Assembly (NCBI GenBank): GCA_015709215.1 | Contig: JACCQN010000004.1 | Location: forward strand, 25,198-89,197 | From: Bacteroidales bacterium | GTDB lineage: Bacteria > Bacteroidota > Bacteroidia > Bacteroidales > F082 | Length of the DNA stretch: 64,000 bases | Direction: 5' to 3' | Shown: positions 1-64,000 of the stretch, one piece after another | Layout of the letters: each line of letters opens with the position of its first letter | Numbering within the stretch: position 1 is the stretch's first letter | The notes under the pieces: generated by a model | The model's input: only the letters and a program-made list of their open reading frames with translations | The model's database searches: none | Told to the model about the DNA's origin: nothing | Program-made: the position numbers and the translations under genes

Positions 1-681
1 TGGCATAAATTATAAACTTTTGCGGCCGAATTGTAAGTAATAATAATTTAGCCCAGGAATGGATTTCGTTTTGTGTGGTATAATCGATAATTTCGTTTGT
101 GTATTTGCCTCGAACGAATAGGTCTTGTATAATTTTATTGCCTTTGAACCGTTTTAGCTGTTTCAAATATTCATTAGTCCTGAAAGTCTCAAGCGGCATG
201 TTGATTTTGCAAATGGCATCTTCTGTTTCGCCATCCGGCTTTAAAATGATATTATCAGCGAGATTGAGGCTTTGGATGATTGATGGTTTGTGATGCATGC
301 TGCCATTCGATAGCACACTAACGGGTGCTTTGGGTGCATAAACATCTTGTAGCTTGGTTGTTTCGCAAATTATGAGGTCAAAATCCGGATTCATGGTAGG
401 TTCGTCATACCCGGCAAACAAAGGTAATGCTGTCAGGTTCGAGATCATTTTTCGGCTGATTCTTTTAACTTTTGCTCCTGGGCAATAAGCAAAACTTCGG
501 CTTTGGGCAGCAGCTCCAAGCGAAGAGCCTGCTTCTTTTTCATCCAGCCATATTCGCAATAAATATAATTGAAATTGCAAAATTTGAAATGATTTGGCAA
601 TAAATTAATTTCCAAAGAAACATCGGGCCGGTAGCTTTTTACCGACCCGAATATCATATCACCAAAAAAGAGAACTTCCAT
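1..681 (-). pseudogene. Decayed radical-SAM protein gene (partial, runs off window start)
   Basis: The frame starting at 681 reads like the N-terminus of the Bacteroidota radical-SAM family related to COG0731, but is stopped at 445. Homologous sequence continues in another frame from about 417 to the window edge (GYDEPTMNPDF, then APKAPVSVLSNGSMHHKPS). Two net insertions explain the breaks: one extra A in the A-run near 449-453, and a tandem copy of TTTG (CAAACAAA on the plus strand, 415-422). Between them a short third frame reads LEPDSITF, as the family would. The Fe-S cluster motif should be CX3CX2C; here Cys35 and Cys42 remain but residue 39 is Tyr. The GNGEPT motif reads GYDEPT, and other conserved Gly positions carry Asp or Glu. 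Family identity is from recall of the conserved N-terminal pattern. The 3' end lies outside the window. Confidence 0.75.
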
Positions 682-689
682 TAATTAGG

Positions 690-1568
690 CTAATTAATCA
701 TCATCACTAAAAACCTGGAAGAACTCCAAAAATCGTCCGGATGGAGTATTTTAAGACTATCGATTTGTTTCTCATCACCTTGAATATATTGATAGCTTTC
801 GGCAGGATGAATACTGATCAATTCTGCTTTTTTACTAAATACGGGTAATGCAGATATTTCGCGTAGGTCAGCTTTTGTAAAAAGACTCAAATCAGGAGTA
901 TTAGCGATTTTTTGTGTTTTACCTATTCCCAGCAATCCGCCTTCACTGATTATGATTCCCTTTTCTTCGAGTATTTTTTTCGTGCCGGTAATATAATAAA
1001 CAGTATTCATTTCGTTTATTTTGGCTTCAATTTCGGCAGCTTTTTGTTTGTTGAGTGCCTCCATTGCTTCAAGGTTAGTTTCCAGATCTTTAATCTGTAA
1101 ATTTTTACGTGAGAGATCAGCTTTAAGGGCTGTGAGTTCTAAGTCTTTGACCCTGATTTGCTCGCTCAGGTTAGCAATCATTTGCTCCAACTCACTGTTT
1201 TTTTGACCTCTTGAGTTGAGCTGATTTTTCAAGCGATCTACAATTTGCTTGTTCTTGAGCAGTAGTTGGTAAATGGCGTTAATGTCTCTGTTGATGTTGT
1301 CTTCGTTGAGTTTATTTGTTTCCGGATTGCTTGCATCTGTTTGATCAGAGATAATCTTTTCCATCTGCTTGATAGAGTCGAGATTGGCCTGAATGGCATT
1401 AAAGCTACGCACATATTCCATTGCAAAAGCATCCTTGGATTCGCCAACAGCCTTCAAACTGTCAGCAGTAGCATTTAACCGTTCGATTTCTTTTTTGTAC
1501 TTTTCTGTACATCCGGAGAAATAAATCATTCCGGTAAGGATTATTAACAAAAAAGCTAGACGTTTCAT
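690..1568 (-). CDS. Coiled-coil lipoprotein of unknown function
   Basis: 292 residues. A short N-terminal hydrophobic stretch ends in a lipobox (FSGC, Cys20), so the protein is probably exported and lipidated. Residues about 22-190 are highly charged, rich in Glu, Lys, Leu and Gln, and look like long coiled-coil helices. A compact C-terminal part (about 195-292) begins VYYITGTKKILEEKGII and contains a Gly-rich turn GGLLGIGKT. This layout recurs in Bacteroidota lipoproteins, but I know no assigned function. It probably sits in the periplasm on a membrane. The 200-base upstream gap contains a TAAAGTTA sequence (1597-1604 plus strand; TAACTTTA on the coding strand), a possible imperfect -7 box. 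The decayed radical-SAM gene follows 9 bases downstream. Confidence 0.8.
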   Translation of the reverse strand: MKRLAFLLIILTGMIYFSGCTEKYKKEIERLNATADSLKAVGESKDAFAMEYVRSFNAIQANLDSIKQMEKIISDQTDASNPETNKLNEDNINRDINAIYQLLLKNKQIVDRLKNQLNSRGQKNSELEQMIANLSEQIRVKDLELTALKADLSRKNLQIKDLETNLEAMEALNKQKAAEIEAKINEMNTVYYITGTKKILEEKGIIISEGGLLGIGKTQKIANTPDLSLFTKADLREISALPVFSKKAELISIHPAESYQYIQGDEKQIDSLKILHPDDFWSSSRFLVMMIN

Positions 1569-1769
1569 AATGGGTTTAATTTTAAGTTTTGGACTGTAAA
1601 GTTACGACGAAGTTGAAGGAATAAATAATCCTAAAGAAATTATTTTACCTTGATAACTTCCCTGGTTACAAACGCAAAAAATTGAAAATGATTGTGTTTA
1701 TAGTATTTTTTGAATATAGAACTGTCTTAATTTAACTTATCAGGGGATTAAACCTAAGGTGAAAAAGTG

Positions 1770-2675
1770 CTAAAGAAATACGAAATCAAGATTATGACCG
1801 ATTAATGCTGTTTTGGTTTCTTCAGGATGTTGTGTAAACCCGAGCAAATATCCTCCACCACCTGAACCACATAGTTTAACCTCAAAGGGCTTGTTTTTAT
1901 CACCTTGAAAAAGAAACTTATACGACTCGGGTATCATCCTCGAAAAAGCTTCAGATTGAAAAGCAGATATTGATGCTATTTGATTCATTAGTTCGTTGAA
2001 ACGCTGAGCCAGTAAATTCTCTATTGCCCTATTTATTGTTGGGATATACGATTGTGAAAGTTTTTTATAAAATGAATAATGGTGCAGCATAGCTTTGAAA
2101 TGCGAAACTAAAGGCTTTGTAGATGAGCTTATATGCGTGTTAACCAGGAAAACAGATATTTCATTAGTATTTGATAACTTTTTTGGTATTGGGTCATCTT
2201 TTTGATTGATATAAACTGCTTCGTTAAGATAGCAACAGAGCGGATCAATCCCTGAACTATTGCCATGAAAGGCCGACTCGATAAGCGATAAGTTTGATTT
2301 TAACTGCTCTAAATTATCATCATTATTTCGTTTGTAACGATCATAGAGCGCTGCCACTAATGCGCCTGAGCTGCCAACGCCGTATTGTTGTGGAATAGTT
2401 GAATTAAAATAGAGACCAGATTCAACATCCTCAACAAAGCTTTGCAAATCAATAATATCAGAAATGCTTGTTGTGCAATTTAAATAACCAATCAGCTTTC
2501 TAAGCTCATTTTGAGAACCTTTAATTGAAGCAGGTATTGAAGTAACATCCGCATAAAACTCCCACCTGCCACTTACTTTATCGTAAGGAATAACTAGTGC
2601 CTTGGAGCCACATATGATGCTGTATTCTCCAAATAGCATGATTTTGCCCGGGTATGATTTTTCTGGTGTACTCAT
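1770..2675 (-). CDS. mvk: Mevalonate kinase (GHMP family)
   Basis: 301 residues, close to the usual length. Expected role: ATP-dependent phosphorylation of mevalonate to 5-phosphomevalonate in the cytoplasm. The N-terminus has the family entry motif (PGKIMLFGEYSI, residues 9-20). The glycine-rich ATP-binding motif is YGVGSSGALVAAL (98-110), followed by HGNSSGID (137-144), where the Asp is the expected catalytic base. A C-terminal KLCGSGGGGYLLGF (267-280) matches GHMP motif 3. It is the last gene of the mevalonate operon, 9 bases after the decarboxylase gene. Specific assignment among GHMP kinases rests on the SGID motif plus operon context; substrate has not been shown. No clear terminator was seen in the 200 bases downstream. 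Confidence 0.85.
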   Translation of the reverse strand: MSTPEKSYPGKIMLFGEYSIICGSKALVIPYDKVSGRWEFYADVTSIPASIKGSQNELRKLIGYLNCTTSISDIIDLQSFVEDVESGLYFNSTIPQQYGVGSSGALVAALYDRYKRNNDDNLEQLKSNLSLIESAFHGNSSGIDPLCCYLNEAVYINQKDDPIPKKLSNTNEISVFLVNTHISSSTKPLVSHFKAMLHHYSFYKKLSQSYIPTINRAIENLLAQRFNELMNQIASISAFQSEAFSRMIPESYKFLFQGDKNKPFEVKLCGSGGGGYLLGFTQHPEETKTALIGHNLDFVFL

Positions 2676-2684
2676 TATTTAAAT

Positions 2685-3761
2685 TTAATAAGGTGAAGGT
2701 CCATGGCCGGTTTTGTCGTCAATCCAATATTCATTCTGGCACCATTTGATTAATTCATTTTGAATGAAATCCAATACTTTTTCCTTATAATTCTCGGGAT
2801 AAAGCAGGTGAATATTTGGGCCGGCATCCAGAGTAAAACAAATTGGTATCCGTGTGTTTTTACGAAAATGCTGAATGGCAGAAATAATGCTTAAGCTGTT
2901 GGGTTTCATTAGGATGAATGATGGATTGGAACTCATCATTAAAGCATGTAACTGCAAAGCCTCAGATTCAGTAATTTGAATAAAGTGCTCCAAATCACCG
3001 TTTTGCAAGGCCTTAAGCAACTCAACGGTATTTTGATTAGCGGTTTGGTATCTGGCTGGCGCATATGGATTGCCATCCATAAGGGAATGGCCTGCACGAC
3101 TTGAAACAGCTTTTTTCTCAGAATCTGTAATTAAAATGCTGTCGCGAAAATTAAGGAAAACGGGATGTAAATACGATTGCAATGGGATTGCATAATGATC
3201 GGAACTTTCGGGCAATGCTGATGTTTTTCCCCACAAAGCGGCATGGGGATAAACAGATCGTGAGGCGCTTCCGGAGGCCAAACGCGAAAACCAGGAAGCT
3301 TTGATAAAATCAACAGGTTGTCCGCTAATTGTTTTTTCCAAGTCAAGAATTCCCATAACCAAAGCGCTCATTGCTGATGCGCTGGACGCAATCCCCGACG
3401 AGTGGGGGAAGGTATTGCTGCTCTCAATTTTGAGGTGAAGCTGATCCAAGAAAGGAAAAAACGGTTTTATGGACGAAAGAAAGCTTTCAAATTTCTGACC
3501 AAAAGCGCTATTTTCCTTTCCTTCGAAGAAGAAACTGATCGATTCTTTAGTCTCCCGTGGTGAATAATGAATCGTAGTTTCTGTGCGCGATTCACTTAAG
3601 GTGAATGAAATGGATGGGTTGTTGGGAAGTTGATTGCCGTGTTTTCCCCAATATTTTACGAGCGCAATATTGGATGGACTTTGCCAGGAAAGACTGCCCT
3701 GAATTTCAGAAGTAATTTGCCTGGCTTCCGAAAGCCATTTTTTTTCCAAATCGTGCATCAT
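2685..3761 (-). CDS. mvaD: Diphosphomevalonate decarboxylase
   Basis: 358 residues. Expected reaction: ATP-dependent decarboxylation of mevalonate 5-diphosphate to isopentenyl diphosphate. The diagnostic motif NIALVKYWGK is at residues 31-40, the phosphate loop at about 114-130 (SSNTFPHSSGIASSASA), and SGSASRS at 163-169. Asp312 in TLDAGPN is the expected catalytic Asp. The segment after SGSASRS reads VYPHAALWGK where many homologues have a Gly-Gly turn, a local divergence also plausible for this phylum. The ATG overlaps the TAA stop of the upstream kinase gene (TAATG), so translation is probably coupled. Two Met codons in tandem open the frame; the first is used here, the second is equally possible. 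Confidence 0.92.
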   Translation of the reverse strand: MMHDLEKKWLSEARQITSEIQGSLSWQSPSNIALVKYWGKHGNQLPNNPSISFTLSESRTETTIHYSPRETKESISFFFEGKENSAFGQKFESFLSSIKPFFPFLDQLHLKIESSNTFPHSSGIASSASAMSALVMGILDLEKTISGQPVDFIKASWFSRLASGSASRSVYPHAALWGKTSALPESSDHYAIPLQSYLHPVFLNFRDSILITDSEKKAVSSRAGHSLMDGNPYAPARYQTANQNTVELLKALQNGDLEHFIQITESEALQLHALMMSSNPSFILMKPNSLSIISAIQHFRKNTRIPICFTLDAGPNIHLLYPENYKEKVLDFIQNELIKWCQNEYWIDDKTGHGPSPY

Positions 3762-4702
3762 TAAAGGGATTTAATGGTTAAATCATCGAACCTGAAAACA
3801 GGACTAAGCTTGTTTTGTTTAAAATAGTGCATTAATTCCTGTTCATTCTGAAGGGAAGCCGCTAGTAAGAAGTCGCCTCCCCAGGCACCTAGTGATTTCA
3901 TTACACCTTTAAAATCAGGATAATAAGCTTGTATTGGCGTTAATCCGGTGAGCCCAGCAATTAGTGTTTCGTGTCGTTTCAATAGTTCACAAAATACGTC
4001 AAAGTTTTTGCATTGGACAACTTCATCAGTAATCTTATTCAGGCTTTGTATGGCTTGGTTGATTTTTTCGGGTGGTGTTTCTTCCTGAAACTTGCGAATA
4101 GCTTTTGCGCTGTCTTGTTTTTTACCCTGATAAACGAAATATAAATGTGATTTAAAAGGCGGATCGAAGTTTGCAGGCCGGTGTTTTGGTAGTAACCCTT
4201 TTAATTGATAGATAATTGGTTGCGAAACCATCCCGCACGCAATATCGTATCCTGAACCGCCAAAAGAGAAATTGAGTAAAGTATAGGGATTAATTTTGGC
4301 CCAGCGCGAAAGCATTACTATCAGTGTCGAACTGCTTCCAAACCCCCATTCAGGGGCAAAATCCATCCGGGTGCGAAAATAATAGTTTTGTTGATTGGCA
4401 AAAATTGTAGGATTGAGTTGCTGCAAAGTAATTAATATCAGCTGTAACTTATTGGCCTGTATTGCATCTGATGTTTCCAATATGCTTAAGTCCGAAAGTT
4501 TAAATGTTGCGCAGAACCATAGTCCATCAGGTTTGTGAGCTTCCCAGATAATTTTTGGGTTTTCGTTATTTGCAGTAGTGCGTACTTCCATTTGCTGTCC
4601 TTTATTGACAGGCATTGCAAGCGCATTGGCGCCATATAGCACAAGATACTCTCCTGTTAGCAGGAGTTTTCCATTTGATTTAAATGTTTGTATATTATCC
4701 AC
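3761..4702 (-). CDS. GYDIA-family GHMP kinase, probable phosphomevalonate kinase
   Basis: 313 residues. The entry motif GKLLLTGEYLVLYGANALAM (11-30) and a GFGSSST ATP loop (120-126) place it in the GHMP superfamily, and GSGYDIACG (149-157) gives the GYDIA signature of a Bacteroidota subfamily. The Asp of this motif aligns with the Asp of SGID in mevalonate kinases. The operon already encodes mevalonate kinase, the decarboxylase and HMG-CoA reductase, so the missing step, phosphomevalonate to diphosphomevalonate, is the natural role. That is an inference from context, not from a diagnostic motif. It opens with GTG at 4702, directly after the TAA of the reductase gene with no gap (TAAGTG). Confidence 0.8.
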   Translation of the reverse strand: MDNIQTFKSNGKLLLTGEYLVLYGANALAMPVNKGQQMEVRTTANNENPKIIWEAHKPDGLWFCATFKLSDLSILETSDAIQANKLQLILITLQQLNPTIFANQQNYYFRTRMDFAPEWGFGSSSTLIVMLSRWAKINPYTLLNFSFGGSGYDIACGMVSQPIIYQLKGLLPKHRPANFDPPFKSHLYFVYQGKKQDSAKAIRKFQEETPPEKINQAIQSLNKITDEVVQCKNFDVFCELLKRHETLIAGLTGLTPIQAYYPDFKGVMKSLGAWGGDFLLAASLQNEQELMHYFKQNKLSPVFRFDDLTIKSL

Positions 4703-6055
4703 TTAGCTGCGAAGTGTGGCAATGTATTTACCAACGCTTGAAAAGGAAACTTTTTGGTCTTTAAAGTGATCCACTGCGGCTGATTTCTCGGCTTCGCTGG
4801 CCTTAAAATGATTGAGGATATTGAAAAGATGCATTTTCATGTGACCAGCCTGAATTCCAATAGTGGTAAGTGATTTCACTGCAGAAAAATTGTTGGCAAG
4901 TCCCATCACTGCGGCAATCATCATCAGTTCTTTGGCTGTAGGATTACCAAGCAGCTCGAGTGATTGTTTGGCAAGAGGATGCAGGCTGGTCAAACCGCCA
5001 ACAGTTCCTAAGGCAAGTGGTACCTCGAGGATAAAACGGAAAGTATTTTGGTCAATTTCTACCCTCGAAAGACTCTGATAGTGCCCGTTTCGTGAAGCAT
5101 AGGTGTGTCCGGCAGCTTCTATGGCTCTAAAGTCGTTTCCGGTTGCAATGGCCACTGCATCAATTCCGTTGTAAATTCCTTTGTTGTGGGTTGTGGCTCT
5201 GTAAGTATCTATTTGAGCTATCTTTACGGCTTTTTCAAATTTTCGAGCGAACGCAATTCCCGACAATTTTTCATCTACATTTTCCAGTTCGTTAATGGAG
5301 CATTCCACCCATGTTTTAACCACACATTCCGGAGTATAATTTGAAAGGATAGCCATGATGATTTCTACCTGTCTTTCCGCTATACTAAGCTGAATCTGTT
5401 CAGAGAAGAATTGCCTCAAACTCTGGCCAAATTCTTCTAAGACCGAATTGATAAAATTGGCACCCATAGAATCGCGGGTATCAAAAGTTACCAGTAATTG
5501 GAAATAGTTTTCGAGCTTTTCTGTCATATTTACCAGCTCAATATCAAGCACGCCACCACCTCTTTTTTCCATATTTGCGGTGATAGGCTTGGCCGACTGA
5601 ATCAGATATTCTTTTAGCTGCGGCATCAATTGTGATAGTATTTCGGGTTTTCCACTCCAGTTGAAGTGAACCTGTCCGATCTTTTTTACATCGATAATTT
5701 CAGCATGAAAACCACCTCGCTCGCTCCAGAATTTGGCCGCTGCAGATGCTGCTGCAACCACCGAGCTTTCCTCAATCACCATGGGCACAAGATAGTTACG
5801 GCCATTGATGATCACATTGGGCGAAATTCCATAAGGAATGTAGAAGTTAGTAATAGTGTTTTCACTAAATTCATCAAAAAGTTTTTGTTGGATTTCGTCT
5901 GTATGCCAAAAGCTTTTAAGCAGGCTGATAACCTCACCGGGATTTTCAAAATATTCCGCAACAAGCTTCAGCTTTTCTTCTTTTAGCAGCTTGGAAAAGC
6001 CTTTAATAATGATTTCGCGTTTTCTATTCATGGATGCCTGTTGTTGGTTATGCAT
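4703..6055 (-). CDS. mvaA: Hydroxymethylglutaryl-CoA reductase, class II type
   Basis: 450 residues, within the 420-450 range of class II reductases. Expected reaction: reduction of HMG-CoA to mevalonate. Visible motifs: VPMVIEESSVVAAAS (90-104, containing the catalytic Glu), DSMGAN (195-200, nucleotide binding), THNKGI with Lys292, ATGNDFRA with Asp308, ALGTVGG (348-354) and GHMKMH with His405. These match the catalytic Glu, Lys, Asp and His of the Pseudomonas mevalonii enzyme. It heads the four-gene mevalonate operon. The start used is the upstream ATG; a second Met at residue 9 (MNRKREII) is a credible alternative. Class II enzymes can run in either direction, but the operon of downstream kinases argues for biosynthesis. 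HMG-CoA synthase is not in this window. Confidence 0.93.
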   Translation of the reverse strand: MHNQQQASMNRKREIIIKGFSKLLKEEKLKLVAEYFENPGEVISLLKSFWHTDEIQQKLFDEFSENTITNFYIPYGISPNVIINGRNYLVPMVIEESSVVAAASAAAKFWSERGGFHAEIIDVKKIGQVHFNWSGKPEILSQLMPQLKEYLIQSAKPITANMEKRGGGVLDIELVNMTEKLENYFQLLVTFDTRDSMGANFINSVLEEFGQSLRQFFSEQIQLSIAERQVEIIMAILSNYTPECVVKTWVECSINELENVDEKLSGIAFARKFEKAVKIAQIDTYRATTHNKGIYNGIDAVAIATGNDFRAIEAAGHTYASRNGHYQSLSRVEIDQNTFRFILEVPLALGTVGGLTSLHPLAKQSLELLGNPTAKELMMIAAVMGLANNFSAVKSLTTIGIQAGHMKMHLFNILNHFKASEAEKSAAVDHFKDQKVSFSSVGKYIATLRS

Positions 6056-6128
6056 CTGGGTTGATCAAAACAAGAAACAAAATAACGGAATAAAAGTTTC
6101 ATAATCAAAGAAACAGTCAAATAGTTTT

Positions 6129-6674
6129 TTACCACTCGTCTTCTACTGGAACAGGTTCGGGTTTCATTTTTTCAATTAAAAATGTACTCCATTGATCAAC
6201 GTATGCAGCAATTTGATCCAGATAACTCTCCCAGCGCGGATCGTAGGCGGGGTCTTCTTTATCGAGCCAACGCTCAATTTCGAATCGTGAGGCGGTTTTC
6301 AAAAGCAAATCTGTTATCGTATAACGGTATCGGTTGTCTTTTACCTCTATCGTAAATTCATAAATCACAGTTGGGCCTGTTTGTTCTATTCCTTTATCAT
6401 CCGTATATTTCAATCGAATAGTGTGTTTTCCCATAATTTTTCCTGAAGGCGCATCGCGAACAGTTGTAACACGAACAGGATCTTTGTAATAATCGTTAAG
6501 CCAAAAGATGCAGCGGTTAAAAAGTTCCATCTGATCACCTTCTTCTTCGATAACCTGTTGAAATTTGATTTTTTTTGCCTCTGCATCGAAAGGAATGGTC
6601 TTGATTTGGGCAAAAACCGCATTAGAAAATAGCATAAGAATTAGCGAAATGCTTGTAAAAAGACTTTTTTTCAT
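6129..6674 (-). CDS. Secreted DUF4468-like protein
   Basis: 181 residues from the chosen Met (6674). An upstream in-frame Met at 6764 would add 30 residues that lie across the promoter region and do not look coding, so I rejected it. The N-terminus is a clean signal peptide (MKKSLFTSISLILMLFSNAVFAQ). The mature protein has a beta-rich stretch with alternating charged residues and a YEFTIEVKDNRYRYTITDL segment typical of DUF4468-type proteins in Bacteroidota. The C-terminus is acidic. Function is unknown. It lies 73 bases upstream of the HMG-CoA reductase gene on the same strand and may share its promoter, but a functional link is not evident. Confidence 0.75.
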   Translation of the reverse strand: MKKSLFTSISLILMLFSNAVFAQIKTIPFDAEAKKIKFQQVIEEEGDQMELFNRCIFWLNDYYKDPVRVTTVRDAPSGKIMGKHTIRLKYTDDKGIEQTGPTVIYEFTIEVKDNRYRYTITDLLLKTASRFEIERWLDKEDPAYDPRWESYLDQIAAYVDQWSTFLIEKMKPEPVPVEDEW

Positions 6675-6704
6675 AGCGAATCGATTGATATATAGCATGC
6701 CTGA

Positions 6705-6712
6705 CAAAGGTA
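6705..6712 (-). promoter_or_regulatory. Candidate -7 box for the DUF4468-like gene and possibly the mevalonate operon
   Basis: On the minus strand this reads TACCTTTG, a match to the Bacteroidota -7 consensus TAnnTTTG, 30 bases upstream of the ATG at 6674. No good TTG -33 element is at the usual distance, so the call is tentative. Confidence 0.4.
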
Positions 6713-6752
6713 ATAAAAATGTAACTGTTGCATTTGTGTTGTATGGCAAAAG

Positions 6753-6784
6753 AAAAACCGGCACTGAAAACAGAACCGGTTTTA
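6753..6784 (-). terminator. Rho-independent terminator of groES-groEL
   Basis: On the minus strand the arms AAAACCGG and CCGGTTTT flank a short loop region with a secondary TCTG/CAG pairing, and the hairpin is followed by a T-rich run (TTTTTCTTTT). It lies 26 bases downstream of the groEL stop. Confidence 0.75.
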
Positions 6785-6809
6785 AAAAGAAATATTGTTA
6801 TGAATAATT

Positions 6810-8459
<1,650 letters not shown>

Positions 8460-8484
8460 TTAAAGTTAATTGCTGTTTGTTTGC

Positions 8485-8763
8485 TTAGATGATTGCTATA
8501 ATGTCTGTTTCACGCATAATCAGGTATTCATTACCATCGATAGTAAATTCTGTGCCGGCATATTTGCCATAAAGCACCTGATCGCCTTCTTTAACGGTGA
8601 GTGGAGCATCAGCAGTGCCGGGGCCAACTGCTATAACAGTTCCTTTTTGTGGTTTTTCTTTAGCTGTGTCCGGAATAATAATTCCACTTGCAGTCTTTTG
8701 TTCAGCGGTTGCGGGTTCTATAACCACGCGATCGGCTAACGGTTTAAGCGTTAATTTTCCCAT
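8485..8763 (-). CDS. groES: Co-chaperonin GroES (Hsp10)
   Basis: 92 residues from the ATG at 8763 ([14 protein letters not shown]), which matches the family N-terminus; a further in-frame Met 10 codons upstream adds a basic, non-homologous extension and was rejected. GroES caps the GroEL ring. The mobile-loop region ([20 protein letters not shown]) and the C-terminal [13 protein letters not shown] strand are typical. No CIRCE element (TTAGCACTC-N9-GAGTGCTAA) is present upstream, so HrcA control of the usual kind is not supported; a perfect inverted repeat lies about 100 bases upstream and is described separately. Confidence 0.97.
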
Positions 8764-8860
8764 AGATCTAATTTTTTTTTTTAAGTTATTCAATCATCTT
8801 TTATCCCTACACAGGACTTACTGCTGCTGTCATATTTTGTGCCAAAGCCAAAACATAAAA

Positions 8861-8894
8861 AAAATGTCAGAATGTTGTGACATTCTGACATTTT
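8861..8894 (-). terminator. Perfect 15-bp inverted repeat, probable secG terminator
   Basis: Arms AAAATGTCAGAATGT (8861-8875) and ACATTCTGACATTTT (8880-8894) are exact reverse complements around a 4-base loop. On the minus strand, 22 bases after the secG stop, the hairpin runs into eight T residues, the form of an intrinsic terminator. The inner TGTCA/TGACA symmetry could also be an operator for the downstream groESL operon; the sequence alone does not decide. Confidence 0.7.
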
Positions 8895-8916
8895 GTGCTT
8901 TTTAACGGTAGAATTC

Positions 8917-9243
8917 TTATTCTTCAATATCCTGTGCTGGGGGTGCCTGAAAATCAACCGGGGCCGTTTGATCAATTTGCTCGCGTAATTCGGTGTCGAA
9001 CTGGCCATCAGCAGCATTAAATTTTGGAATTGCCATAGAAGCAACCAAACTTAAAACCAATAAGGCAACTGCCATCGACCAAGTGGCTTTTTCTAAAAAA
9101 TCAGCTGTTTGACGTACACCCATAAACTGGTTAGATGAGGAAAAATTAGAGGCTAATCCGCCACCTTTAGAATTTTGAACTAATACAATTAAACCCAATA
9201 AAATGCTTACAATCAGGATTAATACCGAGATAAATACGTACAT
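8917..9243 (-). CDS. secG: Preprotein translocase subunit SecG
   Basis: 108 residues. SecG is the small auxiliary subunit of the SecYEG channel. Two membrane spans are visible (about 3-22 and 57-75) around the conserved cytoplasmic loop VLVQNSKGGGLASNF (20-34), followed by the GVRQTADFLEK segment. A 30-residue acidic, Pro- and Gln-rich tail extends beyond the core, which is usual in Bacteroidota SecG. It lies 17 bases after the TPR-like gene in the conserved lptE-TPR-secG order. Confidence 0.95.
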   Translation of the reverse strand: MYVFISVLILIVSILLGLIVLVQNSKGGGLASNFSSSNQFMGVRQTADFLEKATWSMAVALLVLSLVASMAIPKFNAADGQFDTELREQIDQTAPVDFQAPPAQDIEE

Positions 9244-9260
9244 TTTCTTTTATTTAACGT

Positions 9261-10082
9261 TTAATGTTTCTTGGCTTCTTCAATTAGGGCTGCAAAATAA
9301 CTACTTTTTTCTGGATATTTCAAACTTAATTTTTCAAAGATCGAAATGGCTTTTTCGCGATGTCCTTGATTAAGGTATATTTTGGCCAGTGTTTCACTGA
9401 CAATATTTTCCTGATCAACTACGCTGTTTTGGGCATAAGTAACCGGATTGTAAAATACTGGTTTGGAACGCGAAATGGAAGGATTTTCGGCAATGAATTT
9501 GTCAATTAGAGCTTTTTTTGATGGAGGAATTCCCTGTTTTTGTCCTTTTTGCTGTCCTCTTTTTTCTTGTTCAATAGCTCTGATACGCTCTGCAAGTATC
9601 CTTTTGAGTTCTTCCAGTGATTGTTTTTTGTGTGCGTTACCGGTTTCCGATTCAGGAGTATCTGCAATTACCTGATTTGGTTTGTTTTGTTTGGCCTTTT
9701 CCTTATCAGCAATAGTTTCATCAACTGGAGTTTGTTTCGTTTCAGCCTGTTCTTTGATAACTGAGTCTTCTGTTGTTTCGGATGGAGTTTCTACAGTTTT
9801 TTCCGCTTTACGAAATTCATCCGGAAGATCAGGTATTTCCTTAAGTTGAGCAATTTTGCTGATATGAAGCCGTAATATATTTCGGTCGGGGGCAAGGCTG
9901 GCTGACAATTTGAGCTGGCTGTCGTAAACAATATGGTTTATCATGAACATATTCATGGCCAGTAAACTTTGGACGATACCACTATACGGAAACTGCATGG
10001 CCAGTTCCATCAAATCGTTGATGCTTTCCTTGTTCAATTTTTCGGGTTCCCTGAGAAATCTAATAAAAGTGGGTTTATCCAT
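9261..10082 (-). CDS. TPR-like protein of the lptE-secG cluster
   Basis: 273 residues with no signal peptide, so probably cytoplasmic. Residues about 1-85 are helical and include the segment [20 protein letters not shown]. Residues about 90-150 are a low-complexity Glu/Lys/Thr/Pro linker. The C-terminus contains a TPR-like helix pair ([36 protein letters not shown], about 228-263). The product is conserved between lptE and secG in many Bacteroidota, but I know of no demonstrated function. It follows lptE by 10 bases and precedes secG by 17, so the three are likely one transcript. Confidence 0.8.
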
Positions 10083-10092
10083 AAGGCTTCAT

Positions 10093-10617
10093 TTACCAGT
10101 TTACAACTGATTTGTTGAAAATATCATCCACAAGCATTTCCACTATTTCAGTTATAAGTGTTTGTTTTATTGCATTAAGATCCTGCTCGCTGGGATACTC
10201 TTTATATTGTGTAAACTTGGTTTCAAAGTTATTACTTTCATCAAATTTATTCGTAAAACGCACATTTACAGTAATCGTAAGTCGGTTGGAAGCTGCCGTT
10301 TGATCACTCTGAATGGCGACGGGTGTGGTGCGGTAATCAGTTATTTCTCCTTCGAAGGCAAGATCACCATTTTGGCTAACCATATTCAGCGTTGTCTGGT
10401 TCATAAAACGATCCCTGAGGACGTTGGTAAATTCGCCACTTAACAAGGGTTCTACCAGGAGAGCATTATTTTGAAAATACTGTACCGAAATGGTTTTTGC
10501 TTCGGCCGGAATAGATGCTCCCGTGAAGGAATAAACTCCACAGCCATTCAGCAAAGGTAAGCTGATTAGAAACAGGCTGATTAGCTGCAGCTTGATGATG
10601 AGGTTAAGCTTAGGCAT
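10093..10617 (-). CDS. lptE: LptE-family LPS-assembly lipoprotein
   Basis: 174 residues from the ATG at 10617. A TTG two codons upstream (10623) overlaps the previous stop and could also start it, but the ATG gives a normal signal sequence. The signal peptide ends at a lipobox LLNGC, and the mature protein opens CGVYSFTGASIPAEAKTISV, the LptE pattern. LptE plugs the LptD barrel that delivers LPS to the outer leaflet. The middle has FTNVLRDRF and the segment around ITDYRTTPVAI, both usual for the family. The gene begins three bases after the sigma-54 activator stop, so the two are co-transcribed. Confidence 0.88.
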   Translation of the reverse strand: MPKLNLIIKLQLISLFLISLPLLNGCGVYSFTGASIPAEAKTISVQYFQNNALLVEPLLSGEFTNVLRDRFMNQTTLNMVSQNGDLAFEGEITDYRTTPVAIQSDQTAASNRLTITVNVRFTNKFDESNNFETKFTQYKEYPSEQDLNAIKQTLITEIVEMLVDDIFNKSVVNW

Positions 10618-10619
10618 AA

Positions 10620-11849
10620 TCAAAGGTTAATGTTATATTCTTTTATTTTTCTGTACAGCGTCCGTTCGCTTATCCCCAGTTCCTGAGCAGCGCTCTTACG
10701 TTTTCCTTTGTGTTTTTCGAGAGCTCTTCTGATCATCTCGATTTCTGTTTTCTCGAGCGAAAGATTTTCATTAATGACTTCGGATGGCTGAAAGCTTGAT
10801 TTATCACCTTCAGCATCTTGAATTTGAATCTCGGGAAGGTGTTTGTTTTCAAAATCATCCAGTTCGTTGGTATATTGCCTAATCAGTTGATTATTGCTGT
10901 GTTCAAAATCATCATCCACACCTTTGGCCGAGATAATTTCCGACATGGTTTTGCGCAGGTCAAGAATATCTTTTTTCATATCGAAAAGCACCTTATATAA
11001 TATGTCGCGTTCCGAAAGTTTTTCTTTTTCTTCCTGTCCTTTATAAAGCACAGGCAGAGAGCTGGTGTGGTCAGCCGGAAGATACAACTTAAGCAGTGGT
11101 GCATCGATAAGTTTTTCTTTTTCGATAATCGAAATTTGTTCTGTAACATTTTTAAGCTGTCGGATATTGCCAGGCCAATGATAGGCTTCGAGCAGTTGAA
11201 TGGCTTCATCGGTGAGTTTAAGGGGTGGCATACGATATTTTTCTGCAAAGTCGTTGGCAAACTTTTTAAATAGCATCAGGATGTCCTCTTTTCTTTCCCT
11301 CAGCGGGGGAATCATGATCGGAACGGTGTTAAGTCTGTAAAACAAATCCTGTCGGAATTCCCCTTTGGCAATGGCTTCGGGGATATTAACATTACTGGCT
11401 GCCACTACACGTACATCAGTTTTGATCACTTTGGATGAACCTACTTTCAGAAACTCGCCGGTTTCGAGTACACGCAAAAGCCTTACCTGAGTTGAGAGTG
11501 GCAGTTCGGCCACTTCATCCAGAAAAATAGTGCCGCCGTCAACCACTTCAAAATAACCTTTTCGGGCTTCGTGAGCGCCTGTAAATGAGCCTTTTTCGTG
11601 GCCAAAAAGTTCCGAGTCGATTGTCCCTTCGGGGATAGCGCCACAGTTTACGGCAATATAAGAGCCATGCTTGCGTGCGCTGGCCTGATGAATGATTTTT
11701 GGAAAAACTTCTTTACCGGTTCCGCTTTCACCGGTAATCAATACCGTGAGGTCGGTGGGAGCAACCTGAATGGCAATATGTATGGCTCGTTCCAGAAACG
11801 GATCGTGCCCGATAATTCCAAAACGTTGCTTGATAGATTGAAGTTCCAT
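10620..11849 (-). CDS. Sigma-54 activator without a receiver domain
   Basis: 409 residues. An AAA+ sigma-54 interaction domain fills residues about 12-245: Walker A GESGTGKE (40-47), sigma-54 contact loop GSFTGA (87-92), Walker B-type GGTIFLDEVAELP, and the arginine-finger region FRQDLFYRLN. A linker of about 110 residues, predicted coiled-coil, precedes a Fis-type helix-turn-helix (about 370-409, RKSAAQELGISERTLYRKI). There is no N-terminal receiver, GAF or PAS sensor domain; the AAA+ module begins almost at residue 1. Activity must be controlled by level, by a partner protein, or by the linker. It heads the lptE-TPR-secG run, a conserved Bacteroidota arrangement. Confidence 0.92.
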   Translation of the reverse strand: MELQSIKQRFGIIGHDPFLERAIHIAIQVAPTDLTVLITGESGTGKEVFPKIIHQASARKHGSYIAVNCGAIPEGTIDSELFGHEKGSFTGAHEARKGYFEVVDGGTIFLDEVAELPLSTQVRLLRVLETGEFLKVGSSKVIKTDVRVVAASNVNIPEAIAKGEFRQDLFYRLNTVPIMIPPLRERKEDILMLFKKFANDFAEKYRMPPLKLTDEAIQLLEAYHWPGNIRQLKNVTEQISIIEKEKLIDAPLLKLYLPADHTSSLPVLYKGQEEKEKLSERDILYKVLFDMKKDILDLRKTMSEIISAKGVDDDFEHSNNQLIRQYTNELDDFENKHLPEIQIQDAEGDKSSFQPSEVINENLSLEKTEIEMIRRALEKHKGKRKSAAQELGISERTLYRKIKEYNINL

Positions 11850-11924
11850 AATATTTTTTACTCCTGTTAAAATTATGCTTTTTTTGTCTATTAGTCAAAT
11901 AATACTTTAATTCTCTTTATACTT

Positions 11925-14396
11925 TTATTCTCTTAGTGTAGCATCAAAATGCTGTTCCAATGCTTGTTGGATGCGGCTCATACACTTTTCGATGATCTTG
12001 TCTGTCAGTGTTTTTTCACTATCCTGCAACACAAAACTTAAGGCATAGGATTTTTTGCCTTTTGGGATTTTTTCACCTTCATACACATCGAAAATGCCAA
12101 CTGATTTCAGGAGTTTCTTTTCAGCCTGCAGGGCAATAGTTCTGATATCCTGAAAGCAGACCGACTGATCTACGACCAAAGCCAGATCGCGACGTACGGC
12201 AGGAAACTTAGAAACTGCTGCATATTGCCTGATTTGTTTTTTCTGGTGAATTTTCATCAATGCTGTCCAGTCTATGCTGGCATGAAATACTGGCTTGTCT
12301 ATATCAGCCAGCCTGAGGGTTTTTGAACTTAGCTTCCCACACTGTAACAAAGTTTTTTCTTGAAACTCATAACTTAATGCAAAATCATAAAGCTCACTAT
12401 TAAGGATTTGCACTTTAAACTGCGAGAGGTCGAATCCTAATTTTGTAAATACTCCCTCAGCATAAAACTTAAGGTCATAAAAATCAGTGGACTGATTTGC
12501 ATGATTCCAGTTTTCTTCCTCACGAAGACCAGTAATGGCCATATCGAGAAGTGTGTGTTCCTGATAAGGAGCAAGTGCTTTTTCTGCTGTACTACTTTTC
12601 TGATTATCATTGTGATAAACAGTTCCAAATTCGAATATTTTAAGGTTTGGATTCCTGCGATTTTGGTTATAACTGATTGTTTCGAGCAAGCCAAATATCA
12701 AAGTTTGGCGCATCACGTTCAACTCATTACTGAGCGGATTCAGGATTTTTACATTTTGGTTTTCATCAAAAGCCGGATGTTTTATGGTGTATTCTGATTT
12801 GGTAAGTGAGTTGTTCATCACTTCGTTAAAACCGTTAAATGCCAACATATCAGCAATTTGTTGCTGCACCTTATCTGTATTAGAGTTGTGGCCGGCATGT
12901 ACTGCAGCATTTACTTTTTCAGGAATGTGAATATTATTGTAACCATAAATACGAAGCACTTCTTCCACCACATCAGCGGGACGATAAACATCAACTTTAA
13001 AAGTAGGCACTTCCATTTCGACAGCCTCTGCTGATTGGTTCAGAATTTTCATTCCGAGATCTTCGAGAATCGCGTTCGCTTCGGCTGGAGCAATAGCTTG
13101 TCCGGCTACCTTATTAAGGTAAGCGTATGAAAGGTTTACTTTTGCGGGCTCAATAGCTTTGGTAAGCACATCTTTTATTTCAGAACTAATCTTTCCTCCA
13201 GCAATTTCTTTCATCAGCATCAAAGCGCGTTTTAGGGCGTAAATAGTGTTGTTCATATCAGCGCCACGCTCAAAACGAAAAGATGCATCAGTTTGCAGGC
13301 CATGCTGCCGGGCAGTTTTTCGTATGGAGCGCGAATCGAAACAAGCACTTTCAAGGAAAATCGCTGTGGTTTTGTTGGCTACTCCCGAATGAAGTCCGCC
13401 AAAAACTCCACCTATACACATAGGTGCTTCTGCATTGCAAATCATCAGGTCGTTGGCTGTTAATTTGCGTTCCTGCTCATCGAGGGTTACGAAGGGAGTG
13501 CCTTCATCCAGGGTTTTAACAATAATTTTGTTTCCTGCAATGGCTTGCGCATCAAAAGCGTGAAGGGGCTGACCAGTTTCAAACAGCACATAATTAGTGA
13601 TGTCCACAATGTTATTAATCGGCCTCACACCAATTGCTTTCAATCTGTTTTGCATCCATTTGGGTGAAGAGCCAACCCTTAAACTGCTCAGGGTGGCTCC
13701 TGAATAACGCGGGCAAGCCTCAGGGTTTTTGATTTCAACAGTGATATCAAGATCATGATTATCTATTGAAAAGTCATCAACACCAGGCAGTTGAAGTTTA
13801 TACTTCTTCATACCTTTGCGATGGTTGAGTGCTGCGGCTAAATCTCTTGCAACACCGATATGCGACATGGCATCTGATCGATTAGGTGTGAGACCAATCT
13901 CAAAAACAACATCTTCTTCAACTTCATAAATATCGGAAGCCGGAATACCAATTTGTGTGTCGTCAGGCAGTACCATAATACCATCATGGGAGTTTCCCAG
14001 GCCAAGCTCATCTTCGGCACAAATCATTCCTTCAGAAACCTCGCCGCGAATTTTACTTTTTTTGATCACGAAAGCGTTTTCTCCGCTGTAAAGTGTTGTG
14101 CCGATGGTAGCAACGAGTACTTTTTGACCGATGGCTACATTGGGAGCACCACAAACGATAGCTAAAGGAGTTTCGTGGCCAACATTAACCGTTGTTAGGC
14201 TGAGCCTGTCGGCGTTGGGGTGCTGCGTGCAGCTTAAAACTTCTCCTGTAATCACGCCTTTAAGGCTTCCTTTAATGGATTCGAACGCGATGATGTCTTC
14301 GACTTCCAATCCTGTTGCGGTTAATACCTGTGCCACTTCCTCAGCAGGGAGGTCGCAATTAATATACTGTTTGAGCCAGTTGTAAGATATCTTCAT
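11925..14396 (-). CDS. pheT: Phenylalanyl-tRNA synthetase beta subunit
   Basis: 823 residues, normal for the bacterial beta chain. It pairs with PheS (not in this window) to charge tRNA-Phe. Order of domains seen: N-terminal B1 core with an inserted EMAP/OB-type tRNA-binding domain (about 40-155, including HPNADRLSLTTVNVG and IVCGAPNV), B3/B4 editing region, B5 domain, catalytic-like fold, and a C-terminal FDX-ACB anticodon-binding domain (about 730-823, FPAVRRDLALVVDQSV). A -7-like sequence lies about 75 bases upstream. Confidence 0.97.
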   Translation of the reverse strand: MKISYNWLKQYINCDLPAEEVAQVLTATGLEVEDIIAFESIKGSLKGVITGEVLSCTQHPNADRLSLTTVNVGHETPLAIVCGAPNVAIGQKVLVATIGTTLYSGENAFVIKKSKIRGEVSEGMICAEDELGLGNSHDGIMVLPDDTQIGIPASDIYEVEEDVVFEIGLTPNRSDAMSHIGVARDLAAALNHRKGMKKYKLQLPGVDDFSIDNHDLDITVEIKNPEACPRYSGATLSSLRVGSSPKWMQNRLKAIGVRPINNIVDITNYVLFETGQPLHAFDAQAIAGNKIIVKTLDEGTPFVTLDEQERKLTANDLMICNAEAPMCIGGVFGGLHSGVANKTTAIFLESACFDSRSIRKTARQHGLQTDASFRFERGADMNNTIYALKRALMLMKEIAGGKISSEIKDVLTKAIEPAKVNLSYAYLNKVAGQAIAPAEANAILEDLGMKILNQSAEAVEMEVPTFKVDVYRPADVVEEVLRIYGYNNIHIPEKVNAAVHAGHNSNTDKVQQQIADMLAFNGFNEVMNNSLTKSEYTIKHPAFDENQNVKILNPLSNELNVMRQTLIFGLLETISYNQNRRNPNLKIFEFGTVYHNDNQKSSTAEKALAPYQEHTLLDMAITGLREEENWNHANQSTDFYDLKFYAEGVFTKLGFDLSQFKVQILNSELYDFALSYEFQEKTLLQCGKLSSKTLRLADIDKPVFHASIDWTALMKIHQKKQIRQYAAVSKFPAVRRDLALVVDQSVCFQDIRTIALQAEKKLLKSVGIFDVYEGEKIPKGKKSYALSFVLQDSEKTLTDKIIEKCMSRIQQALEQHFDATLRE

Positions 14397-14471
14397 GTAT
14401 TTTAGCTAATTGTTAAGACCAAACATTTTTCATGTGGGGTATGTTTAGGCTTGTCAGATTTTTTTAGGTTA

Positions 14472-14479
14472 CAAAAATA
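14472..14479 (-). promoter_or_regulatory. Candidate -7 box for pheT
   Basis: Minus strand reads TATTTTTG, matching TAnnTTTG, about 75 bases before the pheT ATG. No TTG element at the usual 19-21 base spacing was found, so support is partial. Confidence 0.35.
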
Positions 14480-14539
14480 CGAATTAATGTCAATCTGTCA
14501 TGTATGATGAGATTCAATAGCCACGAATTTCTTTGATGA

Positions 14540-16645
14540 TTAACCAATTTGACCCCAGTCGAAGCTTTGTCTGAATTGTGAAATAAAAAATGCTTTAGTG
14601 TTTTGGTTTTCCGGTTTTAACAAGTGCGGGTCGTCATCCAGCATTTGATTTACCACGGCTCTAACATGTTTAATTAGTTTTTCGTCTTTGATCAAATTTC
14701 CAATTTTTAATCCCACCGGCCCGGATTGCCGGGTGCCCTGAGTTTCGCCGGGGCCTCTTAATTCCAGATCAACTGCTGCAATTTCAAAGCCATCGGTTGT
14801 GCGTACCATCGTTGACATGCGTTTGCGCCCGTCGGCCGAAAGTTTAAAATCAGTCATCAAAATGCAATAAGACTGATCTGCTCCTCTTCCTACTCTTCCT
14901 CTCAGCTGATGCAGCTGCGACAAACCAAAACGGTCAGCATGCTCAATTACCATCACACTGGCATTTGGGATATTCACACCAACTTCTATCACTGTGGTAG
15001 CCACCATGATATGCGCTTGACCTTTAACAAAGCGTTGCATTTCAAATTCTTTATCCTCTGCTTTCATTTGTCCGTGAACAACACAAATACGGTAGTGAGG
15101 CTCGGGAAAATCGCGAAGCAGGCTTTCGTATCCTTCCTGCAAGTAAATCAAATCTAGTTTTTCAGATTCTTTAATTAGTGGATAAACAATGTAAATTTGT
15201 CTGCCTTCGGCGATTTGTTTTTTCATGAAACTAATCAAACGCAACCTTTGGCTGTGATACAGGTGGATGGTTTTTACAGGTTTTCGGCCGGGAGGAAGTT
15301 CATCAATTACTGAAATATCCAAATCGCCGTATTGCGTCATGGCCAGTGTGCGTGGTATGGGTGTAGCTGTCATTACGAGCATATGTGGCGGAGTTGTAGT
15401 TTTCTCCCAAAACCTTGCCCGTTGTGCAACACCAAAACGATGTTGCTCATCAATGATGGTTAAAGCTAAATGCTTAAATTTTACTTTTTCTTCGATCAGA
15501 GCATGAGTGCCGATAATGATTTGCAGGCTTCCATCTTCGAGGCTTTCATGGATTGGCTTGCGATCGCGTGCTTTGGTGGAGCCTGTTAGCAAGGCAATTT
15601 TAACGGGCATATCTGATAGTAATTCCTTGAGGGAGTGGTAGTGTTGCACAGCTAAAATCTCGGTAGGAGCCATCAAGGCAGCCTGATAGCCATTATCCAG
15701 TGCAATGAGCATAGCCATAAGAGCTACAATGGTTTTTCCGCTGCCAACATCACCCTGCAAAAGGCGATTCATTTGATGACCAGATCCCAGATCGTGTCTG
15801 ATTTCACGGATCACTTTTTTTTGTGCGTTGGTTAACGAAAAGGGCAGGTAATGTTTGTAAAATAGGTTTACGAGGTTTCCAACCTTTTGGAATACAACAC
15901 CTTTAGAAAATGCTTCGCGTTTTCGTTTGCGGAGTAGCATATTCAACTGCATAAAAAAATACTCTTCAAATTTGAGGCGCAGGGTTGCTGCCTGAATGTC
16001 TTTTTGGTTTCGTGGAAGATGTATCTGGTGCAGAGCCTGATTTCTGCCCATCAAACGATGTTTTTCCAGCATGCTTTTGGGAAGGTTTTCGGGAATTGTT
16101 TGACTGAGCTGGCTCAGGAGGTTTTTAATTAGTTTGGCCAACTGTTTGCTGCCTAATCCATTGTTTTTGAGTTTTTCGGTGGTGCTGTAAACACCTTCCA
16201 AACTTTCTCCTACCGGAATGACATCCGGTTGATAATCTTCGATATCAGGATGTACAAAATTGAATTGATTGTTAAAGACGGAAGCCTTTCCAAAAAGCAC
16301 ATATTTTTTGTCAGGTTCAAAGCGCGTTTTGATCCATTTTAAGCCTTTAAACCAAACCAGTTCGATGCTGCCGCTTTCGTCGGTGAAGTTTGCCGAAATA
16401 CGGGTAACGCGCTGCTTGCCGTGCGATTGCATTTGCGTTACCTTTCCGATCAGCTGATAATAAACCTGATCGCTGTTAATTTCACTTATTTTGTGAACCT
16501 GACTTTTATCGATGTAACGAAAGGGGAAATGAAAAAGCAGGTCGCCAAATGTATAAATGTCAAGTTCTTTATTCAGCAATTCAGCCCTTTTTGGGCCAAC
16601 ACCTTTGAGGTATTCAATTTTATTGTCGAGCAGGTTACGCTCCAT
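14540..16645 (-). CDS. recG: ATP-dependent DNA helicase RecG
   Basis: 701 residues, the usual length. RecG regresses stalled forks and migrates branched DNA. The N-terminal wedge (OB) domain covers about 1-240 with the opening IEYLKGVGPKRAELLNKEL. Superfamily 2 helicase motifs follow: Walker A GDVGSGKT, motif II DEQH in TIIDEQHRFG, motif III MTATPIPRTLAM, and motif VI GLSQLHQLRGRVGRG. The C-terminal RecG-specific segment ends with a QLFD-like FISQFRQSFDW. It is transcribed toward pheT with a 143-base gap. No signs of decay. Confidence 0.97.
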   Translation of the reverse strand: MERNLLDNKIEYLKGVGPKRAELLNKELDIYTFGDLLFHFPFRYIDKSQVHKISEINSDQVYYQLIGKVTQMQSHGKQRVTRISANFTDESGSIELVWFKGLKWIKTRFEPDKKYVLFGKASVFNNQFNFVHPDIEDYQPDVIPVGESLEGVYSTTEKLKNNGLGSKQLAKLIKNLLSQLSQTIPENLPKSMLEKHRLMGRNQALHQIHLPRNQKDIQAATLRLKFEEYFFMQLNMLLRKRKREAFSKGVVFQKVGNLVNLFYKHYLPFSLTNAQKKVIREIRHDLGSGHQMNRLLQGDVGSGKTIVALMAMLIALDNGYQAALMAPTEILAVQHYHSLKELLSDMPVKIALLTGSTKARDRKPIHESLEDGSLQIIIGTHALIEEKVKFKHLALTIIDEQHRFGVAQRARFWEKTTTPPHMLVMTATPIPRTLAMTQYGDLDISVIDELPPGRKPVKTIHLYHSQRLRLISFMKKQIAEGRQIYIVYPLIKESEKLDLIYLQEGYESLLRDFPEPHYRICVVHGQMKAEDKEFEMQRFVKGQAHIMVATTVIEVGVNIPNASVMVIEHADRFGLSQLHQLRGRVGRGADQSYCILMTDFKLSADGRKRMSTMVRTTDGFEIAAVDLELRGPGETQGTRQSGPVGLKIGNLIKDEKLIKHVRAVVNQMLDDDPHLLKPENQNTKAFFISQFRQSFDWGQIG

Positions 16646-16706
16646 CTAAGCCTGTTTTTGTGGCTAAATTACAAAGGAAATCCATGCACGGAAACTGGAA
16701 TTTTAT

Positions 16707-19502
16707 TTAGTGATTTTTAGGTTGCAGAAAAACAACCAGCAAGTCCACTAGTTTATCCAGGCTCAGAGGTTTGCTAAGGTAAGCATCAAAACCCAAATCA
16801 AGGTATTGTTTTTCTTCGCCAAGCATTGCAAAAGCAGTGATTGCGATTATGGGCATTTTTAATTGTTGATGCCTGATTTGCTCAAAAGCTTCACTGCCGT
16901 CCATCTCCGGCATTTGAATATCCATTATGATCAGGTCGGGTTGATGTTCTACCGCCATATCAAGTGCAATCAAGCCATTTGATGCATGTAAAACGTTTAA
17001 ATTCAACTTATTGAGCATCGTCTTGATTAAGAAATAATTCGTATCGACATCTTCAGCAACAAGTATCGTTTTACCTCCAAAATCGGGCAGAGATGGACTT
17101 ACTTTTTCAGACGTAACAGTTTTGGAATGTGTATTGGAGCCTGAAGGCAATGTAAAATAAAATGCTGATCCTTTTCCTTCCTGCGATTCGACCCATATTT
17201 TACCGTTGAGCAGCTCAATAAGGTGTTTGGTAATCGCAAGGCCCAAACCGGTGCCTCCAAAAAGACGGGTGTGCGAATCGTCGGCTTGCCTGAAGCGCTC
17301 AAAAACAACTTCAAGCTTATGCTCAGGAATGCCGATGCCAGTGTCTTTTACAAAAAATTCGTAGGAATTATTAATTGCCAAAGCGCCAAATTCAATCTCG
17401 CCTTCGGCAGTAAATTTCATTGCATTACTCAGCAGGTTGGTTATAATTTGTTGCAATCGCAACCGGTCGGTAGTAATTAATGCAGTTTTTAATTCTTGCT
17501 GATGTGTGAGCAAAAGCTTCACATGCGATTTGCCATTTCTATCCATTTGCTGCCGGAAGCCCTGCAACATTTCTTCCAATAGATCAAGAAGTTTGAATTC
17601 TGACGGTTGAATTTTAAGCTCACCGGCTTCAATTTTAGAAATATCAATAATATCGTTGATCAGATTCAAAAGCAACCTACCACTGGATTTGATCATTTCG
17701 ATGAATTCAATTTTTTCTTCAGGGCTGTATTCATCAGTCGAAAGCAGGTCGGAAAAGCCTAGAATGGCATTCATTGGAGTTCTGATTTCATGGCTCATAT
17801 TGGCCAGAAATGCCGACTTGAGCCGATCGGAGTCTTCCGCTTTATTTTTGGCTTCAACAAGCTCGATTTCAAAGCTTTTGCGTTGTGTAACATTTTCAAA
17901 AACACTTACAATTCCTGCAAATTCATCTTCGAGGAACATGGTGGCAGCTTTGAAATGGATAAAACGGATTTCCTGATCGAGGCGAAGCCTGAAATCAGCC
18001 TCAAAAACGCCCTCTTTAGCCCGGTGTGCATTTTGCCAGAGAATGTCCATTTTATTGCGATCTTCGAGCAGAATATACCTGAACCACGATCCATCTGTGA
18101 GATTTTGTGATTTAAGACCCAGGATTTCGGGGAGCGTTTGATTGATAAAAACTATGTTGCCTTGCGGGTTGGTAACAGCAATACCAAGAGGAGAAGTATC
18201 GCTAATTTTCCTGAATTTTTCTTCGCTTTGCTTTAAGGAATGCAAGGTGTGATCAAGGGCATCGACTTGTTTTTTAAGTTCTTTTGTTCGTTCTTGAACG
18301 CGTTTTTCTAATTCAAGATTGGTAATTTCGAGCAGGCGGCTTTTGCGTTGATTGCGCCGAACAATGGTTATCAGTACAAAAATAATCAGGATCGACAGGA
18401 CAGCTATAAGCGAAAAAACGATGTAACGTGTTCGAAGTGATTGTTGTGAAAGTTGCAGGCGTAAAATTTCATTTTCATCATCAAGACGTTGGGTTTCGTA
18501 GCGAATCCTGATTTCTGACATTTCGTGATGGCGGCGCTCGTTCATCAGCGAGTCTCTCAATTCGTTGGCAATCATTAAATAATCATAGGCAGCCTTATAA
18601 TCCTGCTGAGCATGTGCAATTTTTTGACGTAAAGTATAATTAAACAGCAACACGGTGATGTCGTTTGTTTTTTCGGCCAGGGTTTGAGCTTTGTTGAGGT
18701 ATTCTAAGGCCTCATGAAACTTTTTTTGTTCAACAAGGTAATCAGCCATCTGGTTATAAACCTGACTGAGGCCATAATTTGCTTTAGCTTGAATATAAAC
18801 TGATTCGACTTCTTTTAAATAGCGCATGGCATCATCGTAGCGTTTAAGCTTAAACATCACTTTTGCCAGATTTGCTTTGGTGTTGGCGATTTCAGCCGGC
18901 AGATCATATTTTTCCTGGATATTGAGGGCGGCAATAAAAAAGTCGAGTGCACGGGCGTAATTTCCCATTTCCAGAAAAACCATTCCCAGCGCGTTTTGTG
19001 AATAGGCTATTTGGGGTTCATCATTTAAAAACTCTTTAATTACTAATGCATCTATGTGATACTTAATAGCTTGTTCGTAATCTTCGTAAAAAAAATAAAC
19101 ATGTCCGATGTTGGCCAGCGTAAAAGCAATACCTGCGCTGTCATTCATTTGTTTGAAATCTTGCAGCGATTCCAGATGAAGCGAATATGCCTTTTCGTAT
19201 ATATGTAGTTTGCGATAACAGACGGCTTCTTCGTTTCTGATTTCAGCTTTTAGTTTTTTTGCACCTAGCGTTTCAGCCAGGGGTATGGCTTGGCGGGCAT
19301 ATTCAATTCCGGCAGCCGGATCGGTGTTTCGTAAGCTTTTGATGAGTGCCTTGTAAACCTGTAATTTTTCGCTGCCTTCTGATTTTTCGAGCTGAAGGCG
19401 CAGACTGTCAGTAAGTATTTGGCTATCCATTTGTGCCTGAAGGAGTTCCTGTACTGCAAACAGCATAAACAACAGCAAAAATCTGACAATTTGTATTTTC
19501 AT
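16707..19502 (-). CDS. Hybrid sensor histidine kinase with TPR sensor region
   Basis: 931 residues. A signal peptide is followed by a periplasmic or extracytoplasmic array of TPR repeats (about 60-310, recurrent A-x-x-x-x-x-A-L helices), one membrane span (about 357-378), a coiled coil, a PAS domain (about 430-545), a HisKA dimerisation domain with MSHEIRTPMN (phospho-acceptor His571), an HATPase domain (DTGIGI and GGTGLGLAI), and a C-terminal receiver with phospho-acceptor Asp861 (IIMDIQMPEMDG). No DNA-binding output domain is present, so the signal probably passes through another protein. The lone receiver gene just upstream on the same strand is the obvious partner. The signal sensed is unknown. 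Confidence 0.93.
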   Translation of the reverse strand: MKIQIVRFLLLFMLFAVQELLQAQMDSQILTDSLRLQLEKSEGSEKLQVYKALIKSLRNTDPAAGIEYARQAIPLAETLGAKKLKAEIRNEEAVCYRKLHIYEKAYSLHLESLQDFKQMNDSAGIAFTLANIGHVYFFYEDYEQAIKYHIDALVIKEFLNDEPQIAYSQNALGMVFLEMGNYARALDFFIAALNIQEKYDLPAEIANTKANLAKVMFKLKRYDDAMRYLKEVESVYIQAKANYGLSQVYNQMADYLVEQKKFHEALEYLNKAQTLAEKTNDITVLLFNYTLRQKIAHAQQDYKAAYDYLMIANELRDSLMNERRHHEMSEIRIRYETQRLDDENEILRLQLSQQSLRTRYIVFSLIAVLSILIIFVLITIVRRNQRKSRLLEITNLELEKRVQERTKELKKQVDALDHTLHSLKQSEEKFRKISDTSPLGIAVTNPQGNIVFINQTLPEILGLKSQNLTDGSWFRYILLEDRNKMDILWQNAHRAKEGVFEADFRLRLDQEIRFIHFKAATMFLEDEFAGIVSVFENVTQRKSFEIELVEAKNKAEDSDRLKSAFLANMSHEIRTPMNAILGFSDLLSTDEYSPEEKIEFIEMIKSSGRLLLNLINDIIDISKIEAGELKIQPSEFKLLDLLEEMLQGFRQQMDRNGKSHVKLLLTHQQELKTALITTDRLRLQQIITNLLSNAMKFTAEGEIEFGALAINNSYEFFVKDTGIGIPEHKLEVVFERFRQADDSHTRLFGGTGLGLAITKHLIELLNGKIWVESQEGKGSAFYFTLPSGSNTHSKTVTSEKVSPSLPDFGGKTILVAEDVDTNYFLIKTMLNKLNLNVLHASNGLIALDMAVEHQPDLIIMDIQMPEMDGSEAFEQIRHQQLKMPIIAITAFAMLGEEKQYLDLGFDAYLSKPLSLDKLVDLLVVFLQPKNH

Positions 19503-19593
19503 GCAGATGCAATTAATCCAGGCTTTATTGTGGAATGGAATGCAACAAAATTAGCAAAGCTTTTTGAGAATAAAAAATTGTTGGCTTTGATTT

Positions 19594-19959
19594 TTAAGCG
19601 AGGTGTTTTTCAAGTAATGAAATTAACTGCTTACAATTTATGGGTTTAGGCAAATAATCATCAAATGGGGCATTTTTCCTGTCAAAGGAGGACATATCGG
19701 TAAATGTGCTGTGAGAGATGACTTTTAGTTTGGGTTTGAGTGTTTTTATAGCAATAGTGGTTTCCAAACCGTCTATTCCAGGCATGTTATAGTCCATAAG
19801 CACTGCATTAATATCATGCTCCTGCTTCACAATGTCGATGGCTTTGTAGCCATTATCTGCCCAGCTAACTTGAAAGCCATTTCTTAAAAGCATGGATTTG
19901 ATGAGTAAAAAATTTACTTTAAGATCATCAACTACCAGGATGTGTTTTTTTTCTGACAT
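19594..19959 (-). CDS. Single-domain response regulator (CheY-like)
   Basis: 121 residues from the second Met (MSEKKHILVVDD), preferred over an upstream Met at 19971 because it sits where the receiver fold begins. The acidic pair is in VVDDLK, the phospho-acceptor is Asp56 (AVLMDYNMPG), and a Lys in LPKPI closes the active site. There is no output domain. It lies 91 bases upstream of the hybrid TPR kinase on the same strand and probably relays phosphate to or from it. Its receiver is similar in layout to the C-terminal receiver of that kinase (NFLLIKSML compared with NYFLIKTML), which suggests duplication. Confidence 0.88.
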   Translation of the reverse strand: MSEKKHILVVDDLKVNFLLIKSMLLRNGFQVSWADNGYKAIDIVKQEHDINAVLMDYNMPGIDGLETTIAIKTLKPKLKVISHSTFTDMSSFDRKNAPFDDYLPKPINCKQLISLLEKHLA

Positions 19960-20120
19960 GTTAACCCCCATTTCTGGATAAATAAACTTTTATGTATATC
20001 ACAGTTAACATGCCAAAAGGTTAAAAAGCACAAATACAGATAAATAAACGGATAAGCTTTGAAAGACTTTGTGTCATAAGTAGATAAAATTCCAAAATAT
20101 GGAAAAAGTCTATCTAATGA

Positions 20121-22256
20121 TTATAAGTTTTCATTAAAGTAGGTCGAAATCATTTTAATCAAATGAGTACGGTCTTTTCCGCTCACATTGTGCTCGTGGC
20201 CGGGATAAACGAAATAATCAAGCAGCACACCCTCATTAATGGAAGCTTTAAGGAATGCTAAACTATGTTGCCAAACAACCACCGGATCGTTCGTGCCGTG
20301 AATTATCAGGAGTTTACCCTTAAGTTGCGAAACTTTGTTTATAAGACTGGCGGTTTCATAGCCTTTCGGGTTTTCTTCGGGAGTGTCCATATAGCGCTCG
20401 CCATACATAATTTCATAATATTTCCAGTCTGTCACCGGACCGCCTGCTACTGCCACTTTAAAGATTTCTGGATAATGCAGTTTCAAGCCTATTGACATAA
20501 AACCGCCATAGCTCCAGCCGTCAACTCCAATGCGATCAGGATCAACAAAAGATAATGATTTAAGAAAAGCTATTCCGGTCATTTGATCCTGGCGTTCAAC
20601 TTTTCCAAGTTGGCGATGAATGATTTGTTCAAACTCAAGGCCCCGATTGGCAGAACCTCTATTATCGAGAGTAAAAACCACATAGCCTTGCTGAGCCAAA
20701 TAATTCAGGTAGAAATTTGCTCCTCCCAGCCAGCTATTAGTAATCAATTGAGCGTGAGGGCCTCCGTAAACATAAACAATCACCGGATATTTTTTTGTGC
20801 TGTCGAGATTTGGTGGTGTAATCATACGTGCAAAAAGTGTGGTTCCGTCTTCAGCTTCCAGTTCCAGAATTTGTGTTTTGCCTAATTGATATTCTTTCAG
20901 CGGGTCTTTGGATTCGAGTAAAGGTCTGATATTTTTTCCGTTACCGTCAGAAAGAATAATTTTTCGGGATGTTTCAATATTACTGTAAGTGTCAATAAGG
21001 TATTTTCCGCTTTTGGAAACTGAAACGCTGTGCACCCCTGCTATTGGAGTCAGATGTGTTGTTTTACTATTTTTTAAATTGAGTTTATAAAAATGCCTTT
21101 CAAGCGGACTTTCAGCTGTTGAACTGAAATATATATTTTTCCCTAACTGATCAAAAACAGGTTCGGAAGTGATCATCCAATTACCTTTTGTGAGTTGCTT
21201 AATAAGCTCACCTTCTGTGGAATAGAGGTACATATGCCGGAATCCATCTCTTTCGCTAAGCCAGATAAATTGATCGGTATCGTTTGGTGGAAAATAAGCC
21301 GGAAACTGTGGTTCAACATATTGTGGATCTTTTTCTTCGAAAAGTGTGTTTATCATACTGCCATCACTGGTATTGTAAGCATTGAACTTCAGGTGGTTTT
21401 GTTCGCGATTCAGAATGCCGATATAAATTTTATTGCCCGAAGGATGCCAGGTAACTGCTGTGAGGTATTGTTCGGCAGGTTCACCAGTTTGAATGGTAAT
21501 AGTGTTTTTAGAATTCAGGTCGTAAATCAGCAATTTCACCTCATGGCTTTTCATGCCTGCCATTGGGTAGGGCTCATTGTCAAGTGTAGCAATGCGCTGA
21601 TCAATATCAACCAGTGGATAATTAGTAACCATGCGCTCATCCATTTGATAATAAGCAAGTTTGCTTCCGTCTTTCGACCAGAAAATACCACTACTGATAC
21701 CAAATTCGTTCCGGTGAACCGATTGTCCGCTCACAACGCCTTCAGGTTCGTCGGTCAGCTGAAAATGTTCTTTGCCAAGGGCTATATACAGATTATTATT
21801 AATGGTATAGGCAGTTTGCAAGCCCGGCGCAAAAACCGATTTATTTTCTGCTGCTTTAGGGTAAGTTGTAATATGATTCAAGCGCCCGAAATCAGCTGTT
21901 AGCTGAAAAAGTTTATCCTGATAAAAAAACCAGCCGCTGCCGTCGTCCAGCCAATTGATTGCAGGAAAGCGTTTTAGGCTATCTAAATCCTGATTGATAG
22001 CTAAGGTGTTAAGTCCATTAAGTGTAAGAAGTACTTTTCTTTTTTCTGTTTTTGCTTCGGTTAGCCATAAGGTATCTTTTTCAAAATGCTGGTAATAATC
22101 TGTGTTCCCAAACCATTTCAAATGTTGAATACGTTCCGGAAATAAAGCAGGATTCATCCTGGCAGCATCTGTTTCGGTAAGTTTTTTGTCCTGAGCAGCA
22201 ACAAATAATGTATTCCACGCTAAAAAAAGTAAAAAAACGAGCTGTAATTTTTTCAT
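20121..22256 (-). CDS. Dipeptidyl-peptidase IV-like serine protease (S9 family)
   Basis: 711 residues with a signal peptide (residues 1-21), so exported, probably periplasmic. An N-terminal beta-propeller domain (about 60-440) is followed by an alpha/beta-hydrolase domain. Catalytic residues visible by family pattern: Ser582 in GWSYGGF, Asp657 in GTNDPV, His689 in GHEHN. The DPP IV-type substrate Glu motif is likely in the propeller (YYQMDERMV region, unproven). Expected role: release of N-terminal dipeptides, often X-Pro, during peptide feeding. The gene stands alone with a 94-base gap to the next gene. Confidence 0.93.
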   Translation of the reverse strand: MKKLQLVFLLFLAWNTLFVAAQDKKLTETDAARMNPALFPERIQHLKWFGNTDYYQHFEKDTLWLTEAKTEKRKVLLTLNGLNTLAINQDLDSLKRFPAINWLDDGSGWFFYQDKLFQLTADFGRLNHITTYPKAAENKSVFAPGLQTAYTINNNLYIALGKEHFQLTDEPEGVVSGQSVHRNEFGISSGIFWSKDGSKLAYYQMDERMVTNYPLVDIDQRIATLDNEPYPMAGMKSHEVKLLIYDLNSKNTITIQTGEPAEQYLTAVTWHPSGNKIYIGILNREQNHLKFNAYNTSDGSMINTLFEEKDPQYVEPQFPAYFPPNDTDQFIWLSERDGFRHMYLYSTEGELIKQLTKGNWMITSEPVFDQLGKNIYFSSTAESPLERHFYKLNLKNSKTTHLTPIAGVHSVSVSKSGKYLIDTYSNIETSRKIILSDGNGKNIRPLLESKDPLKEYQLGKTQILELEAEDGTTLFARMITPPNLDSTKKYPVIVYVYGGPHAQLITNSWLGGANFYLNYLAQQGYVVFTLDNRGSANRGLEFEQIIHRQLGKVERQDQMTGIAFLKSLSFVDPDRIGVDGWSYGGFMSIGLKLHYPEIFKVAVAGGPVTDWKYYEIMYGERYMDTPEENPKGYETASLINKVSQLKGKLLIIHGTNDPVVVWQHSLAFLKASINEGVLLDYFVYPGHEHNVSGKDRTHLIKMISTYFNENL

Positions 22257-22350
22257 AGATGAAAAATGAAAGATTAATAAGCCCGCAAATTAAGGAAATT
22301 CTGTATTTGCTGTGAAAAAGAAAAAAGGAATAGGCAGCTTATTTACTGAT

Positions 22351-23076
22351 TTAGGCTTGATGAACCGCATCAGCAAAGGCTGCCAGAAGTTCAGGTTTTT
22401 TTTCCAATGAATTGCCTATTACTACGATATCTGCACCGGCTTTTACAGCATTTGCAGCCATTTCGGGGGTTTTTAGTCCGCCACCAATAATCAGCGGCAC
22501 ATTGATACTATCTTTTACTGCGGTAATCATTTCAGCTGGAATTGGATTGTAAGCGCCAGAACCGGCATCCATAAAAATCATTTTCATGCCCAGCATTTCG
22601 CCCGCCATAGCTGTGCAAAGTGCGATATCATTTTTATCAGATGGTATCGGGAGGCTGTTACTCATATAACTAACCGTGGTGGGTTTTCCGCTGTCGATGA
22701 GCATATAGCCCGTTGAAATTACTTCAAGGCCGGCAAGTTTCAGGTAAGGGGCCGAAATGACATGCCTGCCAATCAGCATTTCCGGGTTGCGACTCGAAAT
22801 CAGACTTAAAAATAAAAACGCATCTGCTTTTTTGCTGAGCTGTAGCGAATTTCCCGGGAAAATGATAACCGGAATGTCAGCGTTTGTTTTTAAGAGTTTG
22901 ATACAACTATCCATATTATCATTAGTAAGCAGGCTGCCTCCAACGAAAAAGAAATCCACCGCAGCGCGTTGGGCATTTACTGCCAGAGAAATAATGGCTT
23001 TGTCTGTTGGCTTGTCAGGATCAACCAGAACGGCAATTTTTTTTCCGAAAGAATTAAGTTGGCTATAAACAGACAT
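22351..23076 (-). CDS. Geranylgeranylglyceryl-phosphate synthase homologue
   Basis: 241 residues with a TIM-barrel pattern. Expected reaction: transfer of a polyprenyl group from its diphosphate to sn-glycerol-1-phosphate, the first committed step of archaeal ether lipids; homologues exist in Bacteroidota. Visible family motifs: VLVDPDKPTDK (16-26, the Asp residues bind Mg2+-diphosphate), FFFVGGSLLT, IFPGNSLQLSKKADAFLFLSL, YMLIDSGKPTTVSYM, MDAGSGAYNPIP, and the phosphate site IIGGGLKTPEMA and GADIVVIGN. Chain length and in vivo product cannot be read from sequence. A glycerol-1-phosphate dehydrogenase is not in this window. Confidence 0.9.
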   Translation of the reverse strand: MSVYSQLNSFGKKIAVLVDPDKPTDKAIISLAVNAQRAAVDFFFVGGSLLTNDNMDSCIKLLKTNADIPVIIFPGNSLQLSKKADAFLFLSLISSRNPEMLIGRHVISAPYLKLAGLEVISTGYMLIDSGKPTTVSYMSNSLPIPSDKNDIALCTAMAGEMLGMKMIFMDAGSGAYNPIPAEMITAVKDSINVPLIIGGGLKTPEMAANAVKAGADIVVIGNSLEKKPELLAAFADAVHQA

Positions 23077-23237
23077 AAGCAGTAAATTAATTATAAATAA
23101 GGTCTATTATGTTGTTTGAATCAACGAAAATACAAAATGCCTTTGAAAAATGATGTTTAGAGGAAAATATTTTCTTGCATAAAGAAGATCAAAAACACCT
23201 TTTTAAAATAAGTTAAAGCCACATAATCAATTGACAA

Positions 23238-24203
23238 TTAAAAAACAGCTTCAGCAATTTTCCTGATATTATCCGAACGCCCCATGGTGTAAAAATGCAA
23301 AACAGCTGTGTTTTTTGCAATGAGTTCTTTGGCTTGCATAATCGCCCATTCAACGCCCAATTCACGAACAGCTTGATTGTTTTTACAGCGGTTTAATTCT
23401 TTCACCAATGGTTCGGGCAGGTCGATATGAAAGGTTTGGGGCAATTTATGCAGGTGCGAGAGAACCGAAACAGGTTTAATACCTGCAATAATAGGCACAT
23501 CAATGCCAGCAGAGCGACATTTGTTAACAAAGTTGAAATATTTCTGGTTATCAAAAAACATTTGAGTAATAATATAGGATGCACCTGCATCTATTTTGGC
23601 TTTCAGATGTTGCAGATCGCTTTCAATATTGGGTGATTCCATATGTTTTTCGGGATAGCCGGCAACGCCTATGCAAAAATTGGTTGGCGTTGAATTTAGC
23701 AGATTGTCTTCCAGGTATTTTCCCTGATTGAGGTTTTGAACCTGTTTTACCAGATCAATGGCGTGAGCATGGCCGCCGGGTTCGGGCTGAAAATATTTCA
23801 CCGAAGGCTGTGGGTCGCCACGCACAATCAACAGATTTTTCACTCCAAGAAAATGCAAATCAATCAGGGCGTTTTCGGTTTCTTCGCGGGTGAAACCACC
23901 GCAGATAATATGTGGCACTACGTTGGCATGATAACGGTACATCAATGCAGCAGCAATACCAACGGTTCCGGGGCGTTTGCGAACAGTTTTCTTTTCTAGC
24001 AATCCATTGGCAAGCTGTTTGTACTCAAACTCTTCCTGATGATACGTAACATTCACAAAAGCAGGTTTGAAATCCATAAGAGGCTCCACTGCTTGTTGGA
24101 TATGCTCAAAATGCTGGCCTTTAAGTGGTGGTAAAATTTCAAACGAAAACAAGGTTTTGTCCGATTTTGCAATTTGTGAAGTAACGCTGGGTAGTTCTTG
24201 CAT
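23238..24203 (-). CDS. metF: Methylenetetrahydrofolate reductase
   Basis: 321 residues. This flavoenzyme reduces 5,10-methylene-THF to 5-methyl-THF, the methyl donor for MetH. The TIM-barrel pattern begins with FSFEILPPLKG (20-30), then FVNVTYH, HIICGGFTREE, LLIVRGDPQP, and the QMFFDNQKYFNFV segment. It is 3 bases downstream of metH, so the two enzymes acting in succession are co-transcribed and should both be under the SAM riboswitch. Confidence 0.96.
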   Translation of the reverse strand: MQELPSVTSQIAKSDKTLFSFEILPPLKGQHFEHIQQAVEPLMDFKPAFVNVTYHQEEFEYKQLANGLLEKKTVRKRPGTVGIAAALMYRYHANVVPHIICGGFTREETENALIDLHFLGVKNLLIVRGDPQPSVKYFQPEPGGHAHAIDLVKQVQNLNQGKYLEDNLLNSTPTNFCIGVAGYPEKHMESPNIESDLQHLKAKIDAGASYIITQMFFDNQKYFNFVNKCRSAGIDVPIIAGIKPVSVLSHLHKLPQTFHIDLPEPLVKELNRCKNNQAVRELGVEWAIMQAKELIAKNTAVLHFYTMGRSDNIRKIAEAVF

Positions 24204-24206
24204 AGC

Positions 24207-27200
24207 TTAGTAGTTGAGGTTTGCGTTTAAGAGTCTTTCAGTTTCAGCAATTGACATCTTGATCCGTTTGCTGTAGTCTTCAATTTGATCTTTACTGATT
24301 TTTCCTACATTAAAATACTGTGAATCAGGATGAGCGAAATAAAACCCGCTCACAGCTGCAGCCGGATACATGGCATAATTTTCGGTAAGCGAAACGCCTG
24401 TGTGTTTTTCGGCCTCGAGTAAATCAAAAAGTTTTCTTTTTTCGGAGTGTTCCGGGCAGGCGGGATAGCCCGGAGCCGGACGGATGCCTTGATATTTTTC
24501 TTTTAGCAACTCGTTGATATCCAAATTTTCATCCGGAGCATAAGCCCATATTTCTTTTCTCACCAGAACATGCAGGTATTCGGCAAAGGCTTCTGCAAGG
24601 CGATCGGAAAGAATTTTAGCCATAATGGCGTTGTAATCATCGTTTTGCGATTCAAAATGATCTACAAGTTCCTGGGTTCCATGTCCCGCAGTTACAACAA
24701 AGCCTCCAATATAATCTGTTAATTTGGTGTTTTCGGGCGCAACAAAATCTGAAAGACAAAGATTGGGATAATCTTTTTCTTTTTGTTGCTGATTGCGCAG
24801 GAATTCAAAGCGGGTTAATTCGACTGCTGAGTTTTGCGGATTAAAGACCCGAATACTATCTCCCGTTGCATTTGCCGGAAAGATACCTGCTACGCCTTTT
24901 GCCTTGAGTAGTTTGTTTTCAATGATATGTTCCAGCAGTTGTTGTGCATCATCGAAAAGTTTTCGGGCTTCTTCACCTTTGACCGAATCATCGAAAATTT
25001 GCGGATACTTGCCATTCAAACGCCAGGAATGGAAAAAGAAAGTCCAGTCGATATAAGGTTTTAACAAATTCAAATCCAAATCTTCAAATACTGTTACTCC
25101 TAATTTTAGTGGTTTCTTAATGGTTTGTTCTGAAAACTCCCCTTTAAAACGGTTGGCTCTGGAAGCTTCAAGACTGAGGTATGAATCTCCGGATTTTGAT
25201 TGCTGATATTTTTGTCTCAAACTTTCATAACGCTTATTGATTCCAAGCTGATAAGTCTGTTTTTTAGTCTTATTTCCAAGTAATTGACTTATTACCTGAG
25301 TAACTTTGGAGGCATCTCTCACATGAATTACCGGTTCATCATAGGCAGGAGCTATTTTTACAGCGGTATGCACTTCCGAAGTTGTTGCTCCACCAATGAG
25401 TAATGGAATTGTCATTTTCCGGCGATGCATTTCGGCAGCTACATGGGTCATTTCTTCCAGCGAAGGGGTGATCAGGCCGCTAAGTCCGATAATATCAACG
25501 TTTTCCCTGATAGCTGTTTCCAGTATTTTTTCGGCCGGAACCATCACTCCAAGGTCGATCACTTCATAATTATTGCATCCAAGAACTACCCCGACAATGT
25601 TTTTGCCAATATCGTGAACATCGCCTTTCACGGTAGCCAGCAGTACTTTACCGGCCGAGCTGCTGGCACTGGTTTTTTCTGCCTCAATATAAGGCAGCAA
25701 CACCGCCACTGCTTTTTTCATTACACGGGCACTTTTTACCACCTGTGGCAAAAACATCCGGCCATCACCGAAAAGTTCACCCACTACATTCATTCCATCC
25801 ATTAAGGGCCCTTCAATCACATCCAATGCACGCGGAAAGTCAGTTCTTACATTTAGCACGTCTTCTGCGATGTGATCAGCATTTCCTTTGATCAGTGCAT
25901 GTTTGATGCGTTCGGTAAGCGGAAGGTCGCGCCAGGAGTTAGTTTTCTCACTTTTTTCTGCAGTTTTTGTGTAGTTTTCTGCAAAGGTCAGCAGCTGTTC
26001 TGTGGCATCTGGTTTACGGTTGAGTACCAGATCTTCGCAGAGGCGCAACAGTTCGGGGTCAATTTCATCATAAATCTGGAGCATTCCGGGGTTTACTATT
26101 CCCATGTCCATCCCTGCTTTGATGGCGTGATACAAAAAAACAGCATGAATAGCTTGGCGTACCGCATCATTTCCCCTGAAGGAAAAAGATAAATTACTCA
26201 CCCCTCCGCTGATTTTGGCATACGGAAGATTTTGCTTAATCCAGCGCGTGGCTTCTATATAATCTACTGCATAATTATTATGTTCGGTTATGCCTGTTCC
26301 GATGGCTAAAATATTGGGATCGAAGATGATATCTTCGGGAGGAAAATTAATTTTTTTGGTAAGCAAATCGTAAGCACGCTGGCAAATCCGGATTTTGCGT
26401 TCAAAATCTGCTGCCTGTCCTATTTCATCGAAGGCCATAACCACAGCGGCAGCTCCATATTTTTTAATTTTACCAGCCTGTTCCAAAAACACTTCTTCTC
26501 CTTCTTTTAGGCTTATGGAATTAACGATTGCTTTTCCTTGAACACATTTCAGGCCGGCTTCGAGCACTTCCCAACGCGAGGAATCAATCATCACCGGGAG
26601 TTTTGCGATGTCAGGATCTGCCATCAGGAGGTTTAGAAAAGTCACCATTTCGTGTTTGGCATCCAGCAAACCATCGTCCATATTGATATCCAGCACCTGA
26701 GCCCCACCTTCAACCTGATGACGGGCTACGCTTAAAGCTTCTTCATATTTCTTTTCGCGAATAAGGCGGGCAAACTTTCTGGAGCCACTTACATTGGTTC
26801 GCTCCCCAATATTGACAAAGTTTTGCTGACGACTAACTTTTACAGGTTCCAGGCCTGTAAAAATTGTTTCATGACGATTTTTGGGAATTTTTCTGGTTTG
26901 GGCTTTAACAGCTAAATTGGCAAACGATTGTATATGTTTTGGTGTAGTGCCGCAGCAGCCACCTATTATGTTGACAAAACCATGCTCAACGAAATCGTGC
27001 AGATGACTTGCCATGATTTCGGGACTTTCGTCATATTCTCCAAATTGGTTCGGAAGGCCGGCATTAGGGTAAGCACTCACCGGCAAGCTGGCTTTTCGAG
27101 CCAACTCTTCAATGTGGGGGCGCATCTGTGCTGCACCAAGTGAGCAATTTAATCCAATGCTGATCAGATCAACATGTTTTACGGATTCTAAAAAGGCTTC

Positions 27201-27884
27201 AACGGTTTGTCCCGAAAGGGTTCGTCCACTGGTATCGGTGATAGTTCCCGACATCATCACGCCAAGTTTTTGGCCAAGCTTTTCCTGAAGGTTTTGCACA
27301 GCAAAAAGCGCTGCCTTGGCATTCAGTGTATCGAAAACTGTTTCAATCAATAACACATCAGCTCCGCCAGCAATAAGAGCTTCGGCTTGTTCGAAGTAAG
27401 TTTCGACCAGCTGATCAAAAGTAACAGAACGATATCCGGGATCGTTAACATCCGGCGACATAGATGCGGTTTTATTGGTGGGACCTAATGCTCCAGCTAC
27501 AAAACGAGGCTTGTCGGGTTGCTTTGTGGAATATTCATCAGCAGCTTTTCGGGCCAGTTGAGCTGAAGCGAAATTCAATGCTTTCACTTGATTTTCCAGG
27601 CCATAATCAGCCTGCGAAATACGGTTGGCATTAAAAGTATTGGTTTCGATGATATCGGCACCTGCTTCCAGATAAGCGCAATGAATCTTATAGATAAGTT
27701 CGGGATGTGTGAGTGATAATAAATCGTTATTCCCTTGCTGAGGCATAGGATGATCGGCAAAAAGTTCCCCGGCATAATCTTCCGGTTTAAGTTTTTCTTC
27801 CTGTATCATCGTGCCCATAGCACCATCGAGTACGAGTATTTTTGTTTTTAGGAGGTCTTTAAGTTGTTCGAGTCGGGTTTTCAT
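24207..27884 (-). CDS. metH: Cobalamin-dependent methionine synthase
   Basis: 1225 residues, full length. It transfers the methyl group of methyl-THF to homocysteine via methylcobalamin. Domains in order: homocysteine-binding barrel (about 1-330; zinc site includes GGCCGTTP near 310), pterin-binding barrel (about 355-620, starting around [16 protein letters not shown]), cobalamin cap (about 640-735), cobalamin-binding domain with DVHDIGKN (His757 is the expected lower axial ligand), and the SAM-binding reactivation domain (about 900-1225, including [13 protein letters not shown]). The product needs B12. Expression is likely repressed by high SAM through the riboswitch in its 5' leader. Confidence 0.98.
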
Positions 27885-27984
27885 GGTGTATTAGGTTGGG
27901 CAGCAAAGCATTCACCAAATGGTGATTGATAGTTAATCAGATTCGATGTTGCAAGTAGTTGCTGCATGGGTTTTTACTCATTTA

Positions 27985-28092
27985 ATTTATTATCACCTGA
28001 CCAAAAGGCCGGTTTAGGTATTAGCACCACTCCTTTTCCGGAAGGTTGCTAGAGCTTCGTTGAGCCTAGTCTCTCCACTCTTCTTTATAAAT
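27985..28092 (-). ncRNA. SAM-I-type (S-box) riboswitch controlling metH-metF
   Basis: On the minus strand the leader has the S-box core: AGAGTGGAGAGACTAGGC, then GAAGCTCTAGCAACC, and AGTGGTGCTAATACC. Outer strands ATTTAT (28087-28092) and ATAAAT (27985-27990) can pair as helix P1, enclosing about 108 bases. About 100 bases separate it from the metH ATG. I see no hairpin followed by a long U-run there. A GCAA-CTAC-TTGC stem and a CACC-ATTT-GGTG stem near the start codon suggest control of translation rather than termination. Subclass is from recall of the motif; a covariance search would settle it. Confidence 0.88.
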
Positions 28093-28143
28093 CAAACAGA
28101 CCCTTACAAATGACTGAGGAGGTCGATTTGAAATACGCAAGTG

Positions 28144-28174
28144 CAAAATAACAACAAATCTGCTTGTTTTGCAA
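28144..28174 (-). promoter_or_regulatory. Candidate promoter for metH-metF
   Basis: On the minus strand TTG (28174-28172) is followed after 20 bases by TTATTTTG (28151-28144), one mismatch from TAnnTTTG. A start near 28137 would give a leader of about 250 bases containing the whole riboswitch. The 486-base gap between metH and ahcY holds only this promoter, the riboswitch and the ahcY promoter as far as I can see. Confidence 0.45.
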
Positions 28175-28297
28175 TTATTTGTAATTGATCTAAATTATCA
28201 AACCTCCATATATCTTGTAAAACACACGTATTCAACGCTATATAATTTATTAGGCTTTCGAGATCAAGGAGTTGATTCAACAAAGACAGCTATTTTA

Positions 28298-28329
28298 TTG
28301 TTAAATTCTGAATAAAACTGCTAATTTTG
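28298..28329 (+). promoter_or_regulatory. Candidate promoter for ahcY
   Basis: TTG (28298-28300) and TAATTTTG (28322-28329) with a 21-base spacer fit the Bacteroidota -33/-7 pattern. Start of transcription would fall near 28336, leaving a leader of about 35 bases before the ahcY ATG. Confidence 0.5.
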
Positions 28330-28371
28330 CAGCCCTTTTTAATGTTCTAAAAAACTATTTAGCAAAAAGTT

Positions 28372-29799
28372 ATGAATAATACCATGACAGCAAACGAAGT
28401 CCGTTATAAGATTGCCGATATCAAACTGGCATCCTGGGGACGCAAAGAAATCGAAATCGCAGAAAAAGAAATGCCCGGCCTGATGTCGTTGCGCGAAAAA
28501 TATGGAAACGAAAAACCTTTAAAAGGCGCTCGAATTTCAGGTTCGCTGCATATGACCATTCAAACCGCTGTGCTAATTGAAACTTTAATAGCTTTGGGTG
28601 CAGAAGTGCGCTGGGCAAGTTGTAATATTTTCTCTACGCAGGATCATGCTGCTGCTGCTATAGCCGAGGTCGGTATTCCTGTTTTTGCGTGGAAAGGCGA
28701 AACACTTGATGAATATTGGTGGAGTACCAAACAGGCATTGACTTTTGAAGATGGCAAGGGTCCCGACCTCATCGTTGACGATGGCGGCGATGCAACTCTG
28801 ATGATTCATAAAGGCTATGAGATTGAGGAAAATCCGGAATTACTCAAGAAAACCCCCGGAAGTAGTGAGGAAAAGGCTTTGATGAAAATTCTTCAGGAGA
28901 CGTATTTAGCAAACCCTAAACACTGGCACGAAACAGTAAAAAGGTGGAAGGGCGTTTCGGAAGAAACCACTACAGGAGTTCACAGGCTCTATCAGATGAA
29001 AGAAGCTGGTAAATTGCTCGTTCCGGCAATTAATGTGAACGACTCTGTTACCAAATCGAAGTTTGATAACCTTTATGGCTGTCGCGAATCACTGGCCGAT
29101 GGCATCAAACGTGCTACAGATGTGATGTTGGCCGGAAAAGTGTGTGTGGTTTTGGGTTATGGTGATGTGGGAAAAGGCTCAGCCAAATCGCTCAAAGCTT
29201 ATGGTGCCCGCGTGCTGGTAACAGAAATTGACCCGATTTGTGCACTTCAGGCTGCCATGGAGGGTTTTGAAGTTACTACTATCGAAGAAGCTCTCAAGAT
29301 TGGTAATATCTTTGTTACTACAACCGGAAACAAAGACGTGATTACACTGGAACATATGCGACAGATGAAGGATCAAAGTATTGTATGTAATATCGGTCAC
29401 TTCGACAATGAAATTCAGGTGGATATGCTTAATGAAGCAACTGATATTGAAAAAATCAACATCAAACCTCAGGTGGATAAATATGTGATGCCCCAGGGCA
29501 ATGCTATTTACCTGCTGGCCGAAGGTCGGTTGGTAAACCTGGGTTGTGCTACTGGTCACCCCAGCTTTGTGATGAGCAACTCCTTTACCAATCAAACCCT
29601 TGCACAGATTGATTTATGGAAAAATCGTGATAAATATGAAATTGATGTATATCGCCTGCCCAAACATCTTGATGAAGAAGTAGCGCGTTTGCACCTGGAA
29701 CAAATTGGCGTTAAACTGACCAAGCTTACCAAAGAACAGTCTGATTATATTGGTGTTCCTGTTGAAGGGCCTTATAAACCAGATCATTACAGGTATTAA
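28372..29799 (+). CDS. ahcY: Adenosylhomocysteinase
   Basis: 475 residues. It hydrolyses S-adenosylhomocysteine to adenosine and homocysteine, feeding homocysteine back to MetH. Visible motifs: [17 protein letters not shown], the substrate segment [27 protein letters not shown], the Rossmann NAD-binding loop [10 protein letters not shown], and a C-terminal PFKPDHYRY-like end (PYKPDHYRY). A second Met at residue 5 is possible as start. It is divergent from metH-metF and completes the methyl cycle. A hairpin terminator follows 16 bases after the stop. Confidence 0.98.
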
Positions 29800-29814
29800 T
29801 ATCTTGTAGTTATC

Positions 29815-29852
29815 AAAAAAACACCTTCCGAAAGCATCGAGAGGTGTTTTTT
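29815..29852 (+). terminator. Terminator after ahcY
   Basis: AAAAAACACCT (to 29826) pairs with AGGTGTTTTTT (29842-29852) and ends in a T-run. The A-run on the other arm means it could also end transcription of the convergent lipoprotein gene on the minus strand. Confidence 0.85.
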
Positions 29853-29878
29853 GGGGAAAATTTTCTTCTACCTAAACC

Positions 29879-30343
29879 TCAATTGAAAATTCTTAAAAGC
29901 TGTCCGTTGTAAGTGGTTTGATACTGAATCAAAGGCCATTTTCCGTCGCCTTCCACAATGCTCCCATTAAGGAGTAAATAAGAAATATCATTGCATTCAT
30001 CATAGGCCATGGGATAATATTCACCCACAATCAAACGGGTACATTCATTTCCTGTACAGCAGCGATCGGGTTCGTTTGGCGGTATGCGATCGTAGGCCAG
30101 GAATTCATTTTGTGACATCCGGTAAACGATTACACCACGGCTCGGAGGATCGGCTGTCAGATACATCCAACCTCCTACGGTATTTAGTTCATGATAAACA
30201 GTACTATTAGGATCAATTGTGAAATTGATGTAAGCCCTGGGATCATTGGGGTTGATTTCTTCTTTGCTGCAGCTGCTGGCCGTGATTATCAGGATGATGA
30301 CGAAAGAAAAAAACCCGTTGATGAAATTTCTTGGTTTTGACAT
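29879..30343 (-). CDS. Lipoprotein with a Rieske-like fold lacking cluster ligands
   Basis: 154 residues. A signal sequence ends in a lipobox-like ASSC, so the protein is probably anchored at Cys26. The mature part (AYINFTIDPNSTVYHELNTV, VIVYRMSQNEFLAYDR, then a Cys-rich stretch, then LLLNGSIVEGDGKWPLIQYQTTYNGQLLRIFN) resembles a group of Bacteroidota lipoproteins with a Rieske-type domain layout. A functional Rieske centre needs two CXH pairs. Here Cys residues are present (RCCTGNEC, DEC) but none is followed by His at the right distance, so a 2Fe-2S cluster of the normal kind is unlikely. The fold assignment is inference; function unknown. Confidence 0.7.
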   Translation of the reverse strand: MSKPRNFINGFFSFVIILIITASSCSKEEINPNDPRAYINFTIDPNSTVYHELNTVGGWMYLTADPPSRGVIVYRMSQNEFLAYDRIPPNEPDRCCTGNECTRLIVGEYYPMAYDECNDISYLLLNGSIVEGDGKWPLIQYQTTYNGQLLRIFN

Positions 30344-30457
30344 GGTTAATAGAATAACGAAGATTAACTAATATTAGTACTATAACTTTTTTGATCAACA
30401 AAGTTAGGATGCTTTGGGATGATTTTTAGCAAAAGGGCAGAATGATTTAAAATTTTG

Positions 30458-30465
30458 TAGGTTTG
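30458..30465 (+). promoter_or_regulatory. Candidate -7 box for the small lipoprotein and sensor kinase pair
   Basis: TAGGTTTG matches TAnnTTTG and lies 17 bases before the ATG at 30482, which would give a very short leader. No clear -33 element. Confidence 0.35.
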
Positions 30466-30481
30466 TTAGCTGAATTGGGGT

Positions 30482-30745
30482 ATGAAGAAACGCTGGTTAA
30501 ATCATTTGAAGCTTCTGTTATTATTTGTTGTCCTGTTGATTATTTTTCAGGCTTGTAGCTTATTGGAGCGTTCGGGTGCAACGAAAAAAAATGAAAGGTT
30601 AGAACAGAAATTGGAACAAGAGGCTCAAAAGGAATATAAACAGGCACAAAAGCAGCATATTGATCGACAATCAGAAGCTACAAAAAGGATGATGAAAGCA
30701 ATGGAACGAAAAAACAAAAAATGGCTAAAGACCAAAAAGCGGTAA
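30482..30745 (+). CDS. Small basic lipoprotein overlapping the propeller sensor kinase
   Basis: 87 residues. The N-terminal hydrophobic stretch ends in a lipobox (FQAC, Cys26), followed by a strongly charged Lys/Glu/Gln helix (about 35-87). The protein is likely anchored by lipid with a helical, basic tail in the periplasm. The last 25 bases overlap the start of the large sensor kinase in another frame, so the two genes are almost certainly co-translated. Similar small Lys-rich lipoproteins occur in Bacteroidota; function unknown. A role as a partner of the adjacent sensor is a guess from the overlap. Confidence 0.75.
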   Translation: MKKRWLNHLKLLLLFVVLLIIFQACSLLERSGATKKNERLEQKLEQEAQKEYKQAQKQHIDRQSEATKRMMKAMERKNKKWLKTKKR

Positions 30746-33700
30746 CAGGGTTAAGGTTTCTGGAATCCTGGCTAAAAGCTTTTGAGCAGCCGGCATTCAT
30801 TATTTTATGGAGTGTGACGTTTTTTGTTGTGAATAGCCTGAATCTATCAGCGCAATTACCCGACCAGCTTTTTTTTGAAAGGATTTTATCTGAAAATGTG
30901 CGAATCGAGAAAGGCTTAAGTCAAAACACAGTGAATACCATGCTTCAGGATGCGGATGGTTTTATGTGGTTTGGCACCTGGGATGGCCTGAATCGTTATG
31001 ATGGTTACGAGTTTTTAATCTACAACAGGCAAAATGGATTGAGTAATGAAACGATTCGGGCATTGCTTCAACGAAACGACACGCTATGGGTTGGAACAGA
31101 AGAAGGACTCAATCTGTTGAAAATGTCAACAGGAGAAATTCATAAGTTCCATCACGATGAGGGAGATTCTACCAGCTTGAGCAGTAATATGATCAACCAT
31201 ATTTTTGAAGATCATTTGGGTACAATCTGGATCAGTACGGCCGAAGGATTATCAGCTTACCGGCCATTGCAGCAAAATTTTTCCAGAGTAATCAGCATGG
31301 ATTATGGAAATCCGATGAGAAGTAATTTTATAAACATGACCACGCAGGATACTGCAAATAATTACTGGATTGCCACAAGTTATGGCCTGGTTTTGTATGA
31401 AATAGAAAATCAAAGACTAACACGGTATTTCCACATACCTGACGACCTTAACTCATTACCCGACAATCATGTGAATGCCTTGGCATTTGATCAGCAACAA
31501 CGTATGTGGGTCGGTACCAAAGCAGGGCTCTGTCTTTATCAGCCACTATCCCGCAATTTTAAAATAGTAGATGAAGAGAACGGCTTGAAACCGGAAATTA
31601 CTACAATTCATATTGATGGTGATCAAGGTCTTTGGTTAGGAACAAATGGTTCAGGATTATATTATTATGATTTTGATAAAGAAACCTTTAGCCACTATAC
31701 ACACATAGCAAACAGGGCTTATTCTATTTCCGATAACAGGATTTACTCTCTTTATAGTGATCATTATCAAAATCTATGGGTTGGTACGTTTAACGGATTG
31801 AATAAACTCGACAAACGATCACCCAAATTCAGACTCTACCGATCGCAACAAGAGGTTAAAAACAGCTTGGCAAATAATTCGGTTTGGGCCTTTTGGGAGG
31901 AGAAGCCCGGTAAAATTTGGATTGGGACAGATCAGGGTTTGACGGTTGTAGATAAAAATAACAACAGTTATGAATTTGTTATTCCCAGAAATGATGAAGA
32001 AATGGATTTGTCACAAAATCTTGTCCGAAGCATCTTTCAAGACAGTGAGGGCATCTTTTGGATAGGCTTTAGAAACAAAGGTTTAAGTCGCTATGATCCA
32101 ATAAAAAAAACATTTCGACATTTTGAATCAAACCCCAGGAACCCCAGAACTTTACCAGATAATTATGTTACTGCTATTAAGGAGGATAGCCTTGGACGAA
32201 TTTGGATTGCCACAGAGAATGGCCTGGCACGATTAAACCAAAATGAAAAAGATTTCACTGTTTTTAGGCATCAGCCCAATAATAGCCGAAGCTTGCCGGC
32301 TGATCGCCTATACGATCTGTACATTGATACTTTGGGTAGGTTTTGGCTTGCAACGGCTTCCGGCTTAGCAATATACAACTATAATACAGATAGTTTTACA
32401 ACAATACAAAGCAACGATCCCAAGCGTGAACTTTATGCTACAGGCGGCGACAAGTTGTTTTCAATTACAGCGCATAAAGACGGGAGTTTGTGGATGGGAA
32501 CGCGTGGCGAAGGTTTGTTGCGCTATGATCCTGCAACCGGAAAATTTAACCGTTTCACAGAGCAGGATGGACTGCCTAATAATGTGACCTACAAAGCCCT
32601 GGAAGATAGCGAAGGAATAATCTGGATCACAACAAACTGGGGACTTTCACGTTTTAATCCAAACGATTCCAGTTTTAGTAATTATGATGTTACAAATGGA
32701 TTACAAAGCAACGAATTCAACCTTAATGCTGCCTTGATTGCTTCTGATGGAGAAATTTTTATTGGTGGCATGAACGGATATAATGCCTTTTATCCTGAGG
32801 ATATAACTGTAAACTCAACTCCGCCTCCGGTAAGAATCACTGCATTCAAGAAATTTAATATGCTGCAGCAAGGAAATTTAAGAGATGGTGATACAATCAT
32901 TCTAAATTATGATGATAATTATTTTGCTTTCGAATTTGCAGCCTTGGATTTTACGAATCCATACAAGAATAAATACCGTTTTATTCTGGAAAATTATAAT
33001 AAAAACTGGATAGAACGTGATGCCAGTCAGCGATTTGCAGAGTTTGCAAGAGTAAATCCAGGTACCTACAACTTTAGATTGTTGGCCTCAAATAGTGACG
33101 GATATTGGAATCTTAAAGGCATCAATCTGATCATCGTTATTTTGCCCGCATGGTATGATACCTGGTGGTTTAGAGGCTTGGTAGTTTTGCTATTCATTTT
33201 TTTGCTTTATGGTCTGATTGTGATCAGAATGAATGCTTTGCGCAAAAAACATGAAGTGGAGAAAAAGTATCTGGCATTTGAAAAACAAATGTATCAGTTG
33301 GAACAGAAAGCACTTCAGCTGCAGATGAATCCGCATTTTTTGTTCAACTCGATCAATAGCATTCAAAGTTTTGTGGTGAATAATGATATTGATAATGCCA
33401 TTCATTATCTTTCCAAATTTTCGCAATTGATGCGGCGGATTTTGAGCAATTCGGGCGAGAGTTTTGTTCCATTGCGTGATGAGTTGCAGGCTTTGAGACT
33501 TTATCTTGAGATAGAAAGCTTACGTTTTCATGGAAAATTTTCGTTCGACATTCAAATGGATCCCGAAATCGATGATAACTTTCTTGAGATACCGCCTATG
33601 ATTCTTCAACCTTATGTGGAGAATGCTATTTTACACGGCCTGATGCACAGCCCCAAAAAAGGTCATTTGCAGATTTCACTTACACTCAATGGAGATAATG

Positions 33701-33930
33701 TATTATGTGTGATACAAGATGATGGAATCGGGCGTGAGCGGGCGGCACAAATCCGCAAAGAATCCGGTATCGAACGAAAATCGCGCGGCATGCTAATCAC
33801 TCAAGAGCGGCTTGACATCCTCAATCAATATAGCGAGGATATTTATACCGTAAACGTGATTGACTTGCATGATAAAGATGGCCAGGCAGCCGGAACACGT
33901 GTTGAAATAAGAATTCATTATAAAGAGTAA
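30721..33930 (+). CDS. Two-component propeller sensor histidine kinase (LytS-type kinase)
   Basis: 1069 residues. An N-terminal hydrophobic segment (about 26-45) precedes roughly fourteen propeller blades (about 65-690) with the recurring pattern W-I/V-G-T-x-x-G-L-x-x-Y/L, which forms a large extracytoplasmic sensor. A Y_Y_Y domain follows (about 720-795), then one membrane span (about 817-839), a coiled coil, and a His_kinase domain with QMNPHFLFNSINS (phospho-acceptor His872) and an ATPase domain (PYVENAILHGL, DDGIGR). Such sensors often respond to glycans, but no glycan-degradation genes lie beside it here. The LytTR regulator follows 24 bases downstream. Confidence 0.94.
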   Translation: MAKDQKAVTGLRFLESWLKAFEQPAFIILWSVTFFVVNSLNLSAQLPDQLFFERILSENVRIEKGLSQNTVNTMLQDADGFMWFGTWDGLNRYDGYEFLIYNRQNGLSNETIRALLQRNDTLWVGTEEGLNLLKMSTGEIHKFHHDEGDSTSLSSNMINHIFEDHLGTIWISTAEGLSAYRPLQQNFSRVISMDYGNPMRSNFINMTTQDTANNYWIATSYGLVLYEIENQRLTRYFHIPDDLNSLPDNHVNALAFDQQQRMWVGTKAGLCLYQPLSRNFKIVDEENGLKPEITTIHIDGDQGLWLGTNGSGLYYYDFDKETFSHYTHIANRAYSISDNRIYSLYSDHYQNLWVGTFNGLNKLDKRSPKFRLYRSQQEVKNSLANNSVWAFWEEKPGKIWIGTDQGLTVVDKNNNSYEFVIPRNDEEMDLSQNLVRSIFQDSEGIFWIGFRNKGLSRYDPIKKTFRHFESNPRNPRTLPDNYVTAIKEDSLGRIWIATENGLARLNQNEKDFTVFRHQPNNSRSLPADRLYDLYIDTLGRFWLATASGLAIYNYNTDSFTTIQSNDPKRELYATGGDKLFSITAHKDGSLWMGTRGEGLLRYDPATGKFNRFTEQDGLPNNVTYKALEDSEGIIWITTNWGLSRFNPNDSSFSNYDVTNGLQSNEFNLNAALIASDGEIFIGGMNGYNAFYPEDITVNSTPPPVRITAFKKFNMLQQGNLRDGDTIILNYDDNYFAFEFAALDFTNPYKNKYRFILENYNKNWIERDASQRFAEFARVNPGTYNFRLLASNSDGYWNLKGINLIIVILPAWYDTWWFRGLVVLLFIFLLYGLIVIRMNALRKKHEVEKKYLAFEKQMYQLEQKALQLQMNPHFLFNSINSIQSFVVNNDIDNAIHYLSKFSQLMRRILSNSGESFVPLRDELQALRLYLEIESLRFHGKFSFDIQMDPEIDDNFLEIPPMILQPYVENAILHGLMHSPKKGHLQISLTLNGDNVLCVIQDDGIGRERAAQIRKESGIERKSRGMLITQERLDILNQYSEDIYTVNVIDLHDKDGQAAGTRVEIRIHYKE

Positions 33931-33954
33931 ATTTGTTGACATAAAACCGAAAAT

Positions 33955-34701
33955 ATGATCAGAGCCATTATCATTGAAGATGAATTAAAATCCAGAGAAA
34001 CCTTGCGTGGATTGCTAAGTCGTTTTTGTAAAGATGTGTTGGTTTGTGCCGAAGCCGGTGGAGTGCAATCCGGTAAGGAAGCCATACAGGAGCATCAACC
34101 CGATTTGGTTTTTTTGGATATCGAAATGCCCGATGGCAGTGGTTTTCGATTGCTGGAGCGACTTGATGAGATCAATTTTGAAATCATCTTCACAACCGCA
34201 TTTGAGCAGTTTGCAATAAAAGCCATCCGTTATGCAGCGCTTGATTATTTGCTCAAACCTATTGTTCCCGAAGAGCTTGTTGCAGCCGTAGAAAAGGTTA
34301 AGCTGCTTAAGGAAAAGAAAAACAATCAGAAACAGATAGAGGTTTTACTTAATAACATCAATCAGGATGTACTGGAGTCGAAAAAAATTGTTTTGTCAAC
34401 CTCCGAAAAGATTCACGTAGTAGCAATGGATGACATTATTCGCTGTGAATCGGATAATTATTACACGCATTTTTATTTTAAAGACGGGGGTCATCTCTTA
34501 ATCAGTAAAACACTGAAAGATGTTGAAAGCTTGCTGCAAGAAGGAAATTTTATCAGGCCGCACAAATCACACCTTATTAATACAAGGTATATCCGGAATT
34601 TTAATCGCGATCAGGTAGCAATAATGCTTTCTGATGGAAGTATGATTCCTGTTTCACGGCGAAAAAAAGAAAAAATTTTAGAAATCATAAATCAACTTTA
34701 A
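33955..34701 (+). CDS. LytTR-family response regulator
   Basis: 248 residues. The receiver covers about 1-120 with acidic pocket IIEDE and phospho-acceptor Asp55 (FLDIEMPDGSG). A LytTR DNA-binding domain covers about 145-245, with DIIRCESDNYYTHFYF and FIRPHKSHLINTRYI typical of the family. It is the cognate partner of the propeller sensor kinase upstream (24-base gap). Targets are not evident; binding sites of this family are direct repeats that I could not identify here. Confidence 0.94.
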   Translation: MIRAIIIEDELKSRETLRGLLSRFCKDVLVCAEAGGVQSGKEAIQEHQPDLVFLDIEMPDGSGFRLLERLDEINFEIIFTTAFEQFAIKAIRYAALDYLLKPIVPEELVAAVEKVKLLKEKKNNQKQIEVLLNNINQDVLESKKIVLSTSEKIHVVAMDDIIRCESDNYYTHFYFKDGGHLLISKTLKDVESLLQEGNFIRPHKSHLINTRYIRNFNRDQVAIMLSDGSMIPVSRRKKEKILEIINQL

Positions 34702-34849
34702 TCAGATGTAACACACTAGTAAATAAGTAAATAACAACTTTTACATAACCCTTAAACTTGAAAATAGCAGCCGTTTTCTTATTTTCGATGGTCATAAGTA
34801 TATTTCTTTTATTACTTTTAGCCTTCTTAACCAGCACCTGAAATGCCCT

Positions 34850-35290
34850 ATGGAAGATTTTATTTATATCTTAATTGGAATTATATGGCTGGTTTTTAGT
34901 GTTGTAAAAAGCAATCAGAAAAAGAAAGCCGCTATGACACAAAACCAGCAGATAAGCGAACCTCAGGAAGCAAAGGACATATCTTTTGAGGATACAATAG
35001 CTGAGATGTTTGCTGAAGAGCCGGAAACGGTATTTCAGGAAGTGGGAGAACAGGAAAGTACCATTGATATGGAAACTTCTGAACCGGAAGTTGGTATGGC
35101 ATATCAATCGCTTGAAGAATTATACCTGAAAGAACAGGAAGAACAAATTAGAAAAGGAGAAATAACAAAAGAAAATTCGGTAAAGAACAGGATAGAACCA
35201 GAAACTTTAGAAAAAACATTAGATCATCACCCTTTCGATTTGCGCAGGGCAATTATCTATCAGGCAATATTAGAAAGACCTTATGCTTAA
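34850..35290 (+). CDS. Small membrane-anchored acidic protein of unknown function
   Basis: 146 residues. One N-terminal membrane span (about 4-20, FIYILIGIIWLVFSVV) is followed by a short Lys-rich patch and a long acidic, probably disordered region (about 45-125, rich in Glu). A short conserved-looking C-terminal block reads DHHPFDLRRAIIYQAILERPYA, a layout seen in small Bacteroidota proteins. Function unknown. A gap of 148 bases separates it from the LytTR gene; a TonB receptor gene follows with its own promoter. Confidence 0.75.
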   Translation: MEDFIYILIGIIWLVFSVVKSNQKKKAAMTQNQQISEPQEAKDISFEDTIAEMFAEEPETVFQEVGEQESTIDMETSEPEVGMAYQSLEELYLKEQEEQIRKGEITKENSVKNRIEPETLEKTLDHHPFDLRRAIIYQAILERPYA

Positions 35291-35340
35291 GGATTTGTTA
35301 AGCTTTTGAGAACTTTTTTACGATAGCCTGTCTGTTTTTC

Positions 35341-35372
35341 TTGGATAGTAAAATGAATTATTTCTATCTTTA
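35341..35372 (+). promoter_or_regulatory. Candidate promoter of the TonB receptor module
   Basis: TTG (35341-35343) and TATCTTTA (35365-35372), spaced 21 bases, fit the Bacteroidota pattern with one mismatch in the -7 box. Transcription would start near 35380, about 40 bases before the receptor ATG. Confidence 0.5.
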
Positions 35373-35420
35373 CCGGCCTTTAACGCACATAAAGAGTAGT
35401 ATAACATAAAATTACATGGT

Positions 35421-38400
35421 ATGTTGAGAAATTTACTGTTAACTCTGTGTATAGTATTGACGTCCTGGACGTTAGCGCTAGCTCAGCAAGGAAGATTACA
35501 AGGTAAAGTTTACGAGAAAGACAGCCGGGAACCTATCCCATTTGCCAATATCGTGCTCGAAAATGGCGGAACAGTGGTGGGAGGTGCTACCTCAGATTTT
35601 GACGGGAACTACGTTATTAACCCGATTCCTCCGGGGAAATATGATCTGAAAGCCACTTTTGTGGGTTACAATCCGGTCACTGTTACGGGAATTAATATTC
35701 CCGGTAACAAGATCACTTTTTACGATATTGTAATGAGTAGCTCCTCAATTAATCTTGAGACTGTCGAAATTATTGAATACAAGGTGCCGTTGATTTCCAA
35801 AGACCAGACAACCTCTGGTGCATCAGTAACTTCTGAGGAAATTAAGAAAATGCCTAACCGATCTGCCGATGCAGTTGCAGCAACAGTTGGGGGTGTTTTT
35901 TCACAGGATGGTGAGCGTGGTAATGTTCGCGGTGCCCGTTCGGATGCAACAGCTGTTTATATTGATGGTGTGCGCGTTATCGGATCCGGAAGCGTGCCAC
36001 AATCGGCTATCGAACAGGTAGATGTGATCCTGGGCGGAACTCCTGCACAGTATGGTGATGCAACTGGCGGTATTATCAATGTAACAACAAAAGGACCTTC
36101 GCGTAAGTTTGGAGCTGGCGTTGAACTTGAAACATCTGAACTGCTTGATGCTTACGGAAGTAACAGGCTTGGATTCAATATCCAGGGGCCATTGCTTAAA
36201 GGGAAAAAGCAGGAAACTGCTTTGCTGGGGTTTTTTATTGCTGGTGATATCAACTATAACCGCGATGGAAGAATTTCAGGCTTAGGTTATTATAGTGCCA
36301 ATGATGCTACTTTGTCATTTATTTCTGCAAATCCTCTCAGACCCACCGGAATTGGTTCCGGAACCTTAAGGAATGGTGAATTTGTAAGAGCAGCAGATTT
36401 GAAACACTCAAAAAGTTCTTTGAATACCGATCGTTATGGGATTAATCTCTCGGGTAATATTAATATCAGAACTACAGAAACCATCAACCTTACTATTGGC
36501 GGTACGTTTAACAAATCAAAAGGTGATGCCTACAGCTATTCGGGGTCATTTTTTAACTACGACAAAAACACACGTTTTGATAATAATACCTGGCGTGTTT
36601 TCGGACGTTTCACGCAACGTTTTCCCACAGATAACGAAAGCAGTTCGATAGTTAAAAATATTTATTACTCTATTCAGGCCGACTATACCCGTGAAAAAAA
36701 CACCTACGGAGATCCTAATCATTGGGATGATCTCTTTAAATATGGATATCTTGGGAAATATCAAATTCACAGAACTCCATCATTTGAATTGGCAAGCGAT
36801 ACTGTCAACGGACATTATTACCAGGATGTACAGTTCCTGAGAACCTGGAACTTTGACACACTTGTTAGTTGGACACCTGCTGATATCAACCCCTTGGTTG
36901 CAAATTATACTACAAGTTATTTCGATTCTTATGCCGGCAAACCTGATGGTCATTTTGAAAACTTCACACAAATGCAGCTGGGTGGCGCTTTGCTGAATGG
37001 TGATTCACCTCAGGCATTTTATGGTTTGTATCAGGCTCCCGGTACAAACCAGAGCGGATATGGCTTTTCGGATAATGATCAGTTTAGTATTAACGTGGCC
37101 GGTTCGATGGATATCGGAAATCATGAAGTGAAGCTTGGATTTCAGTACGAACAACGAATGAACAGAAATGTGAGTTATGCTCCTACCAGGCTTTGGTCAT
37201 TAATGAGAGGTCTCACCAACTTCCACATCATGGAAATTGATACCGATAACCCATTCCTGATTAGTTATGATGGTATTGTTGATACAGTTATGTATTACAG
37301 GCGATACGATGAGTTATCGCAACGGACTTTTGATAAAAATTTAAGGTTAAAACTGGGATTGCCTGTAGATGGCCTCGATTATATTAACATTGATTCCTAT
37401 GATTTTAATAACAACAGCATTGAGTATTTTGATAAAGAGGGAAAAGTACATGTTATTAATCTGGGTTCTGAATTGTTTGATATCAGTATGTTCAGTCCTG
37501 ATGAATTATTGAATGATGGTAGTTATTATACAATGTATTCGGGATATGACTATACAGGCAAAAAGTTGACTTCACAACCAAGTTTCGACGACTTTTTTAA
37601 TGCCCGTGACGAGAACGGCATGTACACCAGACCAATCGGTGCTTTTCAACCCGTTTATCTGGCAGGTTATATTCAGGATAAATTTGCATTCAGAGACCTT
37701 ATATTTAATGTAGGTGTACGGGTGGACCGTTTTGATGCAAACCAAAAAGTTTTGAATGATCCCTATTTGCTTTTTAATGCCTATACCGCCGGTGAAGTTA
37801 CAAATATAAAAGGACAACCGGTACGCCATCCTGCAGGTATTGGCAGCGATTATGTGGTTTATGTAAATGACGTAAGGAATCCCTCCGAAATTGTTGGATA
37901 TCGGTCAGGGAATACCTGGTATAATGCTAATGGTGCCGAAATTCAGGATCCGTCTTTATTGGATGTTGGCTCCGGTATTTCACCTTTCCTGGTTAATTCG
38001 GATCAACAGAGAGCTGATATCAATTCATTTAAAGATTATGAGCCTCAATGGAGTGTGATGCCTCGAATTTCATTCTCTTTTCCAATCTCGGATGAGGCTT
38101 TGTTCTTTGCTCACTATGATGTTTTAACCCAACGTCCAACGAGTAATTTATTCTCAAATCCAGCCACCTATTATTTCTTCGAAAGTATTAACGATGTGAT
38201 TAATAATCCTGCACTTAAACCATCGCAAACTATTGATTATGAACTTGGTTTTACTCAAAAGTTAACTAATTCATCCTCTATCACTTTGACCTCATTCTAT
38301 CGCGAGATGCGCGATATGATTCAGATTTACCGTTTTAATGGTGCCTATCCAAAGGACTATACTTCATTTAATAACCTTGACTTTGGTACGGTAAAGGGTT

Positions 38401-39125
38401 TAACTGTGGAATATGATTTAAGACGTACTGGCAATGCCCGTTTGCGTGCAAGCTATACCTTACAATTTGCCAATGCAACAGGTGCTTCTACTACAACAGC
38501 AGAATCACTTATTGCTGCCGGTTTGCCAAATCTGCGTTCAACTATTGCAATGCCGTGGGACAGACGTCATCAGTTTAATGTTTTACTGGATTATCGTTAT
38601 GGCAAGGGTAAAGAGTATAACGGACCGCTGATCCGTCGCGAGAAAAAGGACAAAGCACCGGTTCAATTGTTAAATAATACCGGTTTTACACTCACAGTTT
38701 TAGGAGGTTCCGGGACGCCTTATACAGCTTCACGAAACGTAATTTCACCTATTAGTGGTGGCAACCGGTTGCTTGATGGTTCTTATTTTGGATCACGACT
38801 TCCATGGCAATTCCGTCTGGATTTGAGGATTGATAAAGATATTGATATAAATTTTAAATCAAAGGATGGAAATCAAAGGCCTGCTTATTTGAATGTGTAT
38901 CTTCAAGTGCTTAATCTGCTTGATACCAGGAATGTGATTTCAGTGTATTCAGCAACGGGTAATGCTGATGATGATGGATATCTTTCAGCACCTGATTGGC
39001 AGAGTCAGATAAATACTCAAATAGACCCAATCGCCTTTAGAGAGTTATATAGCATATTTGTTAATAATCCTGCAAATTATAGTGCTCCCCGACAGATTAG
39101 ATTAGGAGTAATGTTCAATTTCTAA
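35421..39125 (+). CDS. TonB-dependent outer-membrane receptor
   Basis: 1234 residues. A signal peptide (1-21) is followed by a carboxypeptidase regulatory-like domain (about 24-110, GRLQGKVYEKDSREPIPFANI), a plug domain (about 130-235, with VRGARSDATAVYIDGVRV and GGIINVTTKGPSR), and a large beta-barrel ending in an aromatic C-terminal strand (IRLGVMFNF). No SusD-type lipoprotein is next to it, so it is not a classical starch-utilisation pair. The next gene, 49 bases downstream, encodes a 1448-residue secreted protein, and a PorV-like barrel follows. The substrate is unknown. Confidence 0.94.
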   Translation: MLRNLLLTLCIVLTSWTLALAQQGRLQGKVYEKDSREPIPFANIVLENGGTVVGGATSDFDGNYVINPIPPGKYDLKATFVGYNPVTVTGINIPGNKITFYDIVMSSSSINLETVEIIEYKVPLISKDQTTSGASVTSEEIKKMPNRSADAVAATVGGVFSQDGERGNVRGARSDATAVYIDGVRVIGSGSVPQSAIEQVDVILGGTPAQYGDATGGIINVTTKGPSRKFGAGVELETSELLDAYGSNRLGFNIQGPLLKGKKQETALLGFFIAGDINYNRDGRISGLGYYSANDATLSFISANPLRPTGIGSGTLRNGEFVRAADLKHSKSSLNTDRYGINLSGNINIRTTETINLTIGGTFNKSKGDAYSYSGSFFNYDKNTRFDNNTWRVFGRFTQRFPTDNESSSIVKNIYYSIQADYTREKNTYGDPNHWDDLFKYGYLGKYQIHRTPSFELASDTVNGHYYQDVQFLRTWNFDTLVSWTPADINPLVANYTTSYFDSYAGKPDGHFENFTQMQLGGALLNGDSPQAFYGLYQAPGTNQSGYGFSDNDQFSINVAGSMDIGNHEVKLGFQYEQRMNRNVSYAPTRLWSLMRGLTNFHIMEIDTDNPFLISYDGIVDTVMYYRRYDELSQRTFDKNLRLKLGLPVDGLDYINIDSYDFNNNSIEYFDKEGKVHVINLGSELFDISMFSPDELLNDGSYYTMYSGYDYTGKKLTSQPSFDDFFNARDENGMYTRPIGAFQPVYLAGYIQDKFAFRDLIFNVGVRVDRFDANQKVLNDPYLLFNAYTAGEVTNIKGQPVRHPAGIGSDYVVYVNDVRNPSEIVGYRSGNTWYNANGAEIQDPSLLDVGSGISPFLVNSDQQRADINSFKDYEPQWSVMPRISFSFPISDEALFFAHYDVLTQRPTSNLFSNPATYYFFESINDVINNPALKPSQTIDYELGFTQKLTNSSSITLTSFYREMRDMIQIYRFNGAYPKDYTSFNNLDFGTVKGLTVEYDLRRTGNARLRASYTLQFANATGASTTTAESLIAAGLPNLRSTIAMPWDRRHQFNVLLDYRYGKGKEYNGPLIRREKKDKAPVQLLNNTGFTLTVLGGSGTPYTASRNVISPISGGNRLLDGSYFGSRLPWQFRLDLRIDKDIDINFKSKDGNQRPAYLNVYLQVLNLLDTRNVISVYSATGNADDDGYLSAPDWQSQINTQIDPIAFRELYSIFVNNPANYSAPRQIRLGVMFNF

Positions 39126-39174
39126 TGACTTGTCTGGTGTATTCAAAAATTAATAATTTAAAGCTGTTGTAATA

Positions 39175-42100
39175 ATGAAAAATATTTCCAAATTGGTTTT
39201 ATCAATGGTATTTATACTTGCGGTAGTTAAATATGATTACGCTCGTGAGTACCAAGGTAATGATATGAATAATAAATCCAGTGGATTAAAGGAAACATCA
39301 GCAGGTTGTTCACCCTCTTCTGCATTTGAATGGCTTGATATAAATAATGTAAGGGCACGTATTAATGCCGGAGGTGATATGTGGTGGGACCTGGATGGTA
39401 TTTCCAGGTATTATGTTCCCAAAAGTGGATCTGCAACTTCTATGTATAGCGGTGCTCTTTGGATTGGCGGATTGGATATTAATAATCAATTAAAACTAGC
39501 CGCACAGCGTTTTAGGCAAGGACCAGATTTAAATGGTGGTGTGGATTTTTGGACAGGTCCTCTGACTATTGACGGTACTGCTGCAATCGATGAAACTGTT
39601 TGTGCACAATACGACAGATTGTTCAAGATGAACAGGGCTTTGGTTGATGAGTTTTTGTCGCATACTGACCCTATCACAGGGGCTTTTATACCCAGTGATG
39701 ATTATACTATTCCGACCGAAATTCTGGAATGGCCTGCTCATGCTGATATCTCAAAAAAGCAGAGTTATTACTTGGCTCCTTTTTATGATATTGACGGTGA
39801 CGGTGAATACAATCCTTTTGCAGGAGATTATCCTTACTACGATATTGACAATAGCCTCTGTCACACCAAAACTCCAACCATGGATGAATCAATTGAAGGT
39901 TCTATTAATGGATCCATATTGGCTGACCAGGTAATCAAAGGAGACCAGACTTTGTGGTGGGTTTTCAATGATAAGGGTAACATACATACCGATTCTGAAG
40001 GTGCTGCTATTGGACTCGAGATTAGAGCGCAAGCTTTTGCTTTTGCTACCAATGATGAGGTAAATAATATGACATTCTATAGTTATGAGATCATTAACCG
40101 CTCAACGTTTGAACTTACGGAAACTTATTTCTCTCCCTGGGTTGACCCCGATTTGGGATATGCCAGGGATGATTATGTCGGTTGTGATGTTGGGCGTGGC
40201 TTAGGTTATGCCTATAACGGTACTGCTGTTGATGGTAGCGGAGAACCAGAAGCCTATGGAGAACAGCCTCCGGCTATTGGAGTTGACTTTTTCCAGGGAC
40301 CTTATCTGGATCCCGATATCTTGGATAATCCTAAATACCGTTTTATTATTGATCAGGCAACTGGTGACACAATTGGCAGAGAGCAATTGTGCGATGTGAG
40401 TATTAATGGTGTGAATTTCGGAAACGGGATCGTTGATGATGAGCGCTACGGCATGCGTCGTTTTGTGTATTACAATAATAGTAATGACCCAATCAATGGA
40501 GAACCCAGACAAGCCGGACACTATTACAATTATTTAAGAGGTATCTGGAAGAACGGCCAGAAAATGAGATATGGCGGTGACGCTGTTAATACCGGAGTTC
40601 TTGAGGATGTTACTGCTGATTTTATGTTCCCGTTTGATTCAGATCCATGCAATTGGGGAACTAACGGCATAAATCCAGAAGGCTATAATAGCGATGGTGT
40701 TTATTGGAGTGAAGAAAGCGAAAACAATCAACCTGAAGACCGTCGTTTTATGCAATCTGCAGGCCCGTTTACCCTAAAGCCCGGAGCTGTTAACTACATT
40801 ACTGTGGGTATTCCATGGGCACGTGCTGTTTCTGGTGGTCCATTTGCTTCAGTTCAATTATTAAGACGTGTTGACGATAAAGCTCAAACACTATTTGACA
40901 ACTGTTTCAAAGTAATCGACGGTCCTAACGCACCTGACCTTAGTTTTCAGGAACTTGACAAGGAGCTGATTGTTTATATTTCAAACTCACCCTCCTCAAA
41001 CAATTTTGGTGAGAACTACCTGGAATTTGATCCCAATATAGTACAACCACATCCTGACGATCCTTCTAAAAGAAGTGATTCACTTTATCGTTTCGAAGGT
41101 TATCAGATTTTCCAACTTAAAGATCCAACTGTTGGGGTTGAAAGTATTCATGATCCTGATAAAGTGAGGCTTGTAGCCCAGTTTGATAAAAAGAACGGGG
41201 TAAGTAAGTTGGTAAATTTTTACTATGATGAATTGATTGAAGCTAATGTACCTGTTATTGAAGTGAGTGGTGGTGACAATGGAATTCAACACTCTTTCAA
41301 GCTTTCACAGGATGCCTTTGCTCAGGGTGATGTGCAACTGGTAAATCACAAACAGTATTATTATATGGCAATTGCTTATGCCTATAATGAATATATGCCT
41401 TATTCGCAGGATCCTGGTGTTTTAAATGGTTTGTTAGGACAAAAAACTCCTTATTTGGCTGGCCGTAAGAATATTAAAACTTATACGGCCATTCCTCATA
41501 AGACTGTCAATGGTATTATTGCCAAAGCAGACTATGGCAATGGCCCGGAAATCACACGGCTTGCTGGCCATGGTAATGGAGGCCAGGAGTTAGAATTGAA
41601 ACCTGAAGTGATAGATGAGATTTTGAGTAAAGATCCTGCCAGCGAAGATAATATATTTGGTAGTCCTAATTATCCTATCGCCTATAATCCGGTTTATATG
41701 GAGGGACATGGCCCGATTAATGTAAAAGTTATCGATCCGCTTAATGTTGTGAGTGCCGAATATGAACTCACTTTTGATACTCTACGTTATTTACGTTTGT
41801 ATAATGTAACTGGTGATCCTGCGGTGAGAGGAGATACTGCCAGCAAGTATATCTCCAACTGGATGTTGAAAGATGTTAATACTGGTGAATCCTATACTTC
41901 TGATACAACTACACTTGAAGATTATGAGCAATTGTTTTTGGATCGTGGTATATCGATTACGATCAAACAGCCTTATAAGCCTGGTGTTTACAAAGTTGGT
42001 AATAATACTAATAACCAATTTTATGAGCGAACTTTAGCACCAGGTAATGGATTTATTACCGCAAATATAATTTATAAGGATAGCTCGAGAAGGTGGCTCG

Positions 42101-43521
42101 ATGGCATCAGGGATGAAGATGTTCCTGGCTCGCCATTAAACTGGATACGTTCAGGAACATTTAAGGATCAAGATAATTCATCTGCATTGAATGAAGACTG
42201 GAGGATGTCGTATTCGCAGGATGTGCCCGACAGACCCTGGGATGCAAATGAAGATTTTGAGCAAATTTTGTTTGGAACCTGGGCGCCTTACTCCTTAACA
42301 GCTTATGGTAATACATTTGTTCCAAGTGAACCAGCACAAAGTACAGTAGGGCCGGCTTACAGCAGGGATTCAAAGGTAAGTAACAGCCTTAATGACCTTT
42401 TCAGTGTTGATATCGTTTTAACTCCCGATAAATCAAAATGGAGCCGCAGTCCGGTGCTCGAAATGTCTTATGATCAGGTTCTGGCTGAGGGCAATGCTCC
42501 CAGGTTTGGCCTGCGTAAATCACCTTCTGTGGATCAGCAGGGAAATCCTGCCGCCTCAATGGATATGGAACCCAGTAATAATCCTAACGATCCTAACTAT
42601 ATCGGAAGTTATGGAATGGGATGGTTCCCAGGCTATGCCATTAACGTTGAAACAGGTGAAAGGTTGAATATCATGTTTGGCGAAGATTCTTATCTCTCCA
42701 AACAAAATGGTCGTGACATGTTATTTAATCCACCTCCAAGGGATATGGATGTTAGTCAGATGGCTGACCCCAATATTATCACACCGGTAGGTGGCAGTCC
42801 GGTTATGGGTGGCAAACACTATGTTTACATCATGGGTCACGAAGAAAATATTTATGAGCTGTTTAATATGGAATTCAAATCACCGGCCTACGATGCAGGC
42901 AGATATGCTTTTAGCGTTCTTGATACTTTGTTTAATCCTGTGTCGCCTGTAGTTCCAACGGTGTCTTCCTATTTCTATACTGCAATTAAGTATGTTGGTA
43001 TGCCCATGCCTGTATTAGGACAGGAATGGTTGAGCAATGAGACTAGAATACGAATTAGGGTAGCAAGACCTTACGAACGTTATTATTCTAAATTGCCGTT
43101 AGATACTATATATGATGGCATGGACGTAAATCAGTTCTATCCTAAGTATGCATTTAGCACGCAGGGAATAGCAACTGAATATCGAGATCCGGATAAACTG
43201 CAAACAGATCTTGACTTAATTAGTGTGGTTCCAAACCCATATTATGCATATTCTTCGTACGAGAGAAATGCGCTTGATAACCGTGTAAAAATTACTAATT
43301 TGCCTGAGCAGTGTGTGATAACTATTTATAATATGAGTGGTACAAGAATCAGACAGTTCAAGAAAGATGAACCTAAGACTTCCATAGACTGGGATTTGAA
43401 GAATTTTGCCGGCGTGCCTATTGCCAGTGGTATTTATCTGATCCATGTCAAATCAGAGGATGGTGAACGCGTCATCAAGTGGTTTGGTTCTTTGCGTCCG
43501 ATGGATTTGAATACTTTCTAG
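39175..43521 (+). CDS. Giant secreted protein with type IX-like C-terminal domain
   Basis: 1448 residues. A signal peptide (about 1-24) precedes an N-terminal block with VRARINAGGDMWWDL and a GALWIGGLD segment that I recognise from large Bacteroidota proteins of unknown function. The body is rich in Asp, Asn and Tyr with many short repeats of loop-like DxDxDG sequences (DIDGDGEYNP), suggesting calcium binding. The last 85 residues form a beta-sandwich-like tail (VVPNPYYAYS, ITIYNMSGTRIRQF, WDLKNFAGVPIASGIYLIHV) that resembles type IX secretion C-terminal signals, then an unusual extension ending LRPMDLNTF. No catalytic motif was recognised. It lies between a TonB receptor and a PorV-like barrel, 49 and 39 bases apart. 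Confidence 0.85.
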   Translation: MKNISKLVLSMVFILAVVKYDYAREYQGNDMNNKSSGLKETSAGCSPSSAFEWLDINNVRARINAGGDMWWDLDGISRYYVPKSGSATSMYSGALWIGGLDINNQLKLAAQRFRQGPDLNGGVDFWTGPLTIDGTAAIDETVCAQYDRLFKMNRALVDEFLSHTDPITGAFIPSDDYTIPTEILEWPAHADISKKQSYYLAPFYDIDGDGEYNPFAGDYPYYDIDNSLCHTKTPTMDESIEGSINGSILADQVIKGDQTLWWVFNDKGNIHTDSEGAAIGLEIRAQAFAFATNDEVNNMTFYSYEIINRSTFELTETYFSPWVDPDLGYARDDYVGCDVGRGLGYAYNGTAVDGSGEPEAYGEQPPAIGVDFFQGPYLDPDILDNPKYRFIIDQATGDTIGREQLCDVSINGVNFGNGIVDDERYGMRRFVYYNNSNDPINGEPRQAGHYYNYLRGIWKNGQKMRYGGDAVNTGVLEDVTADFMFPFDSDPCNWGTNGINPEGYNSDGVYWSEESENNQPEDRRFMQSAGPFTLKPGAVNYITVGIPWARAVSGGPFASVQLLRRVDDKAQTLFDNCFKVIDGPNAPDLSFQELDKELIVYISNSPSSNNFGENYLEFDPNIVQPHPDDPSKRSDSLYRFEGYQIFQLKDPTVGVESIHDPDKVRLVAQFDKKNGVSKLVNFYYDELIEANVPVIEVSGGDNGIQHSFKLSQDAFAQGDVQLVNHKQYYYMAIAYAYNEYMPYSQDPGVLNGLLGQKTPYLAGRKNIKTYTAIPHKTVNGIIAKADYGNGPEITRLAGHGNGGQELELKPEVIDEILSKDPASEDNIFGSPNYPIAYNPVYMEGHGPINVKVIDPLNVVSAEYELTFDTLRYLRLYNVTGDPAVRGDTASKYISNWMLKDVNTGESYTSDTTTLEDYEQLFLDRGISITIKQPYKPGVYKVGNNTNNQFYERTLAPGNGFITANIIYKDSSRRWLDGIRDEDVPGSPLNWIRSGTFKDQDNSSALNEDWRMSYSQDVPDRPWDANEDFEQILFGTWAPYSLTAYGNTFVPSEPAQSTVGPAYSRDSKVSNSLNDLFSVDIVLTPDKSKWSRSPVLEMSYDQVLAEGNAPRFGLRKSPSVDQQGNPAASMDMEPSNNPNDPNYIGSYGMGWFPGYAINVETGERLNIMFGEDSYLSKQNGRDMLFNPPPRDMDVSQMADPNIITPVGGSPVMGGKHYVYIMGHEENIYELFNMEFKSPAYDAGRYAFSVLDTLFNPVSPVVPTVSSYFYTAIKYVGMPMPVLGQEWLSNETRIRIRVARPYERYYSKLPLDTIYDGMDVNQFYPKYAFSTQGIATEYRDPDKLQTDLDLISVVPNPYYAYSSYERNALDNRVKITNLPEQCVITIYNMSGTRIRQFKKDEPKTSIDWDLKNFAGVPIASGIYLIHVKSEDGERVIKWFGSLRPMDLNTF

Positions 43522-43560
43522 TTATTAATTGAAATGCGAACCAGAAATAAAAGATAGATT

Positions 43561-44634
43561 ATGAATACTTTTTATAGAACCATAGCTGCAATAAGCCTGG
43601 CAATTCTTGTAGGATTGATTAGTATGGAATCATTCGCAGGTAACAAGGACAGGTCGGGACAGGCTGGTGCATCAGAGCTTTTAATTAATCCCTGGGCACG
43701 AAGTACTGGATGGGGTAATGCCGGGATGGCCAGTATTAGAGGTCTCGAAGGTATATGGAGTAATGTGGGAGGCACTGCATTTACGAGGAAAACAGAGTTG
43801 ATCTTTTCGAATACTACCTGGCTAAAAGGATCTGATATCAGCATTTTCTCCTTTGGATTATCCCAAAGAGTTGGTGAAACAGGTGCATTTGGCCTTGCAG
43901 TGATGAGTATGAGTTTTGGTGATATACCCATTACAACAACTGAAAGTCCGGATGGAGGGATTGGTACCTATTCGCCTAACCTGATGAATATTAGCTTGTC
44001 ATATGCAAAATCCTTCTCAAATAGTATTCATGCTGGATTTGTGCTCAAAATTATCTCTGAGAGTATTTCAGATATGAGTGCTCAGGGAGTTGCAATTGAT
44101 GCAGGTATTCAGTATGTTACTGGTGAAAGGGAGAATATTCATTTTGGGATTACCCTTAAGAATATCGGACCAACAATGAGTTTTTCTGGTGACGGATTGT
44201 CGATCAAATCTTTTATCCCAGGCCGACCAGACGAAACCCAGTTTACGCTTGAACAACGTAAGGAAGCTTTTGAGCTGCCCACACAACTTTCAATAGCTGC
44301 AGCTTATGATTTCCTTTTTGAGAATGATTACCGTTTTACGCTGGCTGGGAACTTCACTTCTAATTCATTTACCAAAGACCAGATAACACTTGGAGGCGAG
44401 TTTTCACTTAAAGAATATCTGATGCTACGCGCTGGATATACCTATGAGGAGGGTATTGGGGATGATATCGAAAGTGTTGATCGTACCAATGTTGCAAAAG
44501 GGCTTAGTATGGGGCTTTCGGTTCAGGTGCCACTTAATAAGGAGAATGGTTCTGTATTTTCAGTGGATTATTCTTACAGAGATACAGATCACTTTAGTGG
44601 ATCACATACTATTGGTGCCAAAATAAGCTTCTAA
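43561..44634 (+). CDS. PorV/PorQ-family outer-membrane barrel protein
   Basis: 357 residues. A signal peptide (about 1-27) precedes ASELLINPWARSTGWGNAGMAS, the N-terminal pattern of PorV/PorQ proteins, where a PorV-type protein handles type IX cargo at the outer membrane. Alternating hydrophobic strands follow, ending in a C-terminal Phe (GAKISF). It is probably a FadL-like 14-strand barrel. It is the third gene of the TonB receptor module, so it may serve the giant secreted protein just upstream rather than general type IX export. That is inference from context; a general PorV is expected elsewhere in the genome. Confidence 0.85.
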   Translation: MNTFYRTIAAISLAILVGLISMESFAGNKDRSGQAGASELLINPWARSTGWGNAGMASIRGLEGIWSNVGGTAFTRKTELIFSNTTWLKGSDISIFSFGLSQRVGETGAFGLAVMSMSFGDIPITTTESPDGGIGTYSPNLMNISLSYAKSFSNSIHAGFVLKIISESISDMSAQGVAIDAGIQYVTGERENIHFGITLKNIGPTMSFSGDGLSIKSFIPGRPDETQFTLEQRKEAFELPTQLSIAAAYDFLFENDYRFTLAGNFTSNSFTKDQITLGGEFSLKEYLMLRAGYTYEEGIGDDIESVDRTNVAKGLSMGLSVQVPLNKENGSVFSVDYSYRDTDHFSGSHTIGAKISF

Positions 44635-44754
44635 ATAGCTCCCCTAAAATATTGGATCAGTGGGAAGCTTTTTCTGCTGATCCTTTACGTTTTAAGTGGA
44701 ATTTTAAAAAAACATAAAAACCCTTAGTAATTAGCCAATAAAAATTAAAAGTTT

Positions 44755-44762
44755 TATCTTTG
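44755..44762 (+). promoter_or_regulatory. Candidate greA promoter (-7 box)
   Basis: TATCTTTG is a full match to TAnnTTTG. No TTG element is at the usual distance. A start near 44769 places the hairpin below at the very 5' end of the greA transcript. Confidence 0.45.
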
Positions 44763-44768
44763 CAAAAG

Positions 44769-44800
44769 AAAGGCCCTTATTGTGTTAAGGGTCTTTTCTA
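44769..44800 (+). terminator. Hairpin in the greA leader (terminator or attenuator)
   Basis: AAAGGCCCTTA pairs with TAAGGGTCTTT (11 pairs, one G-U) around a 6-base loop, followed by TCTA and only a weak T-run. It may end transcripts from the PorV-like gene, 135 bases upstream, or act on the greA leader, since the promoter box lies just before it. Confidence 0.55.
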
Positions 44801-44904
44801 TTATAAAATTAGCACCATACAACACTATTGTTTATTGTTAAGAAAGGACTCTAAACCGGTCTGGTTAATACAGGCTGGGTTTATTTATTTTAAAAACCAT
44901 TGTT

Positions 44905-45378
44905 ATGTCTGAAACAAAGTATTTTACGCAGGAAGGACTGCAAAAGCTCAAAGATGAATTAGAAGAGTTAATGCTAAAGGAACGCCCTAAAATTTCTCAA
45001 ATGATTGCGGAGGCAAGAGATAAGGGTGATTTATCAGAAAATGCAGAGTATGATGCTGCCAAAGAAGCCCAGGGAATGCTCGAGCTTAAAATTTCCAGGC
45101 TTCAGCAATTAATTATGAATGCCCGTGTTATCGATGAGTCAAAAATGGATACTACAAAAGTGCTTTTGTTTTCGAAGGTGAAGATCAAAAACCTTAAGAA
45201 TGGTGCAATCATGAATTATATGCTTGTGCCGGAAAAAGAGGCTGACCTAAAAAGTGGTAAAATCTCTGTTAACTCTCCTATTGCAAAAGGCCTGCTTGGA
45301 AAAACGGTAGGCGAACGGGCTGAAATCATTGTGCCTGCCGGAGTGATGACTTTTGAAATTGTTGAAATTTCACGTTAA
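44905..45378 (+). CDS. greA: Transcription elongation factor GreA
   Basis: 157 residues, normal length. GreA stimulates RNA cleavage by backtracked RNA polymerase. The N-terminal coiled coil (about 1-75) carries the conserved tip GDLSENAEYDAAKE, whose acidic residues reach the active site. The C-terminal FKBP-like domain ends with SPIAKGLLGKTVGERAEI. A HIT-family gene follows 11 bases downstream, a common pairing in this phylum. Confidence 0.97.
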   Translation: MSETKYFTQEGLQKLKDELEELMLKERPKISQMIAEARDKGDLSENAEYDAAKEAQGMLELKISRLQQLIMNARVIDESKMDTTKVLLFSKVKIKNLKNGAIMNYMLVPEKEADLKSGKISVNSPIAKGLLGKTVGERAEIIVPAGVMTFEIVEISR

Positions 45379-45389
45379 ACGAAATTAAT

Positions 45390-45791
45390 ATGGCAACCTT
45401 ATTCACAAAAATTGTTCAGGGAGAAATTCCAGCTTATAAAGTAGCTGAGAATGATCGTTTTTTAGCTTTTTTGGATATAAATCCATTGGCTAAAGGCCAT
45501 ACGCTTGTTATTCCTAAAAAGGAGACAGATTATATCCTTGATATGGAAGACGAAGAACTTGCGGCCTTAATGGTATTTGCAAAAAAAGTTGGTCGTGCTA
45601 TTGAAAAACTAGTGCCATGCAAACGCATGGGTATCACCGTAATAGGCTTGGAAATACCTCATACGCATATTCACCTGATCCCGATCAATAGCATTTATGA
45701 TATGGATTTTAAGCAGCCTAAGCTGAAATTTACACCGGAAGAAATGGAACAGCTCAGTTTAGCAATACGAAATGCAGTGAGTTTAGACTAG
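45390..45791 (+). CDS. HIT-family nucleotide hydrolase/transferase
   Basis: 133 residues. The histidine triad HTHIHLI (IPHTHIHLIPI, about 89-99) defines the family; the middle His is the nucleophile. The N-terminal TLFTKIVQGEIPAYKVAEND and FLDINPLAKGHTLVIPK are usual for Hint-type proteins. Likely a hydrolase of adenosine phosphoramidate or similar nucleotides; the exact substrate is not predictable. Co-transcribed with greA. Confidence 0.93.
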   Translation: MATLFTKIVQGEIPAYKVAENDRFLAFLDINPLAKGHTLVIPKKETDYILDMEDEELAALMVFAKKVGRAIEKLVPCKRMGITVIGLEIPHTHIHLIPINSIYDMDFKQPKLKFTPEEMEQLSLAIRNAVSLD

Positions 45792-45811
45792 CGAATATCA
45801 AGGTTTTAGAC

Positions 45812-45851
45812 AACAGTAAAAGGCCGTCGATTTTCGATGGCCTTTGCTGTT
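45812..45851. terminator. Bidirectional terminator between the HIT and PurF-type genes
   Basis: AACAGTAAAAGGCCGTCGA pairs with TCGATGGCCTTTGCTGTT around TTT with few mismatches. It lies between convergent genes, reads into T-rich tails on either strand, and touches the stop codon of the minus-strand gene. Confidence 0.8.
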
Positions 45852-47751
45852 AATAGGCTCTTTCATCACGTCCCTCAATGAAGTTGATAAATGATTTGTT
45901 TACCACTTTGTTCCCGCCGGGTGTTGGGTAATCTCCAGTAAAGTACCAATCACCTTTATGATTGGGTATTGCAGCATGCAGATTTTCAATGGATTGATAT
46001 ACCACACTAACTTTTGATTTGATTTCGGGCGAGGTAATCATTGCAGCAATCTGTTCCGAAATCTGTTGAGCTGTGAAGGGTTTGTATATTTCTTTCACAT
46101 AATTTACGATGGATTCTTTTGGAAAATTTTCCTGGGCTTTACACTTTTTGTACACTTCGTTGATGATATATTCCTGATGTGTTGATTTTAGCAAGCTGAT
46201 AGTGGCTCTAAAGGCAATAAAATCACTCAATTTGGCCATGTCGATTCCGTAACAATCGGGATAGCGGATCTGTGGAGCCGATGAAGCGATTACAATGTGA
46301 TTGGGGCCAAGACGGTCTAAAATCCGAATGATACTATTACGCAGGGTAGTACCTCTTACGATGGAATCATCCAGCACCACCAGCGTATCTTCGCCGGCGC
46401 GAACAACGCCATAAGTTACGTCATAGATATGCGTAACAAGATCGTTACGTTGATTATCCTGAGTAATGAATGTGCGCAGTTTCATGTCTTTCACGGCAAT
46501 TTCTTCAATCCTGAGTTGGGTCGAGAAGATTTCATTCAATTGCTCCTGATTGATAGTTTGGCCGGCTGCCAGTATTTTATCTTTTTTTACTTCGACAAAA
46601 TGTCTGTTAAGCTCTTGCACCATGCCTCTGAAGGCAACAGAAGCAGTATTGGGGATATAAGAAAAAACAGTGTTTTTTATGTTGTGGTCAATTTCATACA
46701 GGATGGCAGGAACAAGCAGTTCGCCAAGCTTTTTGCGTTCCTTGTAAATATCGGCATCGGTACCCCGCGAAAAATAAATCCTTTCGAAAGAACAGGCTTT
46801 GCGTGGCAGCTTATCTTTACACCTTTCCTCACTGAAACGACCATCCTTTTTGATGATCAGTGCATGACCCGGCTCGATTTCCTTAATAGAATTGATAGGT
46901 ACATTGAAAGCTGTTTGTATGGGTGGCCGTTCTGATGTTGCAACCACAATTTCATCATCAGCATAATAATAAGCCGGACGAATGCCAGCTGGATCTCTGA
47001 ACACGAAAGCATCACCATGTCCCATCATCCCGGTGATCACATAACCACCATCCCAATATTGGGAGCTCTCAGTTAAAATAGCTTTTACATTTAGCTCCTC
47101 AGCAATTTTGAGTGAAATATCTCTTTTAGAAAGACCTGACTGCCTGTACTTTTTGTAAATACGTTCATTTTCGGTATCCAGAAAATGTCCAATCTTCTCT
47201 AAAACTGTCACAGTATCAGAGGTTTCAACCGGATATTGTCCTAATTCAACAAGTTTATCAAATAATTCGTCAACATTGGTCATATTGAAATTTCCGGCCA
47301 GAACCAAATTTCGCGTCATCCAGTTATTGGCTCTTACGAATGGATGCAGGTTCGTGATGTCGTTACTGCCAAATGTTCCATAACGCAGGTGCCCCATAAA
47401 CAATTCACCGCTAAAATCAACGTTATTTTTTAGCCAGTTTACATCTTTAAGCCTATCGGGGCGTTCAAGCTCGATAAGTTGAAGTTGATCATAAATATTA
47501 TTGAAAATCTCTTTTATGGGAGTATTGGAATTCGAACGAAGTCTGCTAATGTATTTATTTCCGGGCTCCAGGTCTAGCTTTATCCCTGCAATACCAGCTC
47601 CGTCCTGTCCTCTGTTGTGCTGCTTTTGCATTAAAAGGTGCAATTTTTGCAATCCGTAAAGGGCTGTGCCATATTTAGCAAGATAATATTCGAGGGGTTT
47701 GAGTAAACGAATGAATGCAATACCGCATTCATGTTTTATTTGGTCGCTCAT
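45850..47751 (-). CDS. purF: Long PurF-type amidophosphoribosyltransferase
   Basis: 633 residues, against about 470-510 for standard PurF. The N-terminal glutaminase domain has its nucleophile at Cys9 (MSDQIKHECGIAF), so an 8-residue leader must be removed or tolerated, and QHNRGQDGAGIAG is typical of the family. The PRPP-binding motif LVVLDDSIVRGTT identifies the transferase half. Such long proteins occur in Bacteroidota, sometimes beside a standard PurF. If a second copy exists elsewhere, this one may have a different role; the reaction, PRPP plus glutamine to phosphoribosylamine, is inferred from the motifs. On the coding strand a TAAATTTG box (47794-47801) lies about 45 bases upstream. 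Confidence 0.85.
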   Translation of the reverse strand: MSDQIKHECGIAFIRLLKPLEYYLAKYGTALYGLQKLHLLMQKQHNRGQDGAGIAGIKLDLEPGNKYISRLRSNSNTPIKEIFNNIYDQLQLIELERPDRLKDVNWLKNNVDFSGELFMGHLRYGTFGSNDITNLHPFVRANNWMTRNLVLAGNFNMTNVDELFDKLVELGQYPVETSDTVTVLEKIGHFLDTENERIYKKYRQSGLSKRDISLKIAEELNVKAILTESSQYWDGGYVITGMMGHGDAFVFRDPAGIRPAYYYADDEIVVATSERPPIQTAFNVPINSIKEIEPGHALIIKKDGRFSEERCKDKLPRKACSFERIYFSRGTDADIYKERKKLGELLVPAILYEIDHNIKNTVFSYIPNTASVAFRGMVQELNRHFVEVKKDKILAAGQTINQEQLNEIFSTQLRIEEIAVKDMKLRTFITQDNQRNDLVTHIYDVTYGVVRAGEDTLVVLDDSIVRGTTLRNSIIRILDRLGPNHIVIASSAPQIRYPDCYGIDMAKLSDFIAFRATISLLKSTHQEYIINEVYKKCKAQENFPKESIVNYVKEIYKPFTAQQISEQIAAMITSPEIKSKVSVVYQSIENLHAAIPNHKGDWYFTGDYPTPGGNKVVNKSFINFIEGRDERAY

Positions 47752-47937
47752 GAAGCTTTAGCTTAAAAATGATAAATTTGCTCATTTAAGGTGCAAATTT
47801 ACAGTTTTTTTTAAGGGAGCGCTTGTTTATACAAGACTGTCTTTAAAATTGCTTTTTACTGAAATTCAGATATAAACATCCTGGTTTAATCGGTTTTGGC
47901 TGAAAATCCGGGTTTAGCAAACCAAAATTAATCTGCT

Positions 47938-48393
47938 ATGAATTTTTTAATTAGAGATGCTGTTAAAGATGACCTTGAAAGCATCGCACGCTTTCAGGAG
48001 AATATGGCATGGGAAACAGAAAAGCTAAAGCTTGATGCCAACAAAATCAGAGCTGGAATTGCTGCTGTTTTTGAGGATGCTTCTAAGGGACGTTATTTCA
48101 TTGCTGAATTTGATGGAGAAGCGGCCGGCTCGCTACTGATCACTTACGAGTGGAGCGACTGGCGCAACAGCTGGGTGTATTGGATTCAATCGGTTTATGT
48201 GGAAGCGGCATTTCGCCGAAAAGGTATCTATCGTGCATTATATCAACATGTTCAGGATCTGGTAAGCAAGCAAAATGATGTTGCAGGTATTCGTTTGTAT
48301 GTGGAAAGAACAAACGAAACTGCTCAAAAAACTTATACAAATCTTGGAATGGATGGGCAACATTATCAACTCTTTGAATGGATGAAATCCTAA
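47938..48393 (+). CDS. GNAT-family N-acetyltransferase
   Basis: 151 residues. The acetyl-CoA-binding motif A is clear: YVEAAFRRKGIYRALYQHV (about 88-106, with the R/Q-x-x-G-x-G/A core as RRKGIY). The segment LYVERTNETAQKTYTNLGM (about 120-138) is the usual motif B. The acceptor substrate is unknown. It lies 24 bases upstream of the YfcC-type transporter, so the two are probably co-transcribed; an amino acid or amine is a reasonable guess for the shared substrate. Confidence 0.88.
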   Translation: MNFLIRDAVKDDLESIARFQENMAWETEKLKLDANKIRAGIAAVFEDASKGRYFIAEFDGEAAGSLLITYEWSDWRNSWVYWIQSVYVEAAFRRKGIYRALYQHVQDLVSKQNDVAGIRLYVERTNETAQKTYTNLGMDGQHYQLFEWMKS

Positions 48394-48417
48394 ACTAAAA
48401 CTAAGCTTTAGCTACTT

Positions 48418-50043
48418 ATGGCAAAATCGCGTAAAGTCCCCCACACTTATGTAATCGTTTTTTTTATCATCCTGCTGGCTGCAGTGTTAACATGGATTAT
48501 TCCTCCCGGGAAGTATGTTGAAGTAAGCACCGAAACGGAGCAGGGAACAGCAGCTACCCTGCAGTTTTTTTATCAGGATCAACTTCCGGAGGAGGCTCAG
48601 CAGGAATTTAATGCCAGACCACAGACCTGGCAGGTTTTTTCGGCGCTGTTCAAAGGCTTTGTAAAACAAAGTAATATCATCATTTTTATCTTGATGATAG
48701 GTGGTGCTTTCTGGATCATGAACCAAAGCAAAGCCATTGACGTTGGGATTTATGATTTTTTGAAATTTACCCGAAAAATTGGTCATAACGGTCTAATCAG
48801 AAAAATTGGGGTTGATAATATTATCATCAGCCTTGTAATGCTGTTGTTCAGCGTTTTTGGAGCTGTTTTTGGGATGAGCGAAGAAACCATAGCCTTTGCT
48901 ATTATTATTGTTCCCCTGGCCATTTCGATGGGTTACGATTCAATTGTTGGAGTGAGTATGGTTTATGTTGGTGCTCATTTGGGCTTTGCAGGGGCAATTC
49001 TGAATCCATTTACCATAGGTATTGCCCAGGGTTTGGCAGATATTCCATTGTTTTCCGGAATTGAATACCGCATGATTAGTTGGTTGGCTATCAATGCAGT
49101 GGGGATTTATTTTGTGTTGCGTTATGCGGCCAAAATCCGACGCAAGCCGTCTCTTTCTCCTGTATATGACGAAGATGTCTATTGGCGTGCCCGAGAACAG
49201 GACGAGTCGCGCGAAGTAGTTTATTATACACCCCGCATAGCCTGGATAGTTTATGCCATTATTACAGTTGCGCTGGGCATTTTTTCGTTTTACTATCCGG
49301 AATCAACCTTGCATATTGGTAATAGTAATATTAGTTTTTATATCATTCCGTTGAGTGCCGTGATTTTTGTGATTCTTGGTTATTTTACACTTAAGAAGTC
49401 GGTACATTATTTCATTCTCCTTTTGCTCTCTTACACTATTTTTTATCTGATTGTAGGGGTGATGGGCTACGACTGGTATGTGATGGAGATAGCCACTTTG
49501 TTTCTGGTGCTGGGTATAGCCAGTGGACTGGCAATCAATAAATCGGCTGATGAGATAGCCAAACTGTTTTTAGAAGGGGTAAACGATATCATGTCGGCTG
49601 CGGTGATCGTAGGACTTGCAGGCGGGATTATTGTTATACTCGAGGATGGCGGCATCATCGATTCCATCCTTTATGGTTTATCCAAAGCTATGGTAAACTT
49701 TGGTAATATTGCTTCAATAGGAGTGATGTATCTGATACAAACCATCATTAATATTGTGATTCCGTCCGGTTCGGCTAAGGCGGCTATAACTATGCCCATC
49801 ATGGCGCCTTTCAGCGATTTGATTGGCATATCGCGACAGGCAACAGTTATGGCTTTTCAGTTTGGTGATGGCTTCACGAATATGATTACACCTACTTCAG
49901 GTATTTTAATCGGTGTGTTAGGTGTGGCCAGAATACCTTACCATAAATGGGTGAAATGGGTGTGGCCGATGATCTTAGCTTTAATAGTGCTGGGGTTTTT
50001 ATTGCTTATCCCAACGGTAACTATACCATTGAATGGTTTTTAA
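48418..50043 (+). CDS. YfcC-family transporter (putative basic amino acid antiporter)
   Basis: 541 residues with about twelve to thirteen membrane spans. The start MAKSRKVPHTYVIVFFIILLAAVLTWIIPPGKY matches the YfcC N-terminal span. GMSEETIAFAIIIVPLA and NIVIPSGSAKAAITMPIMAP (two conserved polar loops) are characteristic of this family in the ion-transporter superfamily. The substrate is not defined by the sequence; basic amino acids or peptides are the usual annotation. It probably forms an operon with the acetyltransferase gene upstream. Confidence 0.9.
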   Translation: MAKSRKVPHTYVIVFFIILLAAVLTWIIPPGKYVEVSTETEQGTAATLQFFYQDQLPEEAQQEFNARPQTWQVFSALFKGFVKQSNIIIFILMIGGAFWIMNQSKAIDVGIYDFLKFTRKIGHNGLIRKIGVDNIIISLVMLLFSVFGAVFGMSEETIAFAIIIVPLAISMGYDSIVGVSMVYVGAHLGFAGAILNPFTIGIAQGLADIPLFSGIEYRMISWLAINAVGIYFVLRYAAKIRRKPSLSPVYDEDVYWRAREQDESREVVYYTPRIAWIVYAIITVALGIFSFYYPESTLHIGNSNISFYIIPLSAVIFVILGYFTLKKSVHYFILLLLSYTIFYLIVGVMGYDWYVMEIATLFLVLGIASGLAINKSADEIAKLFLEGVNDIMSAAVIVGLAGGIIVILEDGGIIDSILYGLSKAMVNFGNIASIGVMYLIQTIINIVIPSGSAKAAITMPIMAPFSDLIGISRQATVMAFQFGDGFTNMITPTSGILIGVLGVARIPYHKWVKWVWPMILALIVLGFLLLIPTVTIPLNGF

Positions 50044-50174
50044 GTAACTGTTTTTGTCTGAGCGCATAAATAGGACATTGATGCAAAGCCAACGGAATTG
50101 AACAAGACTTCCTGGCGTATGGAAATTGAAGATCAAGGCAGTTTATTCGATAAGTTGAATGCACTGTTCAACAT

Positions 50175-52535
50175 TTATTCGTAATTGACAACATTAATGA
50201 GAGCTATTCGATTGGCCTGTAAGGCTTGCCAAAATATACTTATCCAAGCCAGGAAAAGACAAAAGCTTAGTGTTAAAGGAAAAATCCAAAAGGGTAGCGG
50301 AATATGAGCACTGAAATTGGACAACCATTCTTCCATAAAAAGCCATACGGGAATAATAGCCAGAATGTTAGCGCTAATCACAAGAAGCGAAAAATTACCT
50401 CCGGTAAATAGTAACAGCTGCAATGGAGATGCTCCTAAAATTTTTCTGATGCCCAGTTCTTTGAGCTGTTGGTTGATCCTTAAGCCAGCCAGCCCAAAAA
50501 GTCCCATAGTTGCAACCAAAAGCCCAATTACTGTAAACCATGCAAGCAAATCACCCAGCTTTTTTTCATCCTGATAGGCTTTTCCGAGATAAGTGTTTAG
50601 CGTATTAAAAATGAAGGGATCGTTGGGTAGATTAGTTCTCCAAATATTTTGAATGCTATTTGTAAGTGTTTCGTTTATAGGCTGATCAATATTTATAACT
50701 AAATAATAATAACCTTCGTAGGGATGCATCGTAATAATTAATGGCTTCAATGGCTCGTGCAAGGAATTGAAATGAAAATCTTTTACCACACCGATTATTG
50801 GAAAATTTCCTTCTCGTTGGATGGTTTTTCCTAAAGGATTTTTGTAGTTAAAAGTTCTGACAAAAGTTTCATTCACCAGATAAGCCTTTTTGTCAGCAGC
50901 AAATGAGGGATCGAAATTTCTGCCATTGATGATCTTGATACCAAACACATCTAATGCCTTTCCATCTACATCCATTACATGAATCATTACCGGATTTTCG
51001 ATTCCTTCAGGTTTATATCCATTCATGCTTAGTCCGGTACCCGGCAAGTCCGTAACAGCACCGCAATTATTCACTTGAGGCAGACTGCTAATTTCTTGTT
51101 TAAGCACCTCCACAGCCTTTTTTGCGCTTGCTGAAGGAAGTGCAATTGTGACTACATGATCAGATTCGAACCCTTTATCAAATGACATCAAATAATTCAA
51201 CTGCAAGTATATTATAAGGGTACAACTGATCAGCACCGAAGCGGCCAAAAATTGTACAAAGACGAGACTCTTAGGCAGCAGATGCCTTTTCTTAACATTA
51301 TCAAAAGCCCCTTTGAGTGCTTTTATTGGCCTGAAAGATGACAGGTAGAAAGCAGGATAAATACCTGAAACCAAACCACTACAAATAAACAGTAAGATCA
51401 TTGAAAGTTGAAACACTGCCGGAGCATCTGCCAATCGCAGGTTTTTGCCAATCAGGGCATTGTAATAGGGGAGAATTAATTCGATTAGCAATAATGCACC
51501 CAGAAAGGCTATCAGACTCATCAGAACCGATTCAGCAAGGAATTGCCTGATAAGGCTGTTTTTTGTTGCGCCAAGCACTTTCTTTATCCCGATTTCTTTT
51601 GCTCTTCGCAAAGAGGATGCCGTGGAAATATTGGTAAAATTAAAACAAGCGATAAGTAGAACAATAAAGGCAACCAAAGTGAAAATGTGCAAATTACTCA
51701 GTGCTTTGTTGGATTCCGATACAGATGGGTGTAAATGAATATCTTTTAGGGGTTCAAGCAATAAATCTACTGTAAAGCCACTATTTTCAAGCTGTTTATT
51801 TAACTTTTCGTAGAGAAAGTCGGGCAGTTTTTTTCTAAAAACTTCTTCATTAAAAGGTTTACTAAGCTTTACGAAAGTTGAATATCGATTCCCTCCGTTC
51901 CAGTCCATATGTAAGCCAGGGTTGTTATAAAGTGTCTCGAACGAAAGCAAAACATCAAATTGAATACTCGAATTTTGAGGAGCCCTTTTTACAACTCCGC
52001 TCACAATCCAGTTTTCCTGTCCGTTGAGTTGTATGAGCTGCCCTATTGGGTTTAAATTTCCAAAAAGCTGTTCAGCTAAGGCATCGCTTAACACTGCTTT
52101 GTTAATACCATTCAAAGCTTCAGCTGGTTGCCCGTTAATCAGATGAAAGGAAAAAAGACTAAAAAAACTGGTATCAGCATACATGATTTTATCCGCTTCA
52201 AAAGCTTTGTTTTCGTAAAGCAGATAGCCTTTTTCGGGCTGTGTTGTCCGGCAAAATGTGATGATCTCAGGAAAGGTTTCAAAAAGTGAAGGTCCTACTG
52301 CTGCAGGAATTGTTGGTGTTACAAATTTATGCTCCTGCTGCTGGTAATTTAGGGTTACAAGGTGCAAACTCTCTGCCTGGTCATGAAAGCGATCATAACT
52401 GTATTCATTAAAAACATAGAGAAGTATTAGCGTTGTAACAGCCAGGCCTATGGCCATACTGATTAGATTTATTAAGCTATACTGCCATTGCCTTTTTAGG
52501 GTTCTCAAAAATACAATGATAAAATGTCGGGTCAT
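50175..52535 (-). CDS. ABC transporter permease, MacB/FtsX type
   Basis: 786 residues. Topology: an N-terminal span (about 20-42), a large periplasmic MacB-type domain (about 45-280), an FtsX module with three spans (about 285-405), a further span near 425, a second periplasmic domain, and a final FtsX module (about 665-780) ending NRIALINVVNYE. The cytoplasmic motif RAKEIGIKKVLGA is family-typical. This double FtsX layout is common in Bacteroidota and works with a LolD/MacB-like ATPase. It is the last gene of the operon, 24 bases after a similar permease, and likely a product of tandem duplication. Confidence 0.92.
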   Translation of the reverse strand: MTRHFIIVFLRTLKRQWQYSLINLISMAIGLAVTTLILLYVFNEYSYDRFHDQAESLHLVTLNYQQQEHKFVTPTIPAAVGPSLFETFPEIITFCRTTQPEKGYLLYENKAFEADKIMYADTSFFSLFSFHLINGQPAEALNGINKAVLSDALAEQLFGNLNPIGQLIQLNGQENWIVSGVVKRAPQNSSIQFDVLLSFETLYNNPGLHMDWNGGNRYSTFVKLSKPFNEEVFRKKLPDFLYEKLNKQLENSGFTVDLLLEPLKDIHLHPSVSESNKALSNLHIFTLVAFIVLLIACFNFTNISTASSLRRAKEIGIKKVLGATKNSLIRQFLAESVLMSLIAFLGALLLIELILPYYNALIGKNLRLADAPAVFQLSMILLFICSGLVSGIYPAFYLSSFRPIKALKGAFDNVKKRHLLPKSLVFVQFLAASVLISCTLIIYLQLNYLMSFDKGFESDHVVTIALPSASAKKAVEVLKQEISSLPQVNNCGAVTDLPGTGLSMNGYKPEGIENPVMIHVMDVDGKALDVFGIKIINGRNFDPSFAADKKAYLVNETFVRTFNYKNPLGKTIQREGNFPIIGVVKDFHFNSLHEPLKPLIITMHPYEGYYYLVINIDQPINETLTNSIQNIWRTNLPNDPFIFNTLNTYLGKAYQDEKKLGDLLAWFTVIGLLVATMGLFGLAGLRINQQLKELGIRKILGASPLQLLLFTGGNFSLLVISANILAIIPVWLFMEEWLSNFSAHIPLPFWIFPLTLSFCLFLAWISIFWQALQANRIALINVVNYE

Positions 52536-52559
52536 AATTTATTTTTTTATGCAATACAA

Positions 52560-55004
52560 TCATTCATATTTGATTGCATCCACAGGATTTTTGTTTACAA
52601 CTTTTATTACCTGAGCAAAAATCGTAAGCAGGGCAATCATCACGGCCAGTAATATACCGGCTCCAAACCAAGCAGGATTTAGCCCGACACGAATCGCAAA
52701 TTCGCTCATCCATTCACCCATCAGATAATATGTTATTGGCAAAGCGATGATACCGGCCATAATCACCAGTTTTAGAAAGTCGAACATCAACAAGCGTATC
52801 AGTTGTGAAGGTTTACTGCCTAAAATTTTTCTGATACCAATCTCTTTGGTGTGTTGTTCGATCGTAAAGGCAGATAAGCCATAAAGCCCAAGACTGGAAA
52901 TTAAAACCACTATAAGTGAGAAATATCCGAAGAGCGAAAGCATTTTTTCTTCGCGTTGATACTGTATTTGAAAATGCTGATCAAGAAAATTGTAATTAAA
53001 AAAGTGCTTTTGGTCAAAACCGAGCCATTGATTCTCTATTTTTTTTATGGCTCCCGTGAGGTCGTTTCCTTTGATTTTGATGGCTACATAATCAGGTCTT
53101 CCTCTGCTAATGATAAATACCAGCGGTTCAATAGGGTTATGAAGGCTGGTGTAGTTAAAATCTTTTACCATGCCCACGATTTTCCCTTGTACACCCATTC
53201 CGCAATTCATCTCAACACCGACGGGATTGTCGTATCCCAAAAATTCTGCTGCTGCCTTATTCACAACAAATGCCGTATTTACATCATTGGGATAATCCTT
53301 TGAAAATGTTCTGCCATAAATCGTTTCAATGCCGAGCAAATCAAAAAATTCGTGATCAACCACATACAAATTCATTGTGCGCACCTCAGGTTTGGCGGTA
53401 TCACCTAAAAAGAACATCAACCTGCCGGATTGATAACCTGGCAAATTTTCGGGAAGTGAGACCTGTTTCACTTCCGGTAATTTCAGTAATTCCTGGCGGA
53501 GAAATTCTTTATTATTGTACAGTGTAGTGTCAGAAGGAAAATGTATCACCATTACCTGATCAAGAGAAATGCCGTTATCATGTTTGCGCATATAACTTAA
53601 TTGATCTGAAACAATCAGAGTACTGATAATCATACAGATAGCAATTAAAAACTGAAATACAACCAGTGTTTTGCGTAAATTGGCTGCGTTGAATAGGTGC
53701 CTGGAACCGGACGATACACCACCCGAGCGAAGCACGTCTAACGGGGTAAAGGAAGAAAGCACAAAAGCAGGAAAACTTCCGCTCAACAATCCGAGTGCCA
53801 GCACAATCAAAACCAATCCGATGCCATAAACCAAACCATTAGCTTGATACAGCGCAGCAAGTTTAAGGTCGATTGCGATCAGTTGGCTGAACCACGGAAG
53901 TATGAGTTCGGTAATGATCAATGCCAGCAAAAATGCAAAAAGTGTGGTGAAAACACTTTCGCCCAAAAACTGAAGCACCAGTTGTGGCTTATGTGCACCG
54001 GCCACTTTTCTGATACCAATTTCTCTGGCTCGTTTGATCGATCTCGCTGTAGCAAGGTTCATATAATTAATCGAAGCGATCAGTAGCAGGAAGATAGCGA
54101 TGTAGGCAAACATATTTACAAATCGCTGGTTGGTATTGGTGGGGCTGTCGTATTGCAGGCGATTATTGAAATGAATTCCTGATACAGGTTCGATTGCCAT
54201 TTTGATATCACCATCCACATTCACTTCCCTTATCCAGGGTTTGATGGTGTTTTCGCGCAACAAGTCAAGCTTTTGGACGAAATTCGAAGCAAATTCCGGC
54301 GATTTAAACCTGATATAGGTGTAGCCCATCAGCCAGAACCAGTCGCTTTTCATTTGATTGATTTGATCCTGCGGCATGGTACTCATTGATATCAGCGCAT
54401 CAAACTGTAAATGCGTGGAACAGGGCTGTTTATCGATTACCCCTGTCACCTTATAGGTGTTCGCATTGATTCGTATCAGTTCGCCAACTGCCTTTTCTTT
54501 TCCAAAAATTCTTGCTGCGATGCTTTTGCTGATTACCAGACTTTTGGGTTCCATAAGTGCTGTAAGTGGATCGCCTTCAAGAAACGGGTAATCAAAAACA
54601 CGAAAAAAGTCGGCGTCGGCCATAGTGTAGGAAGGTATTTCATGCATTTCGTCATTGTGATAGACTGTAACACCAACCTGATCATTCGAAAAACTTGTCC
54701 TGAATATCAGTGTAGCAGCCTCCACTTCAGGGAAATCATTTTTCATGGCCTGTGCCATATTGTAGGAGGAGAGCGCAAAATGGTCTTCGCGTCCGTTGAA
54801 GTTGAGTGTGACGCTCAAACGATAAAGTGAATCATAATCATTCCAGCACCTGTCGTATTGATTTTCGTTAACAAGGAAAAGATAGATCAAAATAAAAACG
54901 ACTAAACCCGCCGAAAGTCCAATGATGTTAATGGCGGCATGGCTGCGCTGGCGTTTAATATTGCGCAATCCCATCAGGAAATAGTTGGAGAGGAGGCTAA
55001 ACAT
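52560..55004 (-). CDS. ABC transporter permease, MacB/FtsX type
   Basis: 814 residues, same layout as the downstream permease: one N-terminal span (about 22-45), a MacB-type periplasmic domain, two FtsX modules (about 300-420 and 690-808) and the C-terminal NPVDAIKYE. The motifs RAREIGIRKVAGAHK and IGIRKILGSKPSQL mark the two coupling helices. Mechanotransmission of periplasmic substrates rather than pumping across the inner membrane is the model for MacB-type exporters. No damage was seen. Confidence 0.92.
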   Translation of the reverse strand: MFSLLSNYFLMGLRNIKRQRSHAAINIIGLSAGLVVFILIYLFLVNENQYDRCWNDYDSLYRLSVTLNFNGREDHFALSSYNMAQAMKNDFPEVEAATLIFRTSFSNDQVGVTVYHNDEMHEIPSYTMADADFFRVFDYPFLEGDPLTALMEPKSLVISKSIAARIFGKEKAVGELIRINANTYKVTGVIDKQPCSTHLQFDALISMSTMPQDQINQMKSDWFWLMGYTYIRFKSPEFASNFVQKLDLLRENTIKPWIREVNVDGDIKMAIEPVSGIHFNNRLQYDSPTNTNQRFVNMFAYIAIFLLLIASINYMNLATARSIKRAREIGIRKVAGAHKPQLVLQFLGESVFTTLFAFLLALIITELILPWFSQLIAIDLKLAALYQANGLVYGIGLVLIVLALGLLSGSFPAFVLSSFTPLDVLRSGGVSSGSRHLFNAANLRKTLVVFQFLIAICMIISTLIVSDQLSYMRKHDNGISLDQVMVIHFPSDTTLYNNKEFLRQELLKLPEVKQVSLPENLPGYQSGRLMFFLGDTAKPEVRTMNLYVVDHEFFDLLGIETIYGRTFSKDYPNDVNTAFVVNKAAAEFLGYDNPVGVEMNCGMGVQGKIVGMVKDFNYTSLHNPIEPLVFIISRGRPDYVAIKIKGNDLTGAIKKIENQWLGFDQKHFFNYNFLDQHFQIQYQREEKMLSLFGYFSLIVVLISSLGLYGLSAFTIEQHTKEIGIRKILGSKPSQLIRLLMFDFLKLVIMAGIIALPITYYLMGEWMSEFAIRVGLNPAWFGAGILLAVMIALLTIFAQVIKVVNKNPVDAIKYE

Positions 55005-55023
55005 GATGCTGCGTTGTAAAATT

Positions 55024-55467
55024 TTATTCAGGAATACGGTAATAGGTTTTACTCAAAATTTTCCATCCCTTTTCAAGTTTATACAGCAACAAGAAATTTG
55101 TAAACAGGTGCTGCTCATTGCGATACAAATCAACTTTGGCCATTGCAGCATCTCCTGCGATATCGATTAATGGAAACTTAGCAGTTATCGTTGTTTTTTT
55201 AGTAGTGGTTTCATCCGAAAACATGGCCTGTTCAACGGTTTCAATCCAGCTGTAGATAGGAAATTTTGTGAGCATATCATTACGTTTGTCCAGTGTTTCG
55301 AAGTCGGGATGAAAGCCTTCGCTAATCTTTTCAATGCCTGTCCGGTTGTGGATGCCATCAACATAAGCTGATTGAACGACTTGCTGCACGGCTTCTTTCT
55401 CGGATTGCCAGGCAAAATTCAGGGTAGAGAAAAAAAAGATCAACATTGAAATCAAAGCGGTTTTCAT
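55024..55467 (-). CDS. Secreted NTF2-like protein
   Basis: 147 residues. A signal peptide (about 1-19) precedes an NTF2/lumazine-binding-type fold: EKEAVQQVVQSAYVDGIHNRTG, then FHPDFETL, and a C-terminal strand pair LLLYKLEKGWKILSKTYYRIP. Homologues of this small fold are common in Bacteroidota as periplasmic proteins with no known activity. Its place inside the ABC export operon, between a truncated and a full permease gene, suggests either a functional partner or an insertion; its 20-base spacing is that of a normal operon member. Confidence 0.8.
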   Translation of the reverse strand: MKTALISMLIFFFSTLNFAWQSEKEAVQQVVQSAYVDGIHNRTGIEKISEGFHPDFETLDKRNDMLTKFPIYSWIETVEQAMFSDETTTKKTTITAKFPLIDIAGDAAMAKVDLYRNEQHLFTNFLLLYKLEKGWKILSKTYYRIPE

Positions 55468-55487
55468 AAGTGAGCTATTTTTTGGGG

Positions 55488-56111
55488 TTAATGAATTGTA
55501 GATGATAATTCAGCTAAAACAAGCATATCCATTTGTAAATGAGCGTTTTCGGGTTGATCTTCCATCACTGCCCTAATGGTATAGCCGTTTTCGTAATTGA
55601 AAACGATTTGTCGATTGAGGGCATTTTCAGCACTGCCAAAATATTTTTGGGCAGTCTTTAATGAAATTACCACACTTTTAAGCTCAGTTAATGCGTGGGT
55701 TGTAACACTTGCTACCAGTTCGATTCCAAAGATTCTGAAAACCGAATGATCCGTCCAAATCATATTGTCCTGAGTATGATAATTTTCTCCAACACACACC
55801 GGAACAGAACCACAGGCCATCATAAGCACGGCATCTGTAATTGCTGGAATAACCTTTACGGCCTCTTCTGATAAAGGGCCGGTAAAAGCCACATGCTGCT
55901 CACCAACACCCTCTGCCTGCTGAATTTGTATTACCCTGTACAGATTTTCTATGTTGGGAATGTGCTTGTCGAAGCTCAAATAAAACTGTATATAAATCAC
56001 AATCAGCACGAAAGCAGCAATTCCGGTGCTTAATACGATAACCTTGATTAAGGGGTATAAATATTGTTTGTACAGATTGCGGAAGGCTATTTTCAAGTAA
56101 TTCCGGTACAT
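55488..56111 (-). pseudogene. Truncated MacB/FtsX-type permease (N-terminal part only)
   Basis: 207 residues. The sequence starts like an intact permease (MYRNYLKIAFRNLYKQYLYP, then one membrane span about 20-45 and a periplasmic MacB-type domain with AENALNRQIVFNYENGYTI). It stops after HLQMDMLVLAELSSTIH, where full-length relatives in the same operon continue for about 600 residues through both FtsX modules. The missing part is not found downstream; the NTF2-like gene begins 20 bases later. Without FtsX modules it cannot act as a normal permease, so I call it a remnant, though a short accessory role cannot be excluded. Confidence 0.75.
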
Positions 56112-56146
56112 AGTGTAGGTTTTTTTAAGCGCTTTTAGTTGCTTGT

Positions 56147-56833
56147 TTACAGCAAATTTTTCTTGATGTTTTCGTTAATGATCTGACCATCAAAGAGACG
56201 GATTACACGCTGAGCGTATGCCGCGTCGCGTTGCGAGTGGGTAACCATAATAATGGTAGTACCATTTGCATTCAGATCGTTCAAAAGGTTCATCACTTCT
56301 TCGCCATGTGCCGAATCGAGGTTACCTGTTGGCTCATCCGCTAAAATCAAGGCTGGTTTGGCAATTACGGCTCTTGCTACGGCCACGCGCTGTTGCTGAC
56401 CACCTGAAAGCTGGAGCGGAAAATGCTTGCTACGGTGGGCAATTTGCATTTGTTCCAGTACTTCAGTCACTCTTTTGCGGCGTTCCTTCACATGTAAACC
56501 AAGATAAATCAAGGGAAGCTCAACATTTTCGAAAACAGTGAGCTCGTCAATCAAATTGAAATTCTGAAATACAAATCCAATGTTTTCTTTTCTGAGGTTA
56601 GCCCGTTGGCGCTCAGTACTTTTGGAGACTTCTTTATCCAGGAAAAAATAATTGCCGCCTGTTGGATTATCCAATAATCCTAAAATATTCAACAAGGTCG
56701 ATTTCCCGCAGCCTGAAGGCCCCATAATGGCTACAAATTCACCTTTATGTATGGAGAATGAAACCTCATTAAGTGCAGTAGTTTCCACCTCATCGGTGCG
56801 AAATACTTTTGTTAATTTTTCTGCTTTGATCAT
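56147..56833 (-). CDS. ABC transporter ATPase, LolD/MacB type
   Basis: 228 residues, the usual length. Walker A is GPSGCGKST (38-46), signature LSGGQQQR, Walker B LILADEPTGNLD, and the switch His in MVTHSQRD. The opening MIKAEKLTKVFRTDEVETTALNEVSF is typical of the MacB/LolD subfamily. It should energise one or both intact permeases in the operon, with the HlyD-like adaptor linking to an outer-membrane channel that is not encoded nearby. Confidence 0.95.
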   Translation of the reverse strand: MIKAEKLTKVFRTDEVETTALNEVSFSIHKGEFVAIMGPSGCGKSTLLNILGLLDNPTGGNYFFLDKEVSKSTERQRANLRKENIGFVFQNFNLIDELTVFENVELPLIYLGLHVKERRKRVTEVLEQMQIAHRSKHFPLQLSGGQQQRVAVARAVIAKPALILADEPTGNLDSAHGEEVMNLLNDLNANGTTIIMVTHSQRDAAYAQRVIRLFDGQIINENIKKNLL

Positions 56834-56868
56834 TGATTAAAGAGTTGATATATAATAGTTAATAATTA

Positions 56869-57216
56869 TTAGTACCGTAAAGTCCTGACAGGATTAACAC
56901 GCGACAGCCGGATCAGATGGCTGCTAATGGTAATCAGTGTAACAACAATGGCCAGCAATTCCGAAAATACTAAACCAGCCCATTGCATATTTAAATGATA
57001 TGGAAATTGATAGCGCCATTGTAATATAAATTGTAATATAAAAAGAAAACTTAAGAGCATAGCTCCTGCAAATACTATTGAAATGTGAATCGAAATTTCT
57101 GAGGCAGGCAAATGATAAAGCTGTATGCTGCTGCCAGCATGAATTTTTCTGATCAAGCTGTTGACATTATTGCGAAACCGGCGTTGTGAAGTAAGGATGA
57201 AAAATTTACGTGTCAT
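56869..57216 (-). pseudogene. Internally deleted MacB/FtsX-type permease remnant
   Basis: 115 residues. The first 25 or so (TRKFFILTSQRRFRNNVNSL) look like a permease cytoplasmic N-terminus; from about residue 45 the sequence matches the last two membrane spans and the C-terminal tail (LIRLSRVNPVRTLRY) of the FtsX family. The first span, both periplasmic domains and the other spans are missing, as expected from a large internal deletion. It lies between the adaptor and ATPase genes, where full permease genes sit in related operons. Another reading is a small two-span membrane protein of unknown role. Confidence 0.6.
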
Positions 57217-57228
57217 GTCAGTTCGAGT

Positions 57229-58479
57229 TTAACGGAATACAACTTTATCTTTTTCGCCAAAGCTGTCGTAAGAAGAAATGATTACTTTTTCGCCGGCATT
57301 CAAGCCTTCCATCACTTCGTAATAAAGGGTATTTTGACGGTTTATCCTTATCGGACGTTTCACGGCAAACTTAGCAGAGGGATCCAAAACATAGATCCAA
57401 TTGCCGCCAGTTTGCTGGAAGAACCCACCTCTTCTGATGATAAGGGCGTTGGTATGGCTGCTGAATTTCAGGCGAAGCTGCAAGGTTTGGCCGCGTTTGA
57501 TATGTGGCGGATATCCGTTCTCGAAAAAAAGATCAACCTGAAAAGATCCGGAAGTTACATCTGTATATATTTTATTGATAGTGAGGGTGTAGCTTTGTCC
57601 GCCAAAATCAAATTCGGCCTCTTGTCCAATGCTCACACGTGATACATAACGCTCATCGATATTGGCTCTTAATTTAAAGTCGTCCGGATTGTCGATCTGG
57701 CCCAAATGCTCACCACTGCTGGCTGTTTGTCCCACTTCAATGTTGAATGATGAAAGTTTGCCATCGGCAGGGGCTCTTAAGGTAAGGTTATCGAGGTTCA
57801 GTCGTAGGAGTTCGAGGTTATTGTATAGCCGGTCCATCGATTGATCAATCTGGCGATACCTTCTTTCGGTTGAGATAGAATCAAGTTTTTGCAGTTCGAG
57901 TGAAATCTGAAGTTGTTTTTTGCCATACCTGTAGTTTCTTTCAGCATCCTCAAAAGTCTGATCTGATATCAAACTGTCGCTGTACAAGGTTTTTTGTCTG
58001 CCAAAATTTGCTTCAACAGCTTCAAGTTGCTGATTGAGATTTGCAATTTCTTTCTGTCGGATAAACTTGTTTTGTTCCAAACCAATTTTTGTGTTTTGAA
58101 GGTTGTTGATGGCTTCAAAAATTCTGGTTTCCTGTTCCATATAACTCAGTTCCAGATTGGTATTTACCAGCCTCAGGATGGGGTCGCCTTTTTTAAGCAG
58201 GGCACCATCTTCAACAAAAATCTCTTTTACATTACCTCCCATAATCGCATCAATGTAAATGGTGGTTTTTGGCAGTACGATACCATCTATTGGAATAAAT
58301 TCCTGAAATTTATCAGCTTTCACTTCGGCAATTGTAACCTGGTCTTGATTTATGTATATTTTACTGCTGTTGTCGCGCAGGAAAAATAAATACACTAAGA
58401 AAAATGCAAAAACGACAATGCCGGCTATTAATGCTATTCGGCTAATTGTCCATTTTTGCTTTTCTATCTTTCTGTCCAT
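57229..58479 (-). CDS. HlyD/RND-type periplasmic adaptor protein
   Basis: 416 residues. An N-terminal membrane span (about 15-35) anchors the protein in the inner membrane. It is followed by a barrel-sandwich half (VEDGALLKKGDPILRLVNT), a long coiled-coil hairpin (about 110-225), the second half (LTLRAPADGKLSSFNIEVGQ), a beta-barrel domain and a C-terminal membrane-proximal domain. Such adaptors bridge an ABC or RND pump and an outer-membrane TolC-like channel. It is the first gene of the export operon; the likely sigma-54 promoter lies just upstream. Confidence 0.93.
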   Translation of the reverse strand: MDRKIEKQKWTISRIALIAGIVVFAFFLVYLFFLRDNSSKIYINQDQVTIAEVKADKFQEFIPIDGIVLPKTTIYIDAIMGGNVKEIFVEDGALLKKGDPILRLVNTNLELSYMEQETRIFEAINNLQNTKIGLEQNKFIRQKEIANLNQQLEAVEANFGRQKTLYSDSLISDQTFEDAERNYRYGKKQLQISLELQKLDSISTERRYRQIDQSMDRLYNNLELLRLNLDNLTLRAPADGKLSSFNIEVGQTASSGEHLGQIDNPDDFKLRANIDERYVSRVSIGQEAEFDFGGQSYTLTINKIYTDVTSGSFQVDLFFENGYPPHIKRGQTLQLRLKFSSHTNALIIRRGGFFQQTGGNWIYVLDPSAKFAVKRPIRINRQNTLYYEVMEGLNAGEKVIISSYDSFGEKDKVVFR

Positions 58480-58505
58480 GCCTTTTGGTTTTTGTTAGGA
58501 CAGCA

Positions 58506-58522
58506 AAACCAAGACTGTGCCA
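58506..58522 (-). promoter_or_regulatory. Likely sigma-54 promoter of the ABC export operon
   Basis: On the minus strand TGGCAC (58522-58517) is a perfect -24 element. Eleven bases on, the -12 region reads TGGT where TTGC is expected, keeping the key G at the right spacing but losing the C. The predicted transcription start is near 58496, leaving a leader of about 17 bases before the adaptor ATG. The divergent gene encodes a sigma-54 activator, which supports the call. Confidence 0.6.
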
Positions 58523-58676
58523 CTTATGCTATACATCATAAAACGAGATAGTTAAATTAATTATTTGCATTATGTGTAACCTTCACTGTTCGATTTCGTC
58601 CATCTTTTTGTACAATTCTGAACAATATGCTTATTTTTACCTTTTGAAACATACCAAAAAACCAATCTAAAGCACT

Positions 58677-60056
58677 ATGGAGAAAATCAATGCACGTATC
58701 CTAATTGTTGACGATGATGCAGATGTGTTGATGGCAGCACGTTTGTTTTTGCGTCAACATATTGAATTTGTGCACACTGAAAAAAATCCCGAAAACCTTC
58801 CTGATTTGTTAAAAACAGAGTCGTACGATTTGATTCTGCTCGACATGAATTTTTCGCGGGATGCCACTTCCGGAAAAGAAGGCTTTCACTGGATGAACAA
58901 AATCCTTGAGATTGACCCTGCAGCGGCTATCATTTTAATAACAGGCTATGGCGATATTGAACTTGCGGTGCAGGGAATAAAAGAAGGTGCAACTAATTTT
59001 CTGCTAAAACCCTGGGAAAACAGAAAGCTGCTGGCTACGATAAATGCCACGCTCGAAGTGCACCGGTCAAAGTTAGAACTGCAGGATTTGAAAAGCAGGC
59101 AAAAATTATTTATTGCGGATCAGGATCAGGCTTATGGCAATATTATCGGCAGCAGTCCGGCCATGATGAAAGTATTGGCAACCGTAAGTAAAGTGGCTAA
59201 AACAGACGCCAATGTATTGATTTTGGGAGAAAATGGAACAGGTAAAGAAGTGATAGCAAGAGCCATTCATCGTGCTTCCCGAAGGGCCGAAGAGATATTT
59301 GTGAGTGTGGATCTGGGTGCGATAACGGAGAGCCTGTTCGAAAGTGAGCTGTTTGGGTATAAAAAAGGCGCTTTTACAGATGCCAGGGAAGATCGTGCCG
59401 GTCGTTTTGAAGCGGCACATAAGGGGACAATTTTTCTGGATGAAATCGGTAACCTGACCCATTCTTTACAATCAAAATTGCTGAGTGTGCTTCAAAACCG
59501 GAAGGTTGTAAGGTTGGGCTCGCATAAGGAAATCCCGATTGATGTGCGCCTGGTTTGTGCTACCAATATGCCGCTTTATCAAATGGTTAGTGAGAACAAA
59601 TTCAGGCAGGATTTGCTTTACCGGATCAATACCGTCGAAATAAAATTGCCTGCCCTCAGAGAGCGTATCGAAGATATTGAACCGCTGGTTGAGCATTATC
59701 TGGAAGTGTATTGCAAGAAATATAAAATGCAAAAGAAACGCATGAACGCCAGCACACTCAAGCGGCTTCAAACGCACCACTGGCCCGGAAATATCCGCGA
59801 ATTGCAGCATTCAGTGGAACGGGCTGTGATTATGAGCGAAAGTCAGGTGCTTGAACCTCATGATTTCTTCCTTTCCGATAACGAAGACCGTAGTGAGGCC
59901 GAGGTAGTACCGGCAAATATGAATCTGGAAGAAACCGAAAAAATGCTGATTCGCAAGGTAGTTGACAAGCATGGCGGAAATATTAGCAGAGCCGCAAAAG
60001 AACTGGGGTTAACGCGTGCATCTTTATACCGCAGAATGGAAAAATATGATCTTTAA
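58677..60056 (+). CDS. Sigma-54-dependent response regulator
   Basis: 459 residues. Receiver (about 5-125) with VDDDA acidic pocket and phospho-acceptor Asp56 (LILLDMNF); AAA+ domain (about 155-385) with Walker A GENGTGKE (184-191), sigma-54 contact loop GAFTDA (231-236, Asp in place of the usual Gly), FLDEIGNL Walker B and FRQDLLYRIN; and a C-terminal Fis helix-turn-helix (about 420-459, ISRAAKELGLTRASLYRRM). It should activate the divergent export operon, 197 bases away, and is followed by its sensor kinase, whose start lies inside its 3' end. The variant GAFTDA occurs in other Bacteroidota activators, to my knowledge. Confidence 0.95.
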   Translation: MEKINARILIVDDDADVLMAARLFLRQHIEFVHTEKNPENLPDLLKTESYDLILLDMNFSRDATSGKEGFHWMNKILEIDPAAAIILITGYGDIELAVQGIKEGATNFLLKPWENRKLLATINATLEVHRSKLELQDLKSRQKLFIADQDQAYGNIIGSSPAMMKVLATVSKVAKTDANVLILGENGTGKEVIARAIHRASRRAEEIFVSVDLGAITESLFESELFGYKKGAFTDAREDRAGRFEAAHKGTIFLDEIGNLTHSLQSKLLSVLQNRKVVRLGSHKEIPIDVRLVCATNMPLYQMVSENKFRQDLLYRINTVEIKLPALRERIEDIEPLVEHYLEVYCKKYKMQKKRMNASTLKRLQTHHWPGNIRELQHSVERAVIMSESQVLEPHDFFLSDNEDRSEAEVVPANMNLEETEKMLIRKVVDKHGGNISRAAKELGLTRASLYRRMEKYDL

Positions 60057-61401
60057 ACGATTTCGCGTCCAGATGGCGCTAAGGGTTACCCTGTTGGTGA
60101 TCTCAGCGCTTGTTTTTGCCTTTTTGTATGGGCAGGAGCAGTTTTTGGTGAGCGCTATCATCGCCCTGGTTTTGATCGTACTACAAACTATTTCGCTGGT
60201 TTTGTTTGCAGAGCATACTAACAAGCGACTGGCAAAATTTCTTGAAGGCATCCGTCATGCTGATTTTTCGACTTCCTTTTCTGACGAAGGGCTAGGCAAA
60301 AGTTTTACCGATCTCAGTCATCAGTTCAACCAAATTATTAACGAATTCAAAAAGAACAGGGCCGAAAAGGAGGAACATTTCAATTATCTGCTTACAGTGA
60401 TTCAGCATGTTAGTATTGGGATCATCGTTTTTAGAAGAGATGGTAAGATAGACGTATTCAACAATGCTATCAAAAAGCTGTTGAGGGTAAGTCATTTACG
60501 CAATATCAAAGAGCTTGAAGTGGTGAAAGACGATCTGCCCGAAACGCTACTCAGGATGAAGGCCGGGGATAAAAATCTGATCAAAATCTTTCTGGAAGAT
60601 GAGTTGATTCAGCTTTCAGTGAATGCCACCGAATTCAGGATGCGGGATGAGGAATATGTTTTGGTTTCGCTGCAAAACATTCATCCTGAGCTGGAAGAGA
60701 AAGAAATTGAAAGTTGGCAACGACTGATTAGGGTGCTCACGCACGAAATCATGAATTCTATTACGCCTATTTCTTCACTGGCGTCAACCGTTCAGGAAAT
60801 GCTGGTAAATCCGGAGACAGATAAAATTGAGATGGGACAGCTCACCGAAGAAGATCTGGAGAGCATTCACAGTGCCATGTCAACAATTGAAAGCCGAAGC
60901 AAGGGCTTGCTCAATTTTGTTGAAATATACAGAAACCTTACCCGTATTCCAAAACCCAACTTCAGATATTTTGCTATCAGGGAGTTGTTTGATAAGGCAC
61001 ACGAACTACTTAAGCCCAAGCTGGATAAGCATAACATCAAATGCGTTTGCAAGGTATTTCCGGACGAACTGATGCTGCTCGCCGACCCTGATTTGGTTGA
61101 TCAGGTGTTGATAAACCTCTTGCTGAACGCAATAGATGCCGTTAAGGAAAAACAGGACGCTCAGATTGCCATTACGGCTTCAACCAATTTAAACAATCGC
61201 ATCAGTATTGAAATAGCTGATAATGGATCTGGCATCAAACCCGATTTAATGGATAAGATTTTTATGCCTTTTTTCACTAGTAAAAATGAAGGATCTGGCA
61301 TTGGGCTAAGCCTTTCGCGACAAATCATGCAGATGCACAAAGGTGCTATTTCAGTGAAATCGAAGCCTGAGGAAGGAACGGTTTTTACATTGACTTTTTA
61401 A
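60046..61401 (+). CDS. Sensor histidine kinase paired with the sigma-54 regulator
   Basis: 451 residues from the ATG at 60046, 11 bases inside the regulator gene; an earlier Met at 60016 lies further inside that gene and adds a non-membrane extension, so was rejected. Two membrane spans (about 10-27 and 33-52) with a very short loop leave almost no periplasmic sensor. A PAS-like domain (about 115-205) precedes HisKA with LTHEIMNSITPISS (phospho-acceptor His233) and an HATPase (LLLNAIDAV, DNGSGI, GSGIGLSLS). The layout is that of intramembrane or cytoplasmic-sensing NtrY/PilS-like kinases. Translation is likely coupled to the regulator. Confidence 0.93.
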   Translation: MIFKRFRVQMALRVTLLVISALVFAFLYGQEQFLVSAIIALVLIVLQTISLVLFAEHTNKRLAKFLEGIRHADFSTSFSDEGLGKSFTDLSHQFNQIINEFKKNRAEKEEHFNYLLTVIQHVSIGIIVFRRDGKIDVFNNAIKKLLRVSHLRNIKELEVVKDDLPETLLRMKAGDKNLIKIFLEDELIQLSVNATEFRMRDEEYVLVSLQNIHPELEEKEIESWQRLIRVLTHEIMNSITPISSLASTVQEMLVNPETDKIEMGQLTEEDLESIHSAMSTIESRSKGLLNFVEIYRNLTRIPKPNFRYFAIRELFDKAHELLKPKLDKHNIKCVCKVFPDELMLLADPDLVDQVLINLLLNAIDAVKEKQDAQIAITASTNLNNRISIEIADNGSGIKPDLMDKIFMPFFTSKNEGSGIGLSLSRQIMQMHKGAISVKSKPEEGTVFTLTF

Positions 61402-61451
61402 TTGCCTAACCCAATGTTAATCACACGAATCTAACAATTAATTAAAATTCC

Positions 61452-62954
61452 ATGAAGCAACTGACATTTCTGATTTTAGCTAATATGATTTTTTCACAAA
61501 TGCTTGTTTCGCAGGTATTTGTTGAACATCAAAAAAATATTTCTACCTGCATTCATGCTGATGCTTCCTGGTTTCCGGGAAGCTCGGGTCTCGATCTGAT
61601 TGTGGCCGGCGAATGGGTGCAGCATAATATGCAAGCTGCCACCACTTATTATAAAAAGGATCGTAACCATAGTTTCAAAGCACAACAAAAGGGCTTACCC
61701 GATGTGAGCAGGGCTACGCTGGCCGTGGCGGATATAAACAAAGACGGCAGACCCGACGTTTTGCTTTCTGGCGTTGATGCCGACGGGAATTTTATAGCCG
61801 GCATGTATTTTCAGCAGCCGAATGGCAATTTCATCCTGGGTCCGCATCAGTTTCCGGCACTTATCGATGGCAATGCCGAAATTGCCGACTTTGATAAGGA
61901 TAATGATTTCGACGTGTTAATCACCGGAATCGACCCTTCAGGAAGAAGCCGCTGCCTGATCCTGCAAAATAAATCTGGGGAGTTTGTGCTAAAAGATTAT
62001 GGTATTCCCGGCGTTGTAAATGGTGAGGCCCACTGGGGCGATGCCAACAAAGATGGCTTTTTGGATGTTTTTGTTACGGGTAGCTGGAACAATAGTCCTG
62101 TTAGCCGGCTTTATATCTATCAAAACGAAAATTATTTACTTCATCCACAGTCGTTTCCGGCCTTAAGAAACAGCGCAGTGGTGTGGGCTGATTTTAATAA
62201 TGATGGGCTCAACGATTTTATCCTAGCCGGTGCAGATGTGGATGATCGGCCCTATACAAGATTGTTTTTGGGTAATAAAAGTCTTTATTTCGACGAGCAA
62301 AGTGTTTCAGGATTCAGGCCGCTGAAAAATGTAAGTATGGATGTGGCTGATTTTGATGTGGATGGTGATATCGACTTTTTGATTGCCGGCGAAAGCATGG
62401 AACGACCCTATACCATCCTTTATGAAAATCAGGGTCAGGGTATTTTTCGCGATTTTGTTGCAGGATTGCCCTGGGTGAGTGAAGGCGTGGTGCGTTTTGG
62501 TGATTATGACCTGGATGGCGATCCGGATATTTTTATCATGGGTATTGATGTTTGCTACAATCTGGTAGGCAGCATATATAAAAACACCACCAATCCCGAA
62601 AGAATTGTGGAAGATTCCATTACAAATATCTTCATCGAGTCGCCTATTGTTGATCTGAGCCGCGGGCCCTATTATTATTTTGTGTTTTCATCGTGCTTTT
62701 GCGATCCCGAAAATACCGGCCAAAAGGATTACCACGCTTTCGTAAGTAACATCCATCAGGAAAAAAAGGATTTTGACCTGACTTATATTTTCAATGATCT
62801 GTTGATCAAGCGTTTTCCGGGATGGGGTGCAGCTGATCGCGGGCATCGGACTTCGAATGCTTTTAACAGTCGCGCCGATGCCGAAGAAGGGCGCAGGCAG
62901 GTGATTGGTGGTTATCAGGACGAAGGATTTATCATGCATTATATTAATTGGTAA
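61452..62954 (+). CDS. Secreted FG-GAP/VCBS repeat protein
   Basis: 500 residues with a signal peptide (about 1-20). Six repeats carry the calcium-loop pattern D-x-D/N-x-D-G: ADINKDGRPDVLLSG, ADFDKDNDFDVLITG, GDANKDGFLDVFVTG, ADFNNDGLNDFILAG, ADFDVDGDIDFLIAG, GDYDLDGDPDIFIMG, spread over about residues 90-385, suggesting a six- or seven-bladed propeller. The C-terminal about 115 residues are a distinct domain without a recognised motif and without an evident type IX sorting signal. Function unknown, probably surface or periplasmic binding. It begins 50 bases after the sensor kinase, but a link to that locus is not shown. Confidence 0.85.
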   Translation: MKQLTFLILANMIFSQMLVSQVFVEHQKNISTCIHADASWFPGSSGLDLIVAGEWVQHNMQAATTYYKKDRNHSFKAQQKGLPDVSRATLAVADINKDGRPDVLLSGVDADGNFIAGMYFQQPNGNFILGPHQFPALIDGNAEIADFDKDNDFDVLITGIDPSGRSRCLILQNKSGEFVLKDYGIPGVVNGEAHWGDANKDGFLDVFVTGSWNNSPVSRLYIYQNENYLLHPQSFPALRNSAVVWADFNNDGLNDFILAGADVDDRPYTRLFLGNKSLYFDEQSVSGFRPLKNVSMDVADFDVDGDIDFLIAGESMERPYTILYENQGQGIFRDFVAGLPWVSEGVVRFGDYDLDGDPDIFIMGIDVCYNLVGSIYKNTTNPERIVEDSITNIFIESPIVDLSRGPYYYFVFSSCFCDPENTGQKDYHAFVSNIHQEKKDFDLTYIFNDLLIKRFPGWGAADRGHRTSNAFNSRADAEEGRRQVIGGYQDEGFIMHYINW

Positions 62955-63025
62955 GCTGAAAGTTTTTATATTAGGCGTTCAATTTATGATGCGATTTTAA
63001 GCATTTGCAGCAACCATTAGAAAGC

Positions 63026-64000
63026 ATGAAGAAAATTATCTCCAATGAACAGCTCGAGCTTGCGGCCGGTTTCATTCAGTTTACCAATCGGCATGTCTAT
63101 CTCACCGGTAAAGCCGGAACGGGAAAGACCACCTTTTTGAAGAACCTTCCAAATATCACTTCCAAGCATCATGTGGTGGTTGCACCAACTGGTGTGGCGG
63201 CCATCAATGCCGGAGGTGTGACTATACATTCCTTTTTTCAGTTTTCGTTTGGACCACAGTTGCCCGAAGCTGCTTTTGAAGCTTTAGCCTCCAATCCGCA
63301 GGCAGCTCAGCCATCATACGAAGCGCGATATCAGCGGTTTACCCGGGAAAAAATCAGGCTGATCAAACGACTTGATTTGCTGGTGATTGACGAAATCAGT
63401 ATGGTACGTGCAGATCTGCTGGATGCTATCGACAGGGTTTTGCGTCGTTTCAGAAGGAGAGATTTGCCTTTTGGTGGTGTACAACTTTTGATGATTGGCG
63501 ATATTCAGCAATTAGCACCAGTAGCCCGCGAAGAAGAATGGCGGCTGCTCAGGCCGTATTACGATTCGGTTTATTTTTTTAGCAGCCACGCCCTCAAGGC
63601 CTCTGATTATGTGACCATCGAGCTGAAACATGTGTACCGGCAACAGGACCAGTATTTTATTGACATCCTGAATCGCATCCGCGATAATCAGCTGGATCAG
63701 CCAACCCTGGAAAAGCTCAACAGCCGCTACCATCCTGATTTTGATCCCGACGAAAAGGAAGGGTTCATCACACTCACTACGCATAACTATCAGGCCGATC
63801 AGATCAATCAGTTGAAAATGAAACAGCTAAAAGGAAAAAGCTGGATTTTTGAAGCAACAGTTGAAGGTGATTTCCCTGAAATGGCCTATCCGGCGGATAA
63901 GCAGCTTGAACTGAAAGTGGAGGCGCAAGTAATGTTTGTTAAGAATGATCTGTCGCCAGAGAAACGCTTTTACAACGGAAAAATCGGACGGTTGATAGCC
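63026..64000 (+). CDS. PIF1-type helicase, 5' part (continues past window end)
   Basis: 325 codons are open from the ATG at 63026 to the window edge with no stop. Walker A GKAGTGKT is at 28-35, motif Ia VVAPTGVAAINAGG at about 57-70, Walker B VIDEISMV, and the helicase motif MIGDIQQLAPV. The segment ELKHVYRQQDQYFIDILNRIR matches the PIF1/RecD-like superfamily 1B core. Bacteroidota proteins with this start often carry extra C-terminal HRDC or helix-turn-helix domains, which would lie outside the window. Role: probably DNA repair or replication; not specifically assignable. Confidence 0.92.
   Translation, partial: MKKIISNEQLELAAGFIQFTNRHVYLTGKAGTGKTTFLKNLPNITSKHHVVVAPTGVAAINAGGVTIHSFFQFSFGPQLPEAAFEALASNPQAAQPSYEARYQRFTREKIRLIKRLDLLVIDEISMVRADLLDAIDRVLRRFRRRDLPFGGVQLLMIGDIQQLAPVAREEEWRLLRPYYDSVYFFSSHALKASDYVTIELKHVYRQQDQYFIDILNRIRDNQLDQPTLEKLNSRYHPDFDPDEKEGFITLTTHNYQADQINQLKMKQLKGKSWIFEATVEGDFPEMAYPADKQLELKVEAQVMFVKNDLSPEKRFYNGKIGRLIA

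Follow-up and report, generated by a model that had tools for sequence, protein, structure and literature searches.

A conserved trio of a TonB-dependent receptor, a giant predicted type IX cargo protein and a PorV-family barrel in the Bacteroidota

In Bacteroidota a TonB-dependent receptor often acts together with a large protein at the cell surface, and in the SusCD systems the receptor is encoded beside such a protein, the SusD-type lipoprotein. Large surface proteins may also be held by barrels of the PorV family, as in the attachment complex of the type IX secretion system (T9SS), where PorZ remains on PorQ and PorU on PorV, both with the C-terminal domain still in place (PMC10202324). 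A further arrangement is that of type B cargo in Flavobacterium johnsoniae, whose gene is directly followed by that of its own PorP/SprF barrel, the shuttle; here the cognate barrel sets the destination of the cargo and fixes its final place (PMC12618676). Finally, in Myxococcus xanthus the TonB-dependent transporter Oar is needed for secretion of the protease PopC (PMC6434023). We describe here a three-gene module that shares features with all four of these systems. Our search of the open-access literature found no earlier description of the trio, perhaps because, in the 296-genome set, it is often absent from the lineages that T9SS studies have sampled most.

The window analysed is a stretch of 64,000 nucleotides from a Bacteroidales bacterium (contig JACCQN010000004.1). 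On its forward strand lie the genes for a TonB-dependent receptor (35421-39125, 1234 aa), a giant protein that is a predicted T9SS cargo (39175-43521, 1448 aa) and an outer-membrane barrel of the PorV/PorQ family (43561-44634, 357 aa). The intergenic gaps are 49 and 39 bases, and a terminator-like hairpin with a 13-pair stem and a T-rich tail (44654-44683, forward strand) closes the unit 3' of the barrel gene, in agreement with the preliminary description of this locus as a tight three-gene unit. The single upstream promoter box given in that description was not recovered: a pattern search upstream of the receptor gene found no exact TTTG-N-TAnnTTTG consensus, and only imperfect, weak Bacteroidota-type matches occur near 35340-35372 on the forward strand (CTTG-N21-TATCTTTA, by pattern only).

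The receptor opens with a CarboxypepD_reg-like domain (35496-35765, residues 26-115; PF13715, 55.3 bits against a cut-off of 32.2), followed by a plug domain (35802-36074, residues 128-218; PF07715, 39.4 bits against 23.9) that places it among the TonB-dependent receptors. It falls below the cut-off of the TonB_dep_Rec barrel model, and among solved structures only a 93-residue N-terminal fragment found a match. Neither inspection nor synteny revealed a SusD-like ORF next to it, as had been claimed from the outset, and none of the NCBIfam models for SusC/RagA matched; the locus is thus not a SusCD system on either count. The giant also differs from SusD-type partners in that a pattern search found no lipobox at its N terminus, which by eye is hydrophobic (a putative Sec signal peptide), and the anchor that we propose for it is the barrel and not a lipid.

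Conservation of the gene order was followed in two sets of loci. The near set comprises 79 loci, obtained by scanning contigs of bacterial and archaeal genomes for the giant; here receptor, giant and barrel keep to one order, with neighbouring genes either a short distance apart or overlapping. Where the contig left room on the side in question, the receptor was found in 68 of 73 near loci and the barrel in 68 of 74. The distant set comprises 40 regions around listed matches to the giant profile, hand-picked along the list and not random, and includes giants that score less than 100 bits to the profile. Judged from gene order, chance linkage of the three genes is excluded, because the order is kept in 62 of the 68 near loci with room on both sides and in 36 of the 40 distant regions; the linkage in other genomes on which the preliminary description had staked its proposal is therefore borne out. 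There is no constant fourth gene at the module, the commonest neighbour family being present in 10 of the 36 distant loci.

The exceptions are few. In five of the six near ones the genome holds partner orthologues even where the first-found giant stands apart from them, L085 being the sixth. Three of these loci (L083, L084 and L090) were discarded as counter-examples, as their first-found giant is an extra copy and complete trios lie elsewhere in the genome. In the genome of L088 one giant is paired with a TonB receptor and a second, about 45 kb away, with a barrel; that of L097 has a giant-barrel pair, and its receptor lies on a separate contig. Among the distant exceptions, one region ends at a contig edge (L174), two are extra giants (L190 and L191) in genomes that also hold the trio (L189 and L192), and the last, L200, has two giant genes in tandem (L200:5780-13490), with neither receptor nor barrel directly beside them.

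The three genes are also gained and lost together. A profile search found the giant in 91 of 296 genomes of the phylum, covering 68 of 140 genera. In a sample of 30 relatives from the order, three of whose non-carriers are less than 80% complete, all 10 giant carriers tested have a barrel orthologue (at least 455 bits) and a full-length receptor, and none of the 20 non-carriers has either (barrel match at most 38 bits, no receptor at 1e-20). The trio is hence a real, widespread and co-inherited three-gene module. The translocon gene sprA is present in all 91 genomes with the giant, against 137 of the 205 without it (Fisher p 2.6e-13, a value that ignores shared ancestry); the genome studied here has its sprA on contig C32, as is expected for a bearer of type A cargo. 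PorV and PorQ occur without the trio in some relatives, in family f1 and others, and since several non-carriers possess both, the trio is dispensable for the T9SS itself.

The barrel had been described as of PorV/PorQ type. Membership of the family stands (NF033709, 141 bits against a cut-off of 90), and identity with either named member does not: the barrel scores 71 bits against the PorV equivalog (NF033710, cut-off 250) and 65 bits against that of PorQ (NF033711, cut-off 220), and the genome has a separate PorV at G000:C6. A match of 22.6 to the PorP family (cut-off 90.55) also places it outside the PorP/SprF partners of type B cargo. A tree was built from 84 PorV-family proteins, with trio barrels picked for their position and by profile, and with PorV and PorQ taken from the order alone. 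In it the 54 trio barrels, 21 PorV and 9 PorQ each fall on one side of a branch, with support of 96/91, 100/99 and 100/99, respectively; PorV and PorQ meet on long branches, which makes the way these two join uncertain. By profile and by tree, then, the barrel falls outside both PorV and PorQ and belongs to a third clade, the tree speaking for this separation and not for the deep root.

The C-terminal sorting-like domain of the giant (43222-43518, forward strand; residues 1350-1448) scores 29.3 bits against the type A model TIGR04183, above the NCBI cut-off of 23, and 20.2 bits against PF18962, under the Pfam cut-off of 27, so that the type IX-like domain reported earlier is upheld by one model and not by the other. 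The type B model TIGR04131 gave no match at E 0.1. The resemblance to PorZ is confined to this stretch: the PorZ model NF052228 reaches 30 bits against a cut-off of 260, and only in the C-terminal stretch, in 45 of 55 homologues it gives the C-terminal part its best match to a known model, and Foldseek places PorZ (5m11) first, with the C-terminal domain of NucA from a translocon complex also among its matches. A search with the C-terminal 138 residues alone found no solved structure. On this evidence we class the domain as type-A-like, with that of PorZ as its closest counterpart.

What sets it apart is its end. Type A cargo is expected to end with the last strand of the domain, whereas the giant has a conserved extension of about 10 residues beyond the usual end (43489-43518, forward strand; the GSLRPMDLNTF region). 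In near giants 27-30 residues follow the GxY motif (70 measured), as compared to 17-21 where the type A domain is that of ordinary cargo from this genome (24 read, two of which gave 32 because the pattern caught an earlier GSF/GTF), and R1441 and D1444 of the tail are invariant in alignment A3. In 38 of 41 distant giants 27-34 residues follow the motif; the three that lack the extension (L197, L201 and L205) end at 20, and their barrels form the basal branch. The genome itself (G000) has 118 matches to type A sorting domains at E 0.01, a large set of T9SS cargo.

We posit, with a probability of roughly 0.5, that the giant is delivered by the T9SS, is kept on its own barrel and partners the TonB receptor, most likely for uptake. 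The giant would be exported by Sec and would then use its C-terminal domain to pass the outer membrane by way of the SprA translocon, to be collected by its own barrel, of the third PorV-family branch. It would not be released as ordinary cargo is; its C-terminal domain, with the extra tail, would stay on the barrel as that of PorZ does on PorQ. The displayed giant could then partner the co-encoded receptor, in place of the SusD-type lipoprotein of SusCD, and the role of the pair would most likely be nutrient uptake. What the genomes show is the gene order, the co-inheritance, the clade of the barrel, the features of the C-terminal domain and the confinement to genomes with sprA; the secretion route, the retention on the barrel, the receptor contact and the uptake we infer. 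That the barrel serves the giant, as first suggested from the sequence, is the most economical reading, because the linkage is conserved, the barrel forms a clade of its own in the PorV family, the C-terminal domain is type-A-like and the giant occurs only in genomes with sprA. The explanation as a whole draws further support from the all-or-none presence of the trio, from the PorZ-like domain with its conserved tail, from the distance matrices of the three proteins, which correlate beyond those of GreA and HIT, and from the precedent of type B cargo, whose destination is set by the cognate barrel (PMC12618676). Retention would follow from the likeness of that domain to that of PorZ, since PorZ and PorU keep theirs (PMC10202324). 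As for the role, uptake is the likeliest, given that the receptor belongs to the TonB-dependent transporters, a class often partnered by a large surface protein in this phylum.

Several observations count against this explanation. The type A score is weak, and under the Pfam cut-off. The trio is dispensable for the T9SS, and extra giants exist without the neighbours (L190, L191, L200). No clue to a substrate came from a riboswitch, none being found at the module, from a fourth gene or from the fold of the N-terminal half. The body of the giant, a phylum-wide family whose members are about 40-95% identical and usually single-copy in a genome, is most conserved in a core at about residues 250-570 (39922-40884, forward strand), where residues 251-350 average 81% identity across 73 sequences, and carries a DIDGDGEY loop (residues 205-212; 39787-39810, forward strand) that is calcium-binding-like by motif only. 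AlphaFold2 models in two overlapping pieces (pLDDT 80.6 for residues 28-765 and 88.0 for residues 560-1448) predict an all-beta protein with a large extracellular mass. Foldseek found no confident fold match outside the C-terminal domain, the core included, and we therefore claim no activity for the giant; the N-terminal half gave matches with a TM of at most 0.26, several of them to glycoside-hydrolase beta-supersandwich folds, which we do not count as a sign of an enzyme. Among solved structures the giant as a single sequence matched none, and its profile gave only a weak match to PorZ. Shorter proteins of about 690 aa in relatives (e.g. G007:C46, G020:C37 and G034:C208) match residues 47-573 of the giant only and, by the extent of this match, are a related family without the remainder.

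The predicted all-beta build and large extracellular mass would also suit an anchored coat or adhesin made of giant and barrel, with the receptor co-regulated and not in contact, and type B adhesins are known to be held statically by their cognate barrels (PMC12618676). We consider this unlikely, however, as the high conservation and usual single copy of the giant do not look like those of a variable adhesin, and the receptor is gained and lost together with the giant-barrel pair and keeps its place beside it. Somewhat less probable again is a dedicated cargo/barrel pair in which the receptor serves the export or assembly of the giant and not uptake, in the manner of Oar and PopC. The receptor has the CarboxypepD_reg and plug architecture of Oar (PMC6434023), and the TonB-giant pair has the tightest distance correlation once GreA and HIT are removed (receptor-giant 0.89, giant-barrel 0.76, receptor-barrel 0.74), values that may be inflated, as these control proteins are short and noisy and related genomes are not independent. 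Nevertheless, the Oar-type architecture is common in Bacteroidetes and so says little, the account of Oar involves neither a PorV-family barrel nor a T9SS (PMC6434023), and a giant that has a T9SS-type domain and tracks sprA would need no other exit route. The weakest reading makes the barrel a mere outer-membrane neighbour and has the giant ride the general PorV shuttle, to be cleaved and released as ordinary type A cargo, as its score over the TIGR04183 cut-off and the presence of PorV would allow, but it is improbable given a barrel that is strictly co-inherited with the giant and sits in a separate clade, and a C-terminal extension absent from ordinary cargo.

Retention of the giant on its own barrel, if true, would give the PorV family a third cognate pair and would mean that type-A-like cargo, and not only type B, can have dedicated shuttles. 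The trio is distinct from PorZ/PorQ in that the giant is PorZ-like only in its C-terminal domain, the barrel forms a separate clade and a TonB receptor is encoded with them; it differs from the type B pairs in its type-A-like domain, its PorV-family barrel in place of PorP/SprF and its leading TonB receptor gene. The trio would also bring type IX secretion and the TonB system of Bacteroidota together in one module. More tentatively, we suggest a phylum-wide and so far undescribed machine, in which an uncleaved giant on its own PorV-family barrel might form the external half of a TonB transporter, the T9SS taking the place of lipoprotein export for a SusCD-like complex. The giant-barrel pairing lends itself to direct tests, thanks to its all-or-none pattern and to the shortness of the C-terminal tail.

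Going by sequence and synteny, the module is flanked upstream by a sensor kinase/LytTR pair together with a 146-aa ORF, and downstream by greA, HIT and purF. The sensor kinase and LytTR regulator (30721-34701) may regulate the trio, since relatives of both sit upstream of it in many near loci. On the other side, greA, HIT and purF occupy 44905-47751, with purF on the opposite strand; greA and HIT are usually found 3' of the trio in near loci, greA in 65 of them. Farther upstream, a SAM riboswitch (RF00162, 64.8 bits; 27984-28093, reverse strand) precedes two genes (24207-27884 and 23238-24203), which are metH and a methylenetetrahydrofolate reductase gene.
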